A stretch of 64,000 nucleotides of DNA. It comes from an uncultured Pseudanabaenaceae cyanobacterium. GTDB taxonomy: Bacteria > Cyanobacteriota > Cyanobacteriia > Pseudanabaenales > Pseudanabaenaceae. The stretch covers positions 1 through 64,000 of the forward strand of contig CALGKB010000003.1 in the NCBI GenBank assembly GCA_937927915.1, in the 5' to 3' direction. The position numbers and the translations under genes were made by a program. Within the stretch, counting starts at the first letter, position 1; each line of letters starts with the position of its first letter. Shown piece after piece: positions 1-64,000 of the stretch. Below the pieces are notes generated by a model, which was not told where the DNA came from, searched no databases, and saw only the letters and a list, made by a program, of their open reading frames with translations.

Positions 1-605
1 GGGGGAGGAGGGGGTGCTGCCTCCTTCTTGGGGGGGGTGGGCTTAGGAACAGGTTTACGGAGGGTAGGTGGCTCTGGCTTTTTCAGAGGGGGGGTAGGGC
101 GCTGCGGTTCACTGGGGACAGTGGCTGCCTCCAGTTTTTTCGGGGTCGGTTGGGGTTTGACGGGGGGTTCTGGCTTTTTCAGGGGGGGCTGGGGTTTGAC
201 GGGGGGCGATACGGGTTCCTCCCCTGGGGGTGGGGCAACAACTTCTGCCTTGGGCATTGTCGGTTTAGCCTGCAGGATAGGGGGTTCTACTTTGGGAGTA
301 GGGGGGGTAGGCTGCGGTTTACTGGGGGGAGCCACCAGTTTTACCTCTGGCTTGGAAACAGTGACAATCTTGGTTTTAGGGGTTTCTTCTTTTTCTTTTA
401 CTTCCTTGCTGCGGCTGGGCTTGGGGGCGTTTTTGAGGGGACGATTACCCGCCCTGACAAAGGCTCTTACCTTTTCTGCTTCTTCTTCTGTGATCGTGCT
501 ACTATGACTTTTGAGGGGGATGCCGTGCTCTTCGCAAATAGCCATTACATCTTTGTTGTCCAGATGCAACTCCCTCGCTAAATCATATATTCTTACTCTG
601 CTCAT
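1..605 (-). CDS. infB: Translation initiation factor IF-2, N-terminal part (runs off left edge)
   Basis: The reverse strand reads from ATG at 605 without a stop to the window edge. The first residues, [19 protein letters not shown], and the following [16 protein letters not shown] are the IF2_N helix-turn-helix-like module at the start of cyanobacterial IF-2, the GTPase that brings initiator tRNA to the 30S subunit. About residue 60 onward is a long Pro/Lys/Glu-rich linker with repeated [11 protein letters not shown]-type units, typical of the unstructured IF-2 N-terminal extension; the GTPase domain lies beyond the window. The linker makes the plus strand very G-rich. Divergent from clpB. 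The identification rests on the N-terminal module and linker only. Confidence 0.88.
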
Positions 606-645
606 GGGGTCGGGTAATCAAGTCCAGGATTTAATACTTTAGCCT

Positions 646-651
646 ATTATA
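646..651 (-). promoter_or_regulatory. Candidate -10 box upstream of infB
   Basis: The reverse strand reads TATAAT here, about 41 bases upstream of the infB start codon at 605. No good -35 hexamer stands 17 bases further up, so this is a -10 element only. In many bacteria infB is also read from an upstream nusA operon; here the upstream neighbour is the divergent clpB, so a local promoter is needed. Confidence 0.45.
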
Positions 652-680
652 GAAGCAAGTTGTAGCCTATCTGGGCAAAA

Positions 681-709
681 TTGTCTAATTGCAAGGGCTA
701 CGCTATCAT
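681..709 (+). promoter_or_regulatory. Candidate sigma-70-type promoter of clpB
   Basis: TTGTCT at 681-686 and TATCAT at 704-709 are separated by 17 bases, a good housekeeping-type promoter, with the clpB ATG at 733. I see no CIRCE-like inverted repeat between them, so HrcA control is not indicated by sequence. Confidence 0.5.
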
Positions 710-732
710 GCCTGGGAGTATCAACGAGTTCT

Positions 733-3318
733 ATGCAGCCAACTGACCCTAATCAATTTACAGACAAGGCTTGGGAAGCGATCGTGAAATCCCAAGAGGT
801 GGCGCGCCGCTTTCAACACCAGGAGCTGGAGGTGGAACACTTAGCTATGGCACTCCTGGAGCAAGAGGGTCTGACACAACAAATCTTGGCAGGTATTTCT
901 CTAGCAAGGTTACAACGGAATTTGGAGGAGTTTTTGCGTGCCCAACCCCGCATTTCCCATCCCAGGGAGTTATATCTAGGGCGCTATTTGAATGCCTGCC
1001 TCGATCGGGCTGCCGACCTGCGGGAGGAGTGGCAGGACACCTACATTTCTGTGGAGCATCTATGGTTAGCAATTGCGGAAGACGATCGGGTGGGCAAGCG
1101 GTTGCTACGGCAGGCAAGTTTGGACCGCAAGAAGCTAGAGACGATCGTGCAGTCTTTACGGGGGGCGCAGAAGGTAGTAGATGCCAATCCGGAGTCTAAG
1201 TATGCCGCCCTGGAAAAGTACAGTGTGGATTTGACTGCTTTAGCGCGGGAAGGGAAGTTAGACCCGGTGATCGGTAGGGATGAGGAAGTCAGACGGGTAA
1301 TTCAGGTCTTGTCCCGCCGCACAAAAAACAACCCTGTGCTGATCGGAGAACCGGGGGTGGGCAAGACGGCAATTATTGAGGGTTTGGCGCAGCGGATTGT
1401 GCGGGGAGATGTACCAGAATCTCTGCAGGAACGGCGCTTGGTGAGTTTGGATTTGGGGGCACTGCTGGCAGGGACAAAGTACAGGGGGGAGTTTGAAGAA
1501 CGACTGAAATCCGTCCTCAAAGAAGTGACAAGTTCCCTCGGTCAGATCATTCTCTTCATCGATGAACTACATACAGTGGTGGGAGCGGGGGCGGGGGCAG
1601 GCTCCGTCGATGCCAGTAATCTCTTAAAACCCATGTTAGCCCGGGGAGAACTACGCTGCATTGGGGCGACAACGCTAGATGAGTATCGCAAGTACATTGA
1701 AAAAGACCCGGCTTTGGAAAGACGTTTTCAGCAGATATTGGTAGACCAACCGACAGTGGAAGATACTATCTCTATTCTGCGGGGGTTGAAAGAAAGATAC
1801 GAAGTGCATCACGGCGTCAAAATTTCTGATTCCGCTTTGATCAGCGCCGCTACCCTTTCCCATCGCTATATCACTGACCGATTTCTGCCTGACAAAGCCA
1901 TTGACCTGGTGGATGAAGCAGCTGCCAAGCTCAAGATGGAGATCACTTCCAAGCCCATTGAGTTAGACGAACTCGATCGCAAGATCATGCAGTTGGAGAT
2001 GGAAAAGTTGTCCTTACAAAGGGAGGAGAATCTCACAGGCAAAGCAGCACAGGTAACAGCAGAGCGCATCGATCGCATTCAGAGGGAAATTCACAAGCTC
2101 AAACAAAAACAGACCTACCTGCAGGAGTTATGGCGGACGGAGAAAGAAGCGATCGATTTGGTCAAGGCACTAAAAGCAGAAATTGAACAGACCAAGCGCC
2201 AGATCGAGCAGGCGGAGAGGGAATTTGACCTCAATTTGGCAGCGGAGTTGAAATACAACAAGCTAACCGAACTAGAAAAACAACTGGACGAGGCAGAGTT
2301 ACAGATAGAGAGAACCCGATCGGAGGGTACATCCCTATTTCGGGAGCAGGTGACAGAAAATGACATTGCCGAAATTGTTGCCCGCTGGACAGGTATTCCT
2401 GTCAACAGTCTGTTGGAATCGGAGCGGCAGAAGTTATTGCGCTTAGAGGCACATCTCCATGAACGGGTGGTAGGACAGGAAGAGGCAGTGGCATCCGTAG
2501 CGGCAGCCATTAGACGAGCAAGAGCAGGGATGCAAGACCCCAACAAACCGATTGGTTCTTTTCTCTTTTTGGGACCGACGGGGGTGGGCAAGACAGAGTT
2601 AGCCAGGGCACTAGCACACTTTTTATTCAACTCCGACCAGGCTATGATTCGCTTAGATATGTCGGAGTACATGGAAAAACACACAGTTTCCCGTTTGATT
2701 GGGGCACCGCCCGGCTATGTGGGTTATGAAGAGGGGGGGCAATTTTCCGAGGCAGTTCGTCGTCGACCCTACTCTGTCGTTTTGTTTGATGAAATTGAAA
2801 AGGCACATCCCGACGTGTTTAACATTCTCCTGCAGGTACTAGATGACGGCAGAATTACGGACAGTCAAGGGCGCTTAGTGGACTGCAAAAACACGATTAT
2901 CATTATGACCAGCAATATCGGCAGTGACTTTGTGCTGGAGGGGGAGGGAGAAGAACAACGGCAGAAAGTGATCAATGCCCTACAAAGGAGTTTTCGTCCG
3001 GAGTTTCTCAACCGCATTGATGAAATTGTCATCTTCCATGCTCTCCGCCAAGAGGAACTGCGCCAAATTGTCAAACTACAACTAAAACGCATCACGGAAC
3101 GCTTGGCAGAACAAAAATTAGCGATTGCCCTTACCCCTGAAGCAGAGGAATTCATCATGGCAAAAGGCTACAATCCTGCCTTTGGTGCCCGTCCCCTCAA
3201 ACGCGCCATGCAAAAGCTGATCGAAAATCCCATTGCCGATGCCATCTTGGCAGGTAAATACAGTGCCGGCGAAACGATCAAAATTAGACTGGCAGACAAT
3301 CAGTTGGTTTTGGAATGA
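733..3318 (+). CDS. clpB: ATP-dependent chaperone ClpB (disaggregase)
   Basis: ClpB is a hexameric AAA+ disaggregase that pulls proteins out of aggregates together with DnaK/DnaJ/GrpE. At 861 residues it has the usual length. The Clp_N repeats cover about 1-145; the first AAA+ domain has Walker A GEPGVGKT near residue 204 and a Walker B LFIDELH; the Glu/Lys/Gln-rich M-domain coiled coil (about 410-530), which separates ClpB from ClpA/ClpC, is present; the second AAA+ domain has GPTGVGKT near 614, [13 protein letters not shown] and the C-terminal D2-small domain. The start [17 protein letters not shown] matches cyanobacterial ClpB1 better than ClpB2. It overlaps menD by four bases (ATGA), suggesting translational coupling, although the two functions are unrelated. 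Confidence 0.96.
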
Positions 3319-5039
3319 CCGATCGGAATTTGGCGTGGGGAAAAGTCATAGCCCAGTCCCTGTGGCAGGCGGGCGTTAGACAGGTATGTATTTCCCCTGG
3401 TTCCCGTTCTACCCCTCTAGTGTTAGGTCTGTACTTGTACCAAAAGTTGGAAATATATGTGCAGATAGATGAACGATCGGCAAGTTTCTTTGCTTTGGGT
3501 ATGGCAAAAGCACAACAAAGACCAGTAGCTTTAGTCTGTACCTCTGGTTCCGCGGTCAGTCATTATTTTCCCGCTGTGATTGAAGCCTACTATAGTCAAG
3601 TACCCCTGGTGATTCTCTCCGCCGATCGCCCCCCTGAACTGCGACACTGTGGCGCCCAACAAACAATTGATCAACTACATCTATTTGGGCACTATGTCCG
3701 CCAATTTGTGGAAGTGGGATTGCCCACAGAAAACCATCGGTATTTAGCCACCATTGTACAAGCTACTGTCAGTCGGGCTAAGCAACCTATAGCAGGGGCA
3801 GTGCATCTGAATTTTGCCTTTAGGGAACCCCTCTCCCCCCCGCAGTTAGACAGCAAATTTAGTGATAGTCCCCCCCTCTGGCAATGTCTAGCCACCAAAA
3901 CACAGCTGGCAAATTTAGATTGCTTACAGTCACTATTGGCGCACAAACGGCGGGGAGTTGTGGTAGTGGGAGTGAACAAATATCCGCTGTCAGAGGCACA
4001 CTTAGTCCATCAACTGGCACAAACTTTGGGTTATCCCCTCCTTGTGGAAGCAACGGGAATGCCCCGTCAAAATGTTATCAGCCACTACGACAGTTTTCTG
4101 CGCTCCCCCCCTTTAGCTACTAAATTAGCACCGCAAGTCGTCATCAGGTTGGGGGATATGCCCACCTCCAAAACCTACCGCCAGTGGCTAGAACAGCACC
4201 CCCACTGTCAACAGATCACGATCGGTGGCTACGACAACACAAACCCTACCCACAGTAACAATTATCAAATTCCTGTCGCTATAGGAGACTTTTGTCGACA
4301 GTTATTAGCTCACCTGCAGCCTCAGGAACCCGATGAAGAATGGCAACAGTTATGGCAACGGGCAAATCACCTTAGCCAACTAGTTTTAGATGCATGGATG
4401 GCAACTATTGACTATGCCTTTGAGGGGAAGATTTACTATGAGCTAGCTCCCCTTCTCCCCGACAATACAATCATCTACATTGGCAACAGCACACCCATTC
4501 GAGATTTAGATACTTACTTCCACAATTCCCAGCGGGTTACAGTTTTTTCCAATCGGGGAACTAACGGTATTGATGGTATGATTTCCAGCGCTATGGGGGT
4601 AGCCAAAGTAGCAACAAACCCCGTCTTACTTATCTGCGGTGACCTCACCTTTTGCCATGATATAAATGGTCTTCTCCTGGGGAAACTCAATGACATCAAT
4701 CTAACCATTTTACTCATAGACAATAACGGCGGCGCTATCTTTGAGATGTTGCCTATCTCCCAATTTGATCCCCCCTTTAGCCAACTGTTTCTAACACCGA
4801 TCGGGCTAGATTTCGCCCAGATTGTTACAGGTTATGGCGCCCATTGGCAAGAGGTTAGCAGTATTTCTCACCTCACCAGTGCTATTAAAGAGAGTCTGCC
4901 CGCCCCAGGGGTGAAAGTAATTAGCATTAAGACCGATCGGGAACGGGATTGGCAACAGCGCCACAACTTTTGGCAAAGAGTAATCCAAACGATAGAAACA
5001 AATTTATTGCTCTGCGGCGACGGCGAAAAGTTAAACTAA
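3315..5039 (+). CDS. menD: 2-succinyl-5-enolpyruvyl-6-hydroxy-3-cyclohexene-1-carboxylate synthase MenD
   Basis: MenD is a thiamine-diphosphate enzyme that joins isochorismate and 2-oxoglutarate in phylloquinone (vitamin K1, the photosystem I A1 cofactor) synthesis. The 574 residues show the ThDP fold: N-terminal PYR domain with [10 protein letters not shown] and the [12 protein letters not shown] segment, a central domain, and a C-terminal PP domain with [10 protein letters not shown] and the cofactor motif GDLTFCHD...LLIDNNGG. Length and motif order match the family. The ATG overlaps the clpB stop. Another gene of the same pathway, menB, lies at 23.2 kb, so the men genes are scattered. Confidence 0.95.
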
Positions 5040-5060
5040 ATACAGCGATGAATACTTCCT

Positions 5061-6254
5061 ATGGACAACTATCAAGGCACGATCGTTAGACGCAAAACCC
5101 GCCCTGTACAGGTAGGCAGTGTCACTATTGGGGGCAACGCCCCTGTGGTGGTGCAGTCCATGATTAACGAAGACACCCTCGACATAGATGGTTCGGTAGC
5201 AGCGATCCGTCGTCTGCACGAGATTGGTTGCGAAATTGTGCGGGTGACAGTCCCCAGCCTTGCCCATGCCCACGCCGTAGGAGAAATCAAACAAAAGCTG
5301 AGAAAAGAGTACCAAGATGTGCCCCTGGTGGCAGACGTACACCACAACGGCATGAAGATTGCCCTGGAAGTGGCTAAGCACGTGGACAAAGTACGCATCA
5401 ACCCCGGTCTTTACGTATTTGAAAAACCAAAACCCAACCGCACAGAATACACCAAAGCAGAATTTGACGAAATCGGGGAGAAAATCCGCGACACCCTCAA
5501 ACCCCTGGTACAGACACTAAAAGAGCAGGGAAAAGCTATGCGCATTGGGGTTAATCACGGCTCTTTAGCAGAGAGAATGTTATTTACCTACGGTGATACG
5601 CCCTTGGGCATGGTGGAATCAGCCCTGGAATTCATTCGCATTTGTGAAGACCTCGATTACAAGAATCTAGTCATCTCCCTCAAAGCCTCCCGTGTCCCTG
5701 TGATGATCAGCGCCTATCAATTGATGGTCAAGCGCATGGATGAACTAGGCATGGATTACCCCTTACACTTGGGCGTCACAGAAGCAGGGGATGGGGAATA
5801 TGGCAGAATCAAATCCACCGCCGGGATTGCTACCCTCCTAGCCCAGGGCATTGGGGATACCATTCGCGTCTCTTTGACAGAAGCCCCGGAAAAAGAAATA
5901 CCCGTTTGTTACGGCATCCTGCAGGCATTGGGTCTGCGCAAGACAATGGTGGAATATGTAGCCTGTCCTTCCTGTGGTCGTACTCTGTTTAACCTAGAAG
6001 AAGTCCTCCACAAGGTGCGGGAAGCCACCAAACATCTAGTCGGCTTAGATATTGCTGTCATGGGTTGCATTGTCAACGGACCAGGGGAAATGGCAGATGC
6101 AGACTACGGCTATGTAGGGCGTACCCCTGGTTACATCTCCCTCTATCGCGGCAGAGAAGAAATCAAAAAAGTACCGGAAGAAAAAGGAGTAGAAGAACTG
6201 ATAGCCCTGATCAAAGCCGATGGCAGGTGGGTTGATCCCCCTAGTGCTTCCTAG
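5061..6254 (+). CDS. ispG: 4-hydroxy-3-methylbut-2-enyl diphosphate synthase (ferredoxin)
   Basis: IspG (GcpE) converts methylerythritol cyclodiphosphate to HMBPP, the penultimate step of the MEP isoprenoid pathway; in cyanobacteria it takes electrons from photosynthetically reduced ferredoxin. The 397-residue protein has the TIM-barrel N-terminus (start [16 protein letters not shown]) and the three cysteines that bind the [4Fe-4S] cluster: Cys302 and Cys305 in CPSCGRT and Cys336 in CIVNGPGE, where the following Glu is the fourth ligand in the family. It has the short two-domain form rather than the plant form with an insert. It begins 21 bases after menD; no clear Shine-Dalgarno sequence precedes its ATG. 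Confidence 0.96.
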
Positions 6255-6345
6255 GTTACGATTTTTTGCCCCTAGGCAGAGGTCCGGTATTGGGTGTAGA
6301 ATAACAGGCAGCAGATAGCTCTATCCCCTTTACCCACCCAACCCT

Positions 6346-6822
6346 ATGGCTGAACTAACTCTGCAAGACGTTTTACGGGAACTGCGCGCTGACATCCGCC
6401 AAGTGGGGCAGGAAATCAAAGAAGAGCTGCGGCAGGAAATCAGTGATTTCAAAGGGGAGGTCAGACAGGAAATAGACGCTCTCAAGGCAAATTTTGCCGC
6501 TATCCGTGCCGATGTCGATCAACTCAAAGTTGATGTGGCTTCCTTGCGTACTGATGTCGATCAACTCAAAGTTGATGTGGCTTCCTTGCGTACTGATGTG
6601 GATCAACTCAAAGTTGATGTGGCTGTTCTCAAAGTTAATGTGGACAACCTGAAAGGGCAGGTACAAGACCTGGCAAAGGAATTCAGCCTGGCGCAAAAAT
6701 GGCAGGATAGGACATGGGATGTGGTTAAATGGGTAGGGGGTATCAGTGCAGGTTTGGCAGTAAGTGCCTCGATCGCTATTTTGGTGACCTTCATTCGCGT
6801 GGCAATTCTTGCAGGAGGATAG
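6346..6822 (+). CDS. Membrane-anchored coiled-coil protein with 14-residue repeats, function unknown
   Basis: A 158-residue protein with no enzyme motif. Residues about 5-120 form a continuous coiled coil; its centre consists of 14-residue units VDQLKVDVASLRTD repeated two to three times and then degenerating. A single hydrophobic helix near 125-155 (WVGGISAGLAVSASIAILVTF) probably anchors it in the membrane with the coiled coil outside the bilayer. It resembles short tail-anchored coiled-coil proteins (DUF1640/t-SNARE-like in architecture), but composition-driven similarity is unreliable. It ends three bases before the chemoreceptor gene, whose ribosome-binding site lies inside its last codons, so the two are probably co-translated. 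Confidence 0.8.
   Translation: MAELTLQDVLRELRADIRQVGQEIKEELRQEISDFKGEVRQEIDALKANFAAIRADVDQLKVDVASLRTDVDQLKVDVASLRTDVDQLKVDVAVLKVNVDNLKGQVQDLAKEFSLAQKWQDRTWDVVKWVGGISAGLAVSASIAILVTFIRVAILAGG
6511..6636 (+). repeat. Three tandem 42-bp repeats inside the coiled-coil gene
   Basis: Units start at 6511, 6553 and 6595. The first two are identical over 42 bases; the third differs by one base in its first third and diverges in its last 12 bases. Each unit encodes 14 residues, i.e. two heptads, so gain or loss of a unit keeps both frame and coiled-coil register. Near-identity including third codon positions points to recent duplication by slippage. Confidence 0.92.
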
Positions 6823-6825
6823 TTA

Positions 6826-9288
6826 ATGCTAGTAGAAGCGGGAAAACAAGAACAGAGTATTGCCTTGCTCAGGCTAGCTAAGAAGCCCAAGTTGCAGCGC
6901 TTCTGGCGAGATTTGAGTTTGCGGTGGAAGATTACTATTTCTCTGTGGTTGGCTGCTGCCGTACCTGTACTCATAGTGACGCAATTTAATGTGCAGTATT
7001 CCCGCACTAACTACATTAAAAACCTAACGCAGAGTCTAGAACAAAAGGGGGCATTCTTTACGTCGGACTTTGTGCTGTGGTCCCTGGAAGAGGCAAAACC
7101 AGAAGCGGAACAAATTGCTAAAACCGTCGAAGCTCAGGGAGTCAGTCTGACCAACGTACAGGAGCTAGCCCCTCTGCTGCAACTGACTAGCAATGTAGAG
7201 CCAGAATCAATTAAAAATTTTAAGTTAATTGTGAATAGGCAAGGACAGGTGGTAGCGGGAGTGGCACAGACTATAGATGATAGGTTTGTAGATAATCCCC
7301 CCCTGGTTGCCAAAGATCAAGTCTATCGTCCCGCCTATCGTGTCCTTAGTATTCCCAGTGGTGTTCCTTTGGGCGATTTAGAGATACTTAGGGCTACTCT
7401 AACTACGGGTCAACCCCAGAGCGGTATGGAGTTGGTAAGGAGTAGCATCCTGCAAAAGCTAGGGTTAGCCGAGCAAGCCCGGATTACCCCCCGTCCCCAA
7501 AAGATAGCGGGTTTGAAGCCAGAGGAAGCGCCTTTTCCTGAGGGGAAATTTGACGTGGAAAACGGCAAGACTGGTCTGGTGAGCATTGCCACTCATCCTA
7601 TTCAGCAGGGTAATAGTGTAGTGGGGGTGGTGGTGATTGGCTCTCTCCTCAATCGCAATTACGGTATTGTGGATGTTTTCCAAGCTAAAAATGATGTGCC
7701 GGTGGCTACTATTTTTGCCCAAGATTTTCGCGTCAACACTTCTATCCCCTACATAGACCCTAGTACAGGTAAACCTGATGGTTCCAGAGCGATCGGTACA
7801 AGGGTATCCCGGGAGGTGGCAGAGAAGGTCTTGCTAGAGGGTAAGAAATTTGTGGGGGAAACCAATATTGTAGGGCAGTTCTATCTCACTTACTATGAAC
7901 CTTTGTTCAACCACAAGCAGCAGCCAGTCGGTATATCTTTTATCGGTACTTCCCGGCGAGAAGTTGATGCAGCTTTGCGTACAGCCCTGCTTCAAAGTTA
8001 TGGAATTGGTGTAATTACTTTGATTGCCTTGGCGTTTTTAGGAGCCTATGTGGCTAACTCCATTGTTACCCCCATTCAACAACTAGCTAGTTTTGCCAGT
8101 TTGGCGGGCAAGGGTCAGTTACGGAAACTAGATACCGATCGGGCAGATGAGATTGGGCAGTTGGCAGAGAGCATCAACCAGATGGTGGAGAACATTGAAA
8201 ATTCCATTGCTGCCCAATTAGAGGAAGTACAACGATCGATGCAACTCAAGGAAGAGGCAGAGCGATTAGCCCAGGAGCAAAGACAACAGAAGGAGTTGCT
8301 ACAAAAACGGGCACTGGAGTTGTTGTTGGAAGTAGACCCCGTAAGTAGAGGGGATTTGACGGTACGGGCAAAGGTGACAGAGGATGAGCTGGGCACGATC
8401 GCTGACGCCTACAACTCTTTGATTCGCAGTTTGCGGGAGTTGGTATTGGGTGTAAAGGAATCAGCCACGACAGTTACCCAGAGCACGATCGCTAACGACC
8501 AAATGGTAAAGACGGTGGCAACGGGGGCAAAACAGCAGGTAGAGGCACTGCAGGAGGCACTCCAGCAGGTAGCAGTGATGGCAGAATCCCTCCAGGAGGT
8601 GGAGCAGCGCGCCCAGATTGCCCAAAGCCAGGTGAATGAAGCAGTAGCAGTGGTGGCAGAGGGGGACAAAGTGATGACCCGCACGGTGGCAGAAATTAAC
8701 GTGGCAAGGGAAAAGGTGACCAAGGCAGCGGAAAAAGTACAACTCCTAGAAAGTGCCTCCCAAAAGATTGCCAAGGTGGTGAAGTTGATTGGTAACTTTG
8801 CTGCCCAGACAAACCTCTTGGCATTGAATGCTTCCATTGAGGCAGCACGGGCAGGGGAAGAGGGGGAGAGCTTCAAGGTGGTAGCGGATGAAGTGCGGGC
8901 TTTGGCACAACGATCGACAGAAGCGACACGGGAAATTCGCCGCCTGTTGGAGGAAATTCAGGGGCAAGTGAATGAGGTAGTCAGTGCCATCCAGGAAGGA
9001 ACAGAGCAGGTAGCAGAGAGTACGGAGCTGATTGAACAGGCAAGGCAGAGGCTGCAAGCCATCAACGCAGTGAGCGCTGAGGTCAACCAACTGATTAACG
9101 ACATTGCCCAGGCCTCCCATTTACAGCTGCTTAACTCCGATCGGGTAAAACAGGTGATGACCCAGGTGGCAACGATCGCAACGGACAACTCCCAGCAGGC
9201 GGAAACAGTAGCCCGCACCTTTGATGAATTACTAGCGCTAGCGCAACGTTTGCAGCAGCAGGTAGGTAGGTTTAAGGTAAATTCTTAA
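6826..9288 (+). CDS. Methyl-accepting chemotaxis protein (phototaxis/pilus-type chemoreceptor)
   Basis: An 820-residue transmembrane receptor. A first membrane helix lies near residues 30-50 ([17 protein letters not shown]), followed by a roughly 330-residue periplasmic region that looks like a Cache-type sensor, a second helix near 385-410, a HAMP domain ([14 protein letters not shown] ... [14 protein letters not shown]), a second HAMP-like/coiled-coil stretch and a C-terminal MCP signalling domain. The hairpin tip reads [20 protein letters not shown], the CheA/CheW contact site. The start ATG follows GGAGG by eight bases. In cyanobacteria such receptors usually steer type IV pilus motility; no CheA/CheW/CheY genes are adjacent, so its array partner must be elsewhere. 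The ligand cannot be told from the sequence. Confidence 0.9.
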
Positions 9289-9339
9289 ACTTTTTGGAGA
9301 TTTCGGCAAAAGGGGGGAGGATGTTGCTAGGATGCAAAC

Positions 9340-11664
9340 ATGTCCTGCCGTTCTCCGACCATGCCCGTAATTTTAGACCATGTTGTGGTTGGCATCTTTG
9401 TTGCCCAGGGGCAGGAAGGTGTCCTCTATGTAGTGGAGGCTAACAAAAAGTGGTGGGAACTGGTGGGGAGAGAACCCTTATCTTTGCCCCAGCCCTTGAC
9501 AGCGGTTATAGCTAACGAAGGTTTAATCAGAGCTTGCCAGAATTGTTGGCAGGAGAAAAAACAAATAGTACATCACTGGCTCCATCACGATCGGGAAATC
9601 AACGTCACCCTCAGCCCAGTAGAGGATCAAATTGTAGGCACCTGCCAGGAAACCACAGCAATTCAGCCCCTCTTGATAGATTTTCTCAACAAATACCCCG
9701 ATGGCATGATTGTCCTTGACTCCCAGGGGGTAGTGCAGTTTGTCAACCCGGCGGCGGAGGAGTTATTCGATCGTCCTGCTTGGGAGATTGTGGGACAGGA
9801 ATTTGGTTTGCCCTTGGTACAAGGAGAACACACAGAGATAGAGATATTGCGCCGATCGGGGGAGATCACCCCTGCGGAGATGCGCGTTATTCAGGGCAGT
9901 TCAGGGGAATCTAAGACCTACATCATTGCGGACTTGAGGGATGCACGGGTGAGTCAAGCAGCATCGCAACAGCTCCTGAGGCGAGAAGAAGAGTTATTCA
10001 CCCTATTAACAGCGGTGAAAAAGGGGATTACACTAGGTCCTTCTGTCAGCGATTTTGTCCTATTTAATCCCGCAATGGAAGCATTCACAGGTTATTCCCA
10101 AGCAGAAGCCAACAGTAATCCCCACTTTGTGGAACTGCTTTACCCCGATCGGGAAGAAAGAGAGAGATTACTCAGTCACATTGCCCAACTGCGCTACCAA
10201 GGAGAAACTTGGGAAGATGAACTAAAAATTCGCTGTGCAGACGGCACGATCAAGCATGTCGCTGTATCTGTCTCCCTGCTGTATTATCGCGGCAAACCCA
10301 TGTATCTTTCCAGTTATACAGATATTAGTGGTCGCAAAGCTGCTGAAGCACAACTCTACTACCAAATGGAACGGGAACGTCTGTTAGGGGGAATTACTCT
10401 CCGCATTCAGAGAGAACTGGACATTGATTCTATCTTGCATACCACTGTAGCAGAAGTGCGAGAGCTATTGCAGACAGAGCGGGTAGTTATCTTTCAGTTT
10501 TTAACCGATTGGTCAGGCAGGTTTGTAGTGGAATCCGTGCAGCCTCCCTGGGAGAGCGTGCTTGCCAAACAGGTCTATGACCACTGTTTCCACGAAAAGT
10601 ATGTCGAACTGTATACCCAAGGCAGAGTCCACAGTATTAATGATGTCCTGACTGCTCCCATCCATGAATGTCATCGGGATTTGTTATTGCAATTTCAGGT
10701 GCGGGCAAACCTCGTTGTACCAATTGTCATCAGTGGCAAACTGTGGGGATTATTGATAGCCCATCACTGTTCTGCCCCCAGAGTATGGCAAACCTTTGAA
10801 ATCAATCTCTTACAACAGATCGCCAGCCACGTGGCAGTGGCATTACAACAATCTATTCTCCTGCAGACCGTTAGACAATTGAACACCAGACTGGAAGCAG
10901 AAGTGGCTGAACGCACCGCCCAACTACAGCAAAGTTTAGAACAACTGGAGCAAGCACTTTCCAAAGAAAAAGAACTGAGTGAGTTAAAATCCCATTTTGT
11001 CTCCATGGCTTCCCATGAATTTCGCACCCCTTTAGCCACCATCCAAGCAGCGAGTGATGCCCTCCTGCGTTACAGTGAACAGATGACCCCCCAGCAAAGG
11101 GAAGAGAGATTACATAAAATTCAGATAGAAGTGCGTCGCATGACAGAATTACTAGAAGACATCCTCAGCATCTCCAAGGTGGAATCGGGTACCCGCAAAC
11201 TACAACTCGCCCCCATTGATATTGCCCAGCTCTGTCAGGATATTTTAGGGGAAATCAGCGTGTTAGCCAGCGACAAACATCACATCCATTTCCAGTGTTC
11301 CCACCCGATCGGTGTAGTCTGGATTGACACCAAACTAATGCGCCAGGTGCTAGTCAACCTCCTCTCCAATGCCATCAAATATTCCCCCAGGGGCGGGAAC
11401 ATCACCCTCACTTTGCGCCAGGAACAGCAAAATATAATTATCCAGATCAAAGATGAAGGTATGGGTATTCCCCTCAAAGACCAGGAACGCATTTTTGATG
11501 CCTTTTATCGTGCCCAGAATGTGGGCAATATTGCGGGTACAGGCTTAGGTCTCTCCATTGCTAAATCGGCGGTGGAGCTGCAGGGGGGGAAACTGACTCT
11601 ACAAAGTCAAGAAGGTGTAGGCACGATCGTGACCGTCACTTTACCGATCGGGAGGGAAGTATGA
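9340..11664 (+). CDS. PAS-PAS-PAS-GAF sensor histidine kinase, candidate cyanobacteriochrome
   Basis: A 774-residue soluble kinase. A degenerate PAS-like N-terminus (1-110) and two PAS domains (about 111-215 and 216-335) precede a GAF domain (345-500), a HisKA dimerisation domain with phospho-acceptor His559 in SHEFRTPL, and a HATPase domain with N, G1 (DEGMGIP) and G2 (GTGLGLSI) boxes. The GAF domain carries Cys444-His445 in HECHRDLLLQFQVRANLVVP and a DWSGRFVVESV segment, the positions and wording seen in bilin-binding cyanobacteriochromes; in the family this Cys attaches the chromophore. Bilin binding is therefore an inference, not shown. The downstream REC-GGDEF-EAL gene overlaps by four bases and is the obvious phosphotransfer partner. 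Confidence 0.9.
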   Translation: MSCRSPTMPVILDHVVVGIFVAQGQEGVLYVVEANKKWWELVGREPLSLPQPLTAVIANEGLIRACQNCWQEKKQIVHHWLHHDREINVTLSPVEDQIVGTCQETTAIQPLLIDFLNKYPDGMIVLDSQGVVQFVNPAAEELFDRPAWEIVGQEFGLPLVQGEHTEIEILRRSGEITPAEMRVIQGSSGESKTYIIADLRDARVSQAASQQLLRREEELFTLLTAVKKGITLGPSVSDFVLFNPAMEAFTGYSQAEANSNPHFVELLYPDREERERLLSHIAQLRYQGETWEDELKIRCADGTIKHVAVSVSLLYYRGKPMYLSSYTDISGRKAAEAQLYYQMERERLLGGITLRIQRELDIDSILHTTVAEVRELLQTERVVIFQFLTDWSGRFVVESVQPPWESVLAKQVYDHCFHEKYVELYTQGRVHSINDVLTAPIHECHRDLLLQFQVRANLVVPIVISGKLWGLLIAHHCSAPRVWQTFEINLLQQIASHVAVALQQSILLQTVRQLNTRLEAEVAERTAQLQQSLEQLEQALSKEKELSELKSHFVSMASHEFRTPLATIQAASDALLRYSEQMTPQQREERLHKIQIEVRRMTELLEDILSISKVESGTRKLQLAPIDIAQLCQDILGEISVLASDKHHIHFQCSHPIGVVWIDTKLMRQVLVNLLSNAIKYSPRGGNITLTLRQEQQNIIIQIKDEGMGIPLKDQERIFDAFYRAQNVGNIAGTGLGLSIAKSAVELQGGKLTLQSQEGVGTIVTVTLPIGREV

Positions 11665-13310
11665 CCAAGGTATTGGTAGTGGAAGACATGGATGCCCTGC
11701 GGGAAGAGATTATGGACACCCTGCGGTTTGAGGGCTACGAAGTATTGGGGGCAGAAAACGGGCTAGTGGGGGTAGCTTTGGCAACAGAGCATCTGCCGGA
11801 CATTATCTTGTGCGATGTGATGATGCCCCAGATGGATGGCTACGAGACCCTGAAAATCCTGCGGCAGCAGCCCTCAACCGCCATGATCCCCTTTATTTTT
11901 CTCACTGCCAAGGCGGACAAGCAGGATATGCGCTACGGTATGGAACTGGGGGCAGATGACTATTTGACCAAACCCTTTACGGTGGCGGAATTATTGGGGG
12001 CAATTCAGGGGCGCTTACAAAAAGCAGAATGTCTGAAGAAGTATGCCCAGGCAACGCAGCAAGATGGCAAGGACACTTCTACTTCTGTCTGTAAACGTAG
12101 TGAGTTTTATCAACTTTTGAACAGTTTAATTCCTGTGGTGGGGAACAAGGGCTTAGCTGTTTTTCTATTAGAAATAGACCAATTACCTCTCATTCACGGC
12201 GCGTTAGGCAGAGATATTGGTAGTGAACTTCTCCAAGCAGTAGGAGACAGATTACAAACTTTGTTACCTGCCGATTATCCAGCGGTGAAATTAGGGGGAG
12301 ATGAATTTGCTGTTGTGGCACCGAAGTTAGCCGATCGGCAGGCAGTACAGGAATTTGCCCAGCGTTTGATTCACCATTTGGGGCGGGGCTATATGATTTA
12401 CGGGCATGAAATTTTTATTACCACAAGTATTGGTATTTCCCTTTATCCCCACGATGCTTTGACAGCAGATGATTTATTAAGAAATGCTGACAGTGCCCTC
12501 TACTACGTCAAGCAATTAGGGCACAACCGCTATCAGTGTTTTGAACCCTCTCTGAGTGCAGAATTTGCGGAGCGCATGGCGCTAGAAAACAGTCTAAGGC
12601 AGGGTTTACAGCATGGAGAGTTTCGCCTAGTTGTGCACCCGATCGTTGATCTTGCTAAACAAGTTGTGGTGGGTTTAGAGGCACTGCTGCGCTGGCAGCA
12701 TCGCCAGATGGGAACAATTATGCCTAATCGCTTTTTGCCCTTGGCAGAGGAAACAGGTTTAATTTTAGACCTCGATCTATGGGCGTTACAGCAGGCAGAA
12801 ATTCTCTACGATCGGTGGCATTTGCCTATTTCTTTGAATATATCGGGTAAACATTTTCAGAACGAGAGCACCTTTGACAATTTAGTGAAATATGTACGCC
12901 GCTATCCCCTTTGTTTAGACATTGCCGAAAAGGTAGTTATGCAACACCCCGTCAAACTGATTACCCAGCTGCGCACTTTACAGGAAATGGGGGTAAAAAT
13001 TGCGGTGGATGATTTTGGTACAGGCTTTGCTTCCTATGAAATTCTCAAGCATTTTCCTGCCAACTATCTCAAAATTGATGGCTCCTTTGTGCGCCATTTA
13101 CCCCAGGATAAACACGCCATTGCTACTGCCCAATCGATCATTGAACTAGGGCATGAACTACATTGGCAAATTATTGCCCAGGGGATTGAAACCCAGGAAC
13201 AGTTGGAGTTGTTACACCGATTGGGTTGCCAGTACGGACAGGGCTATATTTTTACTTTGCCGATTCCCCCTGACCAATTTGAGGTATGGTTAACTAGGAG
13301 GGAGCCGTAG
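11661..13310 (+). CDS. Response regulator with REC, GGDEF and EAL domains
   Basis: A 549-residue c-di-GMP regulator. The receiver domain (1-120) has phospho-acceptor Asp52 in CDVMMP and the Lys of KPF. The diguanylate cyclase domain (about 140-300) has an intact GGDEF signature near 213, but the upstream metal-binding stretch that is normally D-x-D reads LEID. The EAL domain (about 305-545) keeps EALLRW, the Asn of LNISG, DDFGTG and the KID lysine; LExEITE is changed to LCLDIAEK and the AEGVET loop reads AQGIET. So cyclase activity is plausible while phosphodiesterase activity may be reduced. Translationally coupled (ATGA) to the kinase, which probably phosphorylates it. Confidence 0.92.
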   Translation: MTKVLVVEDMDALREEIMDTLRFEGYEVLGAENGLVGVALATEHLPDIILCDVMMPQMDGYETLKILRQQPSTAMIPFIFLTAKADKQDMRYGMELGADDYLTKPFTVAELLGAIQGRLQKAECLKKYAQATQQDGKDTSTSVCKRSEFYQLLNSLIPVVGNKGLAVFLLEIDQLPLIHGALGRDIGSELLQAVGDRLQTLLPADYPAVKLGGDEFAVVAPKLADRQAVQEFAQRLIHHLGRGYMIYGHEIFITTSIGISLYPHDALTADDLLRNADSALYYVKQLGHNRYQCFEPSLSAEFAERMALENSLRQGLQHGEFRLVVHPIVDLAKQVVVGLEALLRWQHRQMGTIMPNRFLPLAEETGLILDLDLWALQQAEILYDRWHLPISLNISGKHFQNESTFDNLVKYVRRYPLCLDIAEKVVMQHPVKLITQLRTLQEMGVKIAVDDFGTGFASYEILKHFPANYLKIDGSFVRHLPQDKHAIATAQSIIELGHELHWQIIAQGIETQEQLELLHRLGCQYGQGYIFTLPIPPDQFEVWLTRREP

Positions 13311-13318
13311 GAGGGGTT

Positions 13319-14179
13319 ATGTATTCCGTGCGGGAGGAGGCAGGGGTTTGGATTTTACAGTCCGAGAGGGACCAGGGACGGGCAACGGTTTTACCAGAGA
13401 GGGGCGGCATTCTCCTGAGCTGGGACATTGGGACAAAGGATATTCTCTACCTCGATCGGGAACGCTTTGCCAATCCTGCCCTCTCCATTCGGGGGGGTAT
13501 TCCCCTATTGTTTCCCATCTGCGGCAATCTGGTCGACGACACCTACACCTGGGGGGGACAGAGCTATAAACTCAGCCAGCATGGGTTTGCCCGCAATCTC
13601 CCCTGGACAGTTAGCCACTACAGCACCAACGATGGGGCAAGTATCACCCTCACCCTCACCCACAATGACCAGACCCTGGCGGTTTATCCCTTTCCCTTCC
13701 AGCTGGACTACACCTACATCCTGCGCCCCCAGACCCTAGAACTACGCTGCCGCCACACTAACTTGGGCAAGACTCCCCTGCCCTTTGCTACAGGCATTCA
13801 TCCCTACTTCCTGGCTCCCGATAAGACCCAGTTACATTTTCACATCCCTGCCCAGCAGTACATCCCCAAGGGGGAAAATAAGCCCCAGCCCTTCCAGGGG
13901 GAGTTGGACTTTGAGCGCCCCGAAATTGACATTGCCTTTATGCCCCTCACAGGTCAGAGAGCGACAGTGACCGATCGGGCCCGCCAGTTGGAGTTGACCA
14001 TCAGTTACGACCAGCATTACACTACCCTTATCTTTTGGACAGTGCAGGGGAAGGATTTTTACTGCCTAGAACCCTGGAGTGCTCCCCGCAACGCTCTTAA
14101 CACAGGCGAGAACTTGCTCACTCTGCCCCCTGGAGAGAGTCTGGAAACTGTGGTAACAATGGAGGTAAAATTCCTGTAA
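13319..14179 (+). CDS. Aldose 1-epimerase family protein (galactose mutarotase-like)
   Basis: A 286-residue beta-sandwich carbohydrate-binding protein of the aldose 1-epimerase superfamily. RGGIPLLFPICGNL near residue 58, the active-site-type HGFARNLPW, the His of GIHPYF and the Glu of LEPWSAPRNALNTGE near the C-terminus are the landmarks of the hexose-6-phosphate-mutarotase branch (YeaD-like) rather than classic GalM. It would speed anomer interconversion of sugars or sugar phosphates; the exact substrate is not visible. A strong GGAGGGG-type ribosome-binding site precedes ATG 13319, nine bases after the preceding gene. Confidence 0.87.
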   Translation: MYSVREEAGVWILQSERDQGRATVLPERGGILLSWDIGTKDILYLDRERFANPALSIRGGIPLLFPICGNLVDDTYTWGGQSYKLSQHGFARNLPWTVSHYSTNDGASITLTLTHNDQTLAVYPFPFQLDYTYILRPQTLELRCRHTNLGKTPLPFATGIHPYFLAPDKTQLHFHIPAQQYIPKGENKPQPFQGELDFERPEIDIAFMPLTGQRATVTDRARQLELTISYDQHYTTLIFWTVQGKDFYCLEPWSAPRNALNTGENLLTLPPGESLETVVTMEVKFL

Positions 14180-14194
14180 AGAGAGGAGGGGGAT

Positions 14195-14359
14195 ATGTAC
14201 CAGGTGATTTTGGAGATGGCAGCCAGAAAAATCCATGTCATTGCGGAATTTGAGACCAAAGAGGCAGCCCTTGCCAAATATGTTAGTCTAATTGATGCCA
14301 ACAAGGGGTCACCCATCACGCCCCAAGGCAAGTACAATATCCGCAAAAAGCCTGAGTAA
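14195..14359 (+). CDS. Small conserved-looking protein, 54 residues, function unknown
   Basis: An open frame too short for most gene lists but well supported: a GAGAGGAGGGGG ribosome-binding site ends three bases before ATG 14195, and the stop TAA shares its last base with the start codon of the next gene. The product is a basic/acidic mix ([19 protein letters not shown] at the start, ending IRKKPE) with no membrane helix or cysteine. I do not recognise the family. Context suggests it is expressed with the DnaJ-domain protein. Confidence 0.7.
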
Positions 14360-14964
14360 TGCAACCCGCTGACTGTTATCGTGTTTTGGGACTTGCCCGC
14401 AACGCCTCGTGGGAAGATGTCAAAATTGCCTATCGCCGCTTGGCAAGGAAATATCACCCCGACGTCAACCAAGGTGACCCCCACGCCACGGAAAAATTCC
14501 GCCTTGTGCAAGAGGCTTATCAAGTTTTACGCGCCCTACAGACGGGACAAACACCAACTAATCACAGCCGCCCTGCCCCTAGTGCCCCCAGACCCACTCC
14601 CAAAGTAGAAGTCCGTCCCCCTGCCAAACCTTCCACACCCCCAGAGCGAGGTAAGGCTCCCCCTTCCCCTGAAGAAAGACTGCTACAGGACACTTTGCAA
14701 CGGGTGCAGATTTTATTGCGGCAGAAGAAATATCCTGTGGCAATTGCTATGCTAGAGGGGCTAAAACAGCGTTTGCCTGAACAGGGGGAAGTAACGAAGT
14801 GGTTAGCAGTCGCCTACCAACGCCAGGGCAATGAACTTCTACAGATGGGCAAATATCGCGAGGCAGAAGCCTACCTCAGAAAAGCTCTGCACACTGCCCC
14901 CCACAACCGCGCCCTCTGCTTTGAAGTGCAACATGACCTCGATCGCCTAGCCCATCTACAGTAA
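14359..14964 (+). CDS. DnaJ-domain protein with C-terminal TPR helices
   Basis: A 201-residue J-protein. Residues 1-65 are a J-domain with the essential HPD motif in RKYHPDVNQ, which stimulates DnaK ATPase. A Pro-rich linker (about 70-105) leads to a C-terminal helical region with TPR-like units ([24 protein letters not shown] type). There is no Gly/Phe-rich segment or zinc finger, so it is a class III J-protein that probably recruits DnaK to a particular client. Its last nine bases overlap the convergent crp-type gene. Confidence 0.86.
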
Positions 14965-15642
14965 ATTCTCTAGCGCTACTAAGTCTTTGATGCAAAAAAC
15001 CTCCCGTTCATCATCGCGGCGAATTAAATCCTGTTTTTCCAATTTCCCCAATACCCGCGTTACGGTCTCCCTTGCCAAGCCGGTCAAACTGCTCAACTCC
15101 CGATGGGGCAAACAGGGCACAATCACGCCCTCGGGGGTCACCCGCCCCTGACTTTCCGTTAGAAATAGCAAAATATCTACTACCCGCGCCGTGCTGTCCG
15201 ATTCCCGCATCCGTAAGCGCCGATTCAATTGCCGCAGTCGTTTCCCCATCGATCGGGCAAGATGGATGCCTGCCTTGGGTTCCGTTTCTAGGAGATAGAC
15301 GAAATCTGCCGCCGGAATAGTAGCGATCGTGGCTTCCGTGAGGGTGATAACGTCGGTGGAGCGAGGAATTTGGTCCAGGGGTGCCATCTCGCCGAACATC
15401 TCCCCCTTACCCAGAATGTTGAGGGTGACCTCCTTACCCTCTAGGTTATAGGTGCGAATTTTCACCCAGCCCTGCAGGACAAAATAGACTGATGTACCCC
15501 AGTCATTCTCCAAAAGAATAACTTGATCGGGGGGATGCTGCCTTGTCACCATTTTACTGGTTGCCCTCTCTATGGCAGCGGTAGCCAACCCCTCAAAAAA
15601 AGGAGACGACCGCAAGGCACGCAGACACTCCTCTGGAGTCAT
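14956..15642 (-). CDS. Crp/Fnr-family transcription regulator, SYCRP1-like
   Basis: A 228-residue regulator with an N-terminal cyclic-nucleotide-binding domain and a C-terminal winged helix. The binding pocket reads [10 protein letters not shown] and PRSTDV; the Glu and the Arg-Ser pair that contact the cAMP phosphate and ribose in E. coli CRP are at their expected places, so cAMP binding is plausible. The recognition helix region is [22 protein letters not shown]. It resembles cyanobacterial SYCRP1, the cAMP receptor that controls motility and pilus-related genes, more than NtcA. The ATG overlaps the stop of the upstream gene at 15642 (TAATG), so both are in one transcript. Confidence 0.85.
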
Positions 15643-16139
15643 TACTGCAGTTGAGTAACGATTTGTTGCCTCTGCTCGGCGGTGAGTTCTACTTCCACGG
15701 CGGTCATTGTGGCTTCGTCCTTGAATAGCAGTGTTGTCCCCCTGAACTCTATCTGGGGATATGATAGCCGAATTACCTGGTAGACTGCCTCTTTGGAAGT
15801 AACACGGACGACATAGTTACGGGTGGAATCCGGTAGGACATCGAGGGTTTGTGCCTGCCGATCGAGTTTGAGGGCACTGGGAGTGAGACCATGTTCGCTA
15901 GCGTCGGTGGAGCGTTGCCAATAGAGGGTAATTCCCCGCAAGTCCATTTTGATGGGGGTAAACTCCTCGTCTAGTTTTCGTAATTCCCAGTTGATCTTGG
16001 TTAAATCCCTATCCTCTGGCAGGGGACGCTGTTGCCAAAGAACTGTCTTACCTGTTAAATTCTGCCACCACGCCTTAATCTCCCCCAGCTTGATCTCACT
16101 GTCTGGTTCCCCTGGCTGCCAAAACACGATCGGTTCCAT
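15642..16139 (-). CDS. Hypothetical protein, 165 residues
   Basis: No family recognised. The protein is soluble, without signal peptide or cysteine motif, rich in beta-strand-forming segments (ITLYWQRS, NYVVRVTS, VEVELT) and with several Trp residues in the first third (IVFWQPGEPD, KAWWQNL, VLWQQRP). The start ATG at 16139 is 52 bases from the tRNA-Ser gene on the same strand. Its stop overlaps the start of the Crp-type regulator, which suggests co-expression and possibly a shared role, but no function can be assigned. Confidence 0.75.
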   Translation of the reverse strand: MEPIVFWQPGEPDSEIKLGEIKAWWQNLTGKTVLWQQRPLPEDRDLTKINWELRKLDEEFTPIKMDLRGITLYWQRSTDASEHGLTPSALKLDRQAQTLDVLPDSTRNYVVRVTSKEAVYQVIRLSYPQIEFRGTTLLFKDEATMTAVEVELTAEQRQQIVTQLQ

Positions 16140-16191
16140 AGCATCTGCCCATGACTACTGCCATTGTGCCAAGAAATGCCCCTTTTGACAA

Positions 16192-16276
16192 CGGAGAGAG
16201 AGGGATTCGAACCCTCGGTGAGTTGCCCCACACAGCATTTCCAGTGCTGCGCCTTCGACCACTCGGCCATCTCTCC
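16192..16276 (-). tRNA. tRNA-Ser (anticodon GGA)
   Basis: The reverse strand folds as a class II tRNA of 85 nt: acceptor GGAGAGA pairs with TCTCTCC plus discriminator G; the D-arm has GGCCGAGTGG; the anticodon loop CTGGAAA shows GGA; a long variable arm typical of serine tRNAs precedes the GGTTCGAATCC T-arm. No CCA is encoded. Confidence 0.96.
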
Positions 16277-16289
16277 TCACAGGGTATCA

Positions 16290-16295
16290 ATTGTA
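16290..16295 (-). promoter_or_regulatory. Candidate -10 box of tRNA-Ser
   Basis: The reverse strand reads TACAAT here, 14 bases upstream of the tRNA 5' end, the right place for a -10 element. No strong -35 hexamer is visible. Confidence 0.4.
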
Positions 16296-16366
16296 GCGCA
16301 AACTTGCTTAACAGTCACAGAAATTTTTTGTGCTAAATTGTAAAAGGCAAGCAACCATTCTTACCT

Positions 16367-16630
16367 ATGATTTCGGCAGAACAAGTGGCTAATCTGATTA
16401 GAGACGCTATTCCAGGAGCACAGGTGCAGGTAGAAGACCCGCTGCAGGACGGACAGCACTTTACAGCGATCGTGGTAGCGGAGGCATTTCGGGGTTTAAC
16501 AATGATCAAACAACACAGAATGGTAAACGATGCTTTGAAAAGTTATTTAGAGGATGGCTCTATTCATGCCTTGCAACTAAAGACCTATACCCCCGAACAG
16601 TGGGCAGCAAGCCAAGTGCAGATCACCTAA
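16367..16630 (+). CDS. BolA/IbaG family protein
   Basis: The 87 residues form a complete BolA domain: N-terminal helix ISAEQVANLIRDAIPG, the beta segment with VVAEAFRG, the RMVNDALK helix and the conserved ALQLKTYTPEQW tail. BolA proteins work with monothiol glutaredoxins, sharing a [2Fe-2S] cluster in iron or redox homeostasis. A His in GQHFTAIVV may serve as the cluster ligand; the loop Cys of some BolAs is absent. The gene stands alone between tRNA-Ser and a convergent kinase gene, with which its stop overlaps by four bases. Confidence 0.9.
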   Translation: MISAEQVANLIRDAIPGAQVQVEDPLQDGQHFTAIVVAEAFRGLTMIKQHRMVNDALKSYLEDGSIHALQLKTYTPEQWAASQVQIT

Positions 16631-19600
16631 GCGTGGGAAAGGGGAAATCTGAGAGTAAAGACAGTACCATTGCCTGATTGATATTGCAGAGTGCCTTCTA
16701 GTTGTTCTACCAAGGTTAACACCAACTGCATACCCAAACTGTCACTTTCTGCGATGTCAAAATCGGGGGGTAAACCTATACCATTATCCTCTACCTGTAG
16801 GACTAAAAATTCTTCCTCCTTGGTCAGAGTGACCTTGACAATACCACTCCGATCGGGAAAGGCGTACTTAAAACAATTGGATACCAGCTCATTCGTGAGA
16901 AGACCAAGGGGGATAGCTGTTTCAAGAGGCAGAATTAAGTCATGGGCATCAATTTGTAATTCAATTCTGGTGGCATCACTGACAAAAGTCTGGAGCAGAT
17001 AATTGAGTAGTTTGTTTAGATAGTTTTGCAGGTTGATAGAACTAAAATTGCTATCACGGTAGAGTTGGTCATGTACCAATGCCATTGCCTGAATACGGGC
17101 TTGATAGTCCTCTAGTTGACTTCTAACTTCAGGGGGGGCACTACGGAACTGCATTCGTAACAGACTGGACATAATTTGTAGATTGTTTTTCACGCGGTGA
17201 TGTACTTCTTTCAGCAACACATTTTTTTCCTGTAGTTCTGTTTCCAGTTGGTGATAGAGTTCTGCCCTTTGGATTGCCATAGCTAACTGTATAGCAATTT
17301 GTTGAATTAAGTTCACTTCCCAACCTTGCCAATTTCTGGTTTGGCGATGTTCATAGATTACTAATACCCCCCAGAGTTGGTTTTGCACATAGATAGCCCC
17401 AGCTAAAGATGCCTTCAACTCTAACCCCTCTAATAGATAGAGGGACTGCCCTGTGGATGCACAAAAATCATTGACCACTAAAACATGGGGGTTATCTAAA
17501 TTGACACCGTAGGATTGGGGAGAATAGGTATCAACTTGGCATGTTTGTCCCACGATCGTTTCTAGTCCCTCTGCATAACTGTCAGCGATAAAAGTTCCAC
17601 TACTATCAGGGTTGAACTTATAGATTGCTACCCGATCGCAGTGCAAGGTGTGGCGAATTTCTGGCAGGGTGAGATTGAATATTCGGGAGAGGTCAAAGGA
17701 CTGATAAATATTCTCCATGATAGTGCGGAGCAATAGTTCTTGCTGTAGTCTCTCTTCGAGGGCACGGGTACGCTCGGCAACTATTACTTCTAATTGTTGA
17801 TTGACCTGTTGTAAGACAGCCTCTGCTTCCTTCAGCTTTGTCACATCTGTTGCCACTGATAGTATTTGTTTAGGTGCACCTTGTTTATCCCGCGCGATGA
17901 TACGGCTTCTATCAAATAACCAGCGCCAATTACCTTGCTTATCCCTGACACGATATTCCATGTCAAAAATTTCTTCGTCTGACCTATGGGGCAGATTGGC
18001 AATGGCAGTGTAAATGAGATGCCGATCGTCAGGGTGAATAAGTTCCATAATCATTTCCTCCGTCATACTCTGCATTTCAGCAGCTGTGTAACCTAGTATT
18101 TTTTCTACCGCAGGATTAACATAGACATCACGTTTTTCTATCAGATCATAGACATAGATAAACACAGAAACTGATTCCACCAGTTGCTGGAGCATTTGTT
18201 CCCGCTCTTTGACATCCTGCTCCGCTAGTTTTTGTGCAGTTATATCTAGGATGATTATGTCCCACAAGACATCCCCATTTGGTAACTGCTGGGGAGAACC
18301 CACACCACTTAGCCATTTAATTTCTTCTTCACCCAGTTTTATACGCCATTCATAATTCCACTTTTGTAATTTGTGGGAACAGTTGACGAGGGAACTATAC
18401 AGTTTTGGTAAATCTTCTGTTACTACGGTAGTCCAAAAGAGACGATCGTTAGCTATCACTTCATGGTCTGTCTTGCCAAAAATTTTCTTGCAACCAGGGC
18501 TGATATAAATTATTTCATCTGTGCCGCTGGCATGGATCACATAGCGCATGATCACCCCAGGGATGTTCATAGCTAAATGATAGAATCTCTCTTGGCTGTC
18601 CCTCAATTCTGCTTCGACCTGTTTTTGTTTTGTAATATCTACCGCTACTCCCAAGATTTGCTCCGGTCTGCCATCGCGACTTGTACTAAAAACGCTGTGT
18701 CTAGCCAGTAGCCAATACCAGTTGCCCCACCGATCGGTAATTCTAAATTCAATTGTTTTATCACTATTTACACTATCTGTGACAATATTTTGCCAGTGGT
18801 TGATCAGGTTAGGTAAGTCCTGGGGATGAATTAATCTAGTCATTAGGTTGTGGTCTAAAATATTGATATAGTCAGGGGTAAGGGAGAGGATATTAACTAG
18901 CTCTGTATTCAAAAGTTGGATTGTGTCATTCGTAGCATCATAGAGGTACATAATAGCTGAGGTTAGCTGTGTAATTTGTGCATTAAATTTTTTCTCTTTG
19001 TCTAGTTCCAACTCCGTCAACTTGCGGGTAGTGACATCCAAAACAACCATCCGCCAGATAACTGCACCGTTGGCTTGTCGTTGGGGTGTGCCAATGCCTT
19101 GAATCCATTTAATCCGACCTGTAGGGGTAGAAATTTGGTATTCCCGATTCCACTGTTTGTTTTGTTGAGCGGAATAAATAATAGACCCATGAAAGAGAGG
19201 GCGGTCTTCTGTAGAGAACAATTCCCAAAATAGTTGATTATTTTCTACGATCGCTGTGGCATCAATTTCAAAGAGGTCAATACTCTTAGGGCTGACGTAA
19301 GTAATTTTTTCTCTCCCCTGCCTATCCAAAACGTAGTGCATAATGACACCGGGTATATTCTCCACAATGTCGCGATAGCGGGCTTCGCTTTCTATTAACT
19401 GTATTTCGGTTAATTTGCGCTGCGTAATGTCCTGGGCGATACCTAACAACCTCACTACTTGACCATCTTTAACTTCACATTCTCCCTGCTCTTGAAGCCA
19501 TCTAATTTCACCACTGGGGGTAATAATTTTAGTCTCGTGATAGTAGGTCTCCTGATGCTCTATACAACGCCTAATACGCTCTTCAACCTCTGCCCTTTGT

Positions 19601-21246
19601 TCTGAGCTAACTAACTGCATATACACTGCATAACTAGGGATAATATCTTGACTCAGTCCCAGCAACTCATATTTTTGCTCGTTCCAGCTCACCCAATCAT
19701 TTATTAAATCCCATTCCCAAATACCAATTTTATGCAGCTTCAATACCAAATTTAACTTCTCCTGGTTGTGGGCAAGGGCTAGTTCTAATTCTTTACGATC
19801 GGTAATATCAATCATGACACCAAGGATTTTTTCCGCCTGTTCATCTCTATATACTGCTTTACCCTTCGTTAAAACCCAGCGCGTTTGTCCCGTTGGCAAT
19901 ACAATGCGATAGATAATATTTAGCCCTGTTCTGCTGGCAATTGCTTTTTGAAATTCTGTTTCTACCCAAGGTAAGTCTTCTGGATGTACTCTGTCTTTCC
20001 AAGTATTGTAACAGGGTTTGGCGGTTTGGGGGTCTAAGCCCATTAAGCGGAAATGGGAATCACTCCAAATGGCATCACCAGTGGCAAAACTAAATTCCCA
20101 GCCTCCTACTTCACTAAATTCTAAAGCTAACTTTAGTCGCTCTTTGTCAATCCTTAACTCTTCTAATAACTGTGCTTTCTCGATCGCTATAGCTAGTTGT
20201 TTAACTCCTACTTTAACTAAGTCTATTTCTGCCTCTGTCCATGTATAGGACTGTGCATAGAAAGATAGACATACTGCTCCCCACACTGCATTTTTGACAA
20301 CGATCGGTACAACTAAGGTCGCTATACGATATTCTGTAGCATCTAATTTCAGGTTGGTGTCGTTGATTTGCACTACTTCTTGGTTTAAGAGTCTAGCCAC
20401 TAAGTCTTTACAGTCATCAGTAATATCAAAGTCCGCCAGAGAGGGTACTCCTTCCGCCCTAGGAGATTCGGTAATGACTATCCACTGCGATCGATCGGGG
20501 AAATACTGAATTATCTTGACATAATCAACTTCTAGTAGCCTTTGTATACTGGAAACAGTGTAGTTAAAAATCTCAGTTAGACTAGAGGCTTGATACAGCA
20601 TTTGTATAAGGTTTGCCATGATTTGATTTTGCCTGACCTGTTGCAATAGTTGTAGCTCTTTCTGCTTCCGATCGCTAACATCGCGGCAAACAACTACTAC
20701 GCCTCTCACCACAGGATGGTCTAATAAGTTGATGGTAGTAGCCTCAAAATAGCGCCACTGCCCCTGGGTATCTAGCATTCTATATTCTGGTATGTTTACA
20801 GGTACGTTGGGTTGGCTCAAAGCTGTGCTAAAGGCACGCACAATAGTTTGCAAATCCTCTGCATGAATGAAACTAAAGGCACTCCGCCCTATCACTTCTT
20901 CGCTAGTAAACCCGAGTATCCTCTGCCCACAGGGACGACAATAGGTAAAACGCCCTTCCCGATCGAGTACAACTACAATATCTTTGTAATTTTCTGTAAC
21001 CGTTCGCAAAGTGATGTCTTCTATGGCAGCTTCTATAATTTGATCAAGATCAACCATCACATCCCTAACAGTCAAAGTAGTAACTGCCTCTGGTTTGGTC
21101 GCCACAACCTGCATAATTTCCCGCGGTGAAATAAACCCAATTCTTGCCCCTGACTCCACAACTTCTACATAGCAGAGATTTTGTTCATGTAATATTTTAG
21201 CAACTGCAACCAGAGACTGCTGGGGATGGACGATCGGGTCTGTCAT
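16627..21246 (-). CDS. Giant multi-PAS/GAF sensor histidine kinase with HisKA_2 output
   Basis: A 1539-residue soluble kinase. The N-terminus (1-90) looks like part of a CBS pair, followed by about seven PAS/PAC domains (roughly 88-200, 370-490, 495-615, 620-745, 755-880, 890-1015 and 1020-1145), a GAF domain between the first two and a second GAF at 1165-1310. The output is HisKA_2/HATPase: EVHHRVKNNLQIMSSLL near 1330 carries the phospho-acceptor His, and the ATPase domain ends the protein. The second GAF lacks the bilin-attaching Cys (the segment reads LYLLEGLELKASLAGAI). No response regulator is adjacent. ATG 21246 is preferred over an in-frame TTG six bases upstream. Signals sensed are unknown. 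Confidence 0.93.
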   Translation of the reverse strand: MTDPIVHPQQSLVAVAKILHEQNLCYVEVVESGARIGFISPREIMQVVATKPEAVTTLTVRDVMVDLDQIIEAAIEDITLRTVTENYKDIVVVLDREGRFTYCRPCGQRILGFTSEEVIGRSAFSFIHAEDLQTIVRAFSTALSQPNVPVNIPEYRMLDTQGQWRYFEATTINLLDHPVVRGVVVVCRDVSDRKQKELQLLQQVRQNQIMANLIQMLYQASSLTEIFNYTVSSIQRLLEVDYVKIIQYFPDRSQWIVITESPRAEGVPSLADFDITDDCKDLVARLLNQEVVQINDTNLKLDATEYRIATLVVPIVVKNAVWGAVCLSFYAQSYTWTEAEIDLVKVGVKQLAIAIEKAQLLEELRIDKERLKLALEFSEVGGWEFSFATGDAIWSDSHFRLMGLDPQTAKPCYNTWKDRVHPEDLPWVETEFQKAIASRTGLNIIYRIVLPTGQTRWVLTKGKAVYRDEQAEKILGVMIDITDRKELELALAHNQEKLNLVLKLHKIGIWEWDLINDWVSWNEQKYELLGLSQDIIPSYAVYMQLVSSEQRAEVEERIRRCIEHQETYYHETKIITPSGEIRWLQEQGECEVKDGQVVRLLGIAQDITQRKLTEIQLIESEARYRDIVENIPGVIMHYVLDRQGREKITYVSPKSIDLFEIDATAIVENNQLFWELFSTEDRPLFHGSIIYSAQQNKQWNREYQISTPTGRIKWIQGIGTPQRQANGAVIWRMVVLDVTTRKLTELELDKEKKFNAQITQLTSAIMYLYDATNDTIQLLNTELVNILSLTPDYINILDHNLMTRLIHPQDLPNLINHWQNIVTDSVNSDKTIEFRITDRWGNWYWLLARHSVFSTSRDGRPEQILGVAVDITKQKQVEAELRDSQERFYHLAMNIPGVIMRYVIHASGTDEIIYISPGCKKIFGKTDHEVIANDRLFWTTVVTEDLPKLYSSLVNCSHKLQKWNYEWRIKLGEEEIKWLSGVGSPQQLPNGDVLWDIIILDITAQKLAEQDVKEREQMLQQLVESVSVFIYVYDLIEKRDVYVNPAVEKILGYTAAEMQSMTEEMIMELIHPDDRHLIYTAIANLPHRSDEEIFDMEYRVRDKQGNWRWLFDRSRIIARDKQGAPKQILSVATDVTKLKEAEAVLQQVNQQLEVIVAERTRALEERLQQELLLRTIMENIYQSFDLSRIFNLTLPEIRHTLHCDRVAIYKFNPDSSGTFIADSYAEGLETIVGQTCQVDTYSPQSYGVNLDNPHVLVVNDFCASTGQSLYLLEGLELKASLAGAIYVQNQLWGVLVIYEHRQTRNWQGWEVNLIQQIAIQLAMAIQRAELYHQLETELQEKNVLLKEVHHRVKNNLQIMSSLLRMQFRSAPPEVRSQLEDYQARIQAMALVHDQLYRDSNFSSINLQNYLNKLLNYLLQTFVSDATRIELQIDAHDLILPLETAIPLGLLTNELVSNCFKYAFPDRSGIVKVTLTKEEEFLVLQVEDNGIGLPPDFDIAESDSLGMQLVLTLVEQLEGTLQYQSGNGTVFTLRFPLSHA

Positions 21247-21370
21247 ACACAAATAAAGTTAGTATTTGATATTATTTTGCATTTTACGGCATTGTACTGT
21301 TAAGACGTTTAATAAAAGTATAGATTCGTTCAATATTTGCTGAGGAATACTTAATTTTTTCTTATACAGT

Positions 21371-22486
21371 CTAAAGAATTTGTGGCATTGCCGCCACTAG
21401 CTGATCGATATCTGTAGGGGTAGTATACTTCCCCAGGGTTATGCGAAATCCCCCCAGGGCTTCCTGGAGCGAAAAACCCATGGCTAACAAAGTGGGACTG
21501 GGCAAAATCTTGCCACTACTACAGGCTGACCCCGCACTGATAGCAATACCCAACTGGTCTAACTTCCGCACTATTTCTCTTCCCCCCATCCTCCGATGAC
21601 AGTAACTGAGATGATGTGGCAGGCGTTCCTCTGGCGACCCCGTTAAAATTAACTCTTCTATACTAGAGAGGGCAAGTTTGAGTTTCTGTTGCAAGTTAAA
21701 CAACCGTTTGATTTCTGTTGCCATTTCTCCCTGCAGTAATTGGGCGGCTAAACCCATCCCCCCGATCGCTGCCACTGCCTGTGTACCCGAATACAAGCCC
21801 CGCTCCTGTCCACCGCCAAACAAGTAGGGCTGTAACTCCACTCCCCCTCGGATATACAAAGCTCCTACTCCCTGGGGACCATAAAATTTATGGGCGGATA
21901 AAGACAGTAAATCTACAGGTAATTCTCTGACATCAATGGGCAGACGACCGATCGCTTGCACTGCGTCTGTGTGAAAGATCACACCACAAGAGCGACAGAT
22001 ATGACCGAGTTCTTTAATAGGCTGAATTGTCCCCACTTCGTTATGGGCATAAATGACAGATACTAAAACCGTGTCTTCTCTGATTGCCTCTTGCAAATCC
22101 TGCGGCTGTACTCTGCCATAACGATCGACTTTTAATCTGGTTACTGCCCAACCTTCTTCTTCTAACCAAGCCACAGGAGCGGCAACGGCACTGTGTTCTA
22201 CCGCCGAAATAATCACATGGCGGGGCGTTTTGTATTTTCTGGTCACCCCAAAAATGGCTAAATGATTGGCAGCGGTACCCCCCCCTGTAAACACAATTTC
22301 TTCTGCCTCTGCGCCAATTAAACTCCCAACCTGCAACCGCGCCCGCTCCACTACTAATGCCGATCGTGTCCCCCAGCTGTGAATACTAGAGGGATTCCCC
22401 CAGTGGTGAACCATTAATTCTGCCATAAATTCCCGCACCTCTGCCCGCGTGGGAGTCGTAGCACTGTAGTCTAAGTAGATACCCAT
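21371..22486 (-). CDS. Cysteine desulfurase, IscS/NifS type
   Basis: A PLP enzyme of class V aminotransferase fold that takes sulfur from cysteine as a persulfide for Fe-S clusters and thionucleosides. Landmarks: YLDYSATTPTR at the start, FTGGGTAANHLAI, the PLP lysine in SLSAHKFYGPQG and the catalytic Cys in GSACSSGKILPS with the long flexible loop of group I (IscS/NifS) enzymes, unlike SufS. ATG 22486 gives 371 residues and starts right at the conserved N-terminus; an in-frame start 39 bases upstream adds 13 unconserved residues. It is far from sufB and stands as a single gene here. Confidence 0.92.
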   Translation of the reverse strand: MGIYLDYSATTPTRAEVREFMAELMVHHWGNPSSIHSWGTRSALVVERARLQVGSLIGAEAEEIVFTGGGTAANHLAIFGVTRKYKTPRHVIISAVEHSAVAAPVAWLEEEGWAVTRLKVDRYGRVQPQDLQEAIREDTVLVSVIYAHNEVGTIQPIKELGHICRSCGVIFHTDAVQAIGRLPIDVRELPVDLLSLSAHKFYGPQGVGALYIRGGVELQPYLFGGGQERGLYSGTQAVAAIGGMGLAAQLLQGEMATEIKRLFNLQQKLKLALSSIEELILTGSPEERLPHHLSYCHRRMGGREIVRKLDQLGIAISAGSACSSGKILPSPTLLAMGFSLQEALGGFRITLGKYTTPTDIDQLVAAMPQIL

Positions 22487-22534
22487 AACGATAGAGTTGT
22501 AAAGAAAGGTAACAAGAACTGGCACTTCCTAGCC

Positions 22535-22540
22535 TATAAT
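22535..22540 (+). promoter_or_regulatory. -10 box upstream of the DUF2605/DUF2973 genes
   Basis: A perfect TATAAT lies 26 bases before ATG 22567, followed by a GGAGGAG ribosome-binding site. No matching -35 hexamer is evident. It sits in the gap between the divergent desulfurase and DUF2605 genes. Confidence 0.5.
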
Positions 22541-22566
22541 AGCTGCATAAGTTAGGAGGAGCGCCC

Positions 22567-22860
22567 ATGTCGGCAGCGGATTTACTACCCCAAGTGTTGG
22601 AACCTCTCCTGGAGGACTTTAAGTATTGGTTTGATCGCTCCCAGCAGTTTTTAAGTAGCCATCGCCTCCCTTTTCTAGAGGAATCACAACAGGCGGATTT
22701 ACTACGGCGGGTGGAAGAAACCCAAAAATCGATCGCGGCGGCGGCAACAATGTTCCAACTTTCCGAAAAAAAAGTGGCAATTGACCCTGCCCTAGTTATG
22801 GAATGGCACCAACTCCTGATGGAATGTCAAGCGGTGGCAATGCGCTATCGCCAGCAGTAA
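22567..22860 (+). CDS. DUF2605 family protein
   Basis: A 97-residue helical protein of a family found almost only in cyanobacteria: LLPQVLEPLLEDFKYWFDRS and AATMFQLSEKKVAIDPALVMEWHQLLMEC are its recognisable stretches. It has no known function. A strong ribosome-binding site (AGGAGGAG) precedes the ATG. It is followed by a DUF2973 gene, the usual neighbour of DUF2605 genes, and then menB. Confidence 0.8.
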   Translation: MSAADLLPQVLEPLLEDFKYWFDRSQQFLSSHRLPFLEESQQADLLRRVEETQKSIAAAATMFQLSEKKVAIDPALVMEWHQLLMECQAVAMRYRQQ

Positions 22861-22925
22861 CTTCGGTTATAATTTCTATTGGGTGACATAGAGCCTTTTT
22901 TGATTGTAATTTACCAATAATTGCC

Positions 22926-23192
22926 ATGTTACAAATTCTATACATTGTGGCTTTTTCCATTTTGTTGCTGTTTGCCATCGGTAACCTGGTGCGCAGTATG
23001 ATTGCTCTTTCCCATCGCCAGGTGGAAAACGTGCCCAACCCTGTACGTGCTATTCACCCTGAACTCCTCGATCGGGACGGCAACCTCACCCAGGAACCCC
23101 TGTTGGTAGTCAAGACATTGGATTTAGATGCCATGCGCTCCCGTTTAGATGCCCTCTATGAATCTTCCCCTGGGGGCGACAACAACCTATGA
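22926..23192 (+). CDS. DUF2973 family small membrane protein
   Basis: An 88-residue protein with one N-terminal membrane helix ([19 protein letters not shown]) and a cytoplasmic or lumenal tail containing [21 protein letters not shown], the DUF2973 signature of cyanobacteria. Function unknown. Its stop overlaps the menB start (ATGA), and it follows the DUF2605 gene, so the three are probably one operon; a link to membrane quinone metabolism is only a guess from position. Confidence 0.78.
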
Positions 23193-24016
23193 TGTGGGAG
23201 CAGGTCGGTAATTTTAGCGACATTCTCTACCACAAGCGCCCTGGCATTGCCAAGATCACCATCAACCGCCCCGAAGTCAGGAATGCCTTTCGCCCCCAGA
23301 CCATCGAGGAACTTCTCACTGCCTTCCGTGATGCTCAGTTGGATACTACGATCGGGGTAGTTCTCTTTACAGGGGCAGGTCCCAGTGCGGACGGCAAGTA
23401 TGCCTTTTGTGCAGGGGGGGACCAGAAGGTGCGGGGGGAAGGGGGCTACATGGATGCCTCTGGTACGCCACGCTTGAATGTCCTAGAGCTACAGCGCTTA
23501 ATCCGATCGATGCCCAAGGTGGTGATTGCCCTAGTAGCAGGCTATGCCATTGGGGGAGGACACGTTTTGCACGTGGTCTGTGACTTGACAATTGCTGCCG
23601 ATAACGCCATTTTTGGACAGACAGGACCGATCGTGGGCAGTTTTGACGGCGGGTTTGGCGCCAGTTACCTCGCTCGCATTGTGGGACAAAAGAAGGCACG
23701 GGAAATGTGGTATCTCTGTCGGCAGTACAACGCCCAGGAGGCACTGCAGATGGGATTGGTCAACAAGGTTGTCCCCGTAGCAGAACTGGAGGCAGAAGGG
23801 ATCAAATGGGCAGAGGAGATACTGGATAAGAGTCCCCTGGCGATTCGCTGCTTGAAGGCTGCTTTTAACGCCGATTGTGACGGTCAGGCAGGTCTGCAGG
23901 AATTGGCAGGCAACGCCACCCTTTTGTTTTATATGACAGCAGAGGCACAGGAAGGGAAAAACGCCTTTTTAGAAAAACGCAAGCCCAACTTCCGCGACTT
24001 TCCCCACTTGCCATAA
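23189..24016 (+). CDS. menB: 1,4-dihydroxy-2-naphthoyl-CoA synthase MenB
   Basis: MenB, a crotonase-fold enzyme, closes the second ring of the naphthoquinone head group by converting o-succinylbenzoyl-CoA to DHNA-CoA for phylloquinone. The 275 residues show [26 protein letters not shown], the oxyanion-hole segment [25 protein letters not shown] broken into its usual pieces, the catalytic Asp in GSFDGGFGA and the C-terminal [10 protein letters not shown]. All are diagnostic of MenB against other crotonases. Two adjacent ATGs (23189 and 23192) are possible starts. Confidence 0.96.
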
Positions 24017-24037
24017 AAAAATCCCCCCGCGGGGGGA
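24014..24037 (-). terminator. Rho-independent terminator of petCA
   Basis: A perfect 16-base palindrome of C-runs and G-runs at 24022-24037 is followed, on the reverse strand, by a run of seven T. It lies between the convergent menB and petA stops and fits a petA-side intrinsic terminator; on the plus strand there is no T run after the stem. Confidence 0.8.
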
Positions 24038-24058
24038 CTGCACTAGACTAAGCCAAGA

Positions 24059-25003
24059 CTAGAAGTTCATTTCTGCCGCTTGTACTTTCTCGTACTGCTT
24101 CTTCTTCAGCACCAACAAAATTTGGGTGACAATGACGGCAGCAAAGAAAGCTAGCAACCACTGAATCCGTTGGGGGTCTTGTAACACCACATGACCTTCT
24201 GCTTGACCAAAGCCGCCCACATTGGGATTCTCCGTCAGGGGTTGACCAGCTTTCACAATATCCCCCACGTGCACCAACAGAGCCGGACCGGCAGGGATAT
24301 TTTCCGTGACTGTTTCACCGCTTTCTGTTTTAATTGTTACCGCATGACCACCATAGAAGCCCTCATCCTCGTTGGCAGGAATTTCTTCAATTTTGGTGAT
24401 CATACCGCCAGCAGGGGCAGTGAATTGCACATTGTTGCTCTTTTCCCCAGTGGGATAGATTTGCCCACGCCCGCGATTACCCCCGGCATAGACAGGGTAC
24501 TTAAGGAAATGGACATTTTTATCCTTGCTGGGGTCCGGTGCCAAGACAGGGAAAATGATTTCTGGGTAGTCATCCCCAGAGATGGGACCCACTAACACAA
24601 TGTTTTCCTGGGTTTCACTGTAGGGCTGATAGTAAATATCTTTTACCTTTTCCTGCAGCTCTGGGGGAATACGGTCTTCCGGCGCAATTTTGAAGCCCTC
24701 TGGTAGGACAACCACCGCCCCCACGTTCAAGCCACCCTTGCTGCCATCCGCCAGTACCTGTTGCTTACTATGGTCATAGGGCAGCTTTACTACTGCTTCA
24801 AACACAGTGTCGGGTTTTACCGCTTGGGGCAGTTCCAGTTTGATGGGTTTGTTTGCCAAATGACAGTTAGCACAGACAATGCGCCCTGTGGCTTCGCGGG
24901 GACTTTTGTATGCCTCTTGGGCGTAGTAGGGGTAGGCGTGGACCGGTTGTGCCACACCCCAAATCATCAACACAGCGAGAACAAGACTGTATAACTTCTT
25001 CAT
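24059..25003 (-). CDS. petA: Apocytochrome f
   Basis: Cytochrome f is the c-type haem subunit of the b6f complex that passes electrons to plastocyanin or cytochrome c6. From ATG 25003 the protein has 314 residues: signal peptide [23 protein letters not shown], mature N-terminus YPYYAQEAY whose Tyr amino group is the axial haem ligand in the family, CANCH haem attachment site, the small and large lumenal domains, and a C-terminal membrane helix ([18 protein letters not shown]) with a short basic stromal tail. ATG 25003 is chosen because it begins the signal peptide and lies four bases after the petC stop; the longer open frame would overlap petC. Confidence 0.97.
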
Positions 25004-25007
25004 AGTT

Positions 25008-25547
25008 CTAGGACCACCAGGGAGCTTCATTGGTACGGAAATCGGTTTCTTTCCAGGGCAACAGTTGCACTACATCGTCGTTGACTTCTACATGGGCAAG
25101 GGCTAAGGACAGAGGAGCAGGACCGCGCACCACCTTACCCGTGCTGTCGTATTGGGAGCCGTGACAGGGACAGATGAATTTCCCCTCTGCCACATTCCAG
25201 GGCACTACGCAGCCTAAGTGAGTACATACGGCATTGAGGGCATAGCTGGCAATCTGTTTGTCATCGGTAATGACAAGATAGGTGGGGTCGCCTTTTAAGC
25301 CTTGCACCATCACCCGCTCCCCAGCTTGGTGATTGGCTAACACCTCGGAGGCTAGGACATCTTTGCCGAGGGCGTCTTTGGCGGTCTCACCGCCACCCTT
25401 GCCTCCCTTAGCGGGGGGAATAAAATACTGCACGACAGGATAGAGGGCACCCAACACTGTCACCGCCGCTGAACCCCCCACCAGGAGATTCATAAATTGC
25501 CGCCGTGCCATGCTGGGCACTTCACCGGAGATAGATGCTTGACTCAT
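25008..25547 (-). CDS. petC: Rieske iron-sulfur protein of cytochrome b6f
   Basis: A 179-residue Rieske subunit that accepts electrons from plastoquinol. An N-terminal Arg pair and membrane helix (about 20-42, Tat-type [15 protein letters not shown]) anchor it; the lumenal domain binds the [2Fe-2S] cluster through Cys108/His110 (CTHLGC) and Cys126/His129 (CPCHGS), with Cys113 and Cys128 placed for the stabilising disulfide. Flexible Gly/Lys-rich hinge GGKGGGE follows the helix. Forms the petC-petA operon with the next gene. Confidence 0.97.
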
Positions 25548-25581
25548 GGTTTCTCTCTTGGTTTGCTATAGGTCTATGTAA

Positions 25582-25599
25582 ACTTACAAAGCTGTAAGT
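25582..25599. promoter_or_regulatory. Palindrome upstream of petC (possible operator)
   Basis: ACTTACA and TGTAAGT form a perfect 7-bp inverted repeat with a 4-base centre, 35 bases upstream of the petC start codon. It may bind a dimeric regulator or form a hairpin in the 5' leader. No regulator can be named from sequence. Confidence 0.4.
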
Positions 25600-25666
25600 G
25601 TTACATTTTGTTGTGAATTTTTAACTTTTCCTATGATAGCCCCTCTGCCCCCAGATAGACGCAATA

Positions 25667-26269
25667 CTACAAAATCTTAAGAAAGTTTGCCAGGATGTAG
25701 AGGGATACTGCTACCACTGCGCTGCCGGCTATGCGGATAGGATAGTCCCGATCGGGTTTGATTTGTTTAATGCCGTAGCCCAGCAAGATGCCTGCGAGGT
25801 GGAGACCGATGGTAGAGAGCAGGAAGCCAAGGCTATAGAGGAGCGCCGAACTGCCCGCCGCCATTTCCGTGCCATGGGCGTAGCCATGCAAGAGAGCAAG
25901 GAAACCTGCTATAGAGCTACTGACGCCTAGAGGGAGGGGGGGAGCAAAGACGATCGCTAGTCCCAATAACAAGTCCGAGGCGACAATACCCACTTCAATC
26001 CCAGGGAAGGGTACACCCAGCATACCTAAGACTCCACCGATCGCCATTGTGCTGACAAATGCCAGGGGAAGAGTCCAGACTGCCCGTCCCCCCATTTGCA
26101 TTGCCCACAGACCGATCGCTACCATTGCCACGATGTGGTCTAGTCCTGTGAGGGGGTGCAACAGTCCTGCCACAAAGCCAGAGGTCCCCCCCGCGTCCAC
26201 ATGGGCATAGGCAGAGGGAGTCACAGCTATAGCCAGGGCAAGCACAAACAAAAGGATGAAGGAACGCAT
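25667..26269 (-). CDS. HupE/UreJ family membrane protein
   Basis: From ATG 26269 this gives 200 residues with an N-terminal signal peptide ending ...VTPSAYAH and six hydrophobic segments. The HPLTGLDHIVAMVAIGLWA motif near the start and LHGYAHGTE in the fourth segment, rich in His/Asp, mark HupE/UreJ proteins, proposed nickel (or cobalt) permeases. No urease or hydrogenase genes are in the window, so its metal and purpose are open. An upstream in-frame TTG at 26293 is less likely. It follows glyS closely (about 33 bases). Confidence 0.86.
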   Translation of the reverse strand: MRSFILLFVLALAIAVTPSAYAHVDAGGTSGFVAGLLHPLTGLDHIVAMVAIGLWAMQMGGRAVWTLPLAFVSTMAIGGVLGMLGVPFPGIEVGIVASDLLLGLAIVFAPPLPLGVSSSIAGFLALLHGYAHGTEMAAGSSALLYSLGFLLSTIGLHLAGILLGYGIKQIKPDRDYPIRIAGSAVVAVSLYILANFLKIL

Positions 26270-26302
26270 AGCTTTGGCGACATAGAGGAACAACGATCAA
26301 GA

Positions 26303-28402
26303 TTACACCGATCGAATGGCATTGAAGTCCGCTAGTTGACGGCTATAGTTTCTAATGTAGCCCAGCAGTCCCAGGCGATTAGCTCGTATTGCAGGGTCAT
26401 CCACCATCACCAACACCTCATCAAAGAAGTTGGCTAACTGCGGTGCCACCTGGGCAATTGCCGTCACTAGTTCCTCGTAGTTTTGCGGTTTTGGCGGCAG
26501 TTGATGTAGAGCTTGATACAGTTTAATTTCTGCCTCCTCCTGTAATTTGTCTACCTTGACCAGACTCTCTAAACTCTTGGCATTAGTGGGAATATCCCCC
26601 TGCTGCGCCAAACGGGATGCCCGATTGACAACTGCATAAATGCTGTGCAAGGTCTGATTGCGCCGCGATCGTTGTAAAAATTCTGCCCGCCCTTTCACCT
26701 CTGCCAAGTTGCTTAAACTCCACTCTGTGTAATCGGGGTCACCCACACCTAAAACTGCATCAACTAAGTCGTAATCAATTTTCTCCTGCAGGAGAGTTTC
26801 ACAGCGCTGCTGGAACCACTGCAACAGATTTTGATAAATCTCTGAGGCGCCTTTGGGGAGATTGGTATACACCCCGATCGTGTCTTTGAGCACCTGGGGC
26901 AGGTTTAATTGCAAGCCGTAATGCCAGCAGATTTGCACAATACCCTGGGCTGCCCGCCGCAGGGCAAAGGGGTCAGAGGAACCGGTGGGGATGATGCCCA
27001 AGCCAAAAATGCCCACCAAAGTATCTAAGCGATCGGCAATTGCCAAGACCTGCCCTGGCAGGGACTGGGGTAACTCATCGTTAGCGCCGCGGGGTTGGTA
27101 GTGCTCCCTAATTGCCTGGGCAACCAAAGGATGTTCACCACTGTGTAGGGCATAATCTGCCCCCATGATCCCCTGCAGTTCGGGGAATTCCTTCACCATC
27201 TGGGTCACTAGGTCTGCCTTACACAGGTATGCCGCCCGATCGGTGATTTCCCGCATTGGCTCCACGTTAGGGATTGCCGCAAACACCAACTGCACAATCC
27301 GCCGCAGGCGCTCCACTTTCTCGCCTACAGACCCCAACTGCTCCTGAAAAGTCACCTTTTTTAGCTGGGGGACGTAGGTTTCTAGGGGCACCTGCCGATC
27401 GGTGTCGTAGAAAAATTTGCCGTCTGCCAGCCTCGCCCGAATAACCCTGCCATTCCCTTGGGCAATTAGTTTAGATTTGCTGGGATCACCGTTGGAAATG
27501 GTAATAAAAAAGGGCAATAAGCGATTGGGCTGCTGTCTGTCCCAGAGGGGGAAATAGCGCTGGTGGGCAATCATTTCCGTTGTGATCACTTGGGGGGGTA
27601 ACTGCAAAAATGCGGGGTCAAATTCCCCCACAATTGCGGTGGGAAATTCCACTAAATTTACTACCTCTGCCAACAGCTCTGGCGGACTTTCTACCGTTGC
27701 TCCCATAAGGTCAGCTAACTGCTGCATTTGCCCCACAATCTGGCGCTCGCGCTCCTGCCCATCCACTAACACGCCGTTTTCTCTGAGGGCTTCTGTGTAA
27801 TCCTTGGCATGGCTTAAAACGATCGCGCCCTTGGAGAGCACCCGATGCCCGTAGGTAATTCTGTCGGCGGTTATGTCTTCCAACTGCAGGGGCAACACCT
27901 CCTCATCCCACAGAGACACCAACCAGCGAATGGGACGGGGAAACTTCAACTCCCGATTCCCCCAGCGCATTAATCTTTTGCCCTCTAATTTGAGAATCCA
28001 ACTAGCTGCCAGGGGGGGCAAAATCTCCCGCGTTGCCTTGCCACTGATCTTCTGTTTGGCAAAAACAAATTCCCCCTTGTCCGTTGTCTGGGTATAGAGG
28101 TCAGAGAGTTGTAAGCCCTTCGATCGGAGAAACCCTAGGAGGGCTTTTGTCGGCTCCCCTTGACTGTAGGCACTAGCTACGGCGGGTCCCTTGATTTCTT
28201 GCACTTGGTCCGGCTGTTGCGCAGGTAGTCCCTCCACTACAACCGCCAAACGGCGGGGAGTACCGTAAACGGCAATATGGCTGTAGTACAAGTTTTGTTC
28301 CTGCAAACTGGGGGGAATTCTATCCTGCCATTGCGCCAGCGCCTCCGCCACAAAGCTAGCGGGTAGCTCCTCTGTGCCTACCTCCAACAAATAAGTAGCC
28401 AT
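26303..28402 (-). CDS. glyS: Glycyl-tRNA synthetase beta subunit
   Basis: The 699-residue beta chain of the bacterial alpha2beta2 glycyl-tRNA synthetase, which recognises tRNA-Gly. It opens with the typical YLLEVGTEELPASFV, contains GLQ..DLYTQTTDKGEFVFA, LPFFITISNGD and the HD-type region ADRLDTLVGIFGLG ... GSSDPFALRRAAQGI, and ends with the DALR-like anticodon-binding part (NEYVLVMVDDPAIRANRLGLL-type). Full length. The alpha subunit gene glyQ is not adjacent, as usual in cyanobacteria. Confidence 0.96.
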   Translation of the reverse strand: MATYLLEVGTEELPASFVAEALAQWQDRIPPSLQEQNLYYSHIAVYGTPRRLAVVVEGLPAQQPDQVQEIKGPAVASAYSQGEPTKALLGFLRSKGLQLSDLYTQTTDKGEFVFAKQKISGKATREILPPLAASWILKLEGKRLMRWGNRELKFPRPIRWLVSLWDEEVLPLQLEDITADRITYGHRVLSKGAIVLSHAKDYTEALRENGVLVDGQERERQIVGQMQQLADLMGATVESPPELLAEVVNLVEFPTAIVGEFDPAFLQLPPQVITTEMIAHQRYFPLWDRQQPNRLLPFFITISNGDPSKSKLIAQGNGRVIRARLADGKFFYDTDRQVPLETYVPQLKKVTFQEQLGSVGEKVERLRRIVQLVFAAIPNVEPMREITDRAAYLCKADLVTQMVKEFPELQGIMGADYALHSGEHPLVAQAIREHYQPRGANDELPQSLPGQVLAIADRLDTLVGIFGLGIIPTGSSDPFALRRAAQGIVQICWHYGLQLNLPQVLKDTIGVYTNLPKGASEIYQNLLQWFQQRCETLLQEKIDYDLVDAVLGVGDPDYTEWSLSNLAEVKGRAEFLQRSRRNQTLHSIYAVVNRASRLAQQGDIPTNAKSLESLVKVDKLQEEAEIKLYQALHQLPPKPQNYEELVTAIAQVAPQLANFFDEVLVMVDDPAIRANRLGLLGYIRNYSRQLADFNAIRSV

Positions 28403-28438
28403 AGTTACAGTAGTTACATCCGATCGGGTTTGTCTAAT

Positions 28439-29215
28439 TTACCACAGGTGGGGGGAATGCACTTCACTGTAGGCACGATAGATGCCCTCCAAATGTTCCT
28501 CCGCTGTGAACCCAAGGGGGATAGAGGTTAACTGCAACTTTTGCCGCAGTTGCCGCAACAGGCGCTCACTGACCTTGAATCTGATGGCAGAGGTAAAGTT
28601 ACTACGGCGGCAGAGGAAATCACGAATCACAGCGAAATCCTGTACCCCCAAACTATCAGTAATACCGAGGCTTATCCATTCCATCGCTGCCTTTTCACTC
28701 TTGGCAGACAGTTCAATTGGTCTGGGTCGTGGACGACTGGCATCTTGCACAACAATTGTCTGTGCCACTATATCCCCCAGGCGCTTTTCTGTGGGGTGGA
28801 AAATTAGTAAAAAAGTCCCGATCCCAAAGAAATCATCAAAGGGGCGCAGGAGAGCGCGCAATAGAGCTTGGGAAAGACCTACAGGGCGACCATCGGTTTT
28901 TATCACCCGAATTTTAGTAAATCTTTTGCCAGGGCTTTGCCCGCTAAAACTTGCTTCAAAAAAGACAAAATAACCTTCATAGATGACAAAAAACACAACG
29001 AACATGAAGGCATTAAACCATTTGATCAACCCCCTGTTGTACTCAGCTAGTTGTTTACCCACTACCGCCCACACAAAGGAGAGGCAAAGCAATATTAAAA
29101 ACAAAATCACATAGTCAATAAGCAAGGCAAGGGCACGATTGCCAATACCCGCCAGCGTAAATTCTAGTTCTACACTCTCCGGCGTTACTAATTTAACTTT
29201 GCGTTCTACCTCCAT
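28439..29215 (-). CDS. RDD family membrane protein
   Basis: A 258-residue protein from ATG 29215. The RDD domain has the Arg in GIGNRALALLIDYVILF with the Asp eight residues later, two more membrane segments, and the GKRFTKIRVIKTDGRPVGLSQALLRALLRP loop. A soluble C-terminal region of about 100 residues follows (WISLGITDSLGVQDFAVIRDFL...), which the minimal RDD proteins lack. Function unknown; some RDD proteins act in ion transport. An upstream in-frame TTG adds seven residues and is unlikely. Confidence 0.82.
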   Translation of the reverse strand: MEVERKVKLVTPESVELEFTLAGIGNRALALLIDYVILFLILLCLSFVWAVVGKQLAEYNRGLIKWFNAFMFVVFFVIYEGYFVFFEASFSGQSPGKRFTKIRVIKTDGRPVGLSQALLRALLRPFDDFFGIGTFLLIFHPTEKRLGDIVAQTIVVQDASRPRPRPIELSAKSEKAAMEWISLGITDSLGVQDFAVIRDFLCRRSNFTSAIRFKVSERLLRQLRQKLQLTSIPLGFTAEEHLEGIYRAYSEVHSPHLW

Positions 29216-29618
29216 AGCCCCTGCGCCTAAACACAAGTCCCACCCTCTTTTTAGAGAGCCTGATCAGTAATAGTAGCAGGTACTGAGAGCAGACTACAAC
29301 AAATCCATTTCTGTCAACAAAGCTAGGACCAAGTGATTGGGTACAATTATTCTACAGAACCGGTAGAGAAAGCTAGGGGATATGGAGGGCAAGACTAGCC
29401 ATAGAATTAAAAACGAGGGCAAGGGAATTTAGCAGCAACCGATCGCAATATCCTGTAGCCTCTGTCGTTATCTGCCCCTGCAGTCCCTCTTCCTAATTTG
29501 TGGTAATCATTGCCAAAAATCCCACCGATCGCGCAGATAGATTGCCACAGTTTTGCTAATTCTGTTACCGATCGGGACAGGGCAAGGGGGTCTTCTCAAT
29601 TATTCCTAGGCAATTAAC
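29216..29618. other. 403-base region without a convincing gene
   Basis: Lies between the RDD gene and the photolyase gene on the same strand. It holds several CGATCG hexamers. A stop-bounded reverse-strand frame of about 60 codons around 29410-29600 (fragment LAKLWQSICAIGGIFGNDY) has no ATG and no family I know; it could be a gene relic or chance. The region presumably holds the RDD promoter near 29240-29280, but no clear box is seen. Confidence 0.5.
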
Positions 29619-31202
29619 CTATGTTAGCAGAGATTTATAGCGTGGCAAGTTCTCAATAAAATTAACAGCCCAGCGCTGAATTTCCTGTTTTTCTGTCACT
29701 GATTTTTGGTCATACATCGACACCATTAAGGACACCCGCCCATTTTCCTTAAAATCATTACGGAACCGATCGACAAAATGCCAATAGAGATAGTTAAAAG
29801 GACAGGCTTTCTCCCCCGTTTTTTGTTGCACATCATAGGGACACTGCCGACAACAATTACTCATTTTATGAATATAATTCCCCCCTGCAATATAGGGCTT
29901 GCTGGCTAAGACTCCCCCATCCGCATAGGTGGACATCCCTAACACATTGGGCAACTCCACCCACTCATAGGCATCCACATAGGCTAACCAAAACCAGTGG
30001 TGTAATTCAATAGGATTAGTCAGCGTCAAATTACTAAAATTACTCAGCACCATCAGGCGTTGAATATGGTGGGAATAGCCTAAGTTAATCACATTGTGCA
30101 TAGCGTCTGCTAGACATTTTAGTTCTGTTTTGCCATCCCAAAATAACTGTGGCAAGGTATAGGTAAAGCCAAAATGATTGGCATTTCTGACAGCAGGCAT
30201 TTGTGCTTCATAATAAACCCGCATATACTCCCGCCAACCGATAATCTGTCGGATAAAACCCTCCACAGAATTAAGGGGAGCCAAGCCATTGTGATAGCGA
30301 TCGAGGGCCATTTGGCATAGTTCCCCCGGCAACAATAAGCCATTATTCAAATAGGGAGATAAAACACTGTGAAAGAGGAATGGTTCCCCTGTCTTGATGG
30401 CATCTTCATAGGGTCCAAAATTAGGCAGCCGCTTATCCATAAATTCCATAGCTAATTGCAAGGCTTGCCTGCGGGTGACCGCCCAGAAAAATCTATCTAA
30501 CTTGCCAAAATGGTGACCACAATAGGTCTGTACTTGGGCTATAACTTCCTGAGTAATAGCGTCAGGGGTAAAGGTAGTTAAGGGGGGAATAGTGATATGT
30601 TTAGGTAGGGATTTGCGGTTGTCTTTGTCATAGTTCCATTTGCCCCCGATCGGTTTTCCTTCTACCATTAAATATCCTGTCTGTTTCCGCATTTCCCGGT
30701 AAAAGTTTTCTAGGCGATAGGAGCGATTGATTTTGCCACGAAATTTCTCTACATCTGCCAGGAAAAAGTTGTTGGGAAAGCAGTGAACACGGTGGGGAAA
30801 TTTTGCCCGTAGTGCTTGCATTTTTACCCTTGTTTCCCACTCATTGGGTTGCATGTAACTGAGGGAAAGATGGGGAAATTTTACTAACAATGCCTCCAAG
30901 CCGTCACTATGAAACCCCGCTGTAGTAACAGTAAGCACTTTATAACCCTCTTGTAACAATTCAATGGCATAGTGGCGCTGGCAGGACAAAATAAACGCCA
31001 GTTTCATCTGATGGTGAGGCAAAAAACTAGCATAGGCAAAGGACTCGACAAACACAATCACCGGCGATCGCTGCCATACCTCCTGGGGAAATACTTGCAA
31101 ATTCAACTGGTCATGGAGGATAAACAACAATTCGCGGTAATTGTTTAAGTCAATTTCTCGCCCCTGCCAATAACTTTGATAAAGCGGAGCTTGTACTTCC
31201 AT
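29619..31202 (-). CDS. FeS-type photolyase/cryptochrome (FeS-BCP, PhrB-like)
   Basis: A 527-residue flavoprotein of the FeS-BCP branch of the photolyase/cryptochrome family; characterised members such as Agrobacterium PhrB repair (6-4) photoproducts using FAD, a lumazine antenna and a [4Fe-4S] cluster. Landmarks: N-terminal antenna domain starting LLFILHDQLNL, the FAD domain with GPYEDAI, FRNDFKE, YMRVYYEAQMP and NLGYSHHIQRLMVLSNF, and four Cys placed as cluster ligands: one in LKCLADAM, and CCRQCPY/ACPF near residues 435-460. The short HHxxR motif QRLMV/HHIQR is kept. Its ATG overlaps the stop of the upstream small gene. Confidence 0.92.
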   Translation of the reverse strand: MEVQAPLYQSYWQGREIDLNNYRELLFILHDQLNLQVFPQEVWQRSPVIVFVESFAYASFLPHHQMKLAFILSCQRHYAIELLQEGYKVLTVTTAGFHSDGLEALLVKFPHLSLSYMQPNEWETRVKMQALRAKFPHRVHCFPNNFFLADVEKFRGKINRSYRLENFYREMRKQTGYLMVEGKPIGGKWNYDKDNRKSLPKHITIPPLTTFTPDAITQEVIAQVQTYCGHHFGKLDRFFWAVTRRQALQLAMEFMDKRLPNFGPYEDAIKTGEPFLFHSVLSPYLNNGLLLPGELCQMALDRYHNGLAPLNSVEGFIRQIIGWREYMRVYYEAQMPAVRNANHFGFTYTLPQLFWDGKTELKCLADAMHNVINLGYSHHIQRLMVLSNFSNLTLTNPIELHHWFWLAYVDAYEWVELPNVLGMSTYADGGVLASKPYIAGGNYIHKMSNCCRQCPYDVQQKTGEKACPFNYLYWHFVDRFRNDFKENGRVSLMVSMYDQKSVTEKQEIQRWAVNFIENLPRYKSLLT

Positions 31203-31600
31203 CAGCGCAAACCACCTACCACAGGGCGACAGCGATCGACACTCGAGCGGGCATAGGGCAAAAGGGTGACGGGGATAGGATAAAAATTACTTAAATCCGT
31301 TTGAAAAGGGAGAGTTTGATTGTGAATAATGACCCGCCCCTTCAGTAAATTCTGACTGACGCTACCCGTAAAACAACTTGCCTCACTGGAATTAGCAATA
31401 AACACTTCTCCTAATACATTTCTGCCAGTTTTTTCAAAGGCATAAACCTCTGCCCCCGCTAATTGAATGTCAGGATGGCGATCGGTCTTGGGGGCTTGTG
31501 ATGCAAAAATATATCTGCCGTCCTGTAATTCCTCGATCGGTTTTGCTGCTAGGGGTAGACAACCTAACAGACAGACAATAAGTAAAAATGCCCACTCCAT
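31202..31600 (-). CDS. Exported hypothetical protein, 132 residues
   Basis: The N-terminus MEWAFLLIVCLLGCLPLAAKP is a signal peptide; LLGC could be a lipobox, or cleavage may follow LAA. The mature part contains GRYIFASQAPKTDRH, GAEVYAFEKTGRNVLGEVF and two cysteines (EASCFTG and DRCRPVVGG) that could form a disulfide. I recall no family name. Stop and photolyase start overlap (ATGA), which implies one transcript, though an exported protein coupled to a photolyase has no obvious logic. Confidence 0.7.
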   Translation of the reverse strand: MEWAFLLIVCLLGCLPLAAKPIEELQDGRYIFASQAPKTDRHPDIQLAGAEVYAFEKTGRNVLGEVFIANSSEASCFTGSVSQNLLKGRVIIHNQTLPFQTDLSNFYPIPVTLLPYARSSVDRCRPVVGGLR

Positions 31601-31778
31601 AAGGGTAAAAAGTGATTTTCTCTCTACATCTATTCTGACAAATACGGCAATTTCCTGGTGGGGCTAGCAACAAATTGTGACTTGGGGCAGACGGCAACCA
31701 TGACAAGTCCTAGGTACTAGGTCAAAAGTAGCAGTCTGTAGTATTTTATTAAAATAATTAATTTCAACGACAGCGAGT

Positions 31779-32906
31779 ATGCACATAGCTTGGCTTGGCA
31801 AGAAGACCCCCTTTTGCGGCAACGTCACCTACAGCCTAGAGGTTACCCAATCCCTCCGCGACCGAGGACACCAAGTCAGCTTTTTGCACTTTGACCTGGA
31901 GAGGGAGAGTGAAACGGAAGTTGCCCTGCCCTATCTCTACAAATCCACCATCTACACATTACCAACATTGCGATCGAGTAAAGTTTTAATCAACGCTCTG
32001 CAGGAGCTACGCCCTGACATCGTTCATGCCTCCCTTGCCCTGTCGCCCCTTGACTTTACTCTGCCAGAAATCTGCCATGACCTAGGTATTCCCCTGGTTG
32101 CCACCTTCCATCTCCCCTTTGATGCCAAACGGCGCAATCTCACCTCTAGTACCCAACAATTCACCTATCAAATCTATGCCCCCGCCCTGGCAGAATATGA
32201 CCAAGTCGTTGTCTTCTCCGACCTACAAAAAGACCTCCTCCATCGTTTAGGAGTGCCCATGGATCGTTTGACAGTTATTCCCAACGGTGTCGATCCCGAT
32301 CGCTATTCCCCTGGTCCATCCAAGATTAAAGAGGAACTCCAATGTGAAAGACTGTTTTTATTCCAAGGTCGTTTAGCGGTGGAAAAGAATGTGGAGTCTC
32401 TACTGCGCGCTTGGCAGAGATTGAATTTCCCCCATAAATACAAGTTAGCGATCGTGGGTGATGGTCCCCTAGCTCCCCTCTTAAAAGCCAGCTACAGTCA
32501 TTGTTCTAACATTGTATGGATGGGCTACATAGGGGAAGAACAACGGCGCATAGAAATCCTAAGAGGTACAGACGTGTTTATTCTTCCTTCTTTAGTAGAG
32601 GGCTTATCTTTATCTCTTTTAGAAGCCATGTCCTGTGGTGTTGCCTGTTTGGCTACCGATGTGGGAGCAGACGGAGAAGTTGTGAATGGTGGTGCAGGCA
32701 TTGCCCTAGACTCTACTAATGTTGTCAATCAATTAATTACTCTTCTCCCTCTTTTTATTGATCATCCTGAACTGAGCGCCATGATCGGCAGAAAGGCAAG
32801 ACAAAGAGTGTTAGAGCGCTATACCCTACACCAAAACATCAACCAATTGGAAAATCTTTACCACAGAATTCTCAAACAGTACAGTTTTTCTCTCGCATCC
32901 TCCTAG
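31779..32906 (+). CDS. Glycosyltransferase family 4 protein
   Basis: A 375-residue GT-B enzyme. The start MHIAWLGKKTPFCGNVTYSLEVTQSL is the acceptor-side Rossmann domain; the C-terminal GT4 domain has FQGRLAVEKNVESLL, GDGPLAPLL and the nucleotide-sugar motif EGLSLSLLEAMSCGVACLATDVGA with the conserved E-x7-E spacing. Donor and acceptor cannot be told. It is convergent with the GT41 gene (stops overlap by four bases), so it is not in that operon. Confidence 0.9.
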   Translation: MHIAWLGKKTPFCGNVTYSLEVTQSLRDRGHQVSFLHFDLERESETEVALPYLYKSTIYTLPTLRSSKVLINALQELRPDIVHASLALSPLDFTLPEICHDLGIPLVATFHLPFDAKRRNLTSSTQQFTYQIYAPALAEYDQVVVFSDLQKDLLHRLGVPMDRLTVIPNGVDPDRYSPGPSKIKEELQCERLFLFQGRLAVEKNVESLLRAWQRLNFPHKYKLAIVGDGPLAPLLKASYSHCSNIVWMGYIGEEQRRIEILRGTDVFILPSLVEGLSLSLLEAMSCGVACLATDVGADGEVVNGGAGIALDSTNVVNQLITLLPLFIDHPELSAMIGRKARQRVLERYTLHQNINQLENLYHRILKQYSFSLASS

Positions 32907-35566
32907 CCCTGTCTCTTTTGCATTTCCTGGCCATACAAATCCTGCAAAATGTTATACATATCACGGGCAAACTGCTTAGGATTCCACAGGGGAGAAAGAG
33001 TTTCAGGTTGCTTTGCCTCCCACAGACGATGCTTGATCTTTTGATATAAATCTTTATCAGTAGCCAAGCGTACCGCCCACTCCACATACTCTTCCCAGGA
33101 ATAGGCAATCCCATCCGTAATACCCAAGGTAGAGAGAAGAGAATAACCCATACGAGCAAAAGACTGTTGTCCACACAGAGTCACAACGGGTAGCTCGCAC
33201 CACAGCGCCTCTAGAGTCTGGGAGCCACCATTGTAGGGGTAGGCATCCAGATAGATATCAGCTACCTTGAAATAGAACCTATGTTCCGCTTGAGTTGCAG
33301 TTGGTTGAGTTACTATCAGACGATCGGTATCTATTCCCAGTTCAGCAAACTCCTTTTGCCACATCTCTAATGGACGGTTGATTGCGCCCAAATGCGTCTT
33401 CACAATAAGCACAGAATTAGGCACTGCCTTAATGATACGAGCATGAGCCAGAGCAGTTTCATAGTTAAATTTGCGTACAGCCGCCGTATATATGAATGCT
33501 ATCTTATCTGCCGCAATCCCCAACTCTTCTCGCACTTGCTGGCGGTCTTTGTCTGCGACAGTGTAACCACTGATACACATATGACTGTGGGGCAGTCTGA
33601 TTAGTTTCTCCATGTACAGTTCATCTATGCCTGCAGGGTGGGTATACCAGTCACATAAGAAAAAGTTATCTTCTGACACATAGGGAGCATCAAACCCTAA
33701 CCATGTACAGTTCACAACTGCAGGTTTTGCCAGCAACATAGGAAAAGAGTAATCAGAAGTTACACCATCCAGCTCTACAAGTACATCCAAACCTAGTTTG
33801 CAAATTTCTATAGTAACGCCGCCAGGGGGTTTGTAAAACTCAGCAACGGTCAGATTAGGAACTTCTTTCGCAGTCTTTAGAAATTCACTATCTTTGCACA
33901 AGTAGTTGACAGCAATTAGGTAGACCTCCACATCTCCCAACATCGTCATCTCTTTGATCATGTCAAAGCTGATTATACTCACCACATGACCACGAAAGTT
34001 TGGTGACACGAAGCCTATCTTTCTTGCCTTGGCAGCTGGGCGAGTATTTACTTGCTTTCTTTCCATTTGATGTGCTGCAAAGACTAAATCTAGCCACTCT
34101 GCCACCAAATTGAGAGCTTTAGCACTGGCTAAAGAAAATATCAGACTATTAAACAGGGGGTCATCCCGCACCGATGGAATAATAAAACAGGCATAGCCAT
34201 AAAAGTTTATCCACTCTAGCCAATCGGCATAGATATTGCTTAACATCAGATTCTGTAAGTTGTCCAACGCCTTGTAAACATACTCAACCAAACCAACGTC
34301 CAGATAAACTTTGGCTGATATTAATGTAAATCCAAGTAGACTTTGTTCTGTAACATATGGCTCAAATTGTGTACAGTATTGTAAAGCTTTGAGACGATTG
34401 CCAGAGTTGTTTAGGTCAAGGATTAACTTTCTATTAATTAGCCAACAAGAAGGAGATCGTTGTACCGCGTCTTCTAGGACTGCTAAGGGAGAAATTTCAC
34501 TTTTGATCACCCCTGCAAATTCTGATAAAACTATGGCAGAAGAGGAACTCATGGGATTAGAACGCTCCAGTTGAGCGCATAGGGTTCTGGTGAATTTAGT
34601 GTCCCCATACAATGCTAGATGTGAATAGGATAGTCTGTAGAGTATTTTGTGATAGGTAGGTATCAGGCGGGCAATCTTATGATAAGAGTGTAACGCTAAT
34701 TGAATGTTTTGATACCTTTGATAGCAATTAGCGGTTGCATATAAAAGACTTAATCTCCTGTCGGCTAGATTCAGAGCTACTTCTAATTTTTCCAGGGCAG
34801 CGGTTGGCAAACCGTATAGGTCTAAGTTTCTGGCTTCCATTACTAAAGCCTCTAGGTTACTAGGATTTGTCCCTAACACTCTTACTAGATATTTGTGGGA
34901 CTCTTTCAGACGATTAAGGGCATAGAGATTTCGAGCAACTTCCGTGTAAATCCTCTCATGGTCACCAAACTGCTGCAGAGCTGCGTGGGCATATTTGAGT
35001 GCTTCTTCGTACTCTTGTAAGGTGAAATATAGTTGGCACAAGTAAATGTAATTATCAATGCTAGGCTGTAAATTGATCTGGTTGTGGATAGTTGCAATGG
35101 CAAAGTGTCTGAGATGATCTGGTAGATCAAGCAAGGAATTATTAGTGCAAATTTGATCAATTATATGTACAAGCCTAAATGCCGATATACTGGGCAGGAC
35201 ATATGTCTCTGTATAAAACTCACTCAAATTAGGTATGTGTAACTCTCTGAGAGGTGTCACACGTAGATTGAGGTCTAGGAGAGTCAGAGTATGCAATAAT
35301 TCATCTGCATAGGAACCCTGCTGATGTAGTTTTAGAGATGTTTTGTAGTCCAGTAGAGATTCCTGCCTGAGAGCTTCCAATAAAATAACGTTGGGGGAGA
35401 TCGCTGCCGAAGGTAAATCACTCTCCAGACAGAATGATGCTAGCCTTATATAGTCTTGTTCATAGCTGTTAAAAGTACCGGTAGAATTGCTAAGCCCAAC
35501 TGCTATCTTCTGCAGCTGACCTTGGTACAGTAAACGAAATAACTCCGAACTTGGCAATGGTGTCAT
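32903..35566 (-). CDS. TPR and GT41 (O-GlcNAc-transferase-like) protein behind pilA
   Basis: About 887 residues from ATG 35566 (upstream GTG 35611 and TTG 35617 are alternatives that add up to 17 residues). The first ~480 residues are helical repeats with TPR-like units (LYFTLQEYEEALKYAHAAL, YKALDNL). The rest is a GT41 domain: KIGFVSPNFRGHVVS, the LDVLVELDGVTSDYSF segment, NCTWLGFDAPY, a UDP-binding region FIYTAAVRKFNYETA and DAYPYNGGSQTLEALWCELPVVTLCG. Most relatives act on protein Ser/Thr, some on pilins or adhesins. It begins 20-70 bases after the pilin stop and so is very probably co-transcribed with pilA; pilin glycosylation is the natural inference, unproven. Confidence 0.88.
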   Translation of the reverse strand: MTPLPSSELFRLLYQGQLQKIAVGLSNSTGTFNSYEQDYIRLASFCLESDLPSAAISPNVILLEALRQESLLDYKTSLKLHQQGSYADELLHTLTLLDLNLRVTPLRELHIPNLSEFYTETYVLPSISAFRLVHIIDQICTNNSLLDLPDHLRHFAIATIHNQINLQPSIDNYIYLCQLYFTLQEYEEALKYAHAALQQFGDHERIYTEVARNLYALNRLKESHKYLVRVLGTNPSNLEALVMEARNLDLYGLPTAALEKLEVALNLADRRLSLLYATANCYQRYQNIQLALHSYHKIARLIPTYHKILYRLSYSHLALYGDTKFTRTLCAQLERSNPMSSSSAIVLSEFAGVIKSEISPLAVLEDAVQRSPSCWLINRKLILDLNNSGNRLKALQYCTQFEPYVTEQSLLGFTLISAKVYLDVGLVEYVYKALDNLQNLMLSNIYADWLEWINFYGYACFIIPSVRDDPLFNSLIFSLASAKALNLVAEWLDLVFAAHQMERKQVNTRPAAKARKIGFVSPNFRGHVVSIISFDMIKEMTMLGDVEVYLIAVNYLCKDSEFLKTAKEVPNLTVAEFYKPPGGVTIEICKLGLDVLVELDGVTSDYSFPMLLAKPAVVNCTWLGFDAPYVSEDNFFLCDWYTHPAGIDELYMEKLIRLPHSHMCISGYTVADKDRQQVREELGIAADKIAFIYTAAVRKFNYETALAHARIIKAVPNSVLIVKTHLGAINRPLEMWQKEFAELGIDTDRLIVTQPTATQAEHRFYFKVADIYLDAYPYNGGSQTLEALWCELPVVTLCGQQSFARMGYSLLSTLGITDGIAYSWEEYVEWAVRLATDKDLYQKIKHRLWEAKQPETLSPLWNPKQFARDMYNILQDLYGQEMQKRQG

Positions 35567-35636
35567 CAATTTGTGGATTGCAATAAACAAGGGCAGCGAG
35601 GCTATCCCCACTGCCAAAAGAACAACGGATAAAAGG

Positions 35637-36290
35637 TTATTTGCGGGTTAGATCAGTGTAATCAGTGTACTTGGCGTTACACTCAAAAGCACCTTGGGTA
35701 GCAACAAGAGGAGTTGCAATATTATTGTGAGCCAAGATAGCCGCCGCAGCATCAGGCTTGGTTCTCTTACAGAGAACAGTGAAGGTCTCAGGAGCATCGG
35801 CATCGGCAAGTTTAGCAGTCCAAGCTGCACCGAAGTGGTGACGCAGATAGGCTTGGTTGTTAGCAGCAGCTCTAACGGTAGTAACGTAGCTGAAATCATC
35901 GAACTTTGTGGAGTTAGTAGCGCTCATATCAACTTGGTAGAACTTCAAGTTGGTGTCCAAACCACTCTCAGCAACGAGAGCAGGGATGTTTCTAGCAACG
36001 GTGGTGATAGAGCCTTTGAATGTTTGCGTAGAAGATGTATTGAAGTCAGTAGCAAAGTTGGTGTATTCAGCGTAAGCAGCTTGTTGAGCTTTGATTGCGC
36101 TGGTGACAAAGTTACGAGCTTCAGACTCCCGTGCCTTGTTAGCTTGGTTCAGGAAGCTGGGCAGAGCAATAGCAGCCAGAATACCGATGATGACTACTAC
36201 TACCAGCAATTCAATCAGGGTGAAACCCTTTTCAGAGTTTTTACGGCTCAGTAGGTGTTGGATGAGCTTAGCCTTGAATTCGGACTTCAT
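35637..36290 (-). CDS. pilA: Type IV major-pilin-like protein
   Basis: A 217-residue type IV prepilin. A 22-residue basic leader ends at Gly before FTLIELLVVVVIIGILAAIALPSF, the class III signal: PilD cleaves between Gly and Phe, methylates Phe, and Glu5 of the mature protein is present. The globular part is rich in Ala, Thr, Ser and Asn and holds two Cys (TVLCKRT and FECNAKY) that frame a D-region loop. About 195 mature residues is longer than the shortest pilins and gives room for surface sites. Such pili power twitching motility and DNA uptake in cyanobacteria. The next gene downstream encodes the GT41 protein. Confidence 0.93.
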   Translation of the reverse strand: MKSEFKAKLIQHLLSRKNSEKGFTLIELLVVVVIIGILAAIALPSFLNQANKARESEARNFVTSAIKAQQAAYAEYTNFATDFNTSSTQTFKGSITTVARNIPALVAESGLDTNLKFYQVDMSATNSTKFDDFSYVTTVRAAANNQAYLRHHFGAAWTAKLADADAPETFTVLCKRTKPDAAAAILAHNNIATPLVATQGAFECNAKYTDYTDLTRK

Positions 36291-36393
36291 AGTTTTCTCC
36301 TGTGGTGTAGAGGTTGTTGGGCTTGCGCCCTTGCATCTTTAACTTACCCAGGGGAAGAACTGGATCGATCACCTCCTGGTAAAAATTTTTACC

Positions 36394-37713
36394 TCATTTA
36401 ATGAATTCCCACCATGCCCGCATTTTGCCGGGATTCATCAGACCCTTGGGGTCAACCCGCTGTTTGAATGCCAGCTGCTCCCGATCGATCGTTTTCATGC
36501 CGCCGTCTTCTAGGATGTAGGTGTGGGGGTTAGCTACTAGTACGCCCTGGGCTTCGTGGAGTTGGATCAGTTCTGCCATGCGATCGGCGGTGGTGAAGCG
36601 CACTAGGGGTATAGCGGCAGGAATTACTTTTCCCCCCAGACGGATAAATTCTAGGTGCATGGCTATCTCTTCCCCTAATTGTTCCTGTAGTTTGTAAACG
36701 GTGGTCAGGTCGGGATAAAGACATTGTAGGTATGTCCAGGTGGGGTCAGCAGCACGGGCGTGGAGTGTGGTGTGATTCCAGGTGCACTCAATAACTGTAA
36801 TGGGTTTGTCCAGGGGGATGACTTGCCCGCCGTATTTTTGCGCCAGTTCTGTAAATGCCAACCGATCGGGTCGGTTAATCAAGGTCAGCACCAGGCATTG
36901 ATGGGTGGGAATCTGCTCCCGCAAAGGGGTGAAGAATGAAGGAATGGGACGATCGAAAACACTGATCAGACGTTTGATGATGCCGTCGCAGTTGCCTAGG
37001 GCTAGTCCAAATTCAGCGGCAGGGACAAAGGCAGGGAAACTTACCCCAAAAGCTTGCCAGGGATAGGCGGGTGCCAGGGGCAAAGTAAGGGCTGTAATAA
37101 TGCCATTGACACCGTAGGCATGGTTGATCACTTGGGTAGCTTCCCCTGCCAGTTCAATCACTTCCACAGGGTTGGTCATGGTCACCACCCGCGCCCCCAC
37201 TAAATTGCCCCGATCGCGCAACTGCCCGTAGAGGATGGAGCCAATACCGCCGCTGCCCCCGGCAATAAATCCCCCGATCGTGGCTGTCCTGACTGTGGAA
37301 GGAACCATGCGCCATTCCCACCCCAGGCTCTGTGCCTGCTGTTCCAGATTGGCAAGTTTGACCCCAGGTTCAACGGTAGTCAAGCCAGGTTCTAGGTGGA
37401 TGACCCGCTGTAGTTTACTAGTGTCTAAAATTACGCCTCCCTGCAGGGGTATGCACTGCCCATAGTTGCCTGTACCACTCCCCCGTACCGTCAGGAATGT
37501 TTCTGATGCCACGCAGGCTTGAGCGATCGCTATCACCTCCTCTTCCGTAGCAGGCTTGAGGACGACGTCCCCCCGTTTATCTGCCAATAGAGGTGTGAGG
37601 ATAGGGCTGAAGTGATAGTAGTCCTGGGAAAGTTTGGCGACCTGGGCAGGTTGGGTAATTATTTCTATGCCCCGCTGGGCTGCCCACCCTTGCCACTCTT
37701 CTACTGTTTTCAT
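36394..37713 (-). CDS. FAD-binding oxidase (GlcD-like)
   Basis: A 439-residue protein of the vanillyl-alcohol-oxidase/PCMH superfamily. The FAD_binding_4 domain has PATEEEVIAIAQ, TVRGSGTGNYGQ, the FAD pyrophosphate segment and ATIGGFIAGGSGGIGSILYGQ; the C-terminus ends with GLMNPGKMRAWW, the usual tail of FAD-linked oxidases such as glycolate oxidase subunit GlcD. The substrate (an alpha-hydroxy acid is the common type) is not visible and no GlcE/GlcF partner is adjacent. Start overlaps the upstream permease stop (ATGA). Confidence 0.87.
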   Translation of the reverse strand: MKTVEEWQGWAAQRGIEIITQPAQVAKLSQDYYHFSPILTPLLADKRGDVVLKPATEEEVIAIAQACVASETFLTVRGSGTGNYGQCIPLQGGVILDTSKLQRVIHLEPGLTTVEPGVKLANLEQQAQSLGWEWRMVPSTVRTATIGGFIAGGSGGIGSILYGQLRDRGNLVGARVVTMTNPVEVIELAGEATQVINHAYGVNGIITALTLPLAPAYPWQAFGVSFPAFVPAAEFGLALGNCDGIIKRLISVFDRPIPSFFTPLREQIPTHQCLVLTLINRPDRLAFTELAQKYGGQVIPLDKPITVIECTWNHTTLHARAADPTWTYLQCLYPDLTTVYKLQEQLGEEIAMHLEFIRLGGKVIPAAIPLVRFTTADRMAELIQLHEAQGVLVANPHTYILEDGGMKTIDREQLAFKQRVDPKGLMNPGKMRAWWEFIK

Positions 37714-38789
37714 GGGGCAGTGGTCTCTAGGAGTTTCTGTTCCGTTGCCTCAGCCCTATTGGTGGAGTTGCGCAATTCATCTAAGAGGGATTTACAGGAA
37801 CTAGCCAGCGGTACGGCAATGATTAAACCCAGGGGTCCTGCCACCTGTAACCCCACCAGGAGAGAGATTAAAATTAAAGCCGGCTCCAAGCCCGTCAGTT
37901 CTCCCAAAATGCGGGGGGCAACCAAGTTGTTCATCGCCTGGTCGATCGCTAACACTGTAATCAACACCTTCAGTCCCAGCCAGAAGTTCTGCAACGCCAC
38001 CAGAATAGTGATGATGGTCACGGTCAATGCCCCCGCAAAGGGAATAATGCCCATGACGGCAATCCCCACCCCAAACAACACCCCAAAGGGGACTTTCAAC
38101 GCCAAGAACGCCAGGGTAATCAAAGTGCCGTTGAGGGAAGCCAGGGTGACCTGTCCAATGTAGTAGTTTTGGAAGTTTTCCCGCAGCGATCGTTGAATGG
38201 GCATTCCAATTCGGGGGGGCAACAGACGGAACAGCCCTTCCCACAGATTCTTGCCGTTCAGGAGGAGATAGAAGGTGAGAACCAGAGTCAGCAGTACCTT
38301 GAAGGCGTTGCCTGCCGTATCCAGCACCAGGGAGATGGCTTTCCCTGAGAGGTTTTGAATTTCCCCTGACAAGCGACCGGCTGCCTGCACCGCTAGCCCC
38401 GTGATGTTGAGGGGGATATTTTGCGATTCCGCCCACGCCTGCAGAGTTTGCAGTTGCTTGATGCCTGACTCGATCAAACTGGGAAACCTTTTCACCAGGT
38501 CATTGAGCTGTCCGAGGGCAATGGGGACAACAAAGAAGGCAATCAGGGCGATCACTGACAGCGCCAGGAGAGAAACTACTGCCACGGCATTGTTGCGTTT
38601 AACACCCTGGGCAGTGAGAAATTCCACCGCATAGTTGAGCAGGAAAGCCAGAATCGCCGCTGCGATGAAAATACTGGTAAAGGGCTGAAAAAATTTCATC
38701 ACCACCAGGGCAAGCCAGCCATTGAGCACAATTAGGGGAAATGTTAGCCCAATCACCAACAGGCGCTGCAGAGAACGATCGGGGTTCAT
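37710..38789 (-). CDS. AI-2E family (PerM-like) transporter
   Basis: A 359-residue membrane protein from ATG 38789, which lies four bases after the Ycf51 stop and directly before the conserved part. It has about eight membrane helices, LNDLVKRFPSLIESG in the periplasmic region, LVLTFYLLLNGKNLWE, and GTLITLAFLALKVPFGVLFGVGIAV-type core pieces of the AI-2E/UPF0118 family. Members include TqsA-type exporters and Na+/H+ antiporters, so the substrate is open. The middle gene of a Ycf51, transporter, FAD-oxidase operon. Confidence 0.88.
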   Translation of the reverse strand: MNPDRSLQRLLVIGLTFPLIVLNGWLALVVMKFFQPFTSIFIAAAILAFLLNYAVEFLTAQGVKRNNAVAVVSLLALSVIALIAFFVVPIALGQLNDLVKRFPSLIESGIKQLQTLQAWAESQNIPLNITGLAVQAAGRLSGEIQNLSGKAISLVLDTAGNAFKVLLTLVLTFYLLLNGKNLWEGLFRLLPPRIGMPIQRSLRENFQNYYIGQVTLASLNGTLITLAFLALKVPFGVLFGVGIAVMGIIPFAGALTVTIITILVALQNFWLGLKVLITVLAIDQAMNNLVAPRILGELTGLEPALILISLLVGLQVAGPLGLIIAVPLASSCKSLLDELRNSTNRAEATEQKLLETTAP

Positions 38790-38793
38790 AGTT

Positions 38794-39306
38794 TCATGGA
38801 CGGAGTGACTGGAGTCGGGCAAAATTGGCATCATCGATATACAGGACGCGATCGGGGTCATGACGTTGGCGCAGAGACTGCCGCCAATAACCTAAGTATA
38901 AAGGCTCAGAGACACCAGGACGCGGATGCACGATCGTGCGGGCATAGACCGTGAGGGTATCGCTGGTTCTCCCAGGGGAAAATAGGCGTGCTGCCGCCTG
39001 TTGTAAAGTCAGGGCTAACTCCTCTGGCGTGATAGTGGGGGCAACGGCAATCACAGCTTCTGCCCCAAAGCGATCGTAGACAGTTTTGTAGGGAGCGGCT
39101 CCTGGCACAGCTTCCTTGGTCAAGGGGGTAAGGCTGAGGGCAAATAGCCCCACTGTCAGGACCAGGGAAAAGAGGGTTACTCCCACCATACGGAAGCGCC
39201 AGCCCCACTTTTGCACAAAGGCAAAGCCCGTCACAATGGCACAGGCAAGTACAAATAGCCCCATCCCCTGCGCAATCTGACCAAATTCAACCGTTGTCAG
39301 TACCAT
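38794..39306 (-). CDS. ycf51: Ycf51 family protein
   Basis: From ATG 39306 a 170-residue protein with two N-terminal membrane helices (GMGLFVLACAIVTGFAFV and VGVTLFSLVLTVGLFALSL) and a soluble domain containing RFGAEAVIAVAP, TIVHPRPGVSEPLYLGYWR. These match Ycf51, a family shared by cyanobacteria and some algal plastids with no assigned function. The longer open frame starts with TTG and overlaps the divergent promoter region. Confidence 0.83.
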   Translation of the reverse strand: MVLTTVEFGQIAQGMGLFVLACAIVTGFAFVQKWGWRFRMVGVTLFSLVLTVGLFALSLTPLTKEAVPGAAPYKTVYDRFGAEAVIAVAPTITPEELALTLQQAAARLFSPGRTSDTLTVYARTIVHPRPGVSEPLYLGYWRQSLRQRHDPDRVLYIDDANFARLQSLRP

Positions 39307-39367
39307 GCCTAACCCATATCCCAAGTCTTATAGTATAGCGGTTCGTGAGCACTGCCAATCACTCCCG

Positions 39368-39964
39368 ATGCATACCCCCTCTCTCCACTGGCAACGTTTG
39401 TCCCAGATCACTCCCTGTCTTGCCTGGCTCAGTCCTGGGGAGTTGGTCCCCTCTCACCACCGTTTCTACCGCAGTCGCACCTTTCTCCGACAGATTCTGG
39501 GGCAGTACCTCCATTTACCCCCCGCTGCCGTTCCCCTCACCACAAACCCTAGTGGCAAACCTGTTCTAGTTAATTTCCCCCTCCACTTCAACCTCGCCCA
39601 CAGTGGAGATTGGCTAGTAGTGGCAGTTAGCGATCGTTCTCCTGTGGGAGTTGACCTGGAAAAAATCAGACCCCGCCCCTACCAGCAGTTGATCGATCGC
39701 TATTTCTCTAGCAGGGAAGGACAGTGGTTCAGCCATCAGGCAGCCGAGGAGCTATTTTATCGGGCATGGGTAGCTAAGGAAGCCTACGCTAAGCTGCTGG
39801 AACTCCCCCTTTTGCCGTCCTTACGCCAGTTAGAAACCATCCCCCTCCTAACAGAGAGAAAAATGACAGTCGTTCAGCCAGGTCCACAAGGCGGGGAAAT
39901 AACGATCGAAGTGATCGACTCTCCCCCAGGCTACGCTGCTGCCCTAGCCTACCGAACCCTCTAA
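39368..39964 (+). CDS. 4'-phosphopantetheinyl transferase, Sfp/HetI type
   Basis: About 198 residues from ATG 39368. Sfp-type transferases attach the phosphopantetheine arm of CoA to acyl or peptidyl carrier proteins. Signature: [25 protein letters not shown] (Mg-binding Asp/Glu) and [14 protein letters not shown] (W-x-x-K-E-A-x-x-K). Cyanobacteria usually have one Sfp-type enzyme serving fatty-acid, polyketide and other carriers. A start at 39305 would overlap the divergent ycf51 start codon; a TATAGT box near 39329 argues for the shorter form. Its 3' end overlaps that of sufB by 21 bases. Confidence 0.88.
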
Positions 39965-42295
39965 TTTCAGTGCCAGGAGTTTATCTGCCTCCACCGCAAA
40001 TTCCATCGGCAGAGCGTTGAATACCTCCCGACAGAAGCCGCTGATCATCATGGAGACCGCCTGTTCAGGGTCAATGCCCCGCTGTTGGAAGTAGAAGAGC
40101 TGCTCCTCCCCAATCTTGGACACACTGGCTTCATGTTCCACTTTGGCAGTGGGATTTTTTACCTCGATATAGGGGAAAGTATTTGCCTGGGAGTTATCCC
40201 CGATGAGCATAGAGTCACACTGGGCAAAACTGCGGGCTCCATCCGCCTTGGGACCCACTTTCACCAAACCCCGATAGCTATTGCGGGAATGCCCCGCCGA
40301 AATCCCCTTGGAGATAATCTTGCTACGGGTGTTGCGCCCAATGTGGATCATCTTTGTCCCCGTGTCCGCCTGCTGGTAGTTATTGGTCAGGGCGACGGAG
40401 TAAAATTCACCCACTGAGTTATCCCCCACTAACACACAACTGGGGTACTTCCAGGTAATAGCTGATCCCGTTTCCACCTGCGTCCAGGAAATCTTGGAAT
40501 TAACTCCCTGGCACAACCCCCGCTTCGTTACAAAATTGTAGATACCACCCTTACCATTGGCATCTCCTGCGTACCAATTCTGCACAGTGGAATATTTAAT
40601 TTCGGCGTTATCTAATGCCACCAATTCCACCACGGCAGCGTGCAATTGATTAGTATCAAACATGGGAGCTGTACAGTTGTGGACAGCAAATCCCCGTACT
40701 AGGTAGCTGTGGGTTTCCGCTACATCAATATTGAAGACCAAGTCATCCCAAGGCTCACGGGTAATCTCCCGAATGGGTACTAGGAAATGTGTGTCAGTTT
40801 CCTGTATGACATCCCACTTCTTATTGGGAGTGTAGCCTACTTGATACAGAGGTTGCCGCTGCATAATCCGATCGCTCTGGTGGGCAAATTTGCCTGCTCC
40901 CTCTGGACGAGTTTGTATCCAACTGTAGATGCCTAGACGATTCAATAACATCTGAGTAGTACAGTAACGCACCATTGTTGAACCCTGCCGTTGGCAGATA
41001 TTCCCATCTCCCACCAGATAGGCATCCAACAGAATGCAATCCGGTTGCTCAGTTAAATACACAGGACGACCAGTAATTGACCTGACTAATTCCCTAGTCC
41101 CCTCTGCTAAATCTCCCTCATGTAAGCCAAAGAAAAATTGATTGGTGTGTTGCTTGTTCAAGTGGTTGTAATAGGTACTATCCTCTGCCCAGTAGTAGCC
41201 GAGATTGCTAAATACCTGATTCTCCCTTGCCCGCAGTTTAGGTACTAGCAGAAAATCTCCCTTTTCTAGCTCCTCTGCCTTCACCCATTGGGGTTGAGCT
41301 TGTTTCAATTTCTCTGTATCTACTTCAGGTAGCCAACCATTGCGGGTCGATCGTTTTTGCAATACATCCCGTCCCTTGATGACCAAGACAGGATGCTCAG
41401 TAGTTAAGCGGAAAGCATTATAGCTGGAGACAGGACAGACTGTCAGCATATCCCCTTTATAATGGCGCACCATCACTGCCCGCACTTTCTGGGGATTACC
41501 CTCGTGGTCATAGACCTGGTCTCCTGGCTTGAGACTCTCAATGTTGACCCAACCATCGGGAGTAGAAACTTGCTCCCCTGCAGGATGGCATCCCTCTAGG
41601 TAACTCACATAGCTTCCCTCCTCCGCAATGATGAGGGTACGTTCAAATTGCCCCGACTCCCCATTGTTAATGCGGAAATAGGTGGAAAGTTCCATTGGAC
41701 AGCGCACACCCTTGGGAATGTACACAAATGATCCATCACTAAATACGGCAGAATTGAGGGCGGCATAGTAGTTATCGCCGATCGGTACAACGCTGCCCAA
41801 ATATTTCTTTACCAACTCCGGATATTCCCGCAGCGCCTCCGAGATAGAGCAGAAAATCACGCCCACCTTTGCCAAATCCTTCTTAAATGTGGTAGCGATG
41901 GAAACACTGTCAAAAATAGCATCCACTGCCACATTAGCCAAACGCTTCTGCTCGGAGAGAGGAATACCCAACTTCTCAAAGGTTTCTAACAGCTCGGGGT
42001 CAACTTCTTCTAAGCTCTTTTTCTTCTGACTAGATTTGGGCGCAGAATAGTAGATGATGTCCTGGTAATCAATAGGGGGATAATGCACCTCTGCCCAAGT
42101 AGGGGGAGTCATCTTTAGCCACTGCCGATAAGCCCGCAGGCGAAACTCCAGCATGAATTCAGGCTCCTGCTTCTTGGCAGAAATCAGACGAATAATCTCC
42201 TCATTCAAACCCTTGGGGATCACATCCGCTTCGATGGGGGTGACGAAGCCGTACTTGTACGGTTGATTTACTAGTGCTTGGACAGTCGCAGTCAT
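39944..42295 (-). CDS. sufB: SufB with in-frame intein (Fe-S cluster scaffold)
   Basis: From ATG 42295 the precursor has 783 residues; removal of a 305-residue intein leaves 478, the normal SufB length. SufB with SufC and SufD builds [4Fe-4S] clusters. N-terminal extein starts [20 protein letters not shown]; it has [21 protein letters not shown] and [17 protein letters not shown]-type blocks; the C-extein resumes with [19 protein letters not shown] and ends with the family's [15 protein letters not shown]...GFCREVF. The intein splits the protein between Gly235 and the conserved Cys of CTAP. Unusually, sufC, sufD and sufS do not follow: the next gene is convergent. Divergent from sufR, with the SufR operator between. 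Confidence 0.96.
40676..41590 (-). other. SufB intein with degenerate homing-endonuclease region
   Basis: 305 residues, from Cys1 ([14 protein letters not shown]) to the His-Asn terminus (VRGFAVHN) followed by Cys+1. Splicing block A, block B with TTEHPVLV (T-x-x-H), block [15 protein letters not shown] and block G are all intact, so protein splicing should work. Between B and F lie about 200 residues, too long for a mini-intein (~140) and too short for a full bifunctional one (~400+). A single LAGLIDADG-like stretch, [12 protein letters not shown], is coded near 40997-41035; the second motif is not found, so the endonuclease is probably inactive. Confidence 0.93.
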
Positions 42296-42358
42296 GAACG
42301 CCTCTCTGGGGAACTTAAACAATATTTTGGTTTCTTAAGTCATTATAGAGTACTATAA

Positions 42359-42372
42359 CAACATCTGCGTTG
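42359..42372. promoter_or_regulatory. SufR operator CAAC-N6-GTTG
   Basis: A perfect CAAC-N6-GTTG inverted repeat (extended by one base pair to ACAAC/GTTGT) lies in the 86-base gap between the divergent sufB and sufR starts. This is the published recognition pattern of cyanobacterial SufR. It overlaps an alternative in-frame TTG of sufR, so that TTG is not the start. Occupancy would repress both genes when SufR carries its cluster. Confidence 0.85.
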
Positions 42373-42381
42373 TCAAAGTCT

Positions 42382-43017
42382 ATGACTTCCCTGATTTCCC
42401 CCTCTACCAAAGAAGAGATTTTGCGCTATCTGTTGAAAAACGATCGGGTGACTGCCCAGACCCTGGCGGAGAAGTTAGGTATTAGTCCCCAAGCTGTGCG
42501 TCGTCATCTCAACGACCTGGAGGAGTGGGGTTTGGTCACCCATGCGGTTACCCCTGCCAAGGCTATGGGTCGTCCCCAGTATTTGTATAGCTTAACACCC
42601 CAGGGCAAAAGTCAGTTTCCCAAGCGCTACGGGGAATTTTCTGTCAATTTGCTGCAATCCCTCAGCCGCACCGTCGGGCAGGAATCGGTCCGCCAACTCC
42701 TCCACCAGCAATGGCAGGACAAGGCACAGCACTACAGACAGCTTATCGGTCACCTCCCCCTGCGGGAACGCCTGGAACAGCTAGCACTCCTCCGCCGCCA
42801 GGAAGGCTATATCACCGAGTGGTTTCCCCACAGCGATGGGGAGGGCTTTATCTACAAGGAATATAACTGTGTCATTGCGGAAGTTGCCACCTCCTTCCCC
42901 CACGTCTGCTCCCACGAACTGGAGATGTTCAGCGCCATTTTTGCGGAGTTTAAGGTCGATCGGATTCACTGGCTGGTGGGGGGGGAACATTTTTGCGGTT
43001 ATTCTATTTGCCAATAG
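42382..43017 (+). CDS. sufR: Iron-sulfur-cluster-sensing repressor SufR
   Basis: A 211-residue DeoR/ArsR-like winged-helix repressor. The N-terminus has the helix-turn-helix TAQTLAEKLGISPQAVRRHLNDLEEWG; the C-terminus has the cluster-binding cysteines in YNCVIAEVATSFPHVC and GEHFCGYSI. The full family pattern is C-x12-C-x13-C-x14-C; here the third Cys is Phe, leaving three. In Synechocystis SufR three cysteines are reported sufficient, so the protein is probably functional. It represses the suf genes and itself; the operator sits just upstream. ATG 42382 chosen over a TTG inside the operator. Confidence 0.93.
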   Translation: MTSLISPSTKEEILRYLLKNDRVTAQTLAEKLGISPQAVRRHLNDLEEWGLVTHAVTPAKAMGRPQYLYSLTPQGKSQFPKRYGEFSVNLLQSLSRTVGQESVRQLLHQQWQDKAQHYRQLIGHLPLRERLEQLALLRRQEGYITEWFPHSDGEGFIYKEYNCVIAEVATSFPHVCSHELEMFSAIFAEFKVDRIHWLVGGEHFCGYSICQ

Positions 43018-43037
43018 GCGTCCTTTTATGTTATATT
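43008..43037 (+). promoter_or_regulatory. Candidate promoter of tRNA-Phe
   Basis: TTGCCA (43008-43013) and TATATT (43032-43037) with an 18-base spacer, 17 bases before the tRNA 5' end. The -35 hexamer overlaps the last codons of sufR. Confidence 0.55.
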
Positions 43038-43054
43038 AGGCAAGCACTAAGCGC

Positions 43055-43127
<73 letters not shown>

Positions 43128-43140
43128 TTGTGCAGACCAT

Positions 43141-43167
43141 AGCCCTATAGCAGTTACAGGGCTTTTC
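43141..43167 (+). terminator. Candidate terminator after tRNA-Phe
   Basis: AGCCCT and AGGGCT form a 6-bp stem with an 11-base loop, followed by TTTT and a pyrimidine-rich tail, 14 bases after the tRNA. Fits an intrinsic terminator. Confidence 0.55.
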
Positions 43168-43354
43168 TCTCTACTGAATTTCTTTACTCCTGAATGTTAG
43201 ATTAGACAGAGATATTGTCTAGCGCTGAGACTACTAGCCAAGTAGGGGCAAGTACCAATCTAAGAAGTGCAAAATCCCGACTGATGAGGAAAAAGGTACA
43301 CAAGAAAAAAACAGCCTGGGTAAATGTGATAGGTTTGCTTGCCACCTATGGTCC

Positions 43355-43382
43355 GGATCACCCCCACGTGTGTGGGGACAAC
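43355..43382 (-). CRISPR. Single leftover type I-E CRISPR repeat
   Basis: A 28-nt element whose core CCCCAC-GTGT-GTGGGG forms a 6-bp stem with a 4-base loop, flanked by GGATCA and ACAAC; in the reverse orientation it begins GTTGTCCCC and ends GGTGATCC, the form of I-E repeats. It lies 19 bases beyond the cas2e stop. I searched the surrounding bases to tRNA-Phe by eye and found no second copy and no spacer, so the array has collapsed to one repeat. Confidence 0.7.
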
Positions 43383-43401
43383 ACTTCCAAAATAGTTGAT
43401 T

Positions 43402-43677
43402 TTAGGCAATTTTGACAAGCAGGACACCCTCTATGTCTACTAAGAGACGAGAGGGATCACCGATAGTGCGGGCAGTAAACCCCTGTTCAGTGTTGGTGGA
43501 GAAAATCATAACAGCAGAGCCTTCTTGCTGCAGTTTTTTAGTTACCAGCTGCCACAGTTCCTCCCGCACTAGAGCAGAAACTTTACCGACAAATACGCCT
43601 GCTTTGACCTCAAACAACCAGCGACTCAGCTCACCTCTTAAACTGGGCTGGGCACGTTCCACCACAAAAACTACCAT
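43402..43677 (-). CDS. cas2: CRISPR-associated endonuclease Cas2e (type I-E)
   Basis: A 91-residue intact open frame of the CRISPR-associated Cas2e family, the structural partner of Cas1 in the spacer-integration complex. Diagnostic stretches: MVVFVVERAQPSLRGELSRWL, EVKAGVFVGKVSALVREELW, and IFSTNTEQGFTARTIGDPSR. The ATG follows a GGAGG site located at the 3' end of cas1. With cas1 broken and no array left, the protein has no evident job in adaptation here. Confidence 0.92.
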   Translation of the reverse strand: MVVFVVERAQPSLRGELSRWLFEVKAGVFVGKVSALVREELWQLVTKKLQQEGSAVMIFSTNTEQGFTARTIGDPSRLLVDIEGVLLVKIA

Positions 43678-44556
43678 CTATACCTCCTCTTCACCCCAGG
43701 CTTGACCACCTTCTACTGCTCCCTGTTCTGGGTCCCATAACTGACCAACAGCGGGAGAGGTTTCATCTATTTTCCCTACCTGCAAAATTTCGTCTACATC
43801 TGGCACAATGCGTGACATGAGTTTAATTTCATTGAATTTTTCCCGACATTTGCGCCTAACAGCTTTTTCATCCAAGCCAAATTCAGCAACGGCTGCAAAG
43901 GCAGCAGGAATGGTAGTTTCAGTTTTGTAGAGGTCAGCTATATCATATACAAAGGATAATGGCTTGCCAGTGTGAATAAATCCCAGGGCAGAAGAGTAGC
44001 TCACACTGTTCAAAGCAGCTTGGCAAACGGCGTAAAGGCAGCTATTGGCAACAGAGATAGCACGGTTAATGGGATTGGCTTTTTCCCACTGACCGAGTTT
44101 GTAGTCTCTGCCTTGCTAAGGCGGCTGTAGGCAGTGCGTACCCTTACTCCTTCTAGCCCCCGAATTTGTTCTAGGCTCAAGCCTTCCTTGAGTGGTTCTT
44201 GCAAGCGAAATTCATACATTCTGCGCACCACCTGTAGATGGGTTGCTGGATTTGCCCACACTTGCGCTTGGTGATAAAGTCTAGCCACACTACTAGAGCT
44301 ACTCACACCTCTAGCATAGAAACGGAGACTGTCTTCCCCTACCCACTGCACAGCACAGGCATTATCAGCCAAGGCTTTGATGGCGGCATGGGTAATTGTG
44401 CTAAAGCGTGTTAAGGCTAGCGCAGGGAATCACATACTTGGCATCTTCCTGATAAACAGCGATCACTTTAGCATCTTGTTCAATACGACAGCGATCGAAA
44501 TAAGCAAAACTCAAGCTATCCCTTACTTTAGGTAATCGCCGCAATGATTCTTTCAT
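43678..44556 (-). pseudogene. cas1: cas1e, broken by two frameshifting deletions
   Basis: Three reading frames in series make up one Cas1e. Frame A starts at ATG 44556 after AGGAGG (LRRLPKVRDSLSFAYFDRC...IPCASL) and hits TAG at 44403. Frame B resumes as TITHAAIKALADNACAVQWVGEDSLRFYARG and ends near YSRLSKA. Frame C resumes near 44105-44118 with RDYKLGQWEKANPINRAISV and runs through ALGFIHTGKPLSFVYDIADLYK to the stop at 43678. At both joints a few expected residues (the LLLGPGT-type segment and the loop before RDYK) are missing, so small deletions rather than single-base slips broke the gene. The integrase cannot be made as one chain. Confidence 0.9.
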
Positions 44557-44567
44557 TTAATCCTCCT

Positions 44568-45189
44568 CTAGGTTAATTTGGCAATTGATAACAAGCCACA
44601 GCCGTAGGCGCGTCCACGCCCGATCCCTTCACACAAAGCTTTGATAAAAAGTTCACGGTTAGTAATTTCTAGCACTCCCTGCATCAGCACACAGGCAATG
44701 CGGATTGGGTCTTTTTGGTTAGGTTTGCGCCCGTAGATTTTGGTATTAGGAATCCAATCAACGGTATGTACTGCGAAGCCATGTTTTACAGCTTGGCGTG
44801 CTAACCATTGCTGCTGCTCCTCCATCCGCCACAATTCCACAGTTTTGTGAGATTTTTTGTCCCTTTTACTGGGATTAGCTTTGAGGCGGAACTGCAGAAG
44901 TTGTCCTACTGTCAGAGCATCTAACATTTTCTGCATCTGGATAGTTGGGGGGCAGTTTCTGCCAATCAGGGGCAATTCCTGACTGCACCAGAATAGTCAT
45001 ACTATCGGGTCCGTGGCGAAACAAAATCTGCCACTGGGATCGGGCTGTACTGTTACTGTTTGGGCTGTAGTTTTCTTGGTTGGGGAATGCCTCCATAATG
45101 CGCTGATGTAACTTGTAGGCGTTGCCAATTTCAGCGTAGATTTTGGGGAAATGGGGATTGAGTTCTAGTTTGGAAAGATACATAGCCAT
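44568..45189 (-). pseudogene. cas6: cas6e (cse3/casE), frameshifted
   Basis: Cas6e cuts pre-crRNA and stays on the crRNA 3' hairpin in Cascade. The N-terminal half (MYLSKLELNPHFP...YKLHQRIMEAFP, ILVQSGIAPDW) is read from 45189 or 45183; the C-terminal half (ALTVGQLLQFRLKANPSKR ... GIGRGRAYGCGLLSIAKL, the Gly-rich family tail) is in another frame. Removing one base from the run of four A on the coding strand (44927-44930) restores a continuous protein, so one inserted base is the simplest cause. A sequencing error in the homopolymer is possible, but the neighbouring genes show independent damage. Confidence 0.88.
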
Positions 45190-46036
45190 TTACTAAACAG
45201 GGAGAAGTTAAATTGTGACTAAGATCAATTGTTGTCTGCTGTAATGGTCTTGGAGTTAATCCATTGAATAGGTTTGCAAAGCTGAGTGTTCCTGATTTTT
45301 TTATAGGTTTCTGCCAGCCCATTCCATAGAGAGCTTGCCTAACTTTGTCAGGTAAGTTTTTCACATATTCTGACAATGGTAAATCGTTGGCGTAAGGGAA
45401 ATAGTTAGTATTGGAAGCAATCCAGTCAGCTACTGTAGACAACCCTGCCAAAATTATAGCGGCTGCATTACTGCACTCCTGGGGTAAATCCCTGGACTGC
45501 AAGCCTGTATAGTCCTGTAATTGGATAAAAACTTCCTTCCTAAAATTATTCCATATTGGATCGTCCCCCATCCCCTCAGAATCTAGTTCCTGTATCTCTT
45601 TGCTAGTAGGGAAAAAACCATGGTGTCCACCAGTAATTTTGGCAAAGTGTTGCGCTAATCTCATGCCCATTCCTAGCTCTTGCAAAAACTCTGGTAAGGT
45701 TTTCGCAGTGACGGTACCATGCGGTACTTTCTGTACCTGACGAAACCTCTCGTAAATCTCTCCGAGTACTATTTCTTTTCCTAGCTCTGGCAGTTGCAAC
45801 TGAAAGGAAGGACAAACCTTTCCTAAGTCATGGCTACCTGCCAAAAAACTACACCACCGCATCAGAGCGTCTCTTTCCAGCTTCAATCCCTCTGACAAGC
45901 GCTCAACTACTGCCTCACTCAAATAGTCTTTTACTATCTGCTTAGCCACTTCTGCAGTATCAACCAGATGATGAATCAAGGGATGATAATTTAATACCCC
46001 TGCTTGCCCAGCCTTTGCCCAGAATTTTAGCCCCAT
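45190..46036 (-). pseudogene. cas3: cas3 N-terminal HD-nuclease remnant
   Basis: Encodes only the HD domain of a type I-E Cas3. ATG 46036 is followed by LKFWAKAGQAGVLNYHPLIHHLVDTAEVA; HD-motif pieces SHDLGK and GGHHGFFP are intact, and the linker reaches PRPLQQTTIDLSHNLTSPCLV, the position just before the Walker A motif of the helicase. There the sequence jumps, at about 45190, into the bases immediately upstream of cas6e, and the frame runs on as nonsense to 45131. The helicase and the genes normally between cas3 and cas6e (cas8e, cas11, cas7, cas5) are gone, by one deletion. Confidence 0.9.
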
Positions 46037-46040
46037 ACCA

Positions 46041-46250
46041 CTACTCCCAATAGTGACCATACATACTTTTAATCTCAGGCTTGATTGTTTCTACTAACTC
46101 AGTTTTACAATATCCTAATACCCACCGCTTTGCATCATTCATGCCTCTTACAGTCATTTTTAGCCTTACCCCTCCATCTGCCAGTTCCTCTAAAACTTGG
46201 GTTGGATGCCATCTTCTTTCTATAATGTATGGAGCTAGAAGTGTTGAATG
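46041..46250 (-). pseudogene. C-terminal fragment of a WYL-domain regulator
   Basis: A 69-codon stop-bounded frame on the reverse strand, ending TAG four bases before the cas3 ATG. It reads APYIIERRWHPTQVL, LADGGVRLKMTVRG and AKRWVLGYCKTELVETIKPE, the C-terminal extension of WYL-domain transcription regulators, a type often found at the head of I-E cas operons. The N-terminal HTH and WYL core are missing; upstream lies the transposase relic, which probably disrupted the gene. Confidence 0.75.
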
Positions 46251-46324
46251 TCAGGAAAGAGGTAGAAAAAAAGGAGCCAGAAATGGTATCCTAGCTCTGA
46301 TAAATAGCAAACAAACTTGAGTTT

Positions 46325-46935
46325 ATGTTAAAACAACTGCGGCAACTTATCAAGCCCTTGCTAAAACTTCTACCCCAAAATGATTATCCTGTTTTGCATT
46401 CTCAACTCTTTGTCCTCCTCTGGATACACTTCATTTTAGATGCAAGAGTCTTTACAATGAGGGGCTTATTCTTTCTCTTAAATCATCTCAGCTTTAAGGT
46501 GGATATATCTACCTTTTCTAAAGCCTGTAAGCATCGTAGTACTGCACCATTTCAACGCATTTTAAGAGAGTTGCAACAGCACCTGAAAAGACAAAACTAC
46601 GGAGAGCTTAAGCATTTATTTCCTCTGGATTCTACTATCATATTTGGCAACAGCAAGTATACCAAGTAAAACTATCCCTTTGCTTTGATATAAATGTAGG
46701 TAACATTGGTGATGAGATAATTACTGTTGGGCAAACTAATGACCACAAAATTGGTAAGCTTGTCATCGGAATGATACCGGAAGATGCCCTTGGCATAATG
46801 GATAGAGGTTTTGCTTCTTGGAAATTAATCGATGAAATGTGCGACAGAAATACATTGTTTATTGTACGGATTAGAAATAACATGAAACTCAATCCAAACA
46901 GTCCTAATGCACGGGTGGTTCAAATTTTTTTAATG
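46325..46935 (+). pseudogene. IS4-type transposase relic
   Basis: Two frames together give part of a DDE transposase of the IS4 group. Frame 1 (ATG 46325): RQLIKPLLKLLPQ, FVLLWIHFILDARVFTMRG, and HLFPLDSTII with the first catalytic Asp. Frame 2 (from about 46645): QQVYQVKLSLCFDINVGN, TNDHKIGKL and MIPEDALGIMDRGFASWKL with the second catalytic Asp in MDRGFASW. A deletion with frameshift joins them, and the C-terminal third with the catalytic Glu is missing; the homology ends where the CRISPR-like repeat at 46936 begins. I could not identify terminal inverted repeats or target-site duplications. Confidence 0.82.
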
Positions 46936-46975
46936 GTTTCCAATCGATCGCGTTCCCCAGCGAGTGGGGAGAGAC
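46936..46975 (-). CRISPR. Solitary CRISPR-repeat-like element of a second class
   Basis: On the reverse strand the 40 bases start GTCTCTCCCC, form a CCCCA/TGGGG stem around CTCGC, and end with ATTGGAAAC, the 3' handle style of the 35-37-nt repeats of cyanobacterial type III and I-D arrays and unlike the I-E repeat at 43355. Only one copy is present and no cas gene of that type is in the window. It abuts the truncated end of the transposase. Identification is by form only. Confidence 0.45.
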
Positions 46976-47158
46976 TTCCTTAGAAAGACCACGCAGAGAG
47001 GATTCTACAGGCAATTTCCGAGGGATAGGCAACAACTATAGCTGAGAATATTCAATCTCTGGTCTAAATGTACCTCAAAGTCCCTCCCAGGTCAAGTTTG
47101 AGGGATACGACGAAAAAACTAGGTTTCTCACGATCGAGCCACGTTTGGCAAGCCTGTC

Positions 47159-48829
47159 GTGCCTGCTGAGATTGTCGAAGCAGAGCCTGTCGAGGTCAGA
47201 CAGTGGACAACTCCCTATCAGCGTCCTATATTGACTCAGGGGCAAAAATGGGTAGAAAAGGTGCAAAACCGATCGTTATTAAATATTGCTGGCATTGTGG
47301 GCATTGCCACACTCCTAAGTAAAGTGATGGGCTTAGTGCGCCAAGTGGCGATTGCCTGGGCATTTGGGGTAGGAGAAGCAGTGGATGCTTACAACTATGC
47401 CTACGTCATTCCTGGCTTTTTGTTAATTTTGTTGGGGGGTATTAACGGACCCTTTCACAGTGCCATTGTCAGTGTCATTGCCCGTCGTCCCCAGTCAGAA
47501 GCTGCTGTAATTATTGAGACTGTAAACACGATCGTGGGTTGCTTTCTCATCTTTCTAACTATATTGTTGATTATTTTTGCCGAGCCAATTACCGACCTGT
47601 GGCAGGGCTTAAATACCAGTGACGTGGGCTTGACGACAAAAGCGATCGCGGTGGAACAACTGCGCATTATGGCACCGATGGCATTGCTAGCGGGTTTGAT
47701 TGGCATTGGCTTTGGTGCCCTCAACGCTAACCAGCAGTATTGGCTCCCTTCCATTAGTCCCATCTTTTCCAGTGTGGCAGTAATTGTGGCAGTGGGTATC
47801 TTTGCCCTGGGCGATCGCTCCGATGTCTGGCAGGGGGGGCGCTTACTGGCATGGGGTACGCTAGCGGGGGCAATTCTACAGTGGTTGGTCCAAATACCAG
47901 CCCAAATCCGATCGGGATTGGGGGGACTACGGCTGCGGTGGCAAGTGCATCATCCCGGCGTGCAGGAAATTTTAAGCATCTTGCTCCCTGCTACCCTCTC
48001 CTCTGGCTTGCTCTACATCAATGTCAATGTCGATCTCTTTTTTGCTGCCTACATTCCCCAAGCAGCAGCAGCCCTGGGCTATGCCCAACTACTAGTGCAA
48101 ACCCCCCTGGGACTGACGTCCAACATGATTTTGGTGCCCCTCATGCCCCTCCTCTCCCGCTTAGCCACCCCAGAACACCTGCAGGAGCTGAAAGAACGCA
48201 TCCGCCAGGGATTGATTATTACAGCCTTGACCATGTTGCCCCTCAGTGCCCTCCTCATTGCCCTAGCAAACCCTATCGTGTCCCTCATCTACCAACGGGG
48301 CAAATTTACGGGAGCAGCCGCCGAATTTGTGGCAGCAGTCCTTGTGGGCTATGGCGTAGGAATGTTTGTCTACCTGGGGCGGGACGTCCTGGTACGCGTA
48401 TTCTATGCCCTGGGGGATGGCACAACTCCCTTCCGTCTGAGTGTATTGGGGGTAGGTCTCAATGCCCTCTTCGACTGGCTATGGGTGGGGCAACTGGGAG
48501 CACCCGGCTTAGCAGTGGCAACAGCATCAGTAAATTTAATTTCCGTGATCCTGCTATTGCTGGTCCTGACCCAGAAATTAGGGGGATTACCCCTGGGCAA
48601 CTGGTTTGCCCCCATTGGTATAATTGGGTTAATAAGTGGCATCGGCGGACTAGTGAGCTGGAGCATTCACCACTACTTACCCCCTGTCGCCAACTTTTGG
48701 TGGCAGTGTGGCAGCCTGGGTTTAGCGGGGGGAGCCGGACTACTCACGATCGGAGTCCTTCTGTTGCCCCTGCGGTTGCCAGAGGTGGAGCTACTGCTCA
48801 GCCAAGTGCGGCGGCGGTTAAAAATCTAG
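47159..48829 (+). CDS. murJ: Lipid II flippase MurJ
   Basis: A 556-residue member of the MOP/MviN family that moves lipid II across the membrane for peptidoglycan growth. Fourteen hydrophobic segments; landmarks are [37 protein letters not shown] and [14 protein letters not shown], close to MurJ's usual R-x-x-A-I-A-x-x-F-G and N-G-x-F-x-x-A sites. The start is uncertain: the GTG at 47159 gives a 30-residue polar N-terminus before the first helix; no strong ribosome-binding site is visible. The 3' end overlaps rbcR by 12 bases. Confidence 0.93.
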
Positions 48830-49780
48830 TTGATCTGTCAGTTGTAGGTTTGCCACACTTTCATCGCGGAACATAGGCAGAATATGCTGGCAGAAAGCCT
48901 CCGTTGCCTTGGAGCGATAGCGCTGGGGATTCATAATTTGCACCAACAAGCGGCGAATCACCATTCCCTCGATCGGTACCCTTGCTAGCACCCCCAACTC
49001 CAACTCCTTTTCCAGAGCCGTAAGAGGCAAGAATGCCGCTCCCAAACCCGCCTGGACAGCACTCTTAATCGCCTCGATCGAATTTAGCTCCATCGTCACC
49101 GGCAATTGGCGGGGCACCACGCCATTTTTCGTCAGCACCTGGTCAATCACCTTCCTGGTCGTGGACTGGGCATCCAAGACAATAAACTGCAGGTTATACA
49201 ACTCCTCCCGCGCGATGCACTCCCGCTGTGCCATAGCATGATCTTTCGGCACCACCAAAACAAACTCATCAAGGGCATAGGGGACAATCTCCAGGGCGTG
49301 GCGTAACTCTGGCGGAATCTCCCCCCCCACAATTGCCAAATCCACCTGCCCATTCATCACACTCCAAGCCGTGCGCCGCGTGGAATGCACGTGTAAATGT
49401 ACTTGCACATCTGGATAATGTTGGCGGAACTGCCCGATCAGGCGGGGCATAAGATAGGTACCAGTTGTTTGGCTTGCCCCAATCACCAGCGTCCCCCCGT
49501 GCAAATTCTGCAAATCCTCGATGGCACGGCAGGTTTCCTGGCAGAGATTCAAAATCCGTTCGCCGTAGTCAATCAATAACTTACCCGCCTCGGTCAACTG
49601 CGCCCTGCGCCCGCCACGGTCAAAAAGTGGTACATTGAGTTGGCGTTCCAGATGTTGCACCTGCAAACTCACCGCCGGCTGTGACACAAACAGACTGTCC
49701 GCTGCCCGCTTAAAGCTACCTTCTACAGCGATCGCCTTCAAAATCCGCAGTTGGTCAAGGGTAAAAGGAATGTCAGTCAT
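48818..49780 (-). CDS. rbcR: LysR-type regulator RbcR (Rubisco operon regulator)
   Basis: A 320-residue LysR-family regulator from ATG 49780. The HTH region [37 protein letters not shown] (read in pieces) and the effector-domain motifs [44 protein letters not shown] and [21 protein letters not shown] are close to the RbcR/Ycf30 branch, which activates rbcLXS and related carbon genes, rather than NdhR or CmpR. The start codon shares the palindrome CATG with the start of the divergent gene at 49779, so their control regions interlock. Confidence 0.88.
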
Positions 49781-50090
49781 GGACTCTAACCAAACGATCG
49801 AAAAACTCATTACTGGGGGTATTTTGGTGATGGCTAGGCGATGCCCACCCCGCAGTTGCGGTAGATTTCAGCAGCTTAGCCCCCCCCAAAGGGAGAAACT
49901 GGGACAAAAGTGTATAGAGTTTGCTAGCCCTCTATCCCACTACGATACCCTGGAATTTCACTATGGGGATCAAAATCTCATTCTATACAAAATTCCTGTC
50001 CACCTCCTAGTGCTTACCTACAATAGCCCCAAACTCTCCCCCCAGATACTAGAAACTCTCCTGCCTACACTACAAAATTTCCTCACCTGA
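49779..50090 (+). CDS. Hypothetical protein divergent from rbcR, 103 residues
   Basis: ATG 49779 follows AAGGA at 49765-49769 by nine bases; the longer in-frame reading upstream lies inside rbcR and is its shadow. The product ([22 protein letters not shown] ... LQNFLT) contains [17 protein letters not shown] and [22 protein letters not shown] do not recognise a family. Its start codon overlaps the rbcR start on the other strand. No membrane helix; two to three Cys without a clear motif. Confidence 0.65.
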
Positions 50091-50126
50091 TTATGCTATA
50101 TTTAGCCCAGGCACCATGATCAGGGC

Positions 50127-50558
50127 ATGGCAGACACTTTTATCAAGATGCAGATTTCGATCCCCCCCATCGAAGGGGTAGAGGATATTCCCGTTGCGGC
50201 AGTGGAAGCCCTGGCTGCCAAGATGGGGTTTAGCCCCGATCGGGTACAAGACATCGCCCAAGCCCTGACGGAAGCCTGTGTCAACGCCATTATTTACAGC
50301 GATTCCGATGCGGATGTAGAAATTGTGATCCTGGCGTGCCAAAATAGTCTAATATTAGAGGTTAGGGACAAAGGTCCTGGCTTTGAGCCGGATGCCGTGC
50401 CCCCTCCCAATTTTGAGCTGATTTCAGAAATGGGAGTAAAAAATGGCGGTTTCGGTATCCATATGATCAAAGCACTAGTTGACAAACTAGAGATCGAGTC
50501 CTCTAATAAGGGCACAGTAGTCCGCATGAGTACCTTCTTGTCCAAGGCAGATAACTAA
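50127..50558 (+). CDS. Anti-sigma factor / serine kinase, RsbW type
   Basis: A 143-residue GHKL-fold protein. The N-box helix reads DIAQALTEACVNAIIYSDSDAD, the G1 box RDKGPGFEPD and the G2 region NGGFGIHMIKALVDKLE, as in RsbW/SpoIIAB-type kinases that hold a sigma factor and phosphorylate their STAS antagonist. The following STAS gene starts two bases after its stop, making a partner-switching pair. Which sigma factor or other output is bound is not visible. Confidence 0.9.
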   Translation: MADTFIKMQISIPPIEGVEDIPVAAVEALAAKMGFSPDRVQDIAQALTEACVNAIIYSDSDADVEIVILACQNSLILEVRDKGPGFEPDAVPPPNFELISEMGVKNGGFGIHMIKALVDKLEIESSNKGTVVRMSTFLSKADN

Positions 50559-50559
50559 C

Positions 50560-50910
50560 ATGACTCATTCCTCTTTTCTCCAAGACGAGTTAAAAATTTC
50601 CTCCAAGGAAGAAGACAACAAAGTTACCCTCAAATTAGAGGGTGCGCTCAGTGCTACCACGGTGCCCTACTTTCGCCAAACGGTGCAGCCCTACCTCGAT
50701 CGTCCTGTGGCGGAGATTATCTTGGACTTTGCAGGGGTCACTAAAGTTGTTAGTCGGGGCGTGGGGGCAGCCATCGATGTGGCGGTACAGATTAAAAAGA
50801 TTGGCGGCAGGATGCGGGTGGAAAACATTGGCAAGTTTAGTCGCTCCCTCTATATCCAGGGGGTCCACCTCGTAGCGGATGTGCCTGAACTAGAGGGATT
50901 TGAGCCGTAG
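50560..50910 (+). CDS. STAS-domain anti-sigma-factor antagonist
   Basis: A 116-residue STAS protein. VTLKLEGALSATTVPYFRQTV and AEIILDFAGVTKVVSRGVGAAIDVAVQIK mark the domain. The usual phosphorylation loop D-S-S-G reads V-S-R-G, so a Ser remains at the expected site but the preceding Asp is replaced. Unphosphorylated antagonist would bind the RsbW-type kinase encoded just upstream and free its target. Confidence 0.88.
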   Translation: MTHSSFLQDELKISSKEEDNKVTLKLEGALSATTVPYFRQTVQPYLDRPVAEIILDFAGVTKVVSRGVGAAIDVAVQIKKIGGRMRVENIGKFSRSLYIQGVHLVADVPELEGFEP

Positions 50911-50920
50911 GGGAATGCCC

Positions 50921-51682
50921 CTACTCTTTTTGGTGGGAAAACTGGTAAGCTCCTAACCAACCGAGGATAACAGATAGCCCCAAAAGCACTACAAAGGTAT
51001 GCCAGGGGGGGACACCCCCTTCTAAAACAGCACGTAAACCTATACTGGCGTGGGTGAGGGGTAAAAGGTAAACGATCGGTTTCAGGACAGCAGGCAGCTG
51101 GGCAGGTTCAAAAAATGTCCCCCCTAAAAAAGACATGGGCACAATCAAGAAATTGTTGTAAAGACCTACTGCCTCCAGAGAACGCACCCGCAGTCCCACA
51201 ATCACCCCCAAACCCGCAAACACCATAGAGTTGGCAAACACCACCAACAAAAACAGGGGATGGAGGAAATACCAATTCCCCGACACCAACAGTCCCACGA
51301 TCGCCAGGGTAAAGGCAGTAATTCCTCCCCGGGTCACCCCCGCCAGCATTTTGCCTAGGTAGAGGGAGAGAGGATGGACAGGGGCTATTAACAATTCTTC
51401 AAAAGTCTTACTGTAAAGCCGATCGCCGCAGACGGAAAAAGTAGTTCCCCCAAAGCTGATGGTCATGGAGGAGAGGGCAACCATCCCCGGCAGGATGAAG
51501 AAGAGGTAATTCCCCCCGCTAACTTTGATGTCGATCGTGTTACCTAAACCAAAACCAAAGGCAATGATGTAAATCATGGGGGAGATCAGCCCTGAGGCAA
51601 TTACCTGGGGTAACCGCACCCGTAAATCCAGCCAATCTCCCCACCAAACGGTCAAACTGTCCTGCAGGATGTAACTAAGCAT
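50921..51682 (-). CDS. ABC-2 type transporter permease
   Basis: A 253-residue permease with six membrane helices of the ABC-2/NodJ family: LISPMIYIIAFGFGLG, PGMVALSSMTISFGGT, SKTFEELLIAPVHPLSLYLGKML, and LGGTFFEPAQLP with LLPLTHASIGLRAVL. Such permeases export polysaccharides, lipids or drugs with a separate ATPase; no ATPase gene is adjacent, so it is an orphan half-transporter here. Start overlaps the stop of the preceding small gene. Confidence 0.88.
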   Translation of the reverse strand: MLSYILQDSLTVWWGDWLDLRVRLPQVIASGLISPMIYIIAFGFGLGNTIDIKVSGGNYLFFILPGMVALSSMTISFGGTTFSVCGDRLYSKTFEELLIAPVHPLSLYLGKMLAGVTRGGITAFTLAIVGLLVSGNWYFLHPLFLLVVFANSMVFAGLGVIVGLRVRSLEAVGLYNNFLIVPMSFLGGTFFEPAQLPAVLKPIVYLLPLTHASIGLRAVLEGGVPPWHTFVVLLGLSVILGWLGAYQFSHQKE

Positions 51683-51867
51683 TAACTTCGGGAAGCTAAG
51701 CGCTCAAACTCTGCCTGGGCTGATTGTAACATTTGTTGGCGGCTGTCTTGACAATTGCGGATGGTGAGAGAGGGGACAAGGTTGCGGGCTTGGAGAGCCA
51801 TATGCAGCTGCAGGTTAGCCACATAATCACTGAGAGCTTCTTTCTGGGTTAGGTGCATATCACTCAT
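51682..51867 (-). CDS. Small helical protein upstream of ABC permease, 61 residues
   Basis: Starts at ATG 51867 and its stop overlaps the permease start by one base (TAATG-type junction), which supports it as a real gene. The product (LTQKEALSDYVANLQLHMALQ... ASRS) is a soluble amphipathic helical protein with one Cys. Family not recognised. Confidence 0.6.
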   Translation of the reverse strand: MSDMHLTQKEALSDYVANLQLHMALQARNLVPSLTIRNCQDSRQQMLQSAQAEFERLASRS

Positions 51868-51940
51868 CTATCCTAGGTTGTAAAAATAAGTATAAAGCAC
51901 CTACATCCATAACTCAGATAAATGCAATAAACCTTTACAA

Positions 51941-51955
51941 GGGGGAAGACCCCCC
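51941..51955 (-). terminator. Hairpin after amt
   Basis: GGGGG-AAGA-CCCCC lies six bases past the amt stop on the reverse strand. The stem is strong, but the following bases are only weakly T-rich, so termination efficiency is uncertain. Confidence 0.4.
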
Positions 51956-51960
51956 AGTGA

Positions 51961-53436
51961 TTACTCGATCGTTTCTAGGGCAAAGCCGCTGTAAGCTTCC
52001 ATGCCGTGTTCCCCTACATCTAAGCCTTTTAATTCCTCTTCTTTTTCCACCCTGAGGCCCCCTGTGACAGCGGCAATCGCTAACCAAGCAACAAAACTAA
52101 AGATAGTGGTGAATGCTCCCACCGTGAGGATACCGACGATTTGGGGAATGAGGGCATCCAGGCCGCCCCCTAGGAGAAAGCCCCGCGCTGGTCCAGTTCC
52201 TGCCTGTAGGATAAAGTCATTGCCAATATCAGCCTTTGGTCCTACTGCAAACAGACCGACTGCTAGGGTACCCCAGATACCGCAGACCAAGTGAACGGAG
52301 GTAGCACCAACGGGGTCATCAATTTTAATTCTGTCAAAGAAGCCGACGGCGAATACAACCAAGATGCCCGCAATAATACCAATCAGCGCCGCCGCAGGCA
52401 AAGTGACATAGGCGCAGGGAGCAGTAATTGCCACCAGTCCTGCCAAAATACCGTTAATAATCATGGACAAGTCGGGCTTGCGTAACGCTAGCCATGCCGT
52501 CACCGTAGCGGCTAAACCCCCTGTGGCTGCTGCCAGGTTGGTAGTTAGAGCAATGTGAGCAATCAAGCGCCCATCCAGTGCCATAGTAGAGCCAGGATTA
52601 AAGCCAAACCAGCCCAACCACAGAATTAGACAGCCCAAGGTGGCGGAAGTCATGTTGTGCCCAGGGAATGCCCGCACACTGCCATCTTCCCCGTAGCGCC
52701 CTAGGCGGGGTCCCAGTAAACCAGCGCCCACCAAGGCTGCCCAGCCTCCAACGGAGTGCACAACCGTAGAACCAGCAAAGTCCCAAAAGCCAATCCCTGC
52801 TAACCAGCCACCGCCCCATACCCAGTGACCGGTAATGGCATAGGAAATCGCCACTAACAAAAAGCTGAAAAGCAAAAATGCCACAAATTTAATCCGCTCT
52901 GCTACTGCCCCAGAAACGATCGTGGCAGCTGTTCCCGCAAACGCCAATTGGAACAGAAACTTTGCCTGCAGAGGTACCCCTGTCCAGTTGAGGGCACTGA
53001 ATACTCCCTTATAGGCATTCCCTTGAGCGGGGCTATTGTCTTGCCCTGTCAAAAAGAAACCCTGGAGACCAATAAAGGCGTTGCCATCGCCAAACATAAA
53101 AGCAAAACCTACCATCCAAAAGGCAACGGTGGCAATAGCAAAGACAATGAGGTTTTTCGCCAAAATATTGACGGCATTCTTGCGCCGACAAAAACCCGAT
53201 TCTACCAAGCCAAAGCCCGCATTCATAAAAAACACAAGGAAGGCAGCTACTACTACCCACAGGGTATCTAAGCCAACCTTGAGGTCTGCCATCATCTGTT
53301 CGGGAGTAGGGCTATCCTGGGCACCAGCGGCATAGACCCAAAACACTCCAATCAAAGCGGCAAAGGGTAAACATACCCGCCAATTGACCTTGCTGCGTTG
53401 CAGCTTGCGCCTACTAAACGATCGTGCTGATAACAC
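51961..53436 (-). CDS. amt: Ammonium transporter Amt
   Basis: A 491-residue Amt/Rh-family channel. A signal-like N-terminus (about 20-42) is followed by eleven helices; landmarks are [23 protein letters not shown], the substrate-gate and twin-His region [17 protein letters not shown] and [19 protein letters not shown], and the C-terminal tail [20 protein letters not shown], the helix blocked by the PII protein GlnK/GlnB. The start is GTG 53436 with AAGAGG eight bases before; no ATG fits. An NtcA-type box lies about 60 bases upstream. Confidence 0.94.
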
Positions 53437-53494
53437 CTCTAAACCTCTTGAACCTAATTATGCTCTATCTCAACAAACCCAGGGGCAGGAATTT

Positions 53495-53508
53495 GTATTG
53501 GATGTTAC
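53495..53508. promoter_or_regulatory. NtcA-type box upstream of amt
   Basis: An exact GTA-N8-TAC, the consensus of the cyanobacterial nitrogen regulator NtcA, lies between the divergent amt and ppc genes. For amt, a CATAAT -10-like hexamer (reverse strand 53457-53462) stands 32 bases further on, about ten more than the classic NtcA spacing. The site is symmetrical and could act on ppc as well. Confidence 0.65.
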
Positions 53509-53582
53509 AGGTGTTAAGAAAGTCTTAAGTCATTTCGTTAAATCTGTCACATTAGTAACCGTCGGACCTAGTATATTGATCA

Positions 53583-56414
53583 ATGCTGTCTGCTCTGTCC
53601 ACTATGATTTCTGTCGCACCCCACCTGCTTACTGCCAATGACAATGGGACTTTTGTGCGTTCCCCCCGCCTGCACCAGCGCCTGCACTTAATTGAGGAGT
53701 TGCTAGATGAGGTCTTGGCAGAGACCTGTGGGCAGGAGATTGTCGGTTTGCTGCAGCAGCTGCGCCACCACTACGCCCAGTACCCCTCGGCAACGATCGT
53801 GGAAAACCTGGACCTGGAGAGGGCTATTATGGCAACACGGGCTTTTGCTCTCTACTTCCAGTTGATCAATATCATCGAACAACAAAATGAGCAAGAGGAA
53901 GCCCTCGATGCTACAGAACATCACCCCATCGGCACCTTTGCTTGGTTGTTTCCGGAGCTAAAGCGTCAGAATGTGCCCTTTGCCCATATTCAAAGATTGC
54001 TAAAACGGCTGGATATAAAACTGGTCTTTACTGCCCACCCGACGGAAATTGTGCGCCAAACAATTAGAGAAAGACAGCGCCGCATTGCCTGTTTGTTGCA
54101 TCAATTTGAGATTGCCCCTGTAACTGAGCGGTCTGTGCTGCTCAACCAAATTCGAGAGGAGATCAAGCTGTGGTGGTACACGGATGAGTTAAACCAGGAC
54201 AAACCAACGGTTTTAGATGAGGCGGAGTACACACTACACTACTTTGAGGAGGTGCTCTTTGATGCCATTCCTGTTTTGTATGAGAAGTTGGTGCGGGCAA
54301 TCAAGCAGACTTTTCCCACGTTGGAACCTCCTGCCCCCAGTTTTTGTACCTTTGGCTCTTGGGTTGGTTCCGATCGGGATGGCAACCCAGCGGTGACACC
54401 GGCGGTAACTTGGCAAACTGCCTGCTACCAAAGGGAATTGGTATTGCATAAATACATCAAATCGGTTAAGCAGCTGATACAAAGACTGTCTCTTTCCCAG
54501 AGTGTGGCGGATTTTGCCGATGAATTGACCCATAGCCTCAGCCAAGACCAAGTCATTTTCCCTAAAGTGTATGAACGGCTGTCGGTGCGCTATCGCCGTG
54601 AACCCCTGCGCATGAAGCTGTCCTATACTTTAGCGAGGCTAGAAAATACCCTGGCATTTACGACTAAGCTCAAACATACGCCCTGGCAGACGGTAGACCC
54701 CGCCCCTGCCCAGGAAAGGGACCGCTATGACAACGCCGATCAGTTTTTGGCGGAATTACATCTGATTAGGGATACACTGGCAAAGTTGAATATCACCTGT
54801 CAAGACTTAGAGCGTCTGATTATTCAGGTGGAGGTCTATCGTTTCCATCTTGCCCATTTGGATATTCGCCAGGAGAGCAGCAAACACGAACAGGCGATCA
54901 CAGAGATTGCCGAAAGATTGCGTCTTTTACCTGTCCCCTATGACACCCTCACGGAGGCAGAAAAACAGGCGTGGTTACTAAAAGAGTTGAGCAGTCTAAG
55001 ACCGATCGTGTCCAGTCGGCTGCGGTTTTCCGAGGCTACAGAGAATATCTTGCAGACTTTCCAGGTGGTGCAAAAATTGCAGACGGTCTTTTCCCACCAC
55101 ATTTGCCACACTTACATTATCAGCATGAATCACACTGTCAGTGATGTGTTAGAGGTTTTATTGCTGGCCAAGGAGGCGGGCTTGTATGACCCGGATACGG
55201 GGGAGAGTAGTCTGTGCATTGTACCTTTATTTGAAACAGTGGAAGACTTGCGAGTAGCACCCCAGGTGTTGGAAGCCCTGTTATCCATTCCCCTCTATCG
55301 CCAACTGTTGATGAGTCAGTCCAACCTGCAGGAAGTGATGTTGGGCTATTCCGATAGCAATAAGGATTCGGGCTTTTTAAGCAGTAATTGGGCAATTTAC
55401 AAGGCGCAGCAGGCTCTTAATCAGGTAGCAAGGCAGTTTGGCGTGGAGTTGCGTATCTTTCACGGACGGGGCGGCTCGGTGGGGCGGGGGGGTGGTCCTA
55501 CCTATGAGGCAATCCTGGCGCAGCCTGCCTACAGTGTGGATGGGCGCATCAAGATTACGGAGCAGGGAGAGGTCTTAGCTTCTAAGTACAATTTGCCTAA
55601 CCTAGCTCTCTACAATTTGGAAAAGGTGGCAACGGCGGTGATTCAGGCGGGTCTGCTGCCCAACAGCTTAGATACCCTGGAGTGCTGGCGGGATATTATT
55701 GAGGACTTGGCAAACCGATCGCGGCAGGTCTATCGCGCTCTGATCTATGACAACCCCCATTTTGGGGAATTTTTCCATCAGGTAACGCCAATTGAGGAAA
55801 TTAGCCAGTTGCAGATCAGTTCTCGTCCGGCACGGCGGGCGGGCAAGAAGGATTTGGGGAGTTTACGGGCAATTCCCTGGGTGTTTGGCTGGACGCAGAG
55901 TCGCTTTTTACTGCCGGCTTGGTTTGGGCTGGGTACGGCATTTAGTGAATTTTTGGCGGCAAATCCGGAGCATTTGAATTTAGCGCAGTTTCTCTACCAG
56001 AAGTGGGCATTTTTTAAGATGATTATTTCCAAGGTGGAGATGACGCTGGCAAAAACTGACCTGCAGATGGCGGCGCAGTATGTCAATGAGCTAACCCGCC
56101 CTGATTTCCGCGAGCATTCCCAGTTCTTCTTTGACCAAATTGTGGCAGAATATAACCGCACCTGTGATGTGGTGCTAAAAATTACTAATCACAAACGTCT
56201 GTTGGACGGGGACAAGGAGTTACAACGATCGGTGGCTTTGCGCAATTATTCCATCGTGCCCTTGGGGTTTATTCAAGTATCCCTACTCAAACGTCTACGC
56301 CAGTTCAATCAGCAGCGCGTTGATCTGCGCTCCCCCTATTCTAAGAACGAACTACTGCGGGGTGCTCTCCTGACCGTCAATGGCATCGCGGCAGGCATGC
56401 GTAACACAGGTTAA
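53583..56414 (+). CDS. ppc: Phosphoenolpyruvate carboxylase
   Basis: PEPC fixes bicarbonate onto PEP to make oxaloacetate, feeding aspartate, glutamate and other anaplerotic needs. The 943-residue protein has the catalytic His in [13 protein letters not shown], the [12 protein letters not shown] block, the [14 protein letters not shown] loop, [13 protein letters not shown] and the C-terminal allosteric end [41 protein letters not shown] box at 53572-53577 is so close to ATG 53583 that the in-frame ATG 53604, seven residues on, may be the true start. Divergent from amt across the NtcA box, a sensible pairing of carbon skeletons with nitrogen uptake. Confidence 0.96.
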
Positions 56415-56472
56415 AGAAAATTTGTTGTATGGGCATTGCCGATCGTGATTAAATTTATCTTAGCGCTGAACT

Positions 56473-56895
56473 ATGCCTGTGATCACTGTCAATCTCTTGC
56501 ACCCGTCGAATTTATCTGTAGTGCAAAGTTGGAGTTTCCCGTCGGAGTCGGTTGTCCGCATTGGGCGGTCCGCCGATAACGAAGTGGTGCTGTATAGTTC
56601 CGTTGTGTCGCGCTACCATTTGGAATTACATTACGTCAACAATCAATGGGAGTTGCATAACAAGGGGGCAAATGGCACGTTCTGGGAGGAAAAGCCCATC
56701 AGCAAGCAGAAGGTAGTTGATGGTATGGTCATTCGCTTGGCTTCTTCGGGACCCAAGTTACAGTTGTGCCTCGATGACCGCCCGCCCCTGCCGACACCCA
56801 AATCAGCGAAAACCAAACCCCAACGCGGTTTTACCGATGATACGACCCAAACGATCGGGGAAGACATTCAGAAACTAACGGGCAATGACTCCTAG
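56473..56895 (+). CDS. FHA-domain protein
   Basis: A 140-residue protein; residues about 20-95 are a forkhead-associated domain with VVRIGRSADNEVVL, SVVSRYHLELHY and NKGANGTFWE, which keep the Gly-Arg, Ser-x-x-His and Asn-Gly residues that bind phosphothreonine. A basic, Pro-rich tail follows, ending in a Thr-rich segment (FTDDTTQTIGED) that could itself be phosphorylated. A Ser/Thr kinase gene lies two genes downstream, so it may read that kinase's signal. Confidence 0.88.
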   Translation: MPVITVNLLHPSNLSVVQSWSFPSESVVRIGRSADNEVVLYSSVVSRYHLELHYVNNQWELHNKGANGTFWEEKPISKQKVVDGMVIRLASSGPKLQLCLDDRPPLPTPKSAKTKPQRGFTDDTTQTIGEDIQKLTGNDS

Positions 56896-56900
56896 TAGTT

Positions 56901-57449
56901 ATGACCCTCTCACCGCGCCTGCTCAAGACAATTCGAGCCTTTCGCTTCTACGGTTTGGTAGGGCTATGGACCCATGGGGTGCCGGGGGTAATTGCGGGGG
57001 TGTTGTTACTGTTTGCGGGCATCAGGGGCAATGAGGGCACTGCCAGCAATCCGGGGACTCTGCCGGGGGTAGCAGCGGCGTGGATTGCCTGGGCGTTAGT
57101 GGTGGCGGGGTTTGTTTGGAGTTATATTTATATTCGCTGGGCAAAGCAGTTGGCGGATATTCAGCGCCCCACCAAGGCACAGACTTTAATCCAACTAAAA
57201 ATCGGGCTGGGCATCAGTCTAGGGGGACAGTTTACGGCTCTATTGGCAGCCTTTGCTATTGTCGGCACCCTGGCGCAGCGGGCTTTATTCCGTACCCAGG
57301 GGTTGATTGTCGATGACCCTAGCCGCTTTGTGGAACCCATCGATTTATTTGTGGTGCAAGCTAGTCTATTGATCCTTCTTGCCCATTTTTTGGGTACTCT
57401 AATTTCCCTATGGTTACTCGATCGAGTAACGCGTCCCGCTGAGACTTAG
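56901..57449 (+). CDS. DUF3611-like membrane protein
   Basis: A 182-residue protein with four membrane helices. The segments LLLFAGIRG, RPTKAQTLIQLKIGLGISLGGQF, IVGTLAQRALF and LFVVQASLLILLAHFLGTLISLWLL follow the DUF3611 pattern of cyanobacteria and plant plastids. Function unknown. It begins five bases after the FHA gene, so the two are co-transcribed. Confidence 0.75.
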   Translation: MTLSPRLLKTIRAFRFYGLVGLWTHGVPGVIAGVLLLFAGIRGNEGTASNPGTLPGVAAAWIAWALVVAGFVWSYIYIRWAKQLADIQRPTKAQTLIQLKIGLGISLGGQFTALLAAFAIVGTLAQRALFRTQGLIVDDPSRFVEPIDLFVVQASLLILLAHFLGTLISLWLLDRVTRPAET

Positions 57450-57509
57450 AAAGCACCAATTTTGGGAAGCAGATGAGCTATGCTGTAACTATGGGGAACA
57501 CTGGTACCA

Positions 57510-58922
57510 ATGAGCTACTGTTTTAATCCTGCCTGCCCACAACCCGTCAACCCCAACAAGGTGACCCACTGTCAAGCCTGCGGTAGTCCGTTACTTCTGC
57601 GCAATCGTTACGTGGCGGTTAAGATGCTAGGGAAGGGGGGTTTTGGGCGCACTTTTCTGGCGGTGGATATAGATATGCCCTCGCGGCTGAAGGTGGTGAT
57701 CAAGCAATTTTTGCCTGGTAAACTCCCCCCGGAAATGCTGCAGAAAAGTTTGGAAATGTTTCAGCGGGAGGCGGTACTGTTGGAGAAACTGGGCAAGCAT
57801 CCCCAAATTCCCACCCTCTATGCCTACTTTACGATTCGCAACCAGTATTACCTGGTGATGGAATTCATCGACGGCAAAGACCTCCTCAAGGAGTTGGAAG
57901 TAGAGGGTCCGTTTAATCAGGAAAAAGCGATCGATTTTCTGCGGGGCTTACTGCCTGTAATTGACTTTTTACACCAACACAACGTCATTCACCGCGACAT
58001 CAAGCCCGCCAACATTATTCGCAACAGCAAGGGGGAATTGGTGCTGGTGGATTTTGGGGCAGCCAAGGAGATCAACCGTTTGGCAGAGGCAGCGGCAGCC
58101 CCCGGCACGATGATCGGCAGTATGGAGTATGTGCCCCCCGAACAGGTAGTGGGAAATGCCGTACCCGCTAGTGACCTTTACAGTCTGGGGGCGACCTGTG
58201 TCCATTTAATCACGGGCAAAAAGCCTTCCCTAGTCAGAGACTTGCTCACTGACACCTGGCCCTGGCGCAAACACTTGCCCCCTGGGGTGGAGATACCCGA
58301 CTTCCTGGGGAATGTCCTGGATAAATTGCTGCAGGGAGCGGTCCTCGATCGGTACAAATCCGGCAGTGAGGCGCTCAAGGACTTGGAAATTGGCTTACTG
58401 CGGGAGCAGTCCAAGAGCATGATCAGTCTCTACCCGTCACGGCTGGACTATGCCCAGCTGGAGTATTTTTTATCGGTTGGGGATTTGAAAGCGGCGGACA
58501 TGGAGACGTGGAATTTGCTCTGTCGTGCCCTTGGTCGACCGGCGGGGAGTAAGTTGGCAGAACGGGATATAGCGCGCATTCCCTGCAATGAACTGCTCAA
58601 CCTGGATATATTGTGGCTCCGCTATAGCAACAATCGCTTTGGTTTCAGTGTCAAGTGCGACATTTACGAAGCAGAGGGGCAAAATTATCGTAGCTTTTGT
58701 GAAAAGATTGGCTATCGTGTGAAGCGGGCGGGGTCAATGGCGTGGATCAACGGTAGCCGCATCAACTACAGTCACGAAGCCCCTAGGGGGCATTTACCTT
58801 GGATTCCCGGCTTCTATGAGGCAGACACACCCCTTGGTCAAGAGGGACTGATGCGGCAATTGCTGATGACGGTGCGCAGTTGTCAGCGCAAGCTGTCTCC
58901 CTTTACGGCTGTCACGCGTTGA
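57510..58922 (+). CDS. Zinc-ribbon Ser/Thr kinase fused to a GUN4 domain
   Basis: A 470-residue protein. Residues 1-30 form a four-Cys zinc ribbon (CFNPACPQPV and CQACG). The kinase domain (about 33-290) has GKGGFGRTF, the Lys in VVIKQF, the catalytic HRDIKPANI, DFGAAK and the PPEQ activation-segment end. Residues about 310-440 are a GUN4 domain (LDYAQLEYFLSVGDLKAAD, LDILWLRYSNNRFGFSV, GHLPWIPG). GUN4 proper binds porphyrins and stimulates Mg-chelatase; kinase-GUN4 fusions are signalling proteins whose ligand is not established. The protein seems cytoplasmic with no membrane helix. Its stop shares a base with the next start. Confidence 0.92.
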   Translation: MSYCFNPACPQPVNPNKVTHCQACGSPLLLRNRYVAVKMLGKGGFGRTFLAVDIDMPSRLKVVIKQFLPGKLPPEMLQKSLEMFQREAVLLEKLGKHPQIPTLYAYFTIRNQYYLVMEFIDGKDLLKELEVEGPFNQEKAIDFLRGLLPVIDFLHQHNVIHRDIKPANIIRNSKGELVLVDFGAAKEINRLAEAAAAPGTMIGSMEYVPPEQVVGNAVPASDLYSLGATCVHLITGKKPSLVRDLLTDTWPWRKHLPPGVEIPDFLGNVLDKLLQGAVLDRYKSGSEALKDLEIGLLREQSKSMISLYPSRLDYAQLEYFLSVGDLKAADMETWNLLCRALGRPAGSKLAERDIARIPCNELLNLDILWLRYSNNRFGFSVKCDIYEAEGQNYRSFCEKIGYRVKRAGSMAWINGSRINYSHEAPRGHLPWIPGFYEADTPLGQEGLMRQLLMTVRSCQRKLSPFTAVTR

Positions 58923-59824
58923 TGTTTCCCCTTCTCCTGGCCCTAGCCCTGGCTTCTCCCTGTCCCGACTGTTTCGTGCTAGTCTACCCCGATCGGGATA
59001 GCTCTGCCGGTTTTAAGGACTATCGCTGTGGGGATTTGAGCTACGACGGTCACACAGGTACGGATTTTGCTGTTGCTGATGAGGGACGGATGCGGGCAGG
59101 GGTGAGGGTAGTGGCGGCGGCGGCGGGCAGAGTGCTGCGGGTACGGGATGGGGTAGTCGATCGGCGGGTCACGGACCCTAGCACAGTCAAAGGGCAGGAG
59201 TGCGGCAATGGGGTAGTGATTGACCATGGGGGAGGCTGGGAGACGCAATATTGCCATCTGCGGCAGGGATCGGTGCAGGTGCGCCCTGGACAGTGGGTGG
59301 AACAGGGGACCGTTTTGGGTTTGGTAGGGCAGTCGGGGTTAGCCTCCTTTCCCCATGTGCATTTTGCAGTGCGTCACCAAGGACGGACCATTGACCCCAA
59401 TGGCGGCGTGGAGGTGGGCAAGACTTGTCAAAGTAACCAAGGCAGTCTGTGGCAGCGACCAATCCCCTATGTGCCGACCGGTTTAATTCATGCTGGTTTT
59501 AGCCCCCAGGAGCCAACATTGGCAGAACTGGAAGCGGGGAAGTGGGAGGGAGCAAAGATCACCAGCAAAGATAAGGCACTGGTGTTTTGGACCCGTTCCT
59601 ACGGTGTGAAAAAGGGCGATCGTGTGCGTATGACCCTTGTCAATCCCAGCCAACAGACAGTGGTGGACTATCAAACCACCCTGGACAAAGACAATCGCTT
59701 CTTTATGCTGTTTAGCGGGACAAGGCAGTTAAACCCGGGGGTGTGGACAGCCACTTTTCACCTAGAACGCAACAGCGAGCAACTGATTGCCATTACCCGC
59801 ACGATCAATGTCAGAGAGAACTAA
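58922..59824 (+). CDS. Exported M23-family (LytM) peptidase-like protein
   Basis: A 300-residue protein from ATG 58922, whose A is the last base of the kinase stop. Signal peptide MFPLLLALALASPC (a lipobox is not clear). The M23 domain has HTGTDFAV (first His and Asp ligands), RVVAAAAGRVLRVRDG, and HVHFAVRH (second ligand pair) with YCHL, so the zinc site is complete. A C-terminal beta-rich domain (about 200-300, YGVKKGDRVRMTLVNPSQQ) follows, which plain LytM enzymes lack. Many pairs of Cys suggest disulfides. It may cut cell-wall peptides; a link to the kinase is by position only. Confidence 0.87.
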   Translation: MFPLLLALALASPCPDCFVLVYPDRDSSAGFKDYRCGDLSYDGHTGTDFAVADEGRMRAGVRVVAAAAGRVLRVRDGVVDRRVTDPSTVKGQECGNGVVIDHGGGWETQYCHLRQGSVQVRPGQWVEQGTVLGLVGQSGLASFPHVHFAVRHQGRTIDPNGGVEVGKTCQSNQGSLWQRPIPYVPTGLIHAGFSPQEPTLAELEAGKWEGAKITSKDKALVFWTRSYGVKKGDRVRMTLVNPSQQTVVDYQTTLDKDNRFFMLFSGTRQLNPGVWTATFHLERNSEQLIAITRTINVREN

Positions 59825-60055
59825 TACAAAAGTGAAACCAGTGTTTAACTCTGGCGGGCAGATTTGTTTGGTTGTAAAAAAGTTTGGCTACTTAGCAGTT
59901 TTTCTTTTGTGTTTGTGCTAATTTAGCGTAGTAGATTGAGGCAGAGACCTAGTTCTTCATCTTTTGATCCAGATCACGCGTTGCAAAGAGTAACAATCAC
60001 ATTGTTCTCTGGGGGGAGGGAGTAAGATAGTCTTAGAGTTTTTGGAGGCCAGGTT

Positions 60056-60616
60056 ATGAAATGGGCTAGTGTAGTTGTGGCGATGTTCACGATCGGTACT
60101 CTCAGCGCCGGGGCGCAAACTGTTACGACTTTCCATTGTATTTCTACCAAGGTGCAGACCAGCAGCGGCAAGGAAGAAAATGTCTTTGCCACAGTGGCAC
60201 GGCGGGGCAATCGCCAAACCCCTCCCATGATTCTCTGGCGCACAACCCTCGGTAAGTTCACTCCCCAGGAACGCTGCAAAGTGGTCAGCGATCGGTTGAC
60301 AGAAGTAGTAGCACAAAACAACGGCAAACTAAGCAATCTCTACCTCACCTACGGGCGGGTGGACGGGGAAGCGGTAATTTGTCATGTGCCAGACAAGAAT
60401 GGGGCTTGCAATCGCCGCAATATGCTGTTTACTCTCCGTCCCCAGGACAAGGGGAATGAAAAGAAAATCCTAGAGCAAATGGTCAGCTTTAGCGTTACGG
60501 GTACAGGCAGTGCCGTACAACAAAGTGGCGAACAGTTCTACGCCGCCTTCGGAGAAGAAGCAGAAAAGATGTTAGAAACTACAGCGGCAAGCACCTCTAC
60601 TCCTTCTGGTATCTAG
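60056..60616 (+). CDS. COP23-domain exported protein 1
   Basis: A 186-residue protein with signal peptide MKWASVVVAMFTIGTLSAGAQ and a COP23 domain, named after a circadian oscillating 23-kDa protein of unicellular cyanobacteria whose function is unknown. It has four conserved Cys (TFHCIS, ERCKVVS, VICHV, GACNRR), likely two disulfides, plus FATVARRGNRQTPPMILWR and LTYGRVDGEA, LFTLRPQDKG. It is the first of three tandem paralogues and has GGAGG before its ATG. The 231-base gap upstream probably contains the promoter for the five-gene run that follows. Confidence 0.86.
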   Translation: MKWASVVVAMFTIGTLSAGAQTVTTFHCISTKVQTSSGKEENVFATVARRGNRQTPPMILWRTTLGKFTPQERCKVVSDRLTEVVAQNNGKLSNLYLTYGRVDGEAVICHVPDKNGACNRRNMLFTLRPQDKGNEKKILEQMVSFSVTGTGSAVQQSGEQFYAAFGEEAEKMLETTAASTSTPSGI

Positions 60617-60625
60617 GCAATAACA

Positions 60626-61126
60626 ATGGTACAGCTCCTGGCTTTCCTAACGGCAGTCACCACAGGGGCAAAACAGCCCCCCCTCACTACGTTTAGCTGT
60701 ATCCGATCGGGAGAGCACTTTGCCACGATCGCGCGGCGGGGTAGTCGGGTCACTCCCCCCATGATTATCTGGCGCAGCGACTTGGGTCTGTGGACAGCCT
60801 GGGAACGTTGCCGGGTAGTGAGTCAGAGATTGAGCGCGGCAGTGGCAGCCCAGGGGGGTAGCTTCCGCAATTTATTTCTCACCTATGGTAGTGTCAATGC
60901 CCAACCTGTCATCTGCTACGTCAATTCCCCAGCGGGAGCCTGCAACAGTCAAAATCTGCTGTTTACCCTCAGACCCAGCGATCGGGGGCGGGAGGAAACC
61001 ATCCTGGCACAGCTAGTGAGTTTTGGCGTCAGAGGGAGCGGCAGCGCCGTAGAGCAGAATGCCCCCCAATTCTATGCCCCCCTAGGGGAAGCAGTGGAAA
61101 CCCAGTTATCACAAGCAGGGAGGTAG
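60626..61126 (+). CDS. COP23-domain exported protein 2
   Basis: 166 residues; a short signal peptide (MVQLLAFLTAVTTGA) and a COP23 domain with the same four Cys (TFSCIRS, ERCRVVS, VICYV, GACNSQ) and the shared HFATIARRGSRVTPPMIIW and LLFTLRPSDRG blocks. It begins nine bases after the first copy. The paralogues agree in the core but differ in tails, so they are old duplicates, not recent copies. Confidence 0.85.
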   Translation: MVQLLAFLTAVTTGAKQPPLTTFSCIRSGEHFATIARRGSRVTPPMIIWRSDLGLWTAWERCRVVSQRLSAAVAAQGGSFRNLFLTYGSVNAQPVICYVNSPAGACNSQNLLFTLRPSDRGREETILAQLVSFGVRGSGSAVEQNAPQFYAPLGEAVETQLSQAGR

Positions 61127-61131
61127 GAAAG

Positions 61132-61710
61132 ATGAAGAAACTAATAGCGGTAGCGATACTCGCCAGCCTAGCAGGGCAACTCTATGCCCAGGACCCCAGT
61201 AAGAGCACCAAGCCCAGAACCCAGCCCCAGCCGAATGCCACAGTGACAGTATTTGAATGTATTCCTTTCAAAGGCAACTACGCCACGATCGCGCGGCGGG
61301 GGGATAGGGTGACGCCCCCTATGATCGAATGGACAGCTACCCTAGGGGGAGAATGGACGCCCCAAAGACGGTGCCAGGAGGTCAGTCAGCGCTTGACCAG
61401 GGCAGTGGCAGCAGCAGGGGGCAAACTACGCAATTTGCAACTCACCTATGGTTCCGTCAAGGGACAGCGGGTCATCTGCTATATTGATGCCAGTACGGCG
61501 GTCAATGCCTGCAACGAGAAAAACTTGCTCTTTACCCTGCGACGGGAGGACATCGGCAAAGAAAGGGAGATTTTACAGACGATCGTGCAATTTAGTATCA
61601 AAGGCACAGGCAGCCATGTACAGCAGAGTGCAGAGCAGGACTATGCTCTCCTAGGGGAGGCAGTGGAAGATATACTCAGTAGTGGCGGCGACAAGGCGCA
61701 GGGCATATAG
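61132..61710 (+). CDS. COP23-domain exported protein 3
   Basis: 192 residues; signal peptide MKKLIAVAILASLAGQLYAQ, a Lys/Thr/Pro linker, and a COP23 domain with Cys in VFECIP, RRCQEVS, VICYI and NACNEK, and with YATIARRGDRVTPPMIEW. Starts five bases after the second copy and is followed after 11 bases by the first trypsin-like protease. The family has no known partner; the tight spacing suggests the COP23 proteins are substrates, inhibitors or co-factors of the proteases. Confidence 0.86.
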   Translation: MKKLIAVAILASLAGQLYAQDPSKSTKPRTQPQPNATVTVFECIPFKGNYATIARRGDRVTPPMIEWTATLGGEWTPQRRCQEVSQRLTRAVAAAGGKLRNLQLTYGSVKGQRVICYIDASTAVNACNEKNLLFTLRREDIGKEREILQTIVQFSIKGTGSHVQQSAEQDYALLGEAVEDILSSGGDKAQGI

Positions 61711-61721
61711 ACAAACGAGGG

Positions 61722-62516
61722 GTGAAGTTAAAGGCGGCATTTCTAGGACTAGCGGTATTGCTGGCAGGGGTGCCTGCTGTCTATTTGGTAGTGGCGAGAT
61801 TACCCCATTGGCAACTGCGGCAACAGCCCTTGACGGTAGCAGAGGCGAGGGACTTAGCCCAGGCAATCACTGTGCGTCTGATTGGGGAAGCGGGTTTAGG
61901 TTCAGGAGTAATCATTGCCTTTGATGGCACTACCTACAAAGTCTTGACCAATCGCCACGTGGTGGAAATGCTGGGGGAGAAATTTGCCGTGATGACGGGG
62001 GATGGACAGATGTACCCCGGGGAAAAATTAGGGGAGCAGCGCCTGGACGGTCTGGATTTAAGTTTAGTTACCTTTGCCGCCCCCAAGAAATATACCGTTG
62101 CCCCCCTCGTTGCCCCCAAACTAAAGCCCCAGGACAAACTCTATGCCGCCGGTTTTCCCAACTACCGCGCTGTTTCCCCCGATCGCATTGAAGATACCCG
62201 TAGCTGGGGCATAAGGGCATTTCACTTTACCCAGGGCAATTTTGCCATGCAGTTAGAGCACAAGTCCCTGCAGGGGGGCTACTCCCTCGGCTATACCAAT
62301 GAAGTGGAACAGGGGATGAGTGGCGGACCTGTAATCGATGCCTACGGCAAGGTGGTGGCAGTAAATGGCAGACTAAAGTACCCCATCCAGGGGATTGACG
62401 CTTTTACCTTTGCCGATGGCAGTAAGCCCAGTAAAGAGGAGTACGAAGCCATGGAGTCTCTCAGCTGGGGCGTACCTATACCAAGTTTTTTGATTACCAG
62501 GGGGATTGAACAATGA
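61722..62516 (+). CDS. Exported trypsin-like serine protease 1
   Basis: A 264-residue protein starting with GTG 61722. An N-terminal hydrophobic helix (AAFLGLAVLLAGVPAVYLVVA) exports or anchors it. The S1 fold has the catalytic triad: His in LTNRHVV, Asp in LDGLDLSLVTF and Ser in GMSGGPVI. There is no PDZ domain, so it is not a Deg/HtrA protein. Likely works in the periplasm or lumen on the neighbouring COP23 proteins or their targets; substrate unknown. Overlaps the next gene by four bases (ATGA). Confidence 0.86.
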   Translation: MKLKAAFLGLAVLLAGVPAVYLVVARLPHWQLRQQPLTVAEARDLAQAITVRLIGEAGLGSGVIIAFDGTTYKVLTNRHVVEMLGEKFAVMTGDGQMYPGEKLGEQRLDGLDLSLVTFAAPKKYTVAPLVAPKLKPQDKLYAAGFPNYRAVSPDRIEDTRSWGIRAFHFTQGNFAMQLEHKSLQGGYSLGYTNEVEQGMSGGPVIDAYGKVVAVNGRLKYPIQGIDAFTFADGSKPSKEEYEAMESLSWGVPIPSFLITRGIEQ

Positions 62517-63469
62517 AAAGGCACTGGTGGCGATTAGCGGCTCTATGGTTGCTGGGGCTATGCCTCTGTCTGGGGGTGGGGAGGGGTTCCGCTGCCCTGG
62601 ATTTGAATTTAGTCTTGGGGGTAGCACGCCAGACAACAGTGGTCATTGCCCAGGATTTGAAACAGGGAGACAACCAGGCACTGCGGGAAGCCTTCCGCCC
62701 TGGGTCGGGGGTGCTCATTGGCAAACAGGGGGACTACTACTATGCTTTGACCAATGCCCATGTGGTGAGCGCGCGGGGCACGGACTACGGGGTACGCACA
62801 GCGGACGGGGTAGTGCACTTTGTGGATGACCTGGATACTAATGACAATATTTTGCCCCTAGGTAAAATCGGACAAAATGTCGTGGAGGGTTCGGATTTGG
62901 CGATCGTGCGCTTTCAAGCCCCCGGCAAAAATTACCCGATCGTGACTGTAAACCCCCAGAAAATCCCCTTTGAACCCGTGTTTGTCAGTGGTTGGCCCGA
63001 CCCCGGTCCCCAGTTCCCCAGTCGCACCTTTCGTTTGACCTCTGGGATGCTGAGCGCAATTTTGGCAAAGCCAGAGGATGGGGATTATAACACCCAGTAC
63101 ACTGCCCCCACCAGGCGGGGTATGAGTGGCGGACCAGTGTTTAACAGCAAGGGAGAACTGATTGCCATCCACGGCAGAGGCGGCGGCAAAAACCTCCCAG
63201 AGTACGGCAAGCCTGACCAGGACTGCGCCAAGGACTGCTTTAATCGCGGTATTGCTATTGATGTCTTTCTGGCAAAAGCCCGCCGTGACCCCAGGTATGC
63301 CCCTGTATTTGCTTCTTCTCCCCCGCCGCCCCCAGAGGTAGCCAAATTACCCACCACCCCCGCTGCGCAGTTTATTGAGGATATTTACAGACTATTTTCT
63401 GACCTACGACAGACCAAGTCCCGCCTTGATGATTTGGAGAAACGTTTGGACCGCCTACAGCGTAACTAG
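62513..63469 (+). CDS. Exported trypsin-like serine protease 2
   Basis: A 318-residue protease with signal peptide (WRLAALWLLGLCLCLGVGRGSA). The triad is complete: His in LTNAHVV, Asp in GSDLAIVRF and Ser in RRGMSGGPVF. A pair of Cys (DQDCAKDCFNRG) follows. The C-terminus has a Pro-rich linker (SSPPPPPEV) and a short coiled coil (about 285-318, TKSRLDDLEKRLDRLQ) that may oligomerise or bind a partner. Paralogous to protease 1 in domain type but with low similarity. Confidence 0.86.
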   Translation: MKRHWWRLAALWLLGLCLCLGVGRGSAALDLNLVLGVARQTTVVIAQDLKQGDNQALREAFRPGSGVLIGKQGDYYYALTNAHVVSARGTDYGVRTADGVVHFVDDLDTNDNILPLGKIGQNVVEGSDLAIVRFQAPGKNYPIVTVNPQKIPFEPVFVSGWPDPGPQFPSRTFRLTSGMLSAILAKPEDGDYNTQYTAPTRRGMSGGPVFNSKGELIAIHGRGGGKNLPEYGKPDQDCAKDCFNRGIAIDVFLAKARRDPRYAPVFASSPPPPPEVAKLPTTPAAQFIEDIYRLFSDLRQTKSRLDDLEKRLDRLQRN

Positions 63470-63528
63470 ATACAAACTGCCCAAAGAGGAAGTGGTAGGA
63501 TAGGTAGAGTAATTGGAGGGCAGTTTCC

Positions 63529-63699
63529 ATGACCCAGGCGACCCTTGACACTTGGCAACACCTAAAGGATGCCATTGCTCGCAGCTCTGGTTTTGAACGG
63601 TGGTGGCGGATGCGCTATACTGAAGCAGAACTGCGGCAGCGACGGGATGAAATTATCCTTGCCTACCTGCGGGAAACTCTCAATACCTTAGCCTATTGA
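63529..63699 (+). CDS. Small protein, 56 residues, next to HEAT-repeat gene
   Basis: ATG 63529 follows GGAGGG by about ten bases; the stop TGA overlaps the next ATG (ATGA), which supports it as a real gene. The product includes LKDAIARSSGFERWWRMRY and ends AYLRETLNTLAY; it is helical and charged, with no Cys. I recall similar short cyanobacterial proteins but no named function. It is too different from NblA to be called so. Confidence 0.65.
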   Translation: MTQATLDTWQHLKDAIARSSGFERWWRMRYTEAELRQRRDEIILAYLRETLNTLAY

Positions 63700-64000
63700 T
63701 GACTTTTGCTGATTTCCACCACCAACTGCAAACTAAGCATCCCGATCGGATGCAGGTGATGAGCCAGAGCCGTACCTTGCCCCCCCACGATCGGTTTCAG
63801 TTGATGTGCCTAGCTGCTCAGGATGAAAATCCCCGTATTCGCTATGATGCCGTCAGCCAGTTGGGCACAGTGGGGACAGTGGACTTAGAGCGCACGCAGC
63901 AAATTTTAGAGACGGCTCTACAATCCGACCCAGAAATTGATGTGAGGGCAGCGGCGGCGGATTCCCTAGGAGCACTGCAAATAACTAGTGCTTTCCCCCT
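63699..64000 (+). CDS. HEAT-repeat protein, NblB-like, N-terminal part (runs off right edge)
   Basis: Open from ATG 63699 to the window end (100 codons). The sequence shows HEAT-repeat helices, among them NPRIRYDAVSQLGTVGTVDLE and DVRAAAADSLGALQI. The closest type I know is the cyanobacterial NblB/CpcE-F-like group, involved in phycobilisome turnover or bilin attachment. Only the first repeats are visible, so a general HEAT-repeat protein cannot be excluded. Confidence 0.7.
   Translation, partial: MTFADFHHQLQTKHPDRMQVMSQSRTLPPHDRFQLMCLAAQDENPRIRYDAVSQLGTVGTVDLERTQQILETALQSDPEIDVRAAAADSLGALQITSAFP

Follow-up and report, generated by a model that had tools for sequence, protein, structure and literature searches.

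A candidate light-sensing histidine kinase paired with a probably non-catalytic REC-GGDEF-EAL regulator in a cyanobacterial genome

What is known of how light controls c-di-GMP in cyanobacteria comes chiefly from photoreceptors made of a single chain. A 2022 review sets out SesA, SesB, SesC, Cip1 and Cph2 in its Table 1, with no histidine kinase among the entries of that table, and describes direct links from stimulus-sensing kinases into c-di-GMP networks as exceptionally rare (PMC8846402). In the Ses proteins of Thermosynechococcus, a phycoviolobilin GAF domain is tied to c-di-GMP output within the same chain (PMC8846402, Table 1), whereas TePixJ, whose GAF domain is of the DXCF cyanobacteriochrome type, is a chemoreceptor. 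The system described here resembles the Ses proteins in its predicted link from a bilin GAF to c-di-GMP, and TePixJ in the D-X-C-F cysteine, the Cys-His pair, their spacing and the fold (Z 23.4 to 4glq); it differs from both in that a histidine kinase would signal to a separate receiver protein. We found no description of such a kinase and REC-GGDEF-EAL pair in searches of the openly licensed literature.

The kinase and its GAF domain

The 64,000-nt stretch of DNA analysed here (the window) encodes the kinase and the regulator on one strand (Table 1). A sequence-only reading had placed these open reading frames and had picked out the Cys-His pair and a DWSG segment in the kinase GAF domain, and the ORF calls, Pfam matches and alignments bear it out, with the DWSG segment beginning at residue 390. 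The kinase is a soluble protein; a scan found no strongly hydrophobic 19-residue stretches outside the GAF core.

Table 1. Positions of the kinase-regulator pair, its domains and key residues, and the upstream chemoreceptor gene, in window coordinates
Feature	Position	Strand	Basis
Chemoreceptor: Cache, HAMP, MCPsignal	6826..9288	+	Pfam; 51-nt gap to kinase gene
Cyanobacteriochrome-type histidine kinase, 774 aa, PAS-PAS-GAF-HisKA-HATPase_c	9340..11664	+	ORF and Pfam
First PAS, residues 116-164 matched	9685..9831	+	Pfam PAS_8
Second PAS, residues 239-330	10054..10329	+	Pfam PAS_9/PAS
GAF, residues 361-502	10420..10845	+	Pfam, solved relatives, model, bilin-GAF matches
D414-H-C416-F, DXCF second-cysteine motif (Cys416 codon 10585-10587)	10579..10590	+	Aligned to DPCF of 3vv4
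Canonical bilin-binding Cys444-His445	10669..10674	+	Aligned to C-H of 3vv4 and 6oap
HisKA; phospho-acceptor His559 (codon 11014-11016) in SHEFRTP	10987..11190	+	
HATPase_c, residues 663-770	11326..11649	+	N, F and GTGLG boxes seen in translation
Response regulator REC-GGDEF-EAL, 549 aa	11661..13310	+	Pfam Response_reg, GGDEF, EAL
Receiver Asp52	11814..11816	+	Alignment
GGDEF domain	12072..12530	+	Signature G212-GDEF (212-216) intact, KLGGDEF
EAL domain	12588..13256	+	Pfam and alignment
Asp420 in place of Glu	12918..12920	+	Alignment
Gln507 in place of Glu	13179..13181	+	Alignment

The kinase GAF domain matches the Pfam GAF family (E 1.1e-24) and, far above chance, the solved cyanobacteriochromes 6oap (E 1.3e-46) and 3vv4 (E 6.1e-35). 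We take 3vv4 to be TePixJ. The bilin-type assignment made from sequence alone held, although that reading overlooked a second cysteine, Cys416, which lies 28 residues before Cys444, the same distance as in the TePixJ alignment. A second cysteine within an Asp-Xaa-Cys-Phe motif defines the DXCF cyanobacteriochromes (PMC11284453). A structure model of the domain (pLDDT 89.4) has the bilin-binding GAF fold, its fold matches, among the matches listed, being cyanobacteriochromes and phytochromes at Z 23-25. The closest solved relative among the matches listed is the GAF of the 'dual sensor histidine kinase' 6oap/6oaq (46-48% identity, Z 24.3-24.6), also a histidine kinase and titled as a green-light absorbing Pg state; 6oap lacks the second cysteine, since DQYF stands in place of DXCF.

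In a carefully searched tree of 42 rows, hand-picked out of 130, the window GAF falls inside a clade with TePixJ, RcaE and 6oap, for which the support of 100/100 applies to the clade of 36 rows and not to the exact place of the window GAF relative to TePixJ. The clade excludes the red/green (WXDXXL) type, namely AnPixJ, NpR6012g4 and Slr1393g3, and the window GAF is also apart from a Cys-less GAF encoded in the same window. For all 130 rows the careful search was unfinished and the result is a quick tree, which agrees in setting the window GAF among cyanobacteriochromes and apart from the red/green type. That tree also puts five Cys-less GAFs within the cyanobacteriochrome set, on a branch 2.68 long; because their place is unsure, we base the grouping on the 42-row tree. 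Grouping with non-bilin GAF domains had been named beforehand as the outcome that would count against the assignment; the domain groups with cyanobacteriochromes instead.

Both bilin cysteines are found in the window and in 16 of 19 relatives, as well as in 77 of the 80 named-genome GAFs most similar to it, a count whose underlying pattern scan is itself biased toward the lineage of the window GAF. By dN/dS comparison, constraint on the GAF equals that on the kinase core, and the source genome (G000) encodes one heme oxygenase and three members of the ferredoxin-dependent bilin reductase family. We conclude that the domain is a candidate DXCF dual-cysteine cyanobacteriochrome, a type that indicates blue/green light. 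Light sensing by the kinase is well supported, and bilin attachment and a blue/green response are predicted.

One relative (G006) keeps the kinase-regulator pair and lacks the DXCF cysteine, and in two others (G020 and G022) both cysteines are gone together and the kinases persist, so the kinase is evidently able to work without light. The persistence of these Cys-less kinases would also suit a structural or other-ligand role for the GAF, with the PAS domains as the real sensors; two of these lie N-terminal to the GAF and are well conserved within the genus. We consider this improbable: 16 of 19 relatives retain the two cysteines within their C-H and DXCF motifs, the domain is no less constrained than the kinase core, and it falls among characterised bilin GAFs.

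The gene pair and its neighbourhood

The acceptor His and ATP-binding boxes of the kinase are all present, and the receiver has its acidic pair (E8 and D9), Asp52, T82 and K104, residues found in 19 of 19 sequences (the window and 18 others). The kinase stop and regulator start overlap by 4 nt (ATGA), confirming an overlap already recognised in the sequence-only reading. The two genes adjoin at 18 of the 19 relatives' loci and are also adjacent at two loci outside the family (L104 and G028); at G008 the regulator is absent beside the kinase, where the contig runs on for only about 1 kb. A tblastn search of a plasmid collection with the kinase returned generic kinase matches alone, with no record covering 80% of the query. 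Scans for promoter-like sites (15, against 7.4 ± 2.6 in shuffles) and terminator-like sites (10, against 8.7 ± 3.4) were set aside as evidence.

It had also been proposed that the chemoreceptor just upstream joins the block in a light-to-motility unit. The gene is real, on the same strand and close to the kinase gene, the arrangement recurs in G002, and the source genome encodes T2SSE-family ATPases of the type IV pilus type. However, the chemoreceptor lies beside the pair in only this one of 19 relatives and is absent there in G001, of the same genus, and its sensor is a Cache domain with no GAF found by Pfam. We therefore rejected it as a member of a conserved unit; it lends little support to a motility output, and we regard a light-to-motility unit as improbable. 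As a light chemoreceptor, a different receptor with several GAF domains, encoded at another place in the source genome, is a better candidate.

The output domains of the regulator

The sequence-only reading was right that the regulator has a receiver and c-di-GMP domains, but a role as an enzyme is doubtful, since both active sites are altered. In the GGDEF domain, the signature is present, as is a GGEEF in G002, and these letters are what would favour a light-gated diguanylate cyclase. The pocket tells otherwise: at identical spacing, E171, L175, P176, H179 and S188 stand at PleD D327, F331, K332, N335 and D344 (residue list from PMC12943098), so that the metal Asp and the guanine-binding Asn/Asp (D327, N335 and D344) are replaced. 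The signature itself is GEEVF in G001, of the same genus, and its first G is replaced by Q or R in 16 of 16 orthologs outside the genus. We thus rejected the signature as a sign of cyclase activity and hold a cyclase to be very improbable. The full D-N-D:GGDEF set occurs in 6 of 40 paralogs, a non-random sample made up of the best-scoring matches listed after the orthologs. Loss in the GGDEF domain alone is unremarkable, because degenerate GGDEF domains are common in tandem proteins; the change that stands out is in the EAL domain.

The EAL catalytic set (E, N, E, D, D, K, E, Q) reads E340, N393, D420, D450, D451, K471, Q507 and Q527, and is incomplete at two positions. Columns 420 and 507 hold Glu in each of the 15 orthologs from outside the genus that cover them and in all 40 paralogs (55/55), and Asp and Gln in all three genus members. 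The genus also has short deletions at two places around the EAL core relative to the A3 relatives. Both EAL and GGDEF are under purifying selection (dN/dS ~0.05-0.09, rough values because dS is near or beyond saturation). A structure model of the regulator built from five sequences was poor (pLDDT 60.8, pTM 0.34).

A light-gated phosphodiesterase that is still active, with Asp420 and Gln507 merely lowering or tuning its rate, has some claim on these data. EALLRW, Asn393, Asp450-Asp451, Lys471 and Gln527 are intact, which makes residual activity possible; the Glu to Asp change at 420 is mild, and some metal binding could remain; and orthologs outside the genus resemble competent EAL enzymes. 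Against this, both glutamates are invariant in the 55 comparison sequences, the genus has the deletions around the core, and in TBD1265 activity is abolished when Ala replaces the first Glu of ExxE, the counterpart of position 507 (PMC12943098). We judge this alternative unlikely, though worth some weight. The regulator in the window's genus is probably not a c-di-GMP enzyme, whereas outside the genus, where the EAL residues are intact and the GGDEF is damaged, the output is most likely that of a phosphodiesterase.

Proposed signalling and comparison with known systems

We propose that phycocyanobilin is bound at Cys444 and converted to phycoviolobilin, and that Cys416 would attach to it reversibly as a second link, so that the dark state would absorb blue light and the photoproduct green. 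Which of these states the GAF is in would govern autophosphorylation of His559 and, from there, transfer of the phosphate onto Asp52 in the neighbouring protein. Since two EAL glutamates and the GGDEF GTP pocket are lost in the genus, the regulator is most likely non-catalytic in its action; phosphorylation might alter its binding of c-di-GMP (or GTP), of a partner protein, or of both, as in FimX. With moderate confidence we favour a two-component light sensor that drives a non-catalytic regulator in the genus and a phosphodiesterase in the remaining family. This draws on features read from sequence, namely domain order, cysteines, kinase and receiver residues, gene overlap, pairing, loss of catalytic residues and purifying selection. 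More tentatively, the regulator could be a light-gated c-di-GMP pseudo-enzyme (a 'photo-FimX'), with both activities lost in the genus and phosphorylation switching nucleotide binding or protein contact. Overall, the sequence-only reading is confirmed in its observations and partly supported in its interpretation, and the system is best read as an ancestral light-gated phosphodiesterase re-purposed in this genus as a light-gated, FimX-like effector, its output being putative.

The pair is thus a compact, conserved two-component candidate for light control of c-di-GMP signalling, in which the genus's regulator may act as a switchable adaptor rather than an enzyme. If confirmed, it would show a path from a light-to-messenger enzyme circuit to a light-to-adaptor circuit. 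Its relatives supply natural controls, among them a form with the EAL intact, forms that have lost both bilin cysteines and the catalytically altered form of the genus.

FimX of Pseudomonas carries an extra PAS domain and is not known to have a photoreceptor kinase as its partner. It is likewise a REC-containing degenerate GGDEF/EAL protein, described as having no cyclase and weak phosphodiesterase activity (PMC5595344). It binds c-di-GMP and PilB and belongs to a different lineage, and the window regulator is likened to it by loss of catalytic residues. The CdgK-CdgS pair of Anabaena PCC 7120 is comparable, being an adjacent, co-transcribed kinase and REC c-di-GMP protein with phosphorylation-tuned output (PMC9927289). 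CdgK is a membrane hybrid kinase working by phosphorelay, its signal given as unknown in that source, and CdgS is an active cyclase without an EAL domain (PMC9927289), whereas the window pair joins a soluble candidate photoreceptor kinase to a probably non-catalytic GGDEF-EAL regulator.

Conservation of the kinase and regulator genes

The sequence-only reading proposed a cyanobacteriochrome kinase whose gene overlaps that of a c-di-GMP regulator. Both genes were found as described, overlapping via an ATGA at the junction. Hydrophobicity over 19-residue stretches of the kinase peaks within its GAF core, so the protein is probably soluble, and it has an acceptor histidine (His559) and ATP-binding boxes. 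Receiver residues E8, D9, D52, T82 and K104 of the regulator are invariant in all 19 aligned regulators (the window and 18 relatives).

Features of the window and of two other loci
Feature	Position	Strand	Content
Coiled-coil ORF	6346-6822	+	repeated DVDQLKVDVASLRT-like units
Chemoreceptor	6826-9288		Cache, HAMP, MCPsignal
Kinase	9340-11664		774 aa; PAS, PAS, GAF, HisKA, HATPase_c (Pfam)
Regulator	11661-13310		549 aa; receiver, GGDEF, EAL (Pfam)
Aldose 1-epimerase gene	13319-14179	+
Very large PAS-rich kinase	16627-21252	-	1541 aa from TTG start; HisKA_2/HWE type
PAS/GAF kinase, locus L104	36-3755
Open frame, window's genome	G000:C4:292450-295686		~1494 aa; L195, L197 and others

We searched for the kinase in 38 relatives (39 genomes including the window's own) and fetched the loci of the 19 with a clear ortholog. 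The regulator adjoins the kinase in 18 of these; in the other, G008, no receiver match was found beside the kinase, and about 1 kb of contig remains 3′ of it. Named genomes with the pair include Pseudanabaena sp. SR411, P. mucicola FACHB-723 and Pseudanabaena ULC068bin1, and outside the family the gene order is shared by locus L104 and genome G028. The upstream chemoreceptor, suggested earlier as part of a link from light quality to motility or aggregation, has a Cache sensor and was found beside the pair in only 1/19 relatives (G002, of the same genus); it was not found beside the pair in G001, also of this genus. These observations weaken its place in the unit, and we therefore take the unit to be explained as kinase plus regulator.

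The coiled-coil ORF, ending 3 nt ahead of the chemoreceptor, and the epimerase gene, 8 nt downstream of the regulator and adjacent in G002 as well, might share a transcript with the block. The L104 PAS/GAF kinase lies beside a second pair member cluster; its HisKA-HATPase region is 48% identical to that of the window kinase, and a receiver match (57%) follows directly. The ~1494-aa frame encodes several GAFs resembling those of cyanobacteriochromes (by eye, some belong to the red/green type) and a chemoreceptor-like C-terminus; as a candidate for light-directed motility it is stronger than the Cache receptor of the window.

The kinase GAF domain

Besides the Cys444-His445 pair noted earlier, the GAF has a D414-H-C416-F motif. 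The two align on the ECH and DPCF of solved chain 3vv4, with an identical, ungapped spacing of 28 residues. The excerpt of PMC11284453 applies the term DXCF cyanobacteriochrome to GAFs that have both cysteines; these typically turn phycocyanobilin into phycoviolobilin and toggle between a state absorbing blue light and one absorbing green. The structural matches listed for a model built from 36 sequences (mean pLDDT 89.4) are cyanobacteriochromes and phytochromes (Z scores of 23 to 25), including 6xhh, 6oaq and TePixJ 4glq.

In a careful tree of 42 hand-chosen rows, the window GAF falls within a 36-row clade (support 100/100) with TePixJ, RcaE and 6oap; red/green AnPixJ, NpR6012g4 and Slr1393g3 lie outside it, as does the outgroup, the second of two GAFs in the neighbouring very large kinase, both lacking bilin cysteines by eye. 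A 130-row quick tree was concordant. Grouping with non-bilin GAFs, which the sequence-only reading had named as refuting its proposal, thus did not occur.

Both cysteines are kept in 16/19 relatives. G006 lacks the DXCF Cys, and G020 and G022 lack both: in their orthologs (L043 and L045) the motifs read DSNF and SY, the pair is retained, and the kinase appears to be a natural bilin-free version. Both cysteines also occur in the best GAF of 77 of the 80 best-scoring named-genome loci, a figure leaning to the window's lineage because the scan relied on a single peptide pattern and retained its top 80. A bilin supply is to be expected, as the window's genome has one heme oxygenase gene and three for bilin reductases.

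Altered GGDEF and EAL domains of the regulator

Although the window retains the GGDEF letters, its pocket for metal and GTP is no longer intact: PleD D327, F331, K332, N335, D344 and G368 (excerpt of PMC12943098) correspond, at identical spacing, to E171, L175, P176, H179, S188 and G212, of which only G212 agrees. Within the genus the signature differs among the three members (GGDEF, GGEEF and GEEVF). In all 16 orthologs from outside it, the pocket residues at 171, 179 and 188 are retained, but Q or R replaces the first G. Cyclase activity thus looks to have been lost by different routes within and outside the genus.

EAL positions 420 and 507 are Asp and Gln in this genus (the window's genome, G002 and G001). 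Both are Glu in 15/15 covering orthologs outside the genus, 40/40 paralogs, two other aligned EAL proteins from the window's genome and, by eye, a third (L066). These glutamates also stand opposite D420 and Q507 in the alignments that HMMER gives with MorA, DosP and the top match. The ExxE motif has its first Glu at position 507; Ala at its equivalent in TBD1265 abolished activity (excerpt of PMC12943098). Phosphodiesterase activity looks to have been lost only in this genus. Pairwise dN/dS within the genus is low (GGDEF 0.05-0.07, EAL 0.06-0.09, receiver 0.01-0.05; values rough, as dS is near saturation), which argues against decay of the regulator domains. Of the proposed c-di-GMP enzyme, the domains stand and the enzymatic role, given the altered pocket and two EAL glutamates in the genus, is weakened.

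Proposed signalling and its nearest model

The sequence-only observation is confirmed. Its interpretation gains strength on light sensing and loses strength on the c-di-GMP enzyme and on the chemoreceptor. Most likely, the GAF bilin would change state under blue or green light and thereby control kinase activity and Asp52 phosphorylation. In the wider family, phosphorylation would switch a phosphodiesterase whose GGDEF is regulatory and not a cyclase; in this genus, it would control the binding of c-di-GMP, of GTP or of a partner. The window's genome has 11 ComFB-type matches and four T2SSE-family ATPases, for which no link to the pair was found. The nearest model for the regulator in this genus is FimX, a degenerate GGDEF/EAL protein described in the excerpt of PMC5595344 as lacking cyclase and having weak phosphodiesterase activity, which binds c-di-GMP and promotes pilus assembly.

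Follow-up and report, generated by a model that had tools for sequence, protein, structure and literature searches.

The leader of type I-E CRISPR arrays in cyanobacteria is probably not a separate non-coding stretch; rather, the upstream element at which Cas1-Cas2 would dock appears to lie inside the last codons of cas2e, with the same DNA encoding both the Cas2e C-terminus and the spacer landing site. This dual-purpose end is preserved in a ruined I-E locus within the window, i.e., the whole analyzed stretch of 64,000 nucleotides from an uncultured Pseudanabaenaceae cyanobacterium, and in intact relatives the signal most likely serves to direct Cas1-Cas2 to the junction of leader and repeat. 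The wreck itself is, with little room for doubt, the remnant of one I-E locus of the layout WYL-cas3-cas8e-cse2-cas7e-cas5e-cas6e-cas1e-cas2e-leader-array that was broken by deletions and an insertion sequence. The novelty lies in the cas2e-embedded leader architecture and not in the wreck; as far as our searches show, this architecture is apparently undescribed, as no description of a leader overlapping cas2 was found in the titles and abstracts of the open-licence literature.

The cas2e gene of the window (43402..43677, minus strand) encodes an intact protein of 91 aa that matches PF09707 (1.1e-31) and TIGR01873 (4.8e-25), as the first-pass annotation had proposed; what had gone unseen is the conserved leader signal that overlaps its coding end. 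This signal spans 58 nt (43383..43440, minus strand) and is recognized by frozen synonymous sites and constant spacing. Its downstream part is the leader proper, 19 nt that separate the cas2e stop from the repeat (43383..43401, minus strand) and end in TTTTGGAAGT. The window and the 19 relatives whose junction could be read all have the first repeat 16-23 nt past the cas2e stop, and in all of them the short leader ends in a GGAAGT-like motif. The upstream part contains AGACATAGA at positions -56 to -48, and within it GACATA at -55 to -50. The codons for V-D-I-E-G are separated from the repeat by 58 nt (59 nt in two loci), a spacing that stays constant because the length of the leader and that of the Cas2e C-terminus compensate each other; GACATA thus keeps its distance to the repeat and not to the stop codon.

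Codon alignment revealed frozen third bases in the last codons of cas2e, namely GTA (15/15), GAC (20/20), ATA (18/18), and AAA (15/15), while most of the gene is free to vary. None of 1000 codon resamplings reproduced any of these four freezes; the shared ancestry of the genomes makes these values overstate the number of independent events, although the divergence among the Cas2e proteins reaches a third or more. The isoleucine at the frozen site is always encoded by ATA, which accounts for 6% of the isoleucine codons in these cas genes. Two genomes deviate from the frozen motif, G012 and G472, the latter representing a deep branch. In another case, the genome of G477, the array neighboring cas2e is inverted and the gene does not show the freeze (GAGGATATAGATGG), whereas two I-E arrays located in trans (C1:2059463 and C1:290216) are preceded by non-coding ACATAGACGG...CTTGCCAAAA...TATGGAAGT in the same phase. 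Having lost the freeze in cas2e and carrying the motif as non-coding DNA before its trans arrays, G477 provides a natural control that supports a role of the motif at the DNA level; the trans copies may be derived from the end of a cas2e gene, which would make their independence incomplete.

In the I-E leader of E. coli, an element at -50 to -55 contacts Cas1-Cas2 through IHF bending (PMC10011333), and the conserved GACATA block falls on this same span. Common to both systems are an element at -50 to -55, a recognition site in E. coli and probably also here, and a junction motif adjoining the first repeat. However, the leader of E. coli K-12 is non-coding, extends over ~500 bp before CRISPR-1 and depends on IHF (PMC10011333), whereas in the window the -50 to -55 element is inside the cas2e frame and no convincing IHF site is present. 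A search of the stretch between these motifs for a bend site of the IHF type gave a WATCAANNNNTTR match barely above those in shuffled sequences (16 of 500 shuffles were equally good), which is not convincing.

Alternatively, the freeze could reflect, for instance, a promoter of the array, the binding of a regulator, or an RNA element within the cas2e mRNA. A sigma-70-like sequence, TTGTCA-18-TATTTT (43389..43418, minus strand), overlaps the end of cas2e and, judged by its match to the consensus, is a possible promoter of the array. However, the most frozen block, GACATA, lies upstream of this promoter-like site and is spaced from the repeat rather than from the stop codon, and a similar motif recurs before the G477 trans arrays, which are not accompanied by cas2e. 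Thus, we consider a role other than integration unlikely and favor the docking element embedded in cas2e. If true, this overlap would physically tie an adaptation gene to its own array, would help to explain why cas2e and the array are adjacent and share their orientation, and would bear on the aiming of I-E spacer integration in lineages thought to lack IHF. In our opinion, it is the part worth following, more than the wreck.

The surviving pieces of the locus occupy the minus strand between 43354 and 46235 in the I-E order, that is the C-terminus of a WYL-domain regulator, the HD domain of Cas3, cas6e, cas1e, cas2e, and a single repeat. The pieces and the order given by the first-pass annotation were all borne out: the translated pieces match their families well beyond chance, Cas3, Cas6e, Cas1e, and Cas2e were all recovered in I-E families, and PADLOC gave concordant calls (Cas3e, Cas6e, Cas1e, and Cas2e). 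Intact I-E loci of other cyanobacteria (G376, G326, and more) follow the order WYL-cas3-cas8e-cse2-cas7e-cas5e-cas6e-cas1e-cas2e-array; the operons of G376, G326, and G040 share one order, with WYL at the head in G376 and G326, and therefore the order that survives in the window is the original one. The I-E repeat GTTGTCCCCACACACGTGGGGGTGATCCG (43354..43382, minus strand), of the ~29-nt class and adjoining cas2e, corresponds to the leader-proximal (first) repeat of intact loci by its position and sequence class. It has no spacer array, and a search for its 18-nt core with up to 3 mismatches allowed found a single copy in the genome. The window shares with the intact cyanobacterial systems (G376, G326, G040, and others) the gene order, the WYL head, the repeat class, the short leader, and the overlap of cas5e with cas6e, and differs from them in the absence of the cas3 helicase part, cas8e, cse2, cas7e, and cas5e, in the broken cas6e and cas1e genes, and in the single repeat.

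The first-pass annotation correctly described loss in an I-E locus; however, its account of the lesions in terms of frameshifts was incomplete, as it did not include a deletion of ~6 kb. The 5' part of cas3 (45190..46036, minus strand; PF18019, Cas3_HD, E=1.8e-47) comprises the HD domain and ends right in front of the Walker A region. Cas3 can be aligned up to SPCLV, immediately ahead of the conserved (V)EASMGEGKTE, and the open frame of the gene (45131-46060) continues beyond the deletion junction. Directly after the Cas3 break, in another frame, follow the last six codons of cas5e, LCIFPN, with their stop (45165..45185, minus strand), which were recognized by the reading frame and the C-termini of relatives and which overlap the cas6e start as in relatives. 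The Cas3 helicase, cas8e, cse2, cas7e, and all of cas5e but these six codons are gone from the locus. Since the cas5e tail directly follows the Cas3 break, one deletion presumably took everything from the helicase through nearly all of cas5e; its size of ~6 kb was estimated from the relatives G376 and G040, and the loss could comprise several events. This deletion fusing the Cas3 HD domain to the cas5e tail, and not the frameshifts, is the chief lesion.

The small deletions were sized on a four-way nucleotide alignment of the window with three intact relatives. The cas6e pseudogene (44568..45189, minus strand), whose two halves match Cas6 at 6e-13 and 6e-33 (TIGR01907, 1.3e-22), lacks 20-23 nt near 44936, in agreement with the frameshift reported for it. 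The cas1e pseudogene (43678..44556, minus strand), which matches TIGR03638 in three pieces (8e-7, 2e-27, and 1e-26), had been called doubly frameshifted; it is indeed broken twice, more precisely by a deletion of ~14 nt at 44402/44403, which removed the LGPG motif and created a stop at 44401-44403, and by a deletion of ~22 nt at 44108/44109, which restored the frame. Of Cascade (cas8e, cse2, cas7e, cas5e, and cas6e), the locus thus retains the frameshifted cas6e and the cas5e tail, of Cas3 the HD domain without the helicase, and of the adaptation pair an intact Cas2e next to the twice-broken Cas1e. The view that every effector step is disabled is supported, and both interference and adaptation are dead: interference would be impossible with neither Cascade nor the Cas3 helicase, spacer uptake would be impossible with Cas1e dead, and no crRNA processing would take place.

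As the sequence shows, an IS4-family element cut the WYL gene, the ~6 kb deletion brought the final cas5e codons up to the Cas3 HD domain, small deletions broke cas6e and cas1e, and the array was reduced to its first repeat; this collapse most likely took place by recombination between repeats. The cas2e gene would still be open because the decay is recent and not because the gene is in use, and the undamaged survivor is the proposed docking end, composed of the first repeat and the 58-nt leader signal, the upstream half of which is the cas2e coding end.

Type I-E systems are uncommon among cyanobacteria. They were detected in 4 of 386 genomes drawn from the phylum (window Cas1e as the query, E<=1e-30) and in 24 of 390 genomes drawn from the class (G040 Cas1e as the query, E<=1e-40), with this genome counted in both draws, and a survey of cyanobacteria names I-E as the last of the type I subtypes it found (PMC11903412). 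Decay of I-E loci is ordinary, and similar independent losses are present in two other cyanobacteria. No description of eroded cyanobacterial I-E loci was found in titles and abstracts of the open-licence literature. In G512 (C96), where everything from the WYL C-terminus to the middle of cas6e is lost, a fusion links WYL to the latter part of cas6e, 10 repeats are kept, and cas1-cas2 are open, unlike the broken cas1e of the window; in G437 (C1), the cas3 and WYL frames are broken and a single repeat remains. The breakpoints in both genomes differ from those in the window, and both have an open cas1e.

On phylogenetic trees, the Cas1e and Cas2e proteins of the window cluster with G376/G461 and have branches of ordinary length, whereas its Cas3-HD (1.01) and Cas6e (0.83) branches far exceed those of intact relatives. 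One explanation is that constraint on the effector genes was lost long before that on cas1e-cas2e, the adaptation half being used for a time without interference, as could be suggested by these branch lengths and by G512, which independently kept intact cas1-cas2 after the loss of its effectors. However, 28 of 29 Cas3-HD columns conserved out to other phyla are kept in the window, so that it deviates in 1/29 columns versus 2/29 in G548, a functional but divergent system chosen for comparison; the early relaxation of cas3/cas6e hinted at by the branch lengths is not supported by the deeply conserved columns. The data fit effector genes that represent an older lineage and were combined with a different adaptation module. 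Such shuffling of effector and adaptation modules is apparent in G548 (C75), whose effector genes are 26-40% identical to those of G040 while cas1-cas2 are ~70% identical. An early loss of constraint is thus doubtful, the joining of modules is at least as likely, and the more divergent Cas3-HD and Cas6e may reflect a different ancestry of the effector half. The ordinary branches of cas1e/cas2e and the 28 conserved Cas3-HD columns suggest that the decay is probably recent, although the sequence fixes neither the order nor the age of the lesions.

The genome encodes other CRISPR systems, and the wreck is thus a further record of the death of I-E in genomes that retain them. Contig 5 (G000:C5:112000-122505) harbors a type I-like cas set that looks intact, together with a 16-repeat array; Cas1 sits there within a 572-codon open frame. 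A Cas10 gene on contig 4 (G000:C4:590000-606900) has a run of neighbors resembling genes for type III effector subunits, and no repeat array or Cas1 was found within this 16.9 kb stretch. In principle, the ruined locus could still acquire spacers if the kept cas2e worked with another Cas1 of the genome on the preserved leader and repeat; cas2e, the leader signal, and the repeat are undamaged, and contig 5 supplies a second, intact Cas1 gene. This is very improbable, as cas1e has no LGPG and carries a stop, the array holds no spacer, and the contig 5 Cas1 adjoins an array of its own whose repeat is unrelated. A sequencing or assembly error that hides intact genes is still less credible, for even though the frames were read from an assembly of 13 contigs, the lesions are deletions of 14, 22, 20-23 nt and ~6 kb and an IS junction rather than homopolymer slips, and neither the repeat nor the Cas6e match has a second copy in the genome.

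The suggestion that the locus belongs to an island bounded by tRNA-Phe (43055-43127) and murJ (47159-48829) was not borne out. Positions 1-43128 of the window are colinear with C1:450872-407872 (inverted) of the congener G002, and positions 47222-59825 with C1:493878-506483, so that in place of an empty and contiguous site the two flanks lie 86 kb apart in opposite orientation. Thus, the shared tRNA-Phe/murJ island was ruled out, and the wreck lies at a breakpoint where a rearrangement has interrupted synteny. Neither of the two congeners searched yielded an I-E Cas6e or Cas1e, and megablast detected no plasmid relatives. Two scans of genome contigs gave no cyanobacterial relative; the relatives used here came from the genome draws.

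The WYL fragment (46041..46235, minus strand), detected by tblastx to G376 and G326, is the C-terminus of the regulator whose gene heads intact I-E operons, and it matches the WYL gene adjoining them at 67-76%. The similarity stops at 46235, and an IS4-family copy (46237..46935, plus strand), degenerate and truncated on the right, starts at 46237; its left end is that of the other genomic copies, and it halts early at 46935. On the sequence evidence, this element, which the first-pass annotation overlooked while naming the pieces of the locus correctly, interrupts the WYL gene. The ~1.07 kb IS4-family element is present in the window and in about ten other places of the genome, and the copies that were examined look degenerate.

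Immediately beyond the element, an isolated CRISPR repeat that belongs to another type (CTCCCCACTCGCTGGGGAACGCGATCGATTGGAAAC; 46936..46971, minus strand) was identified, with a second lone copy, 94% identical, at G000:C2:333506-333541; no array is present at either place. These non-I-E repeats end in GATTGGAAAC, which we take to resemble cyanobacterial type III repeats. The repeat of the contig 5 array likewise has one degenerate lone copy, at C9:137583. Copies of the IS4-family element are found beside the contig 5 array, near the contig 9 lone repeat, and by the repeat at 46936-46971. In addition, the sufB frame of the window (39944-42322, minus strand; 792 aa) contains a long insert (... 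RGFAVHNC) with the appearance of an in-frame intein.
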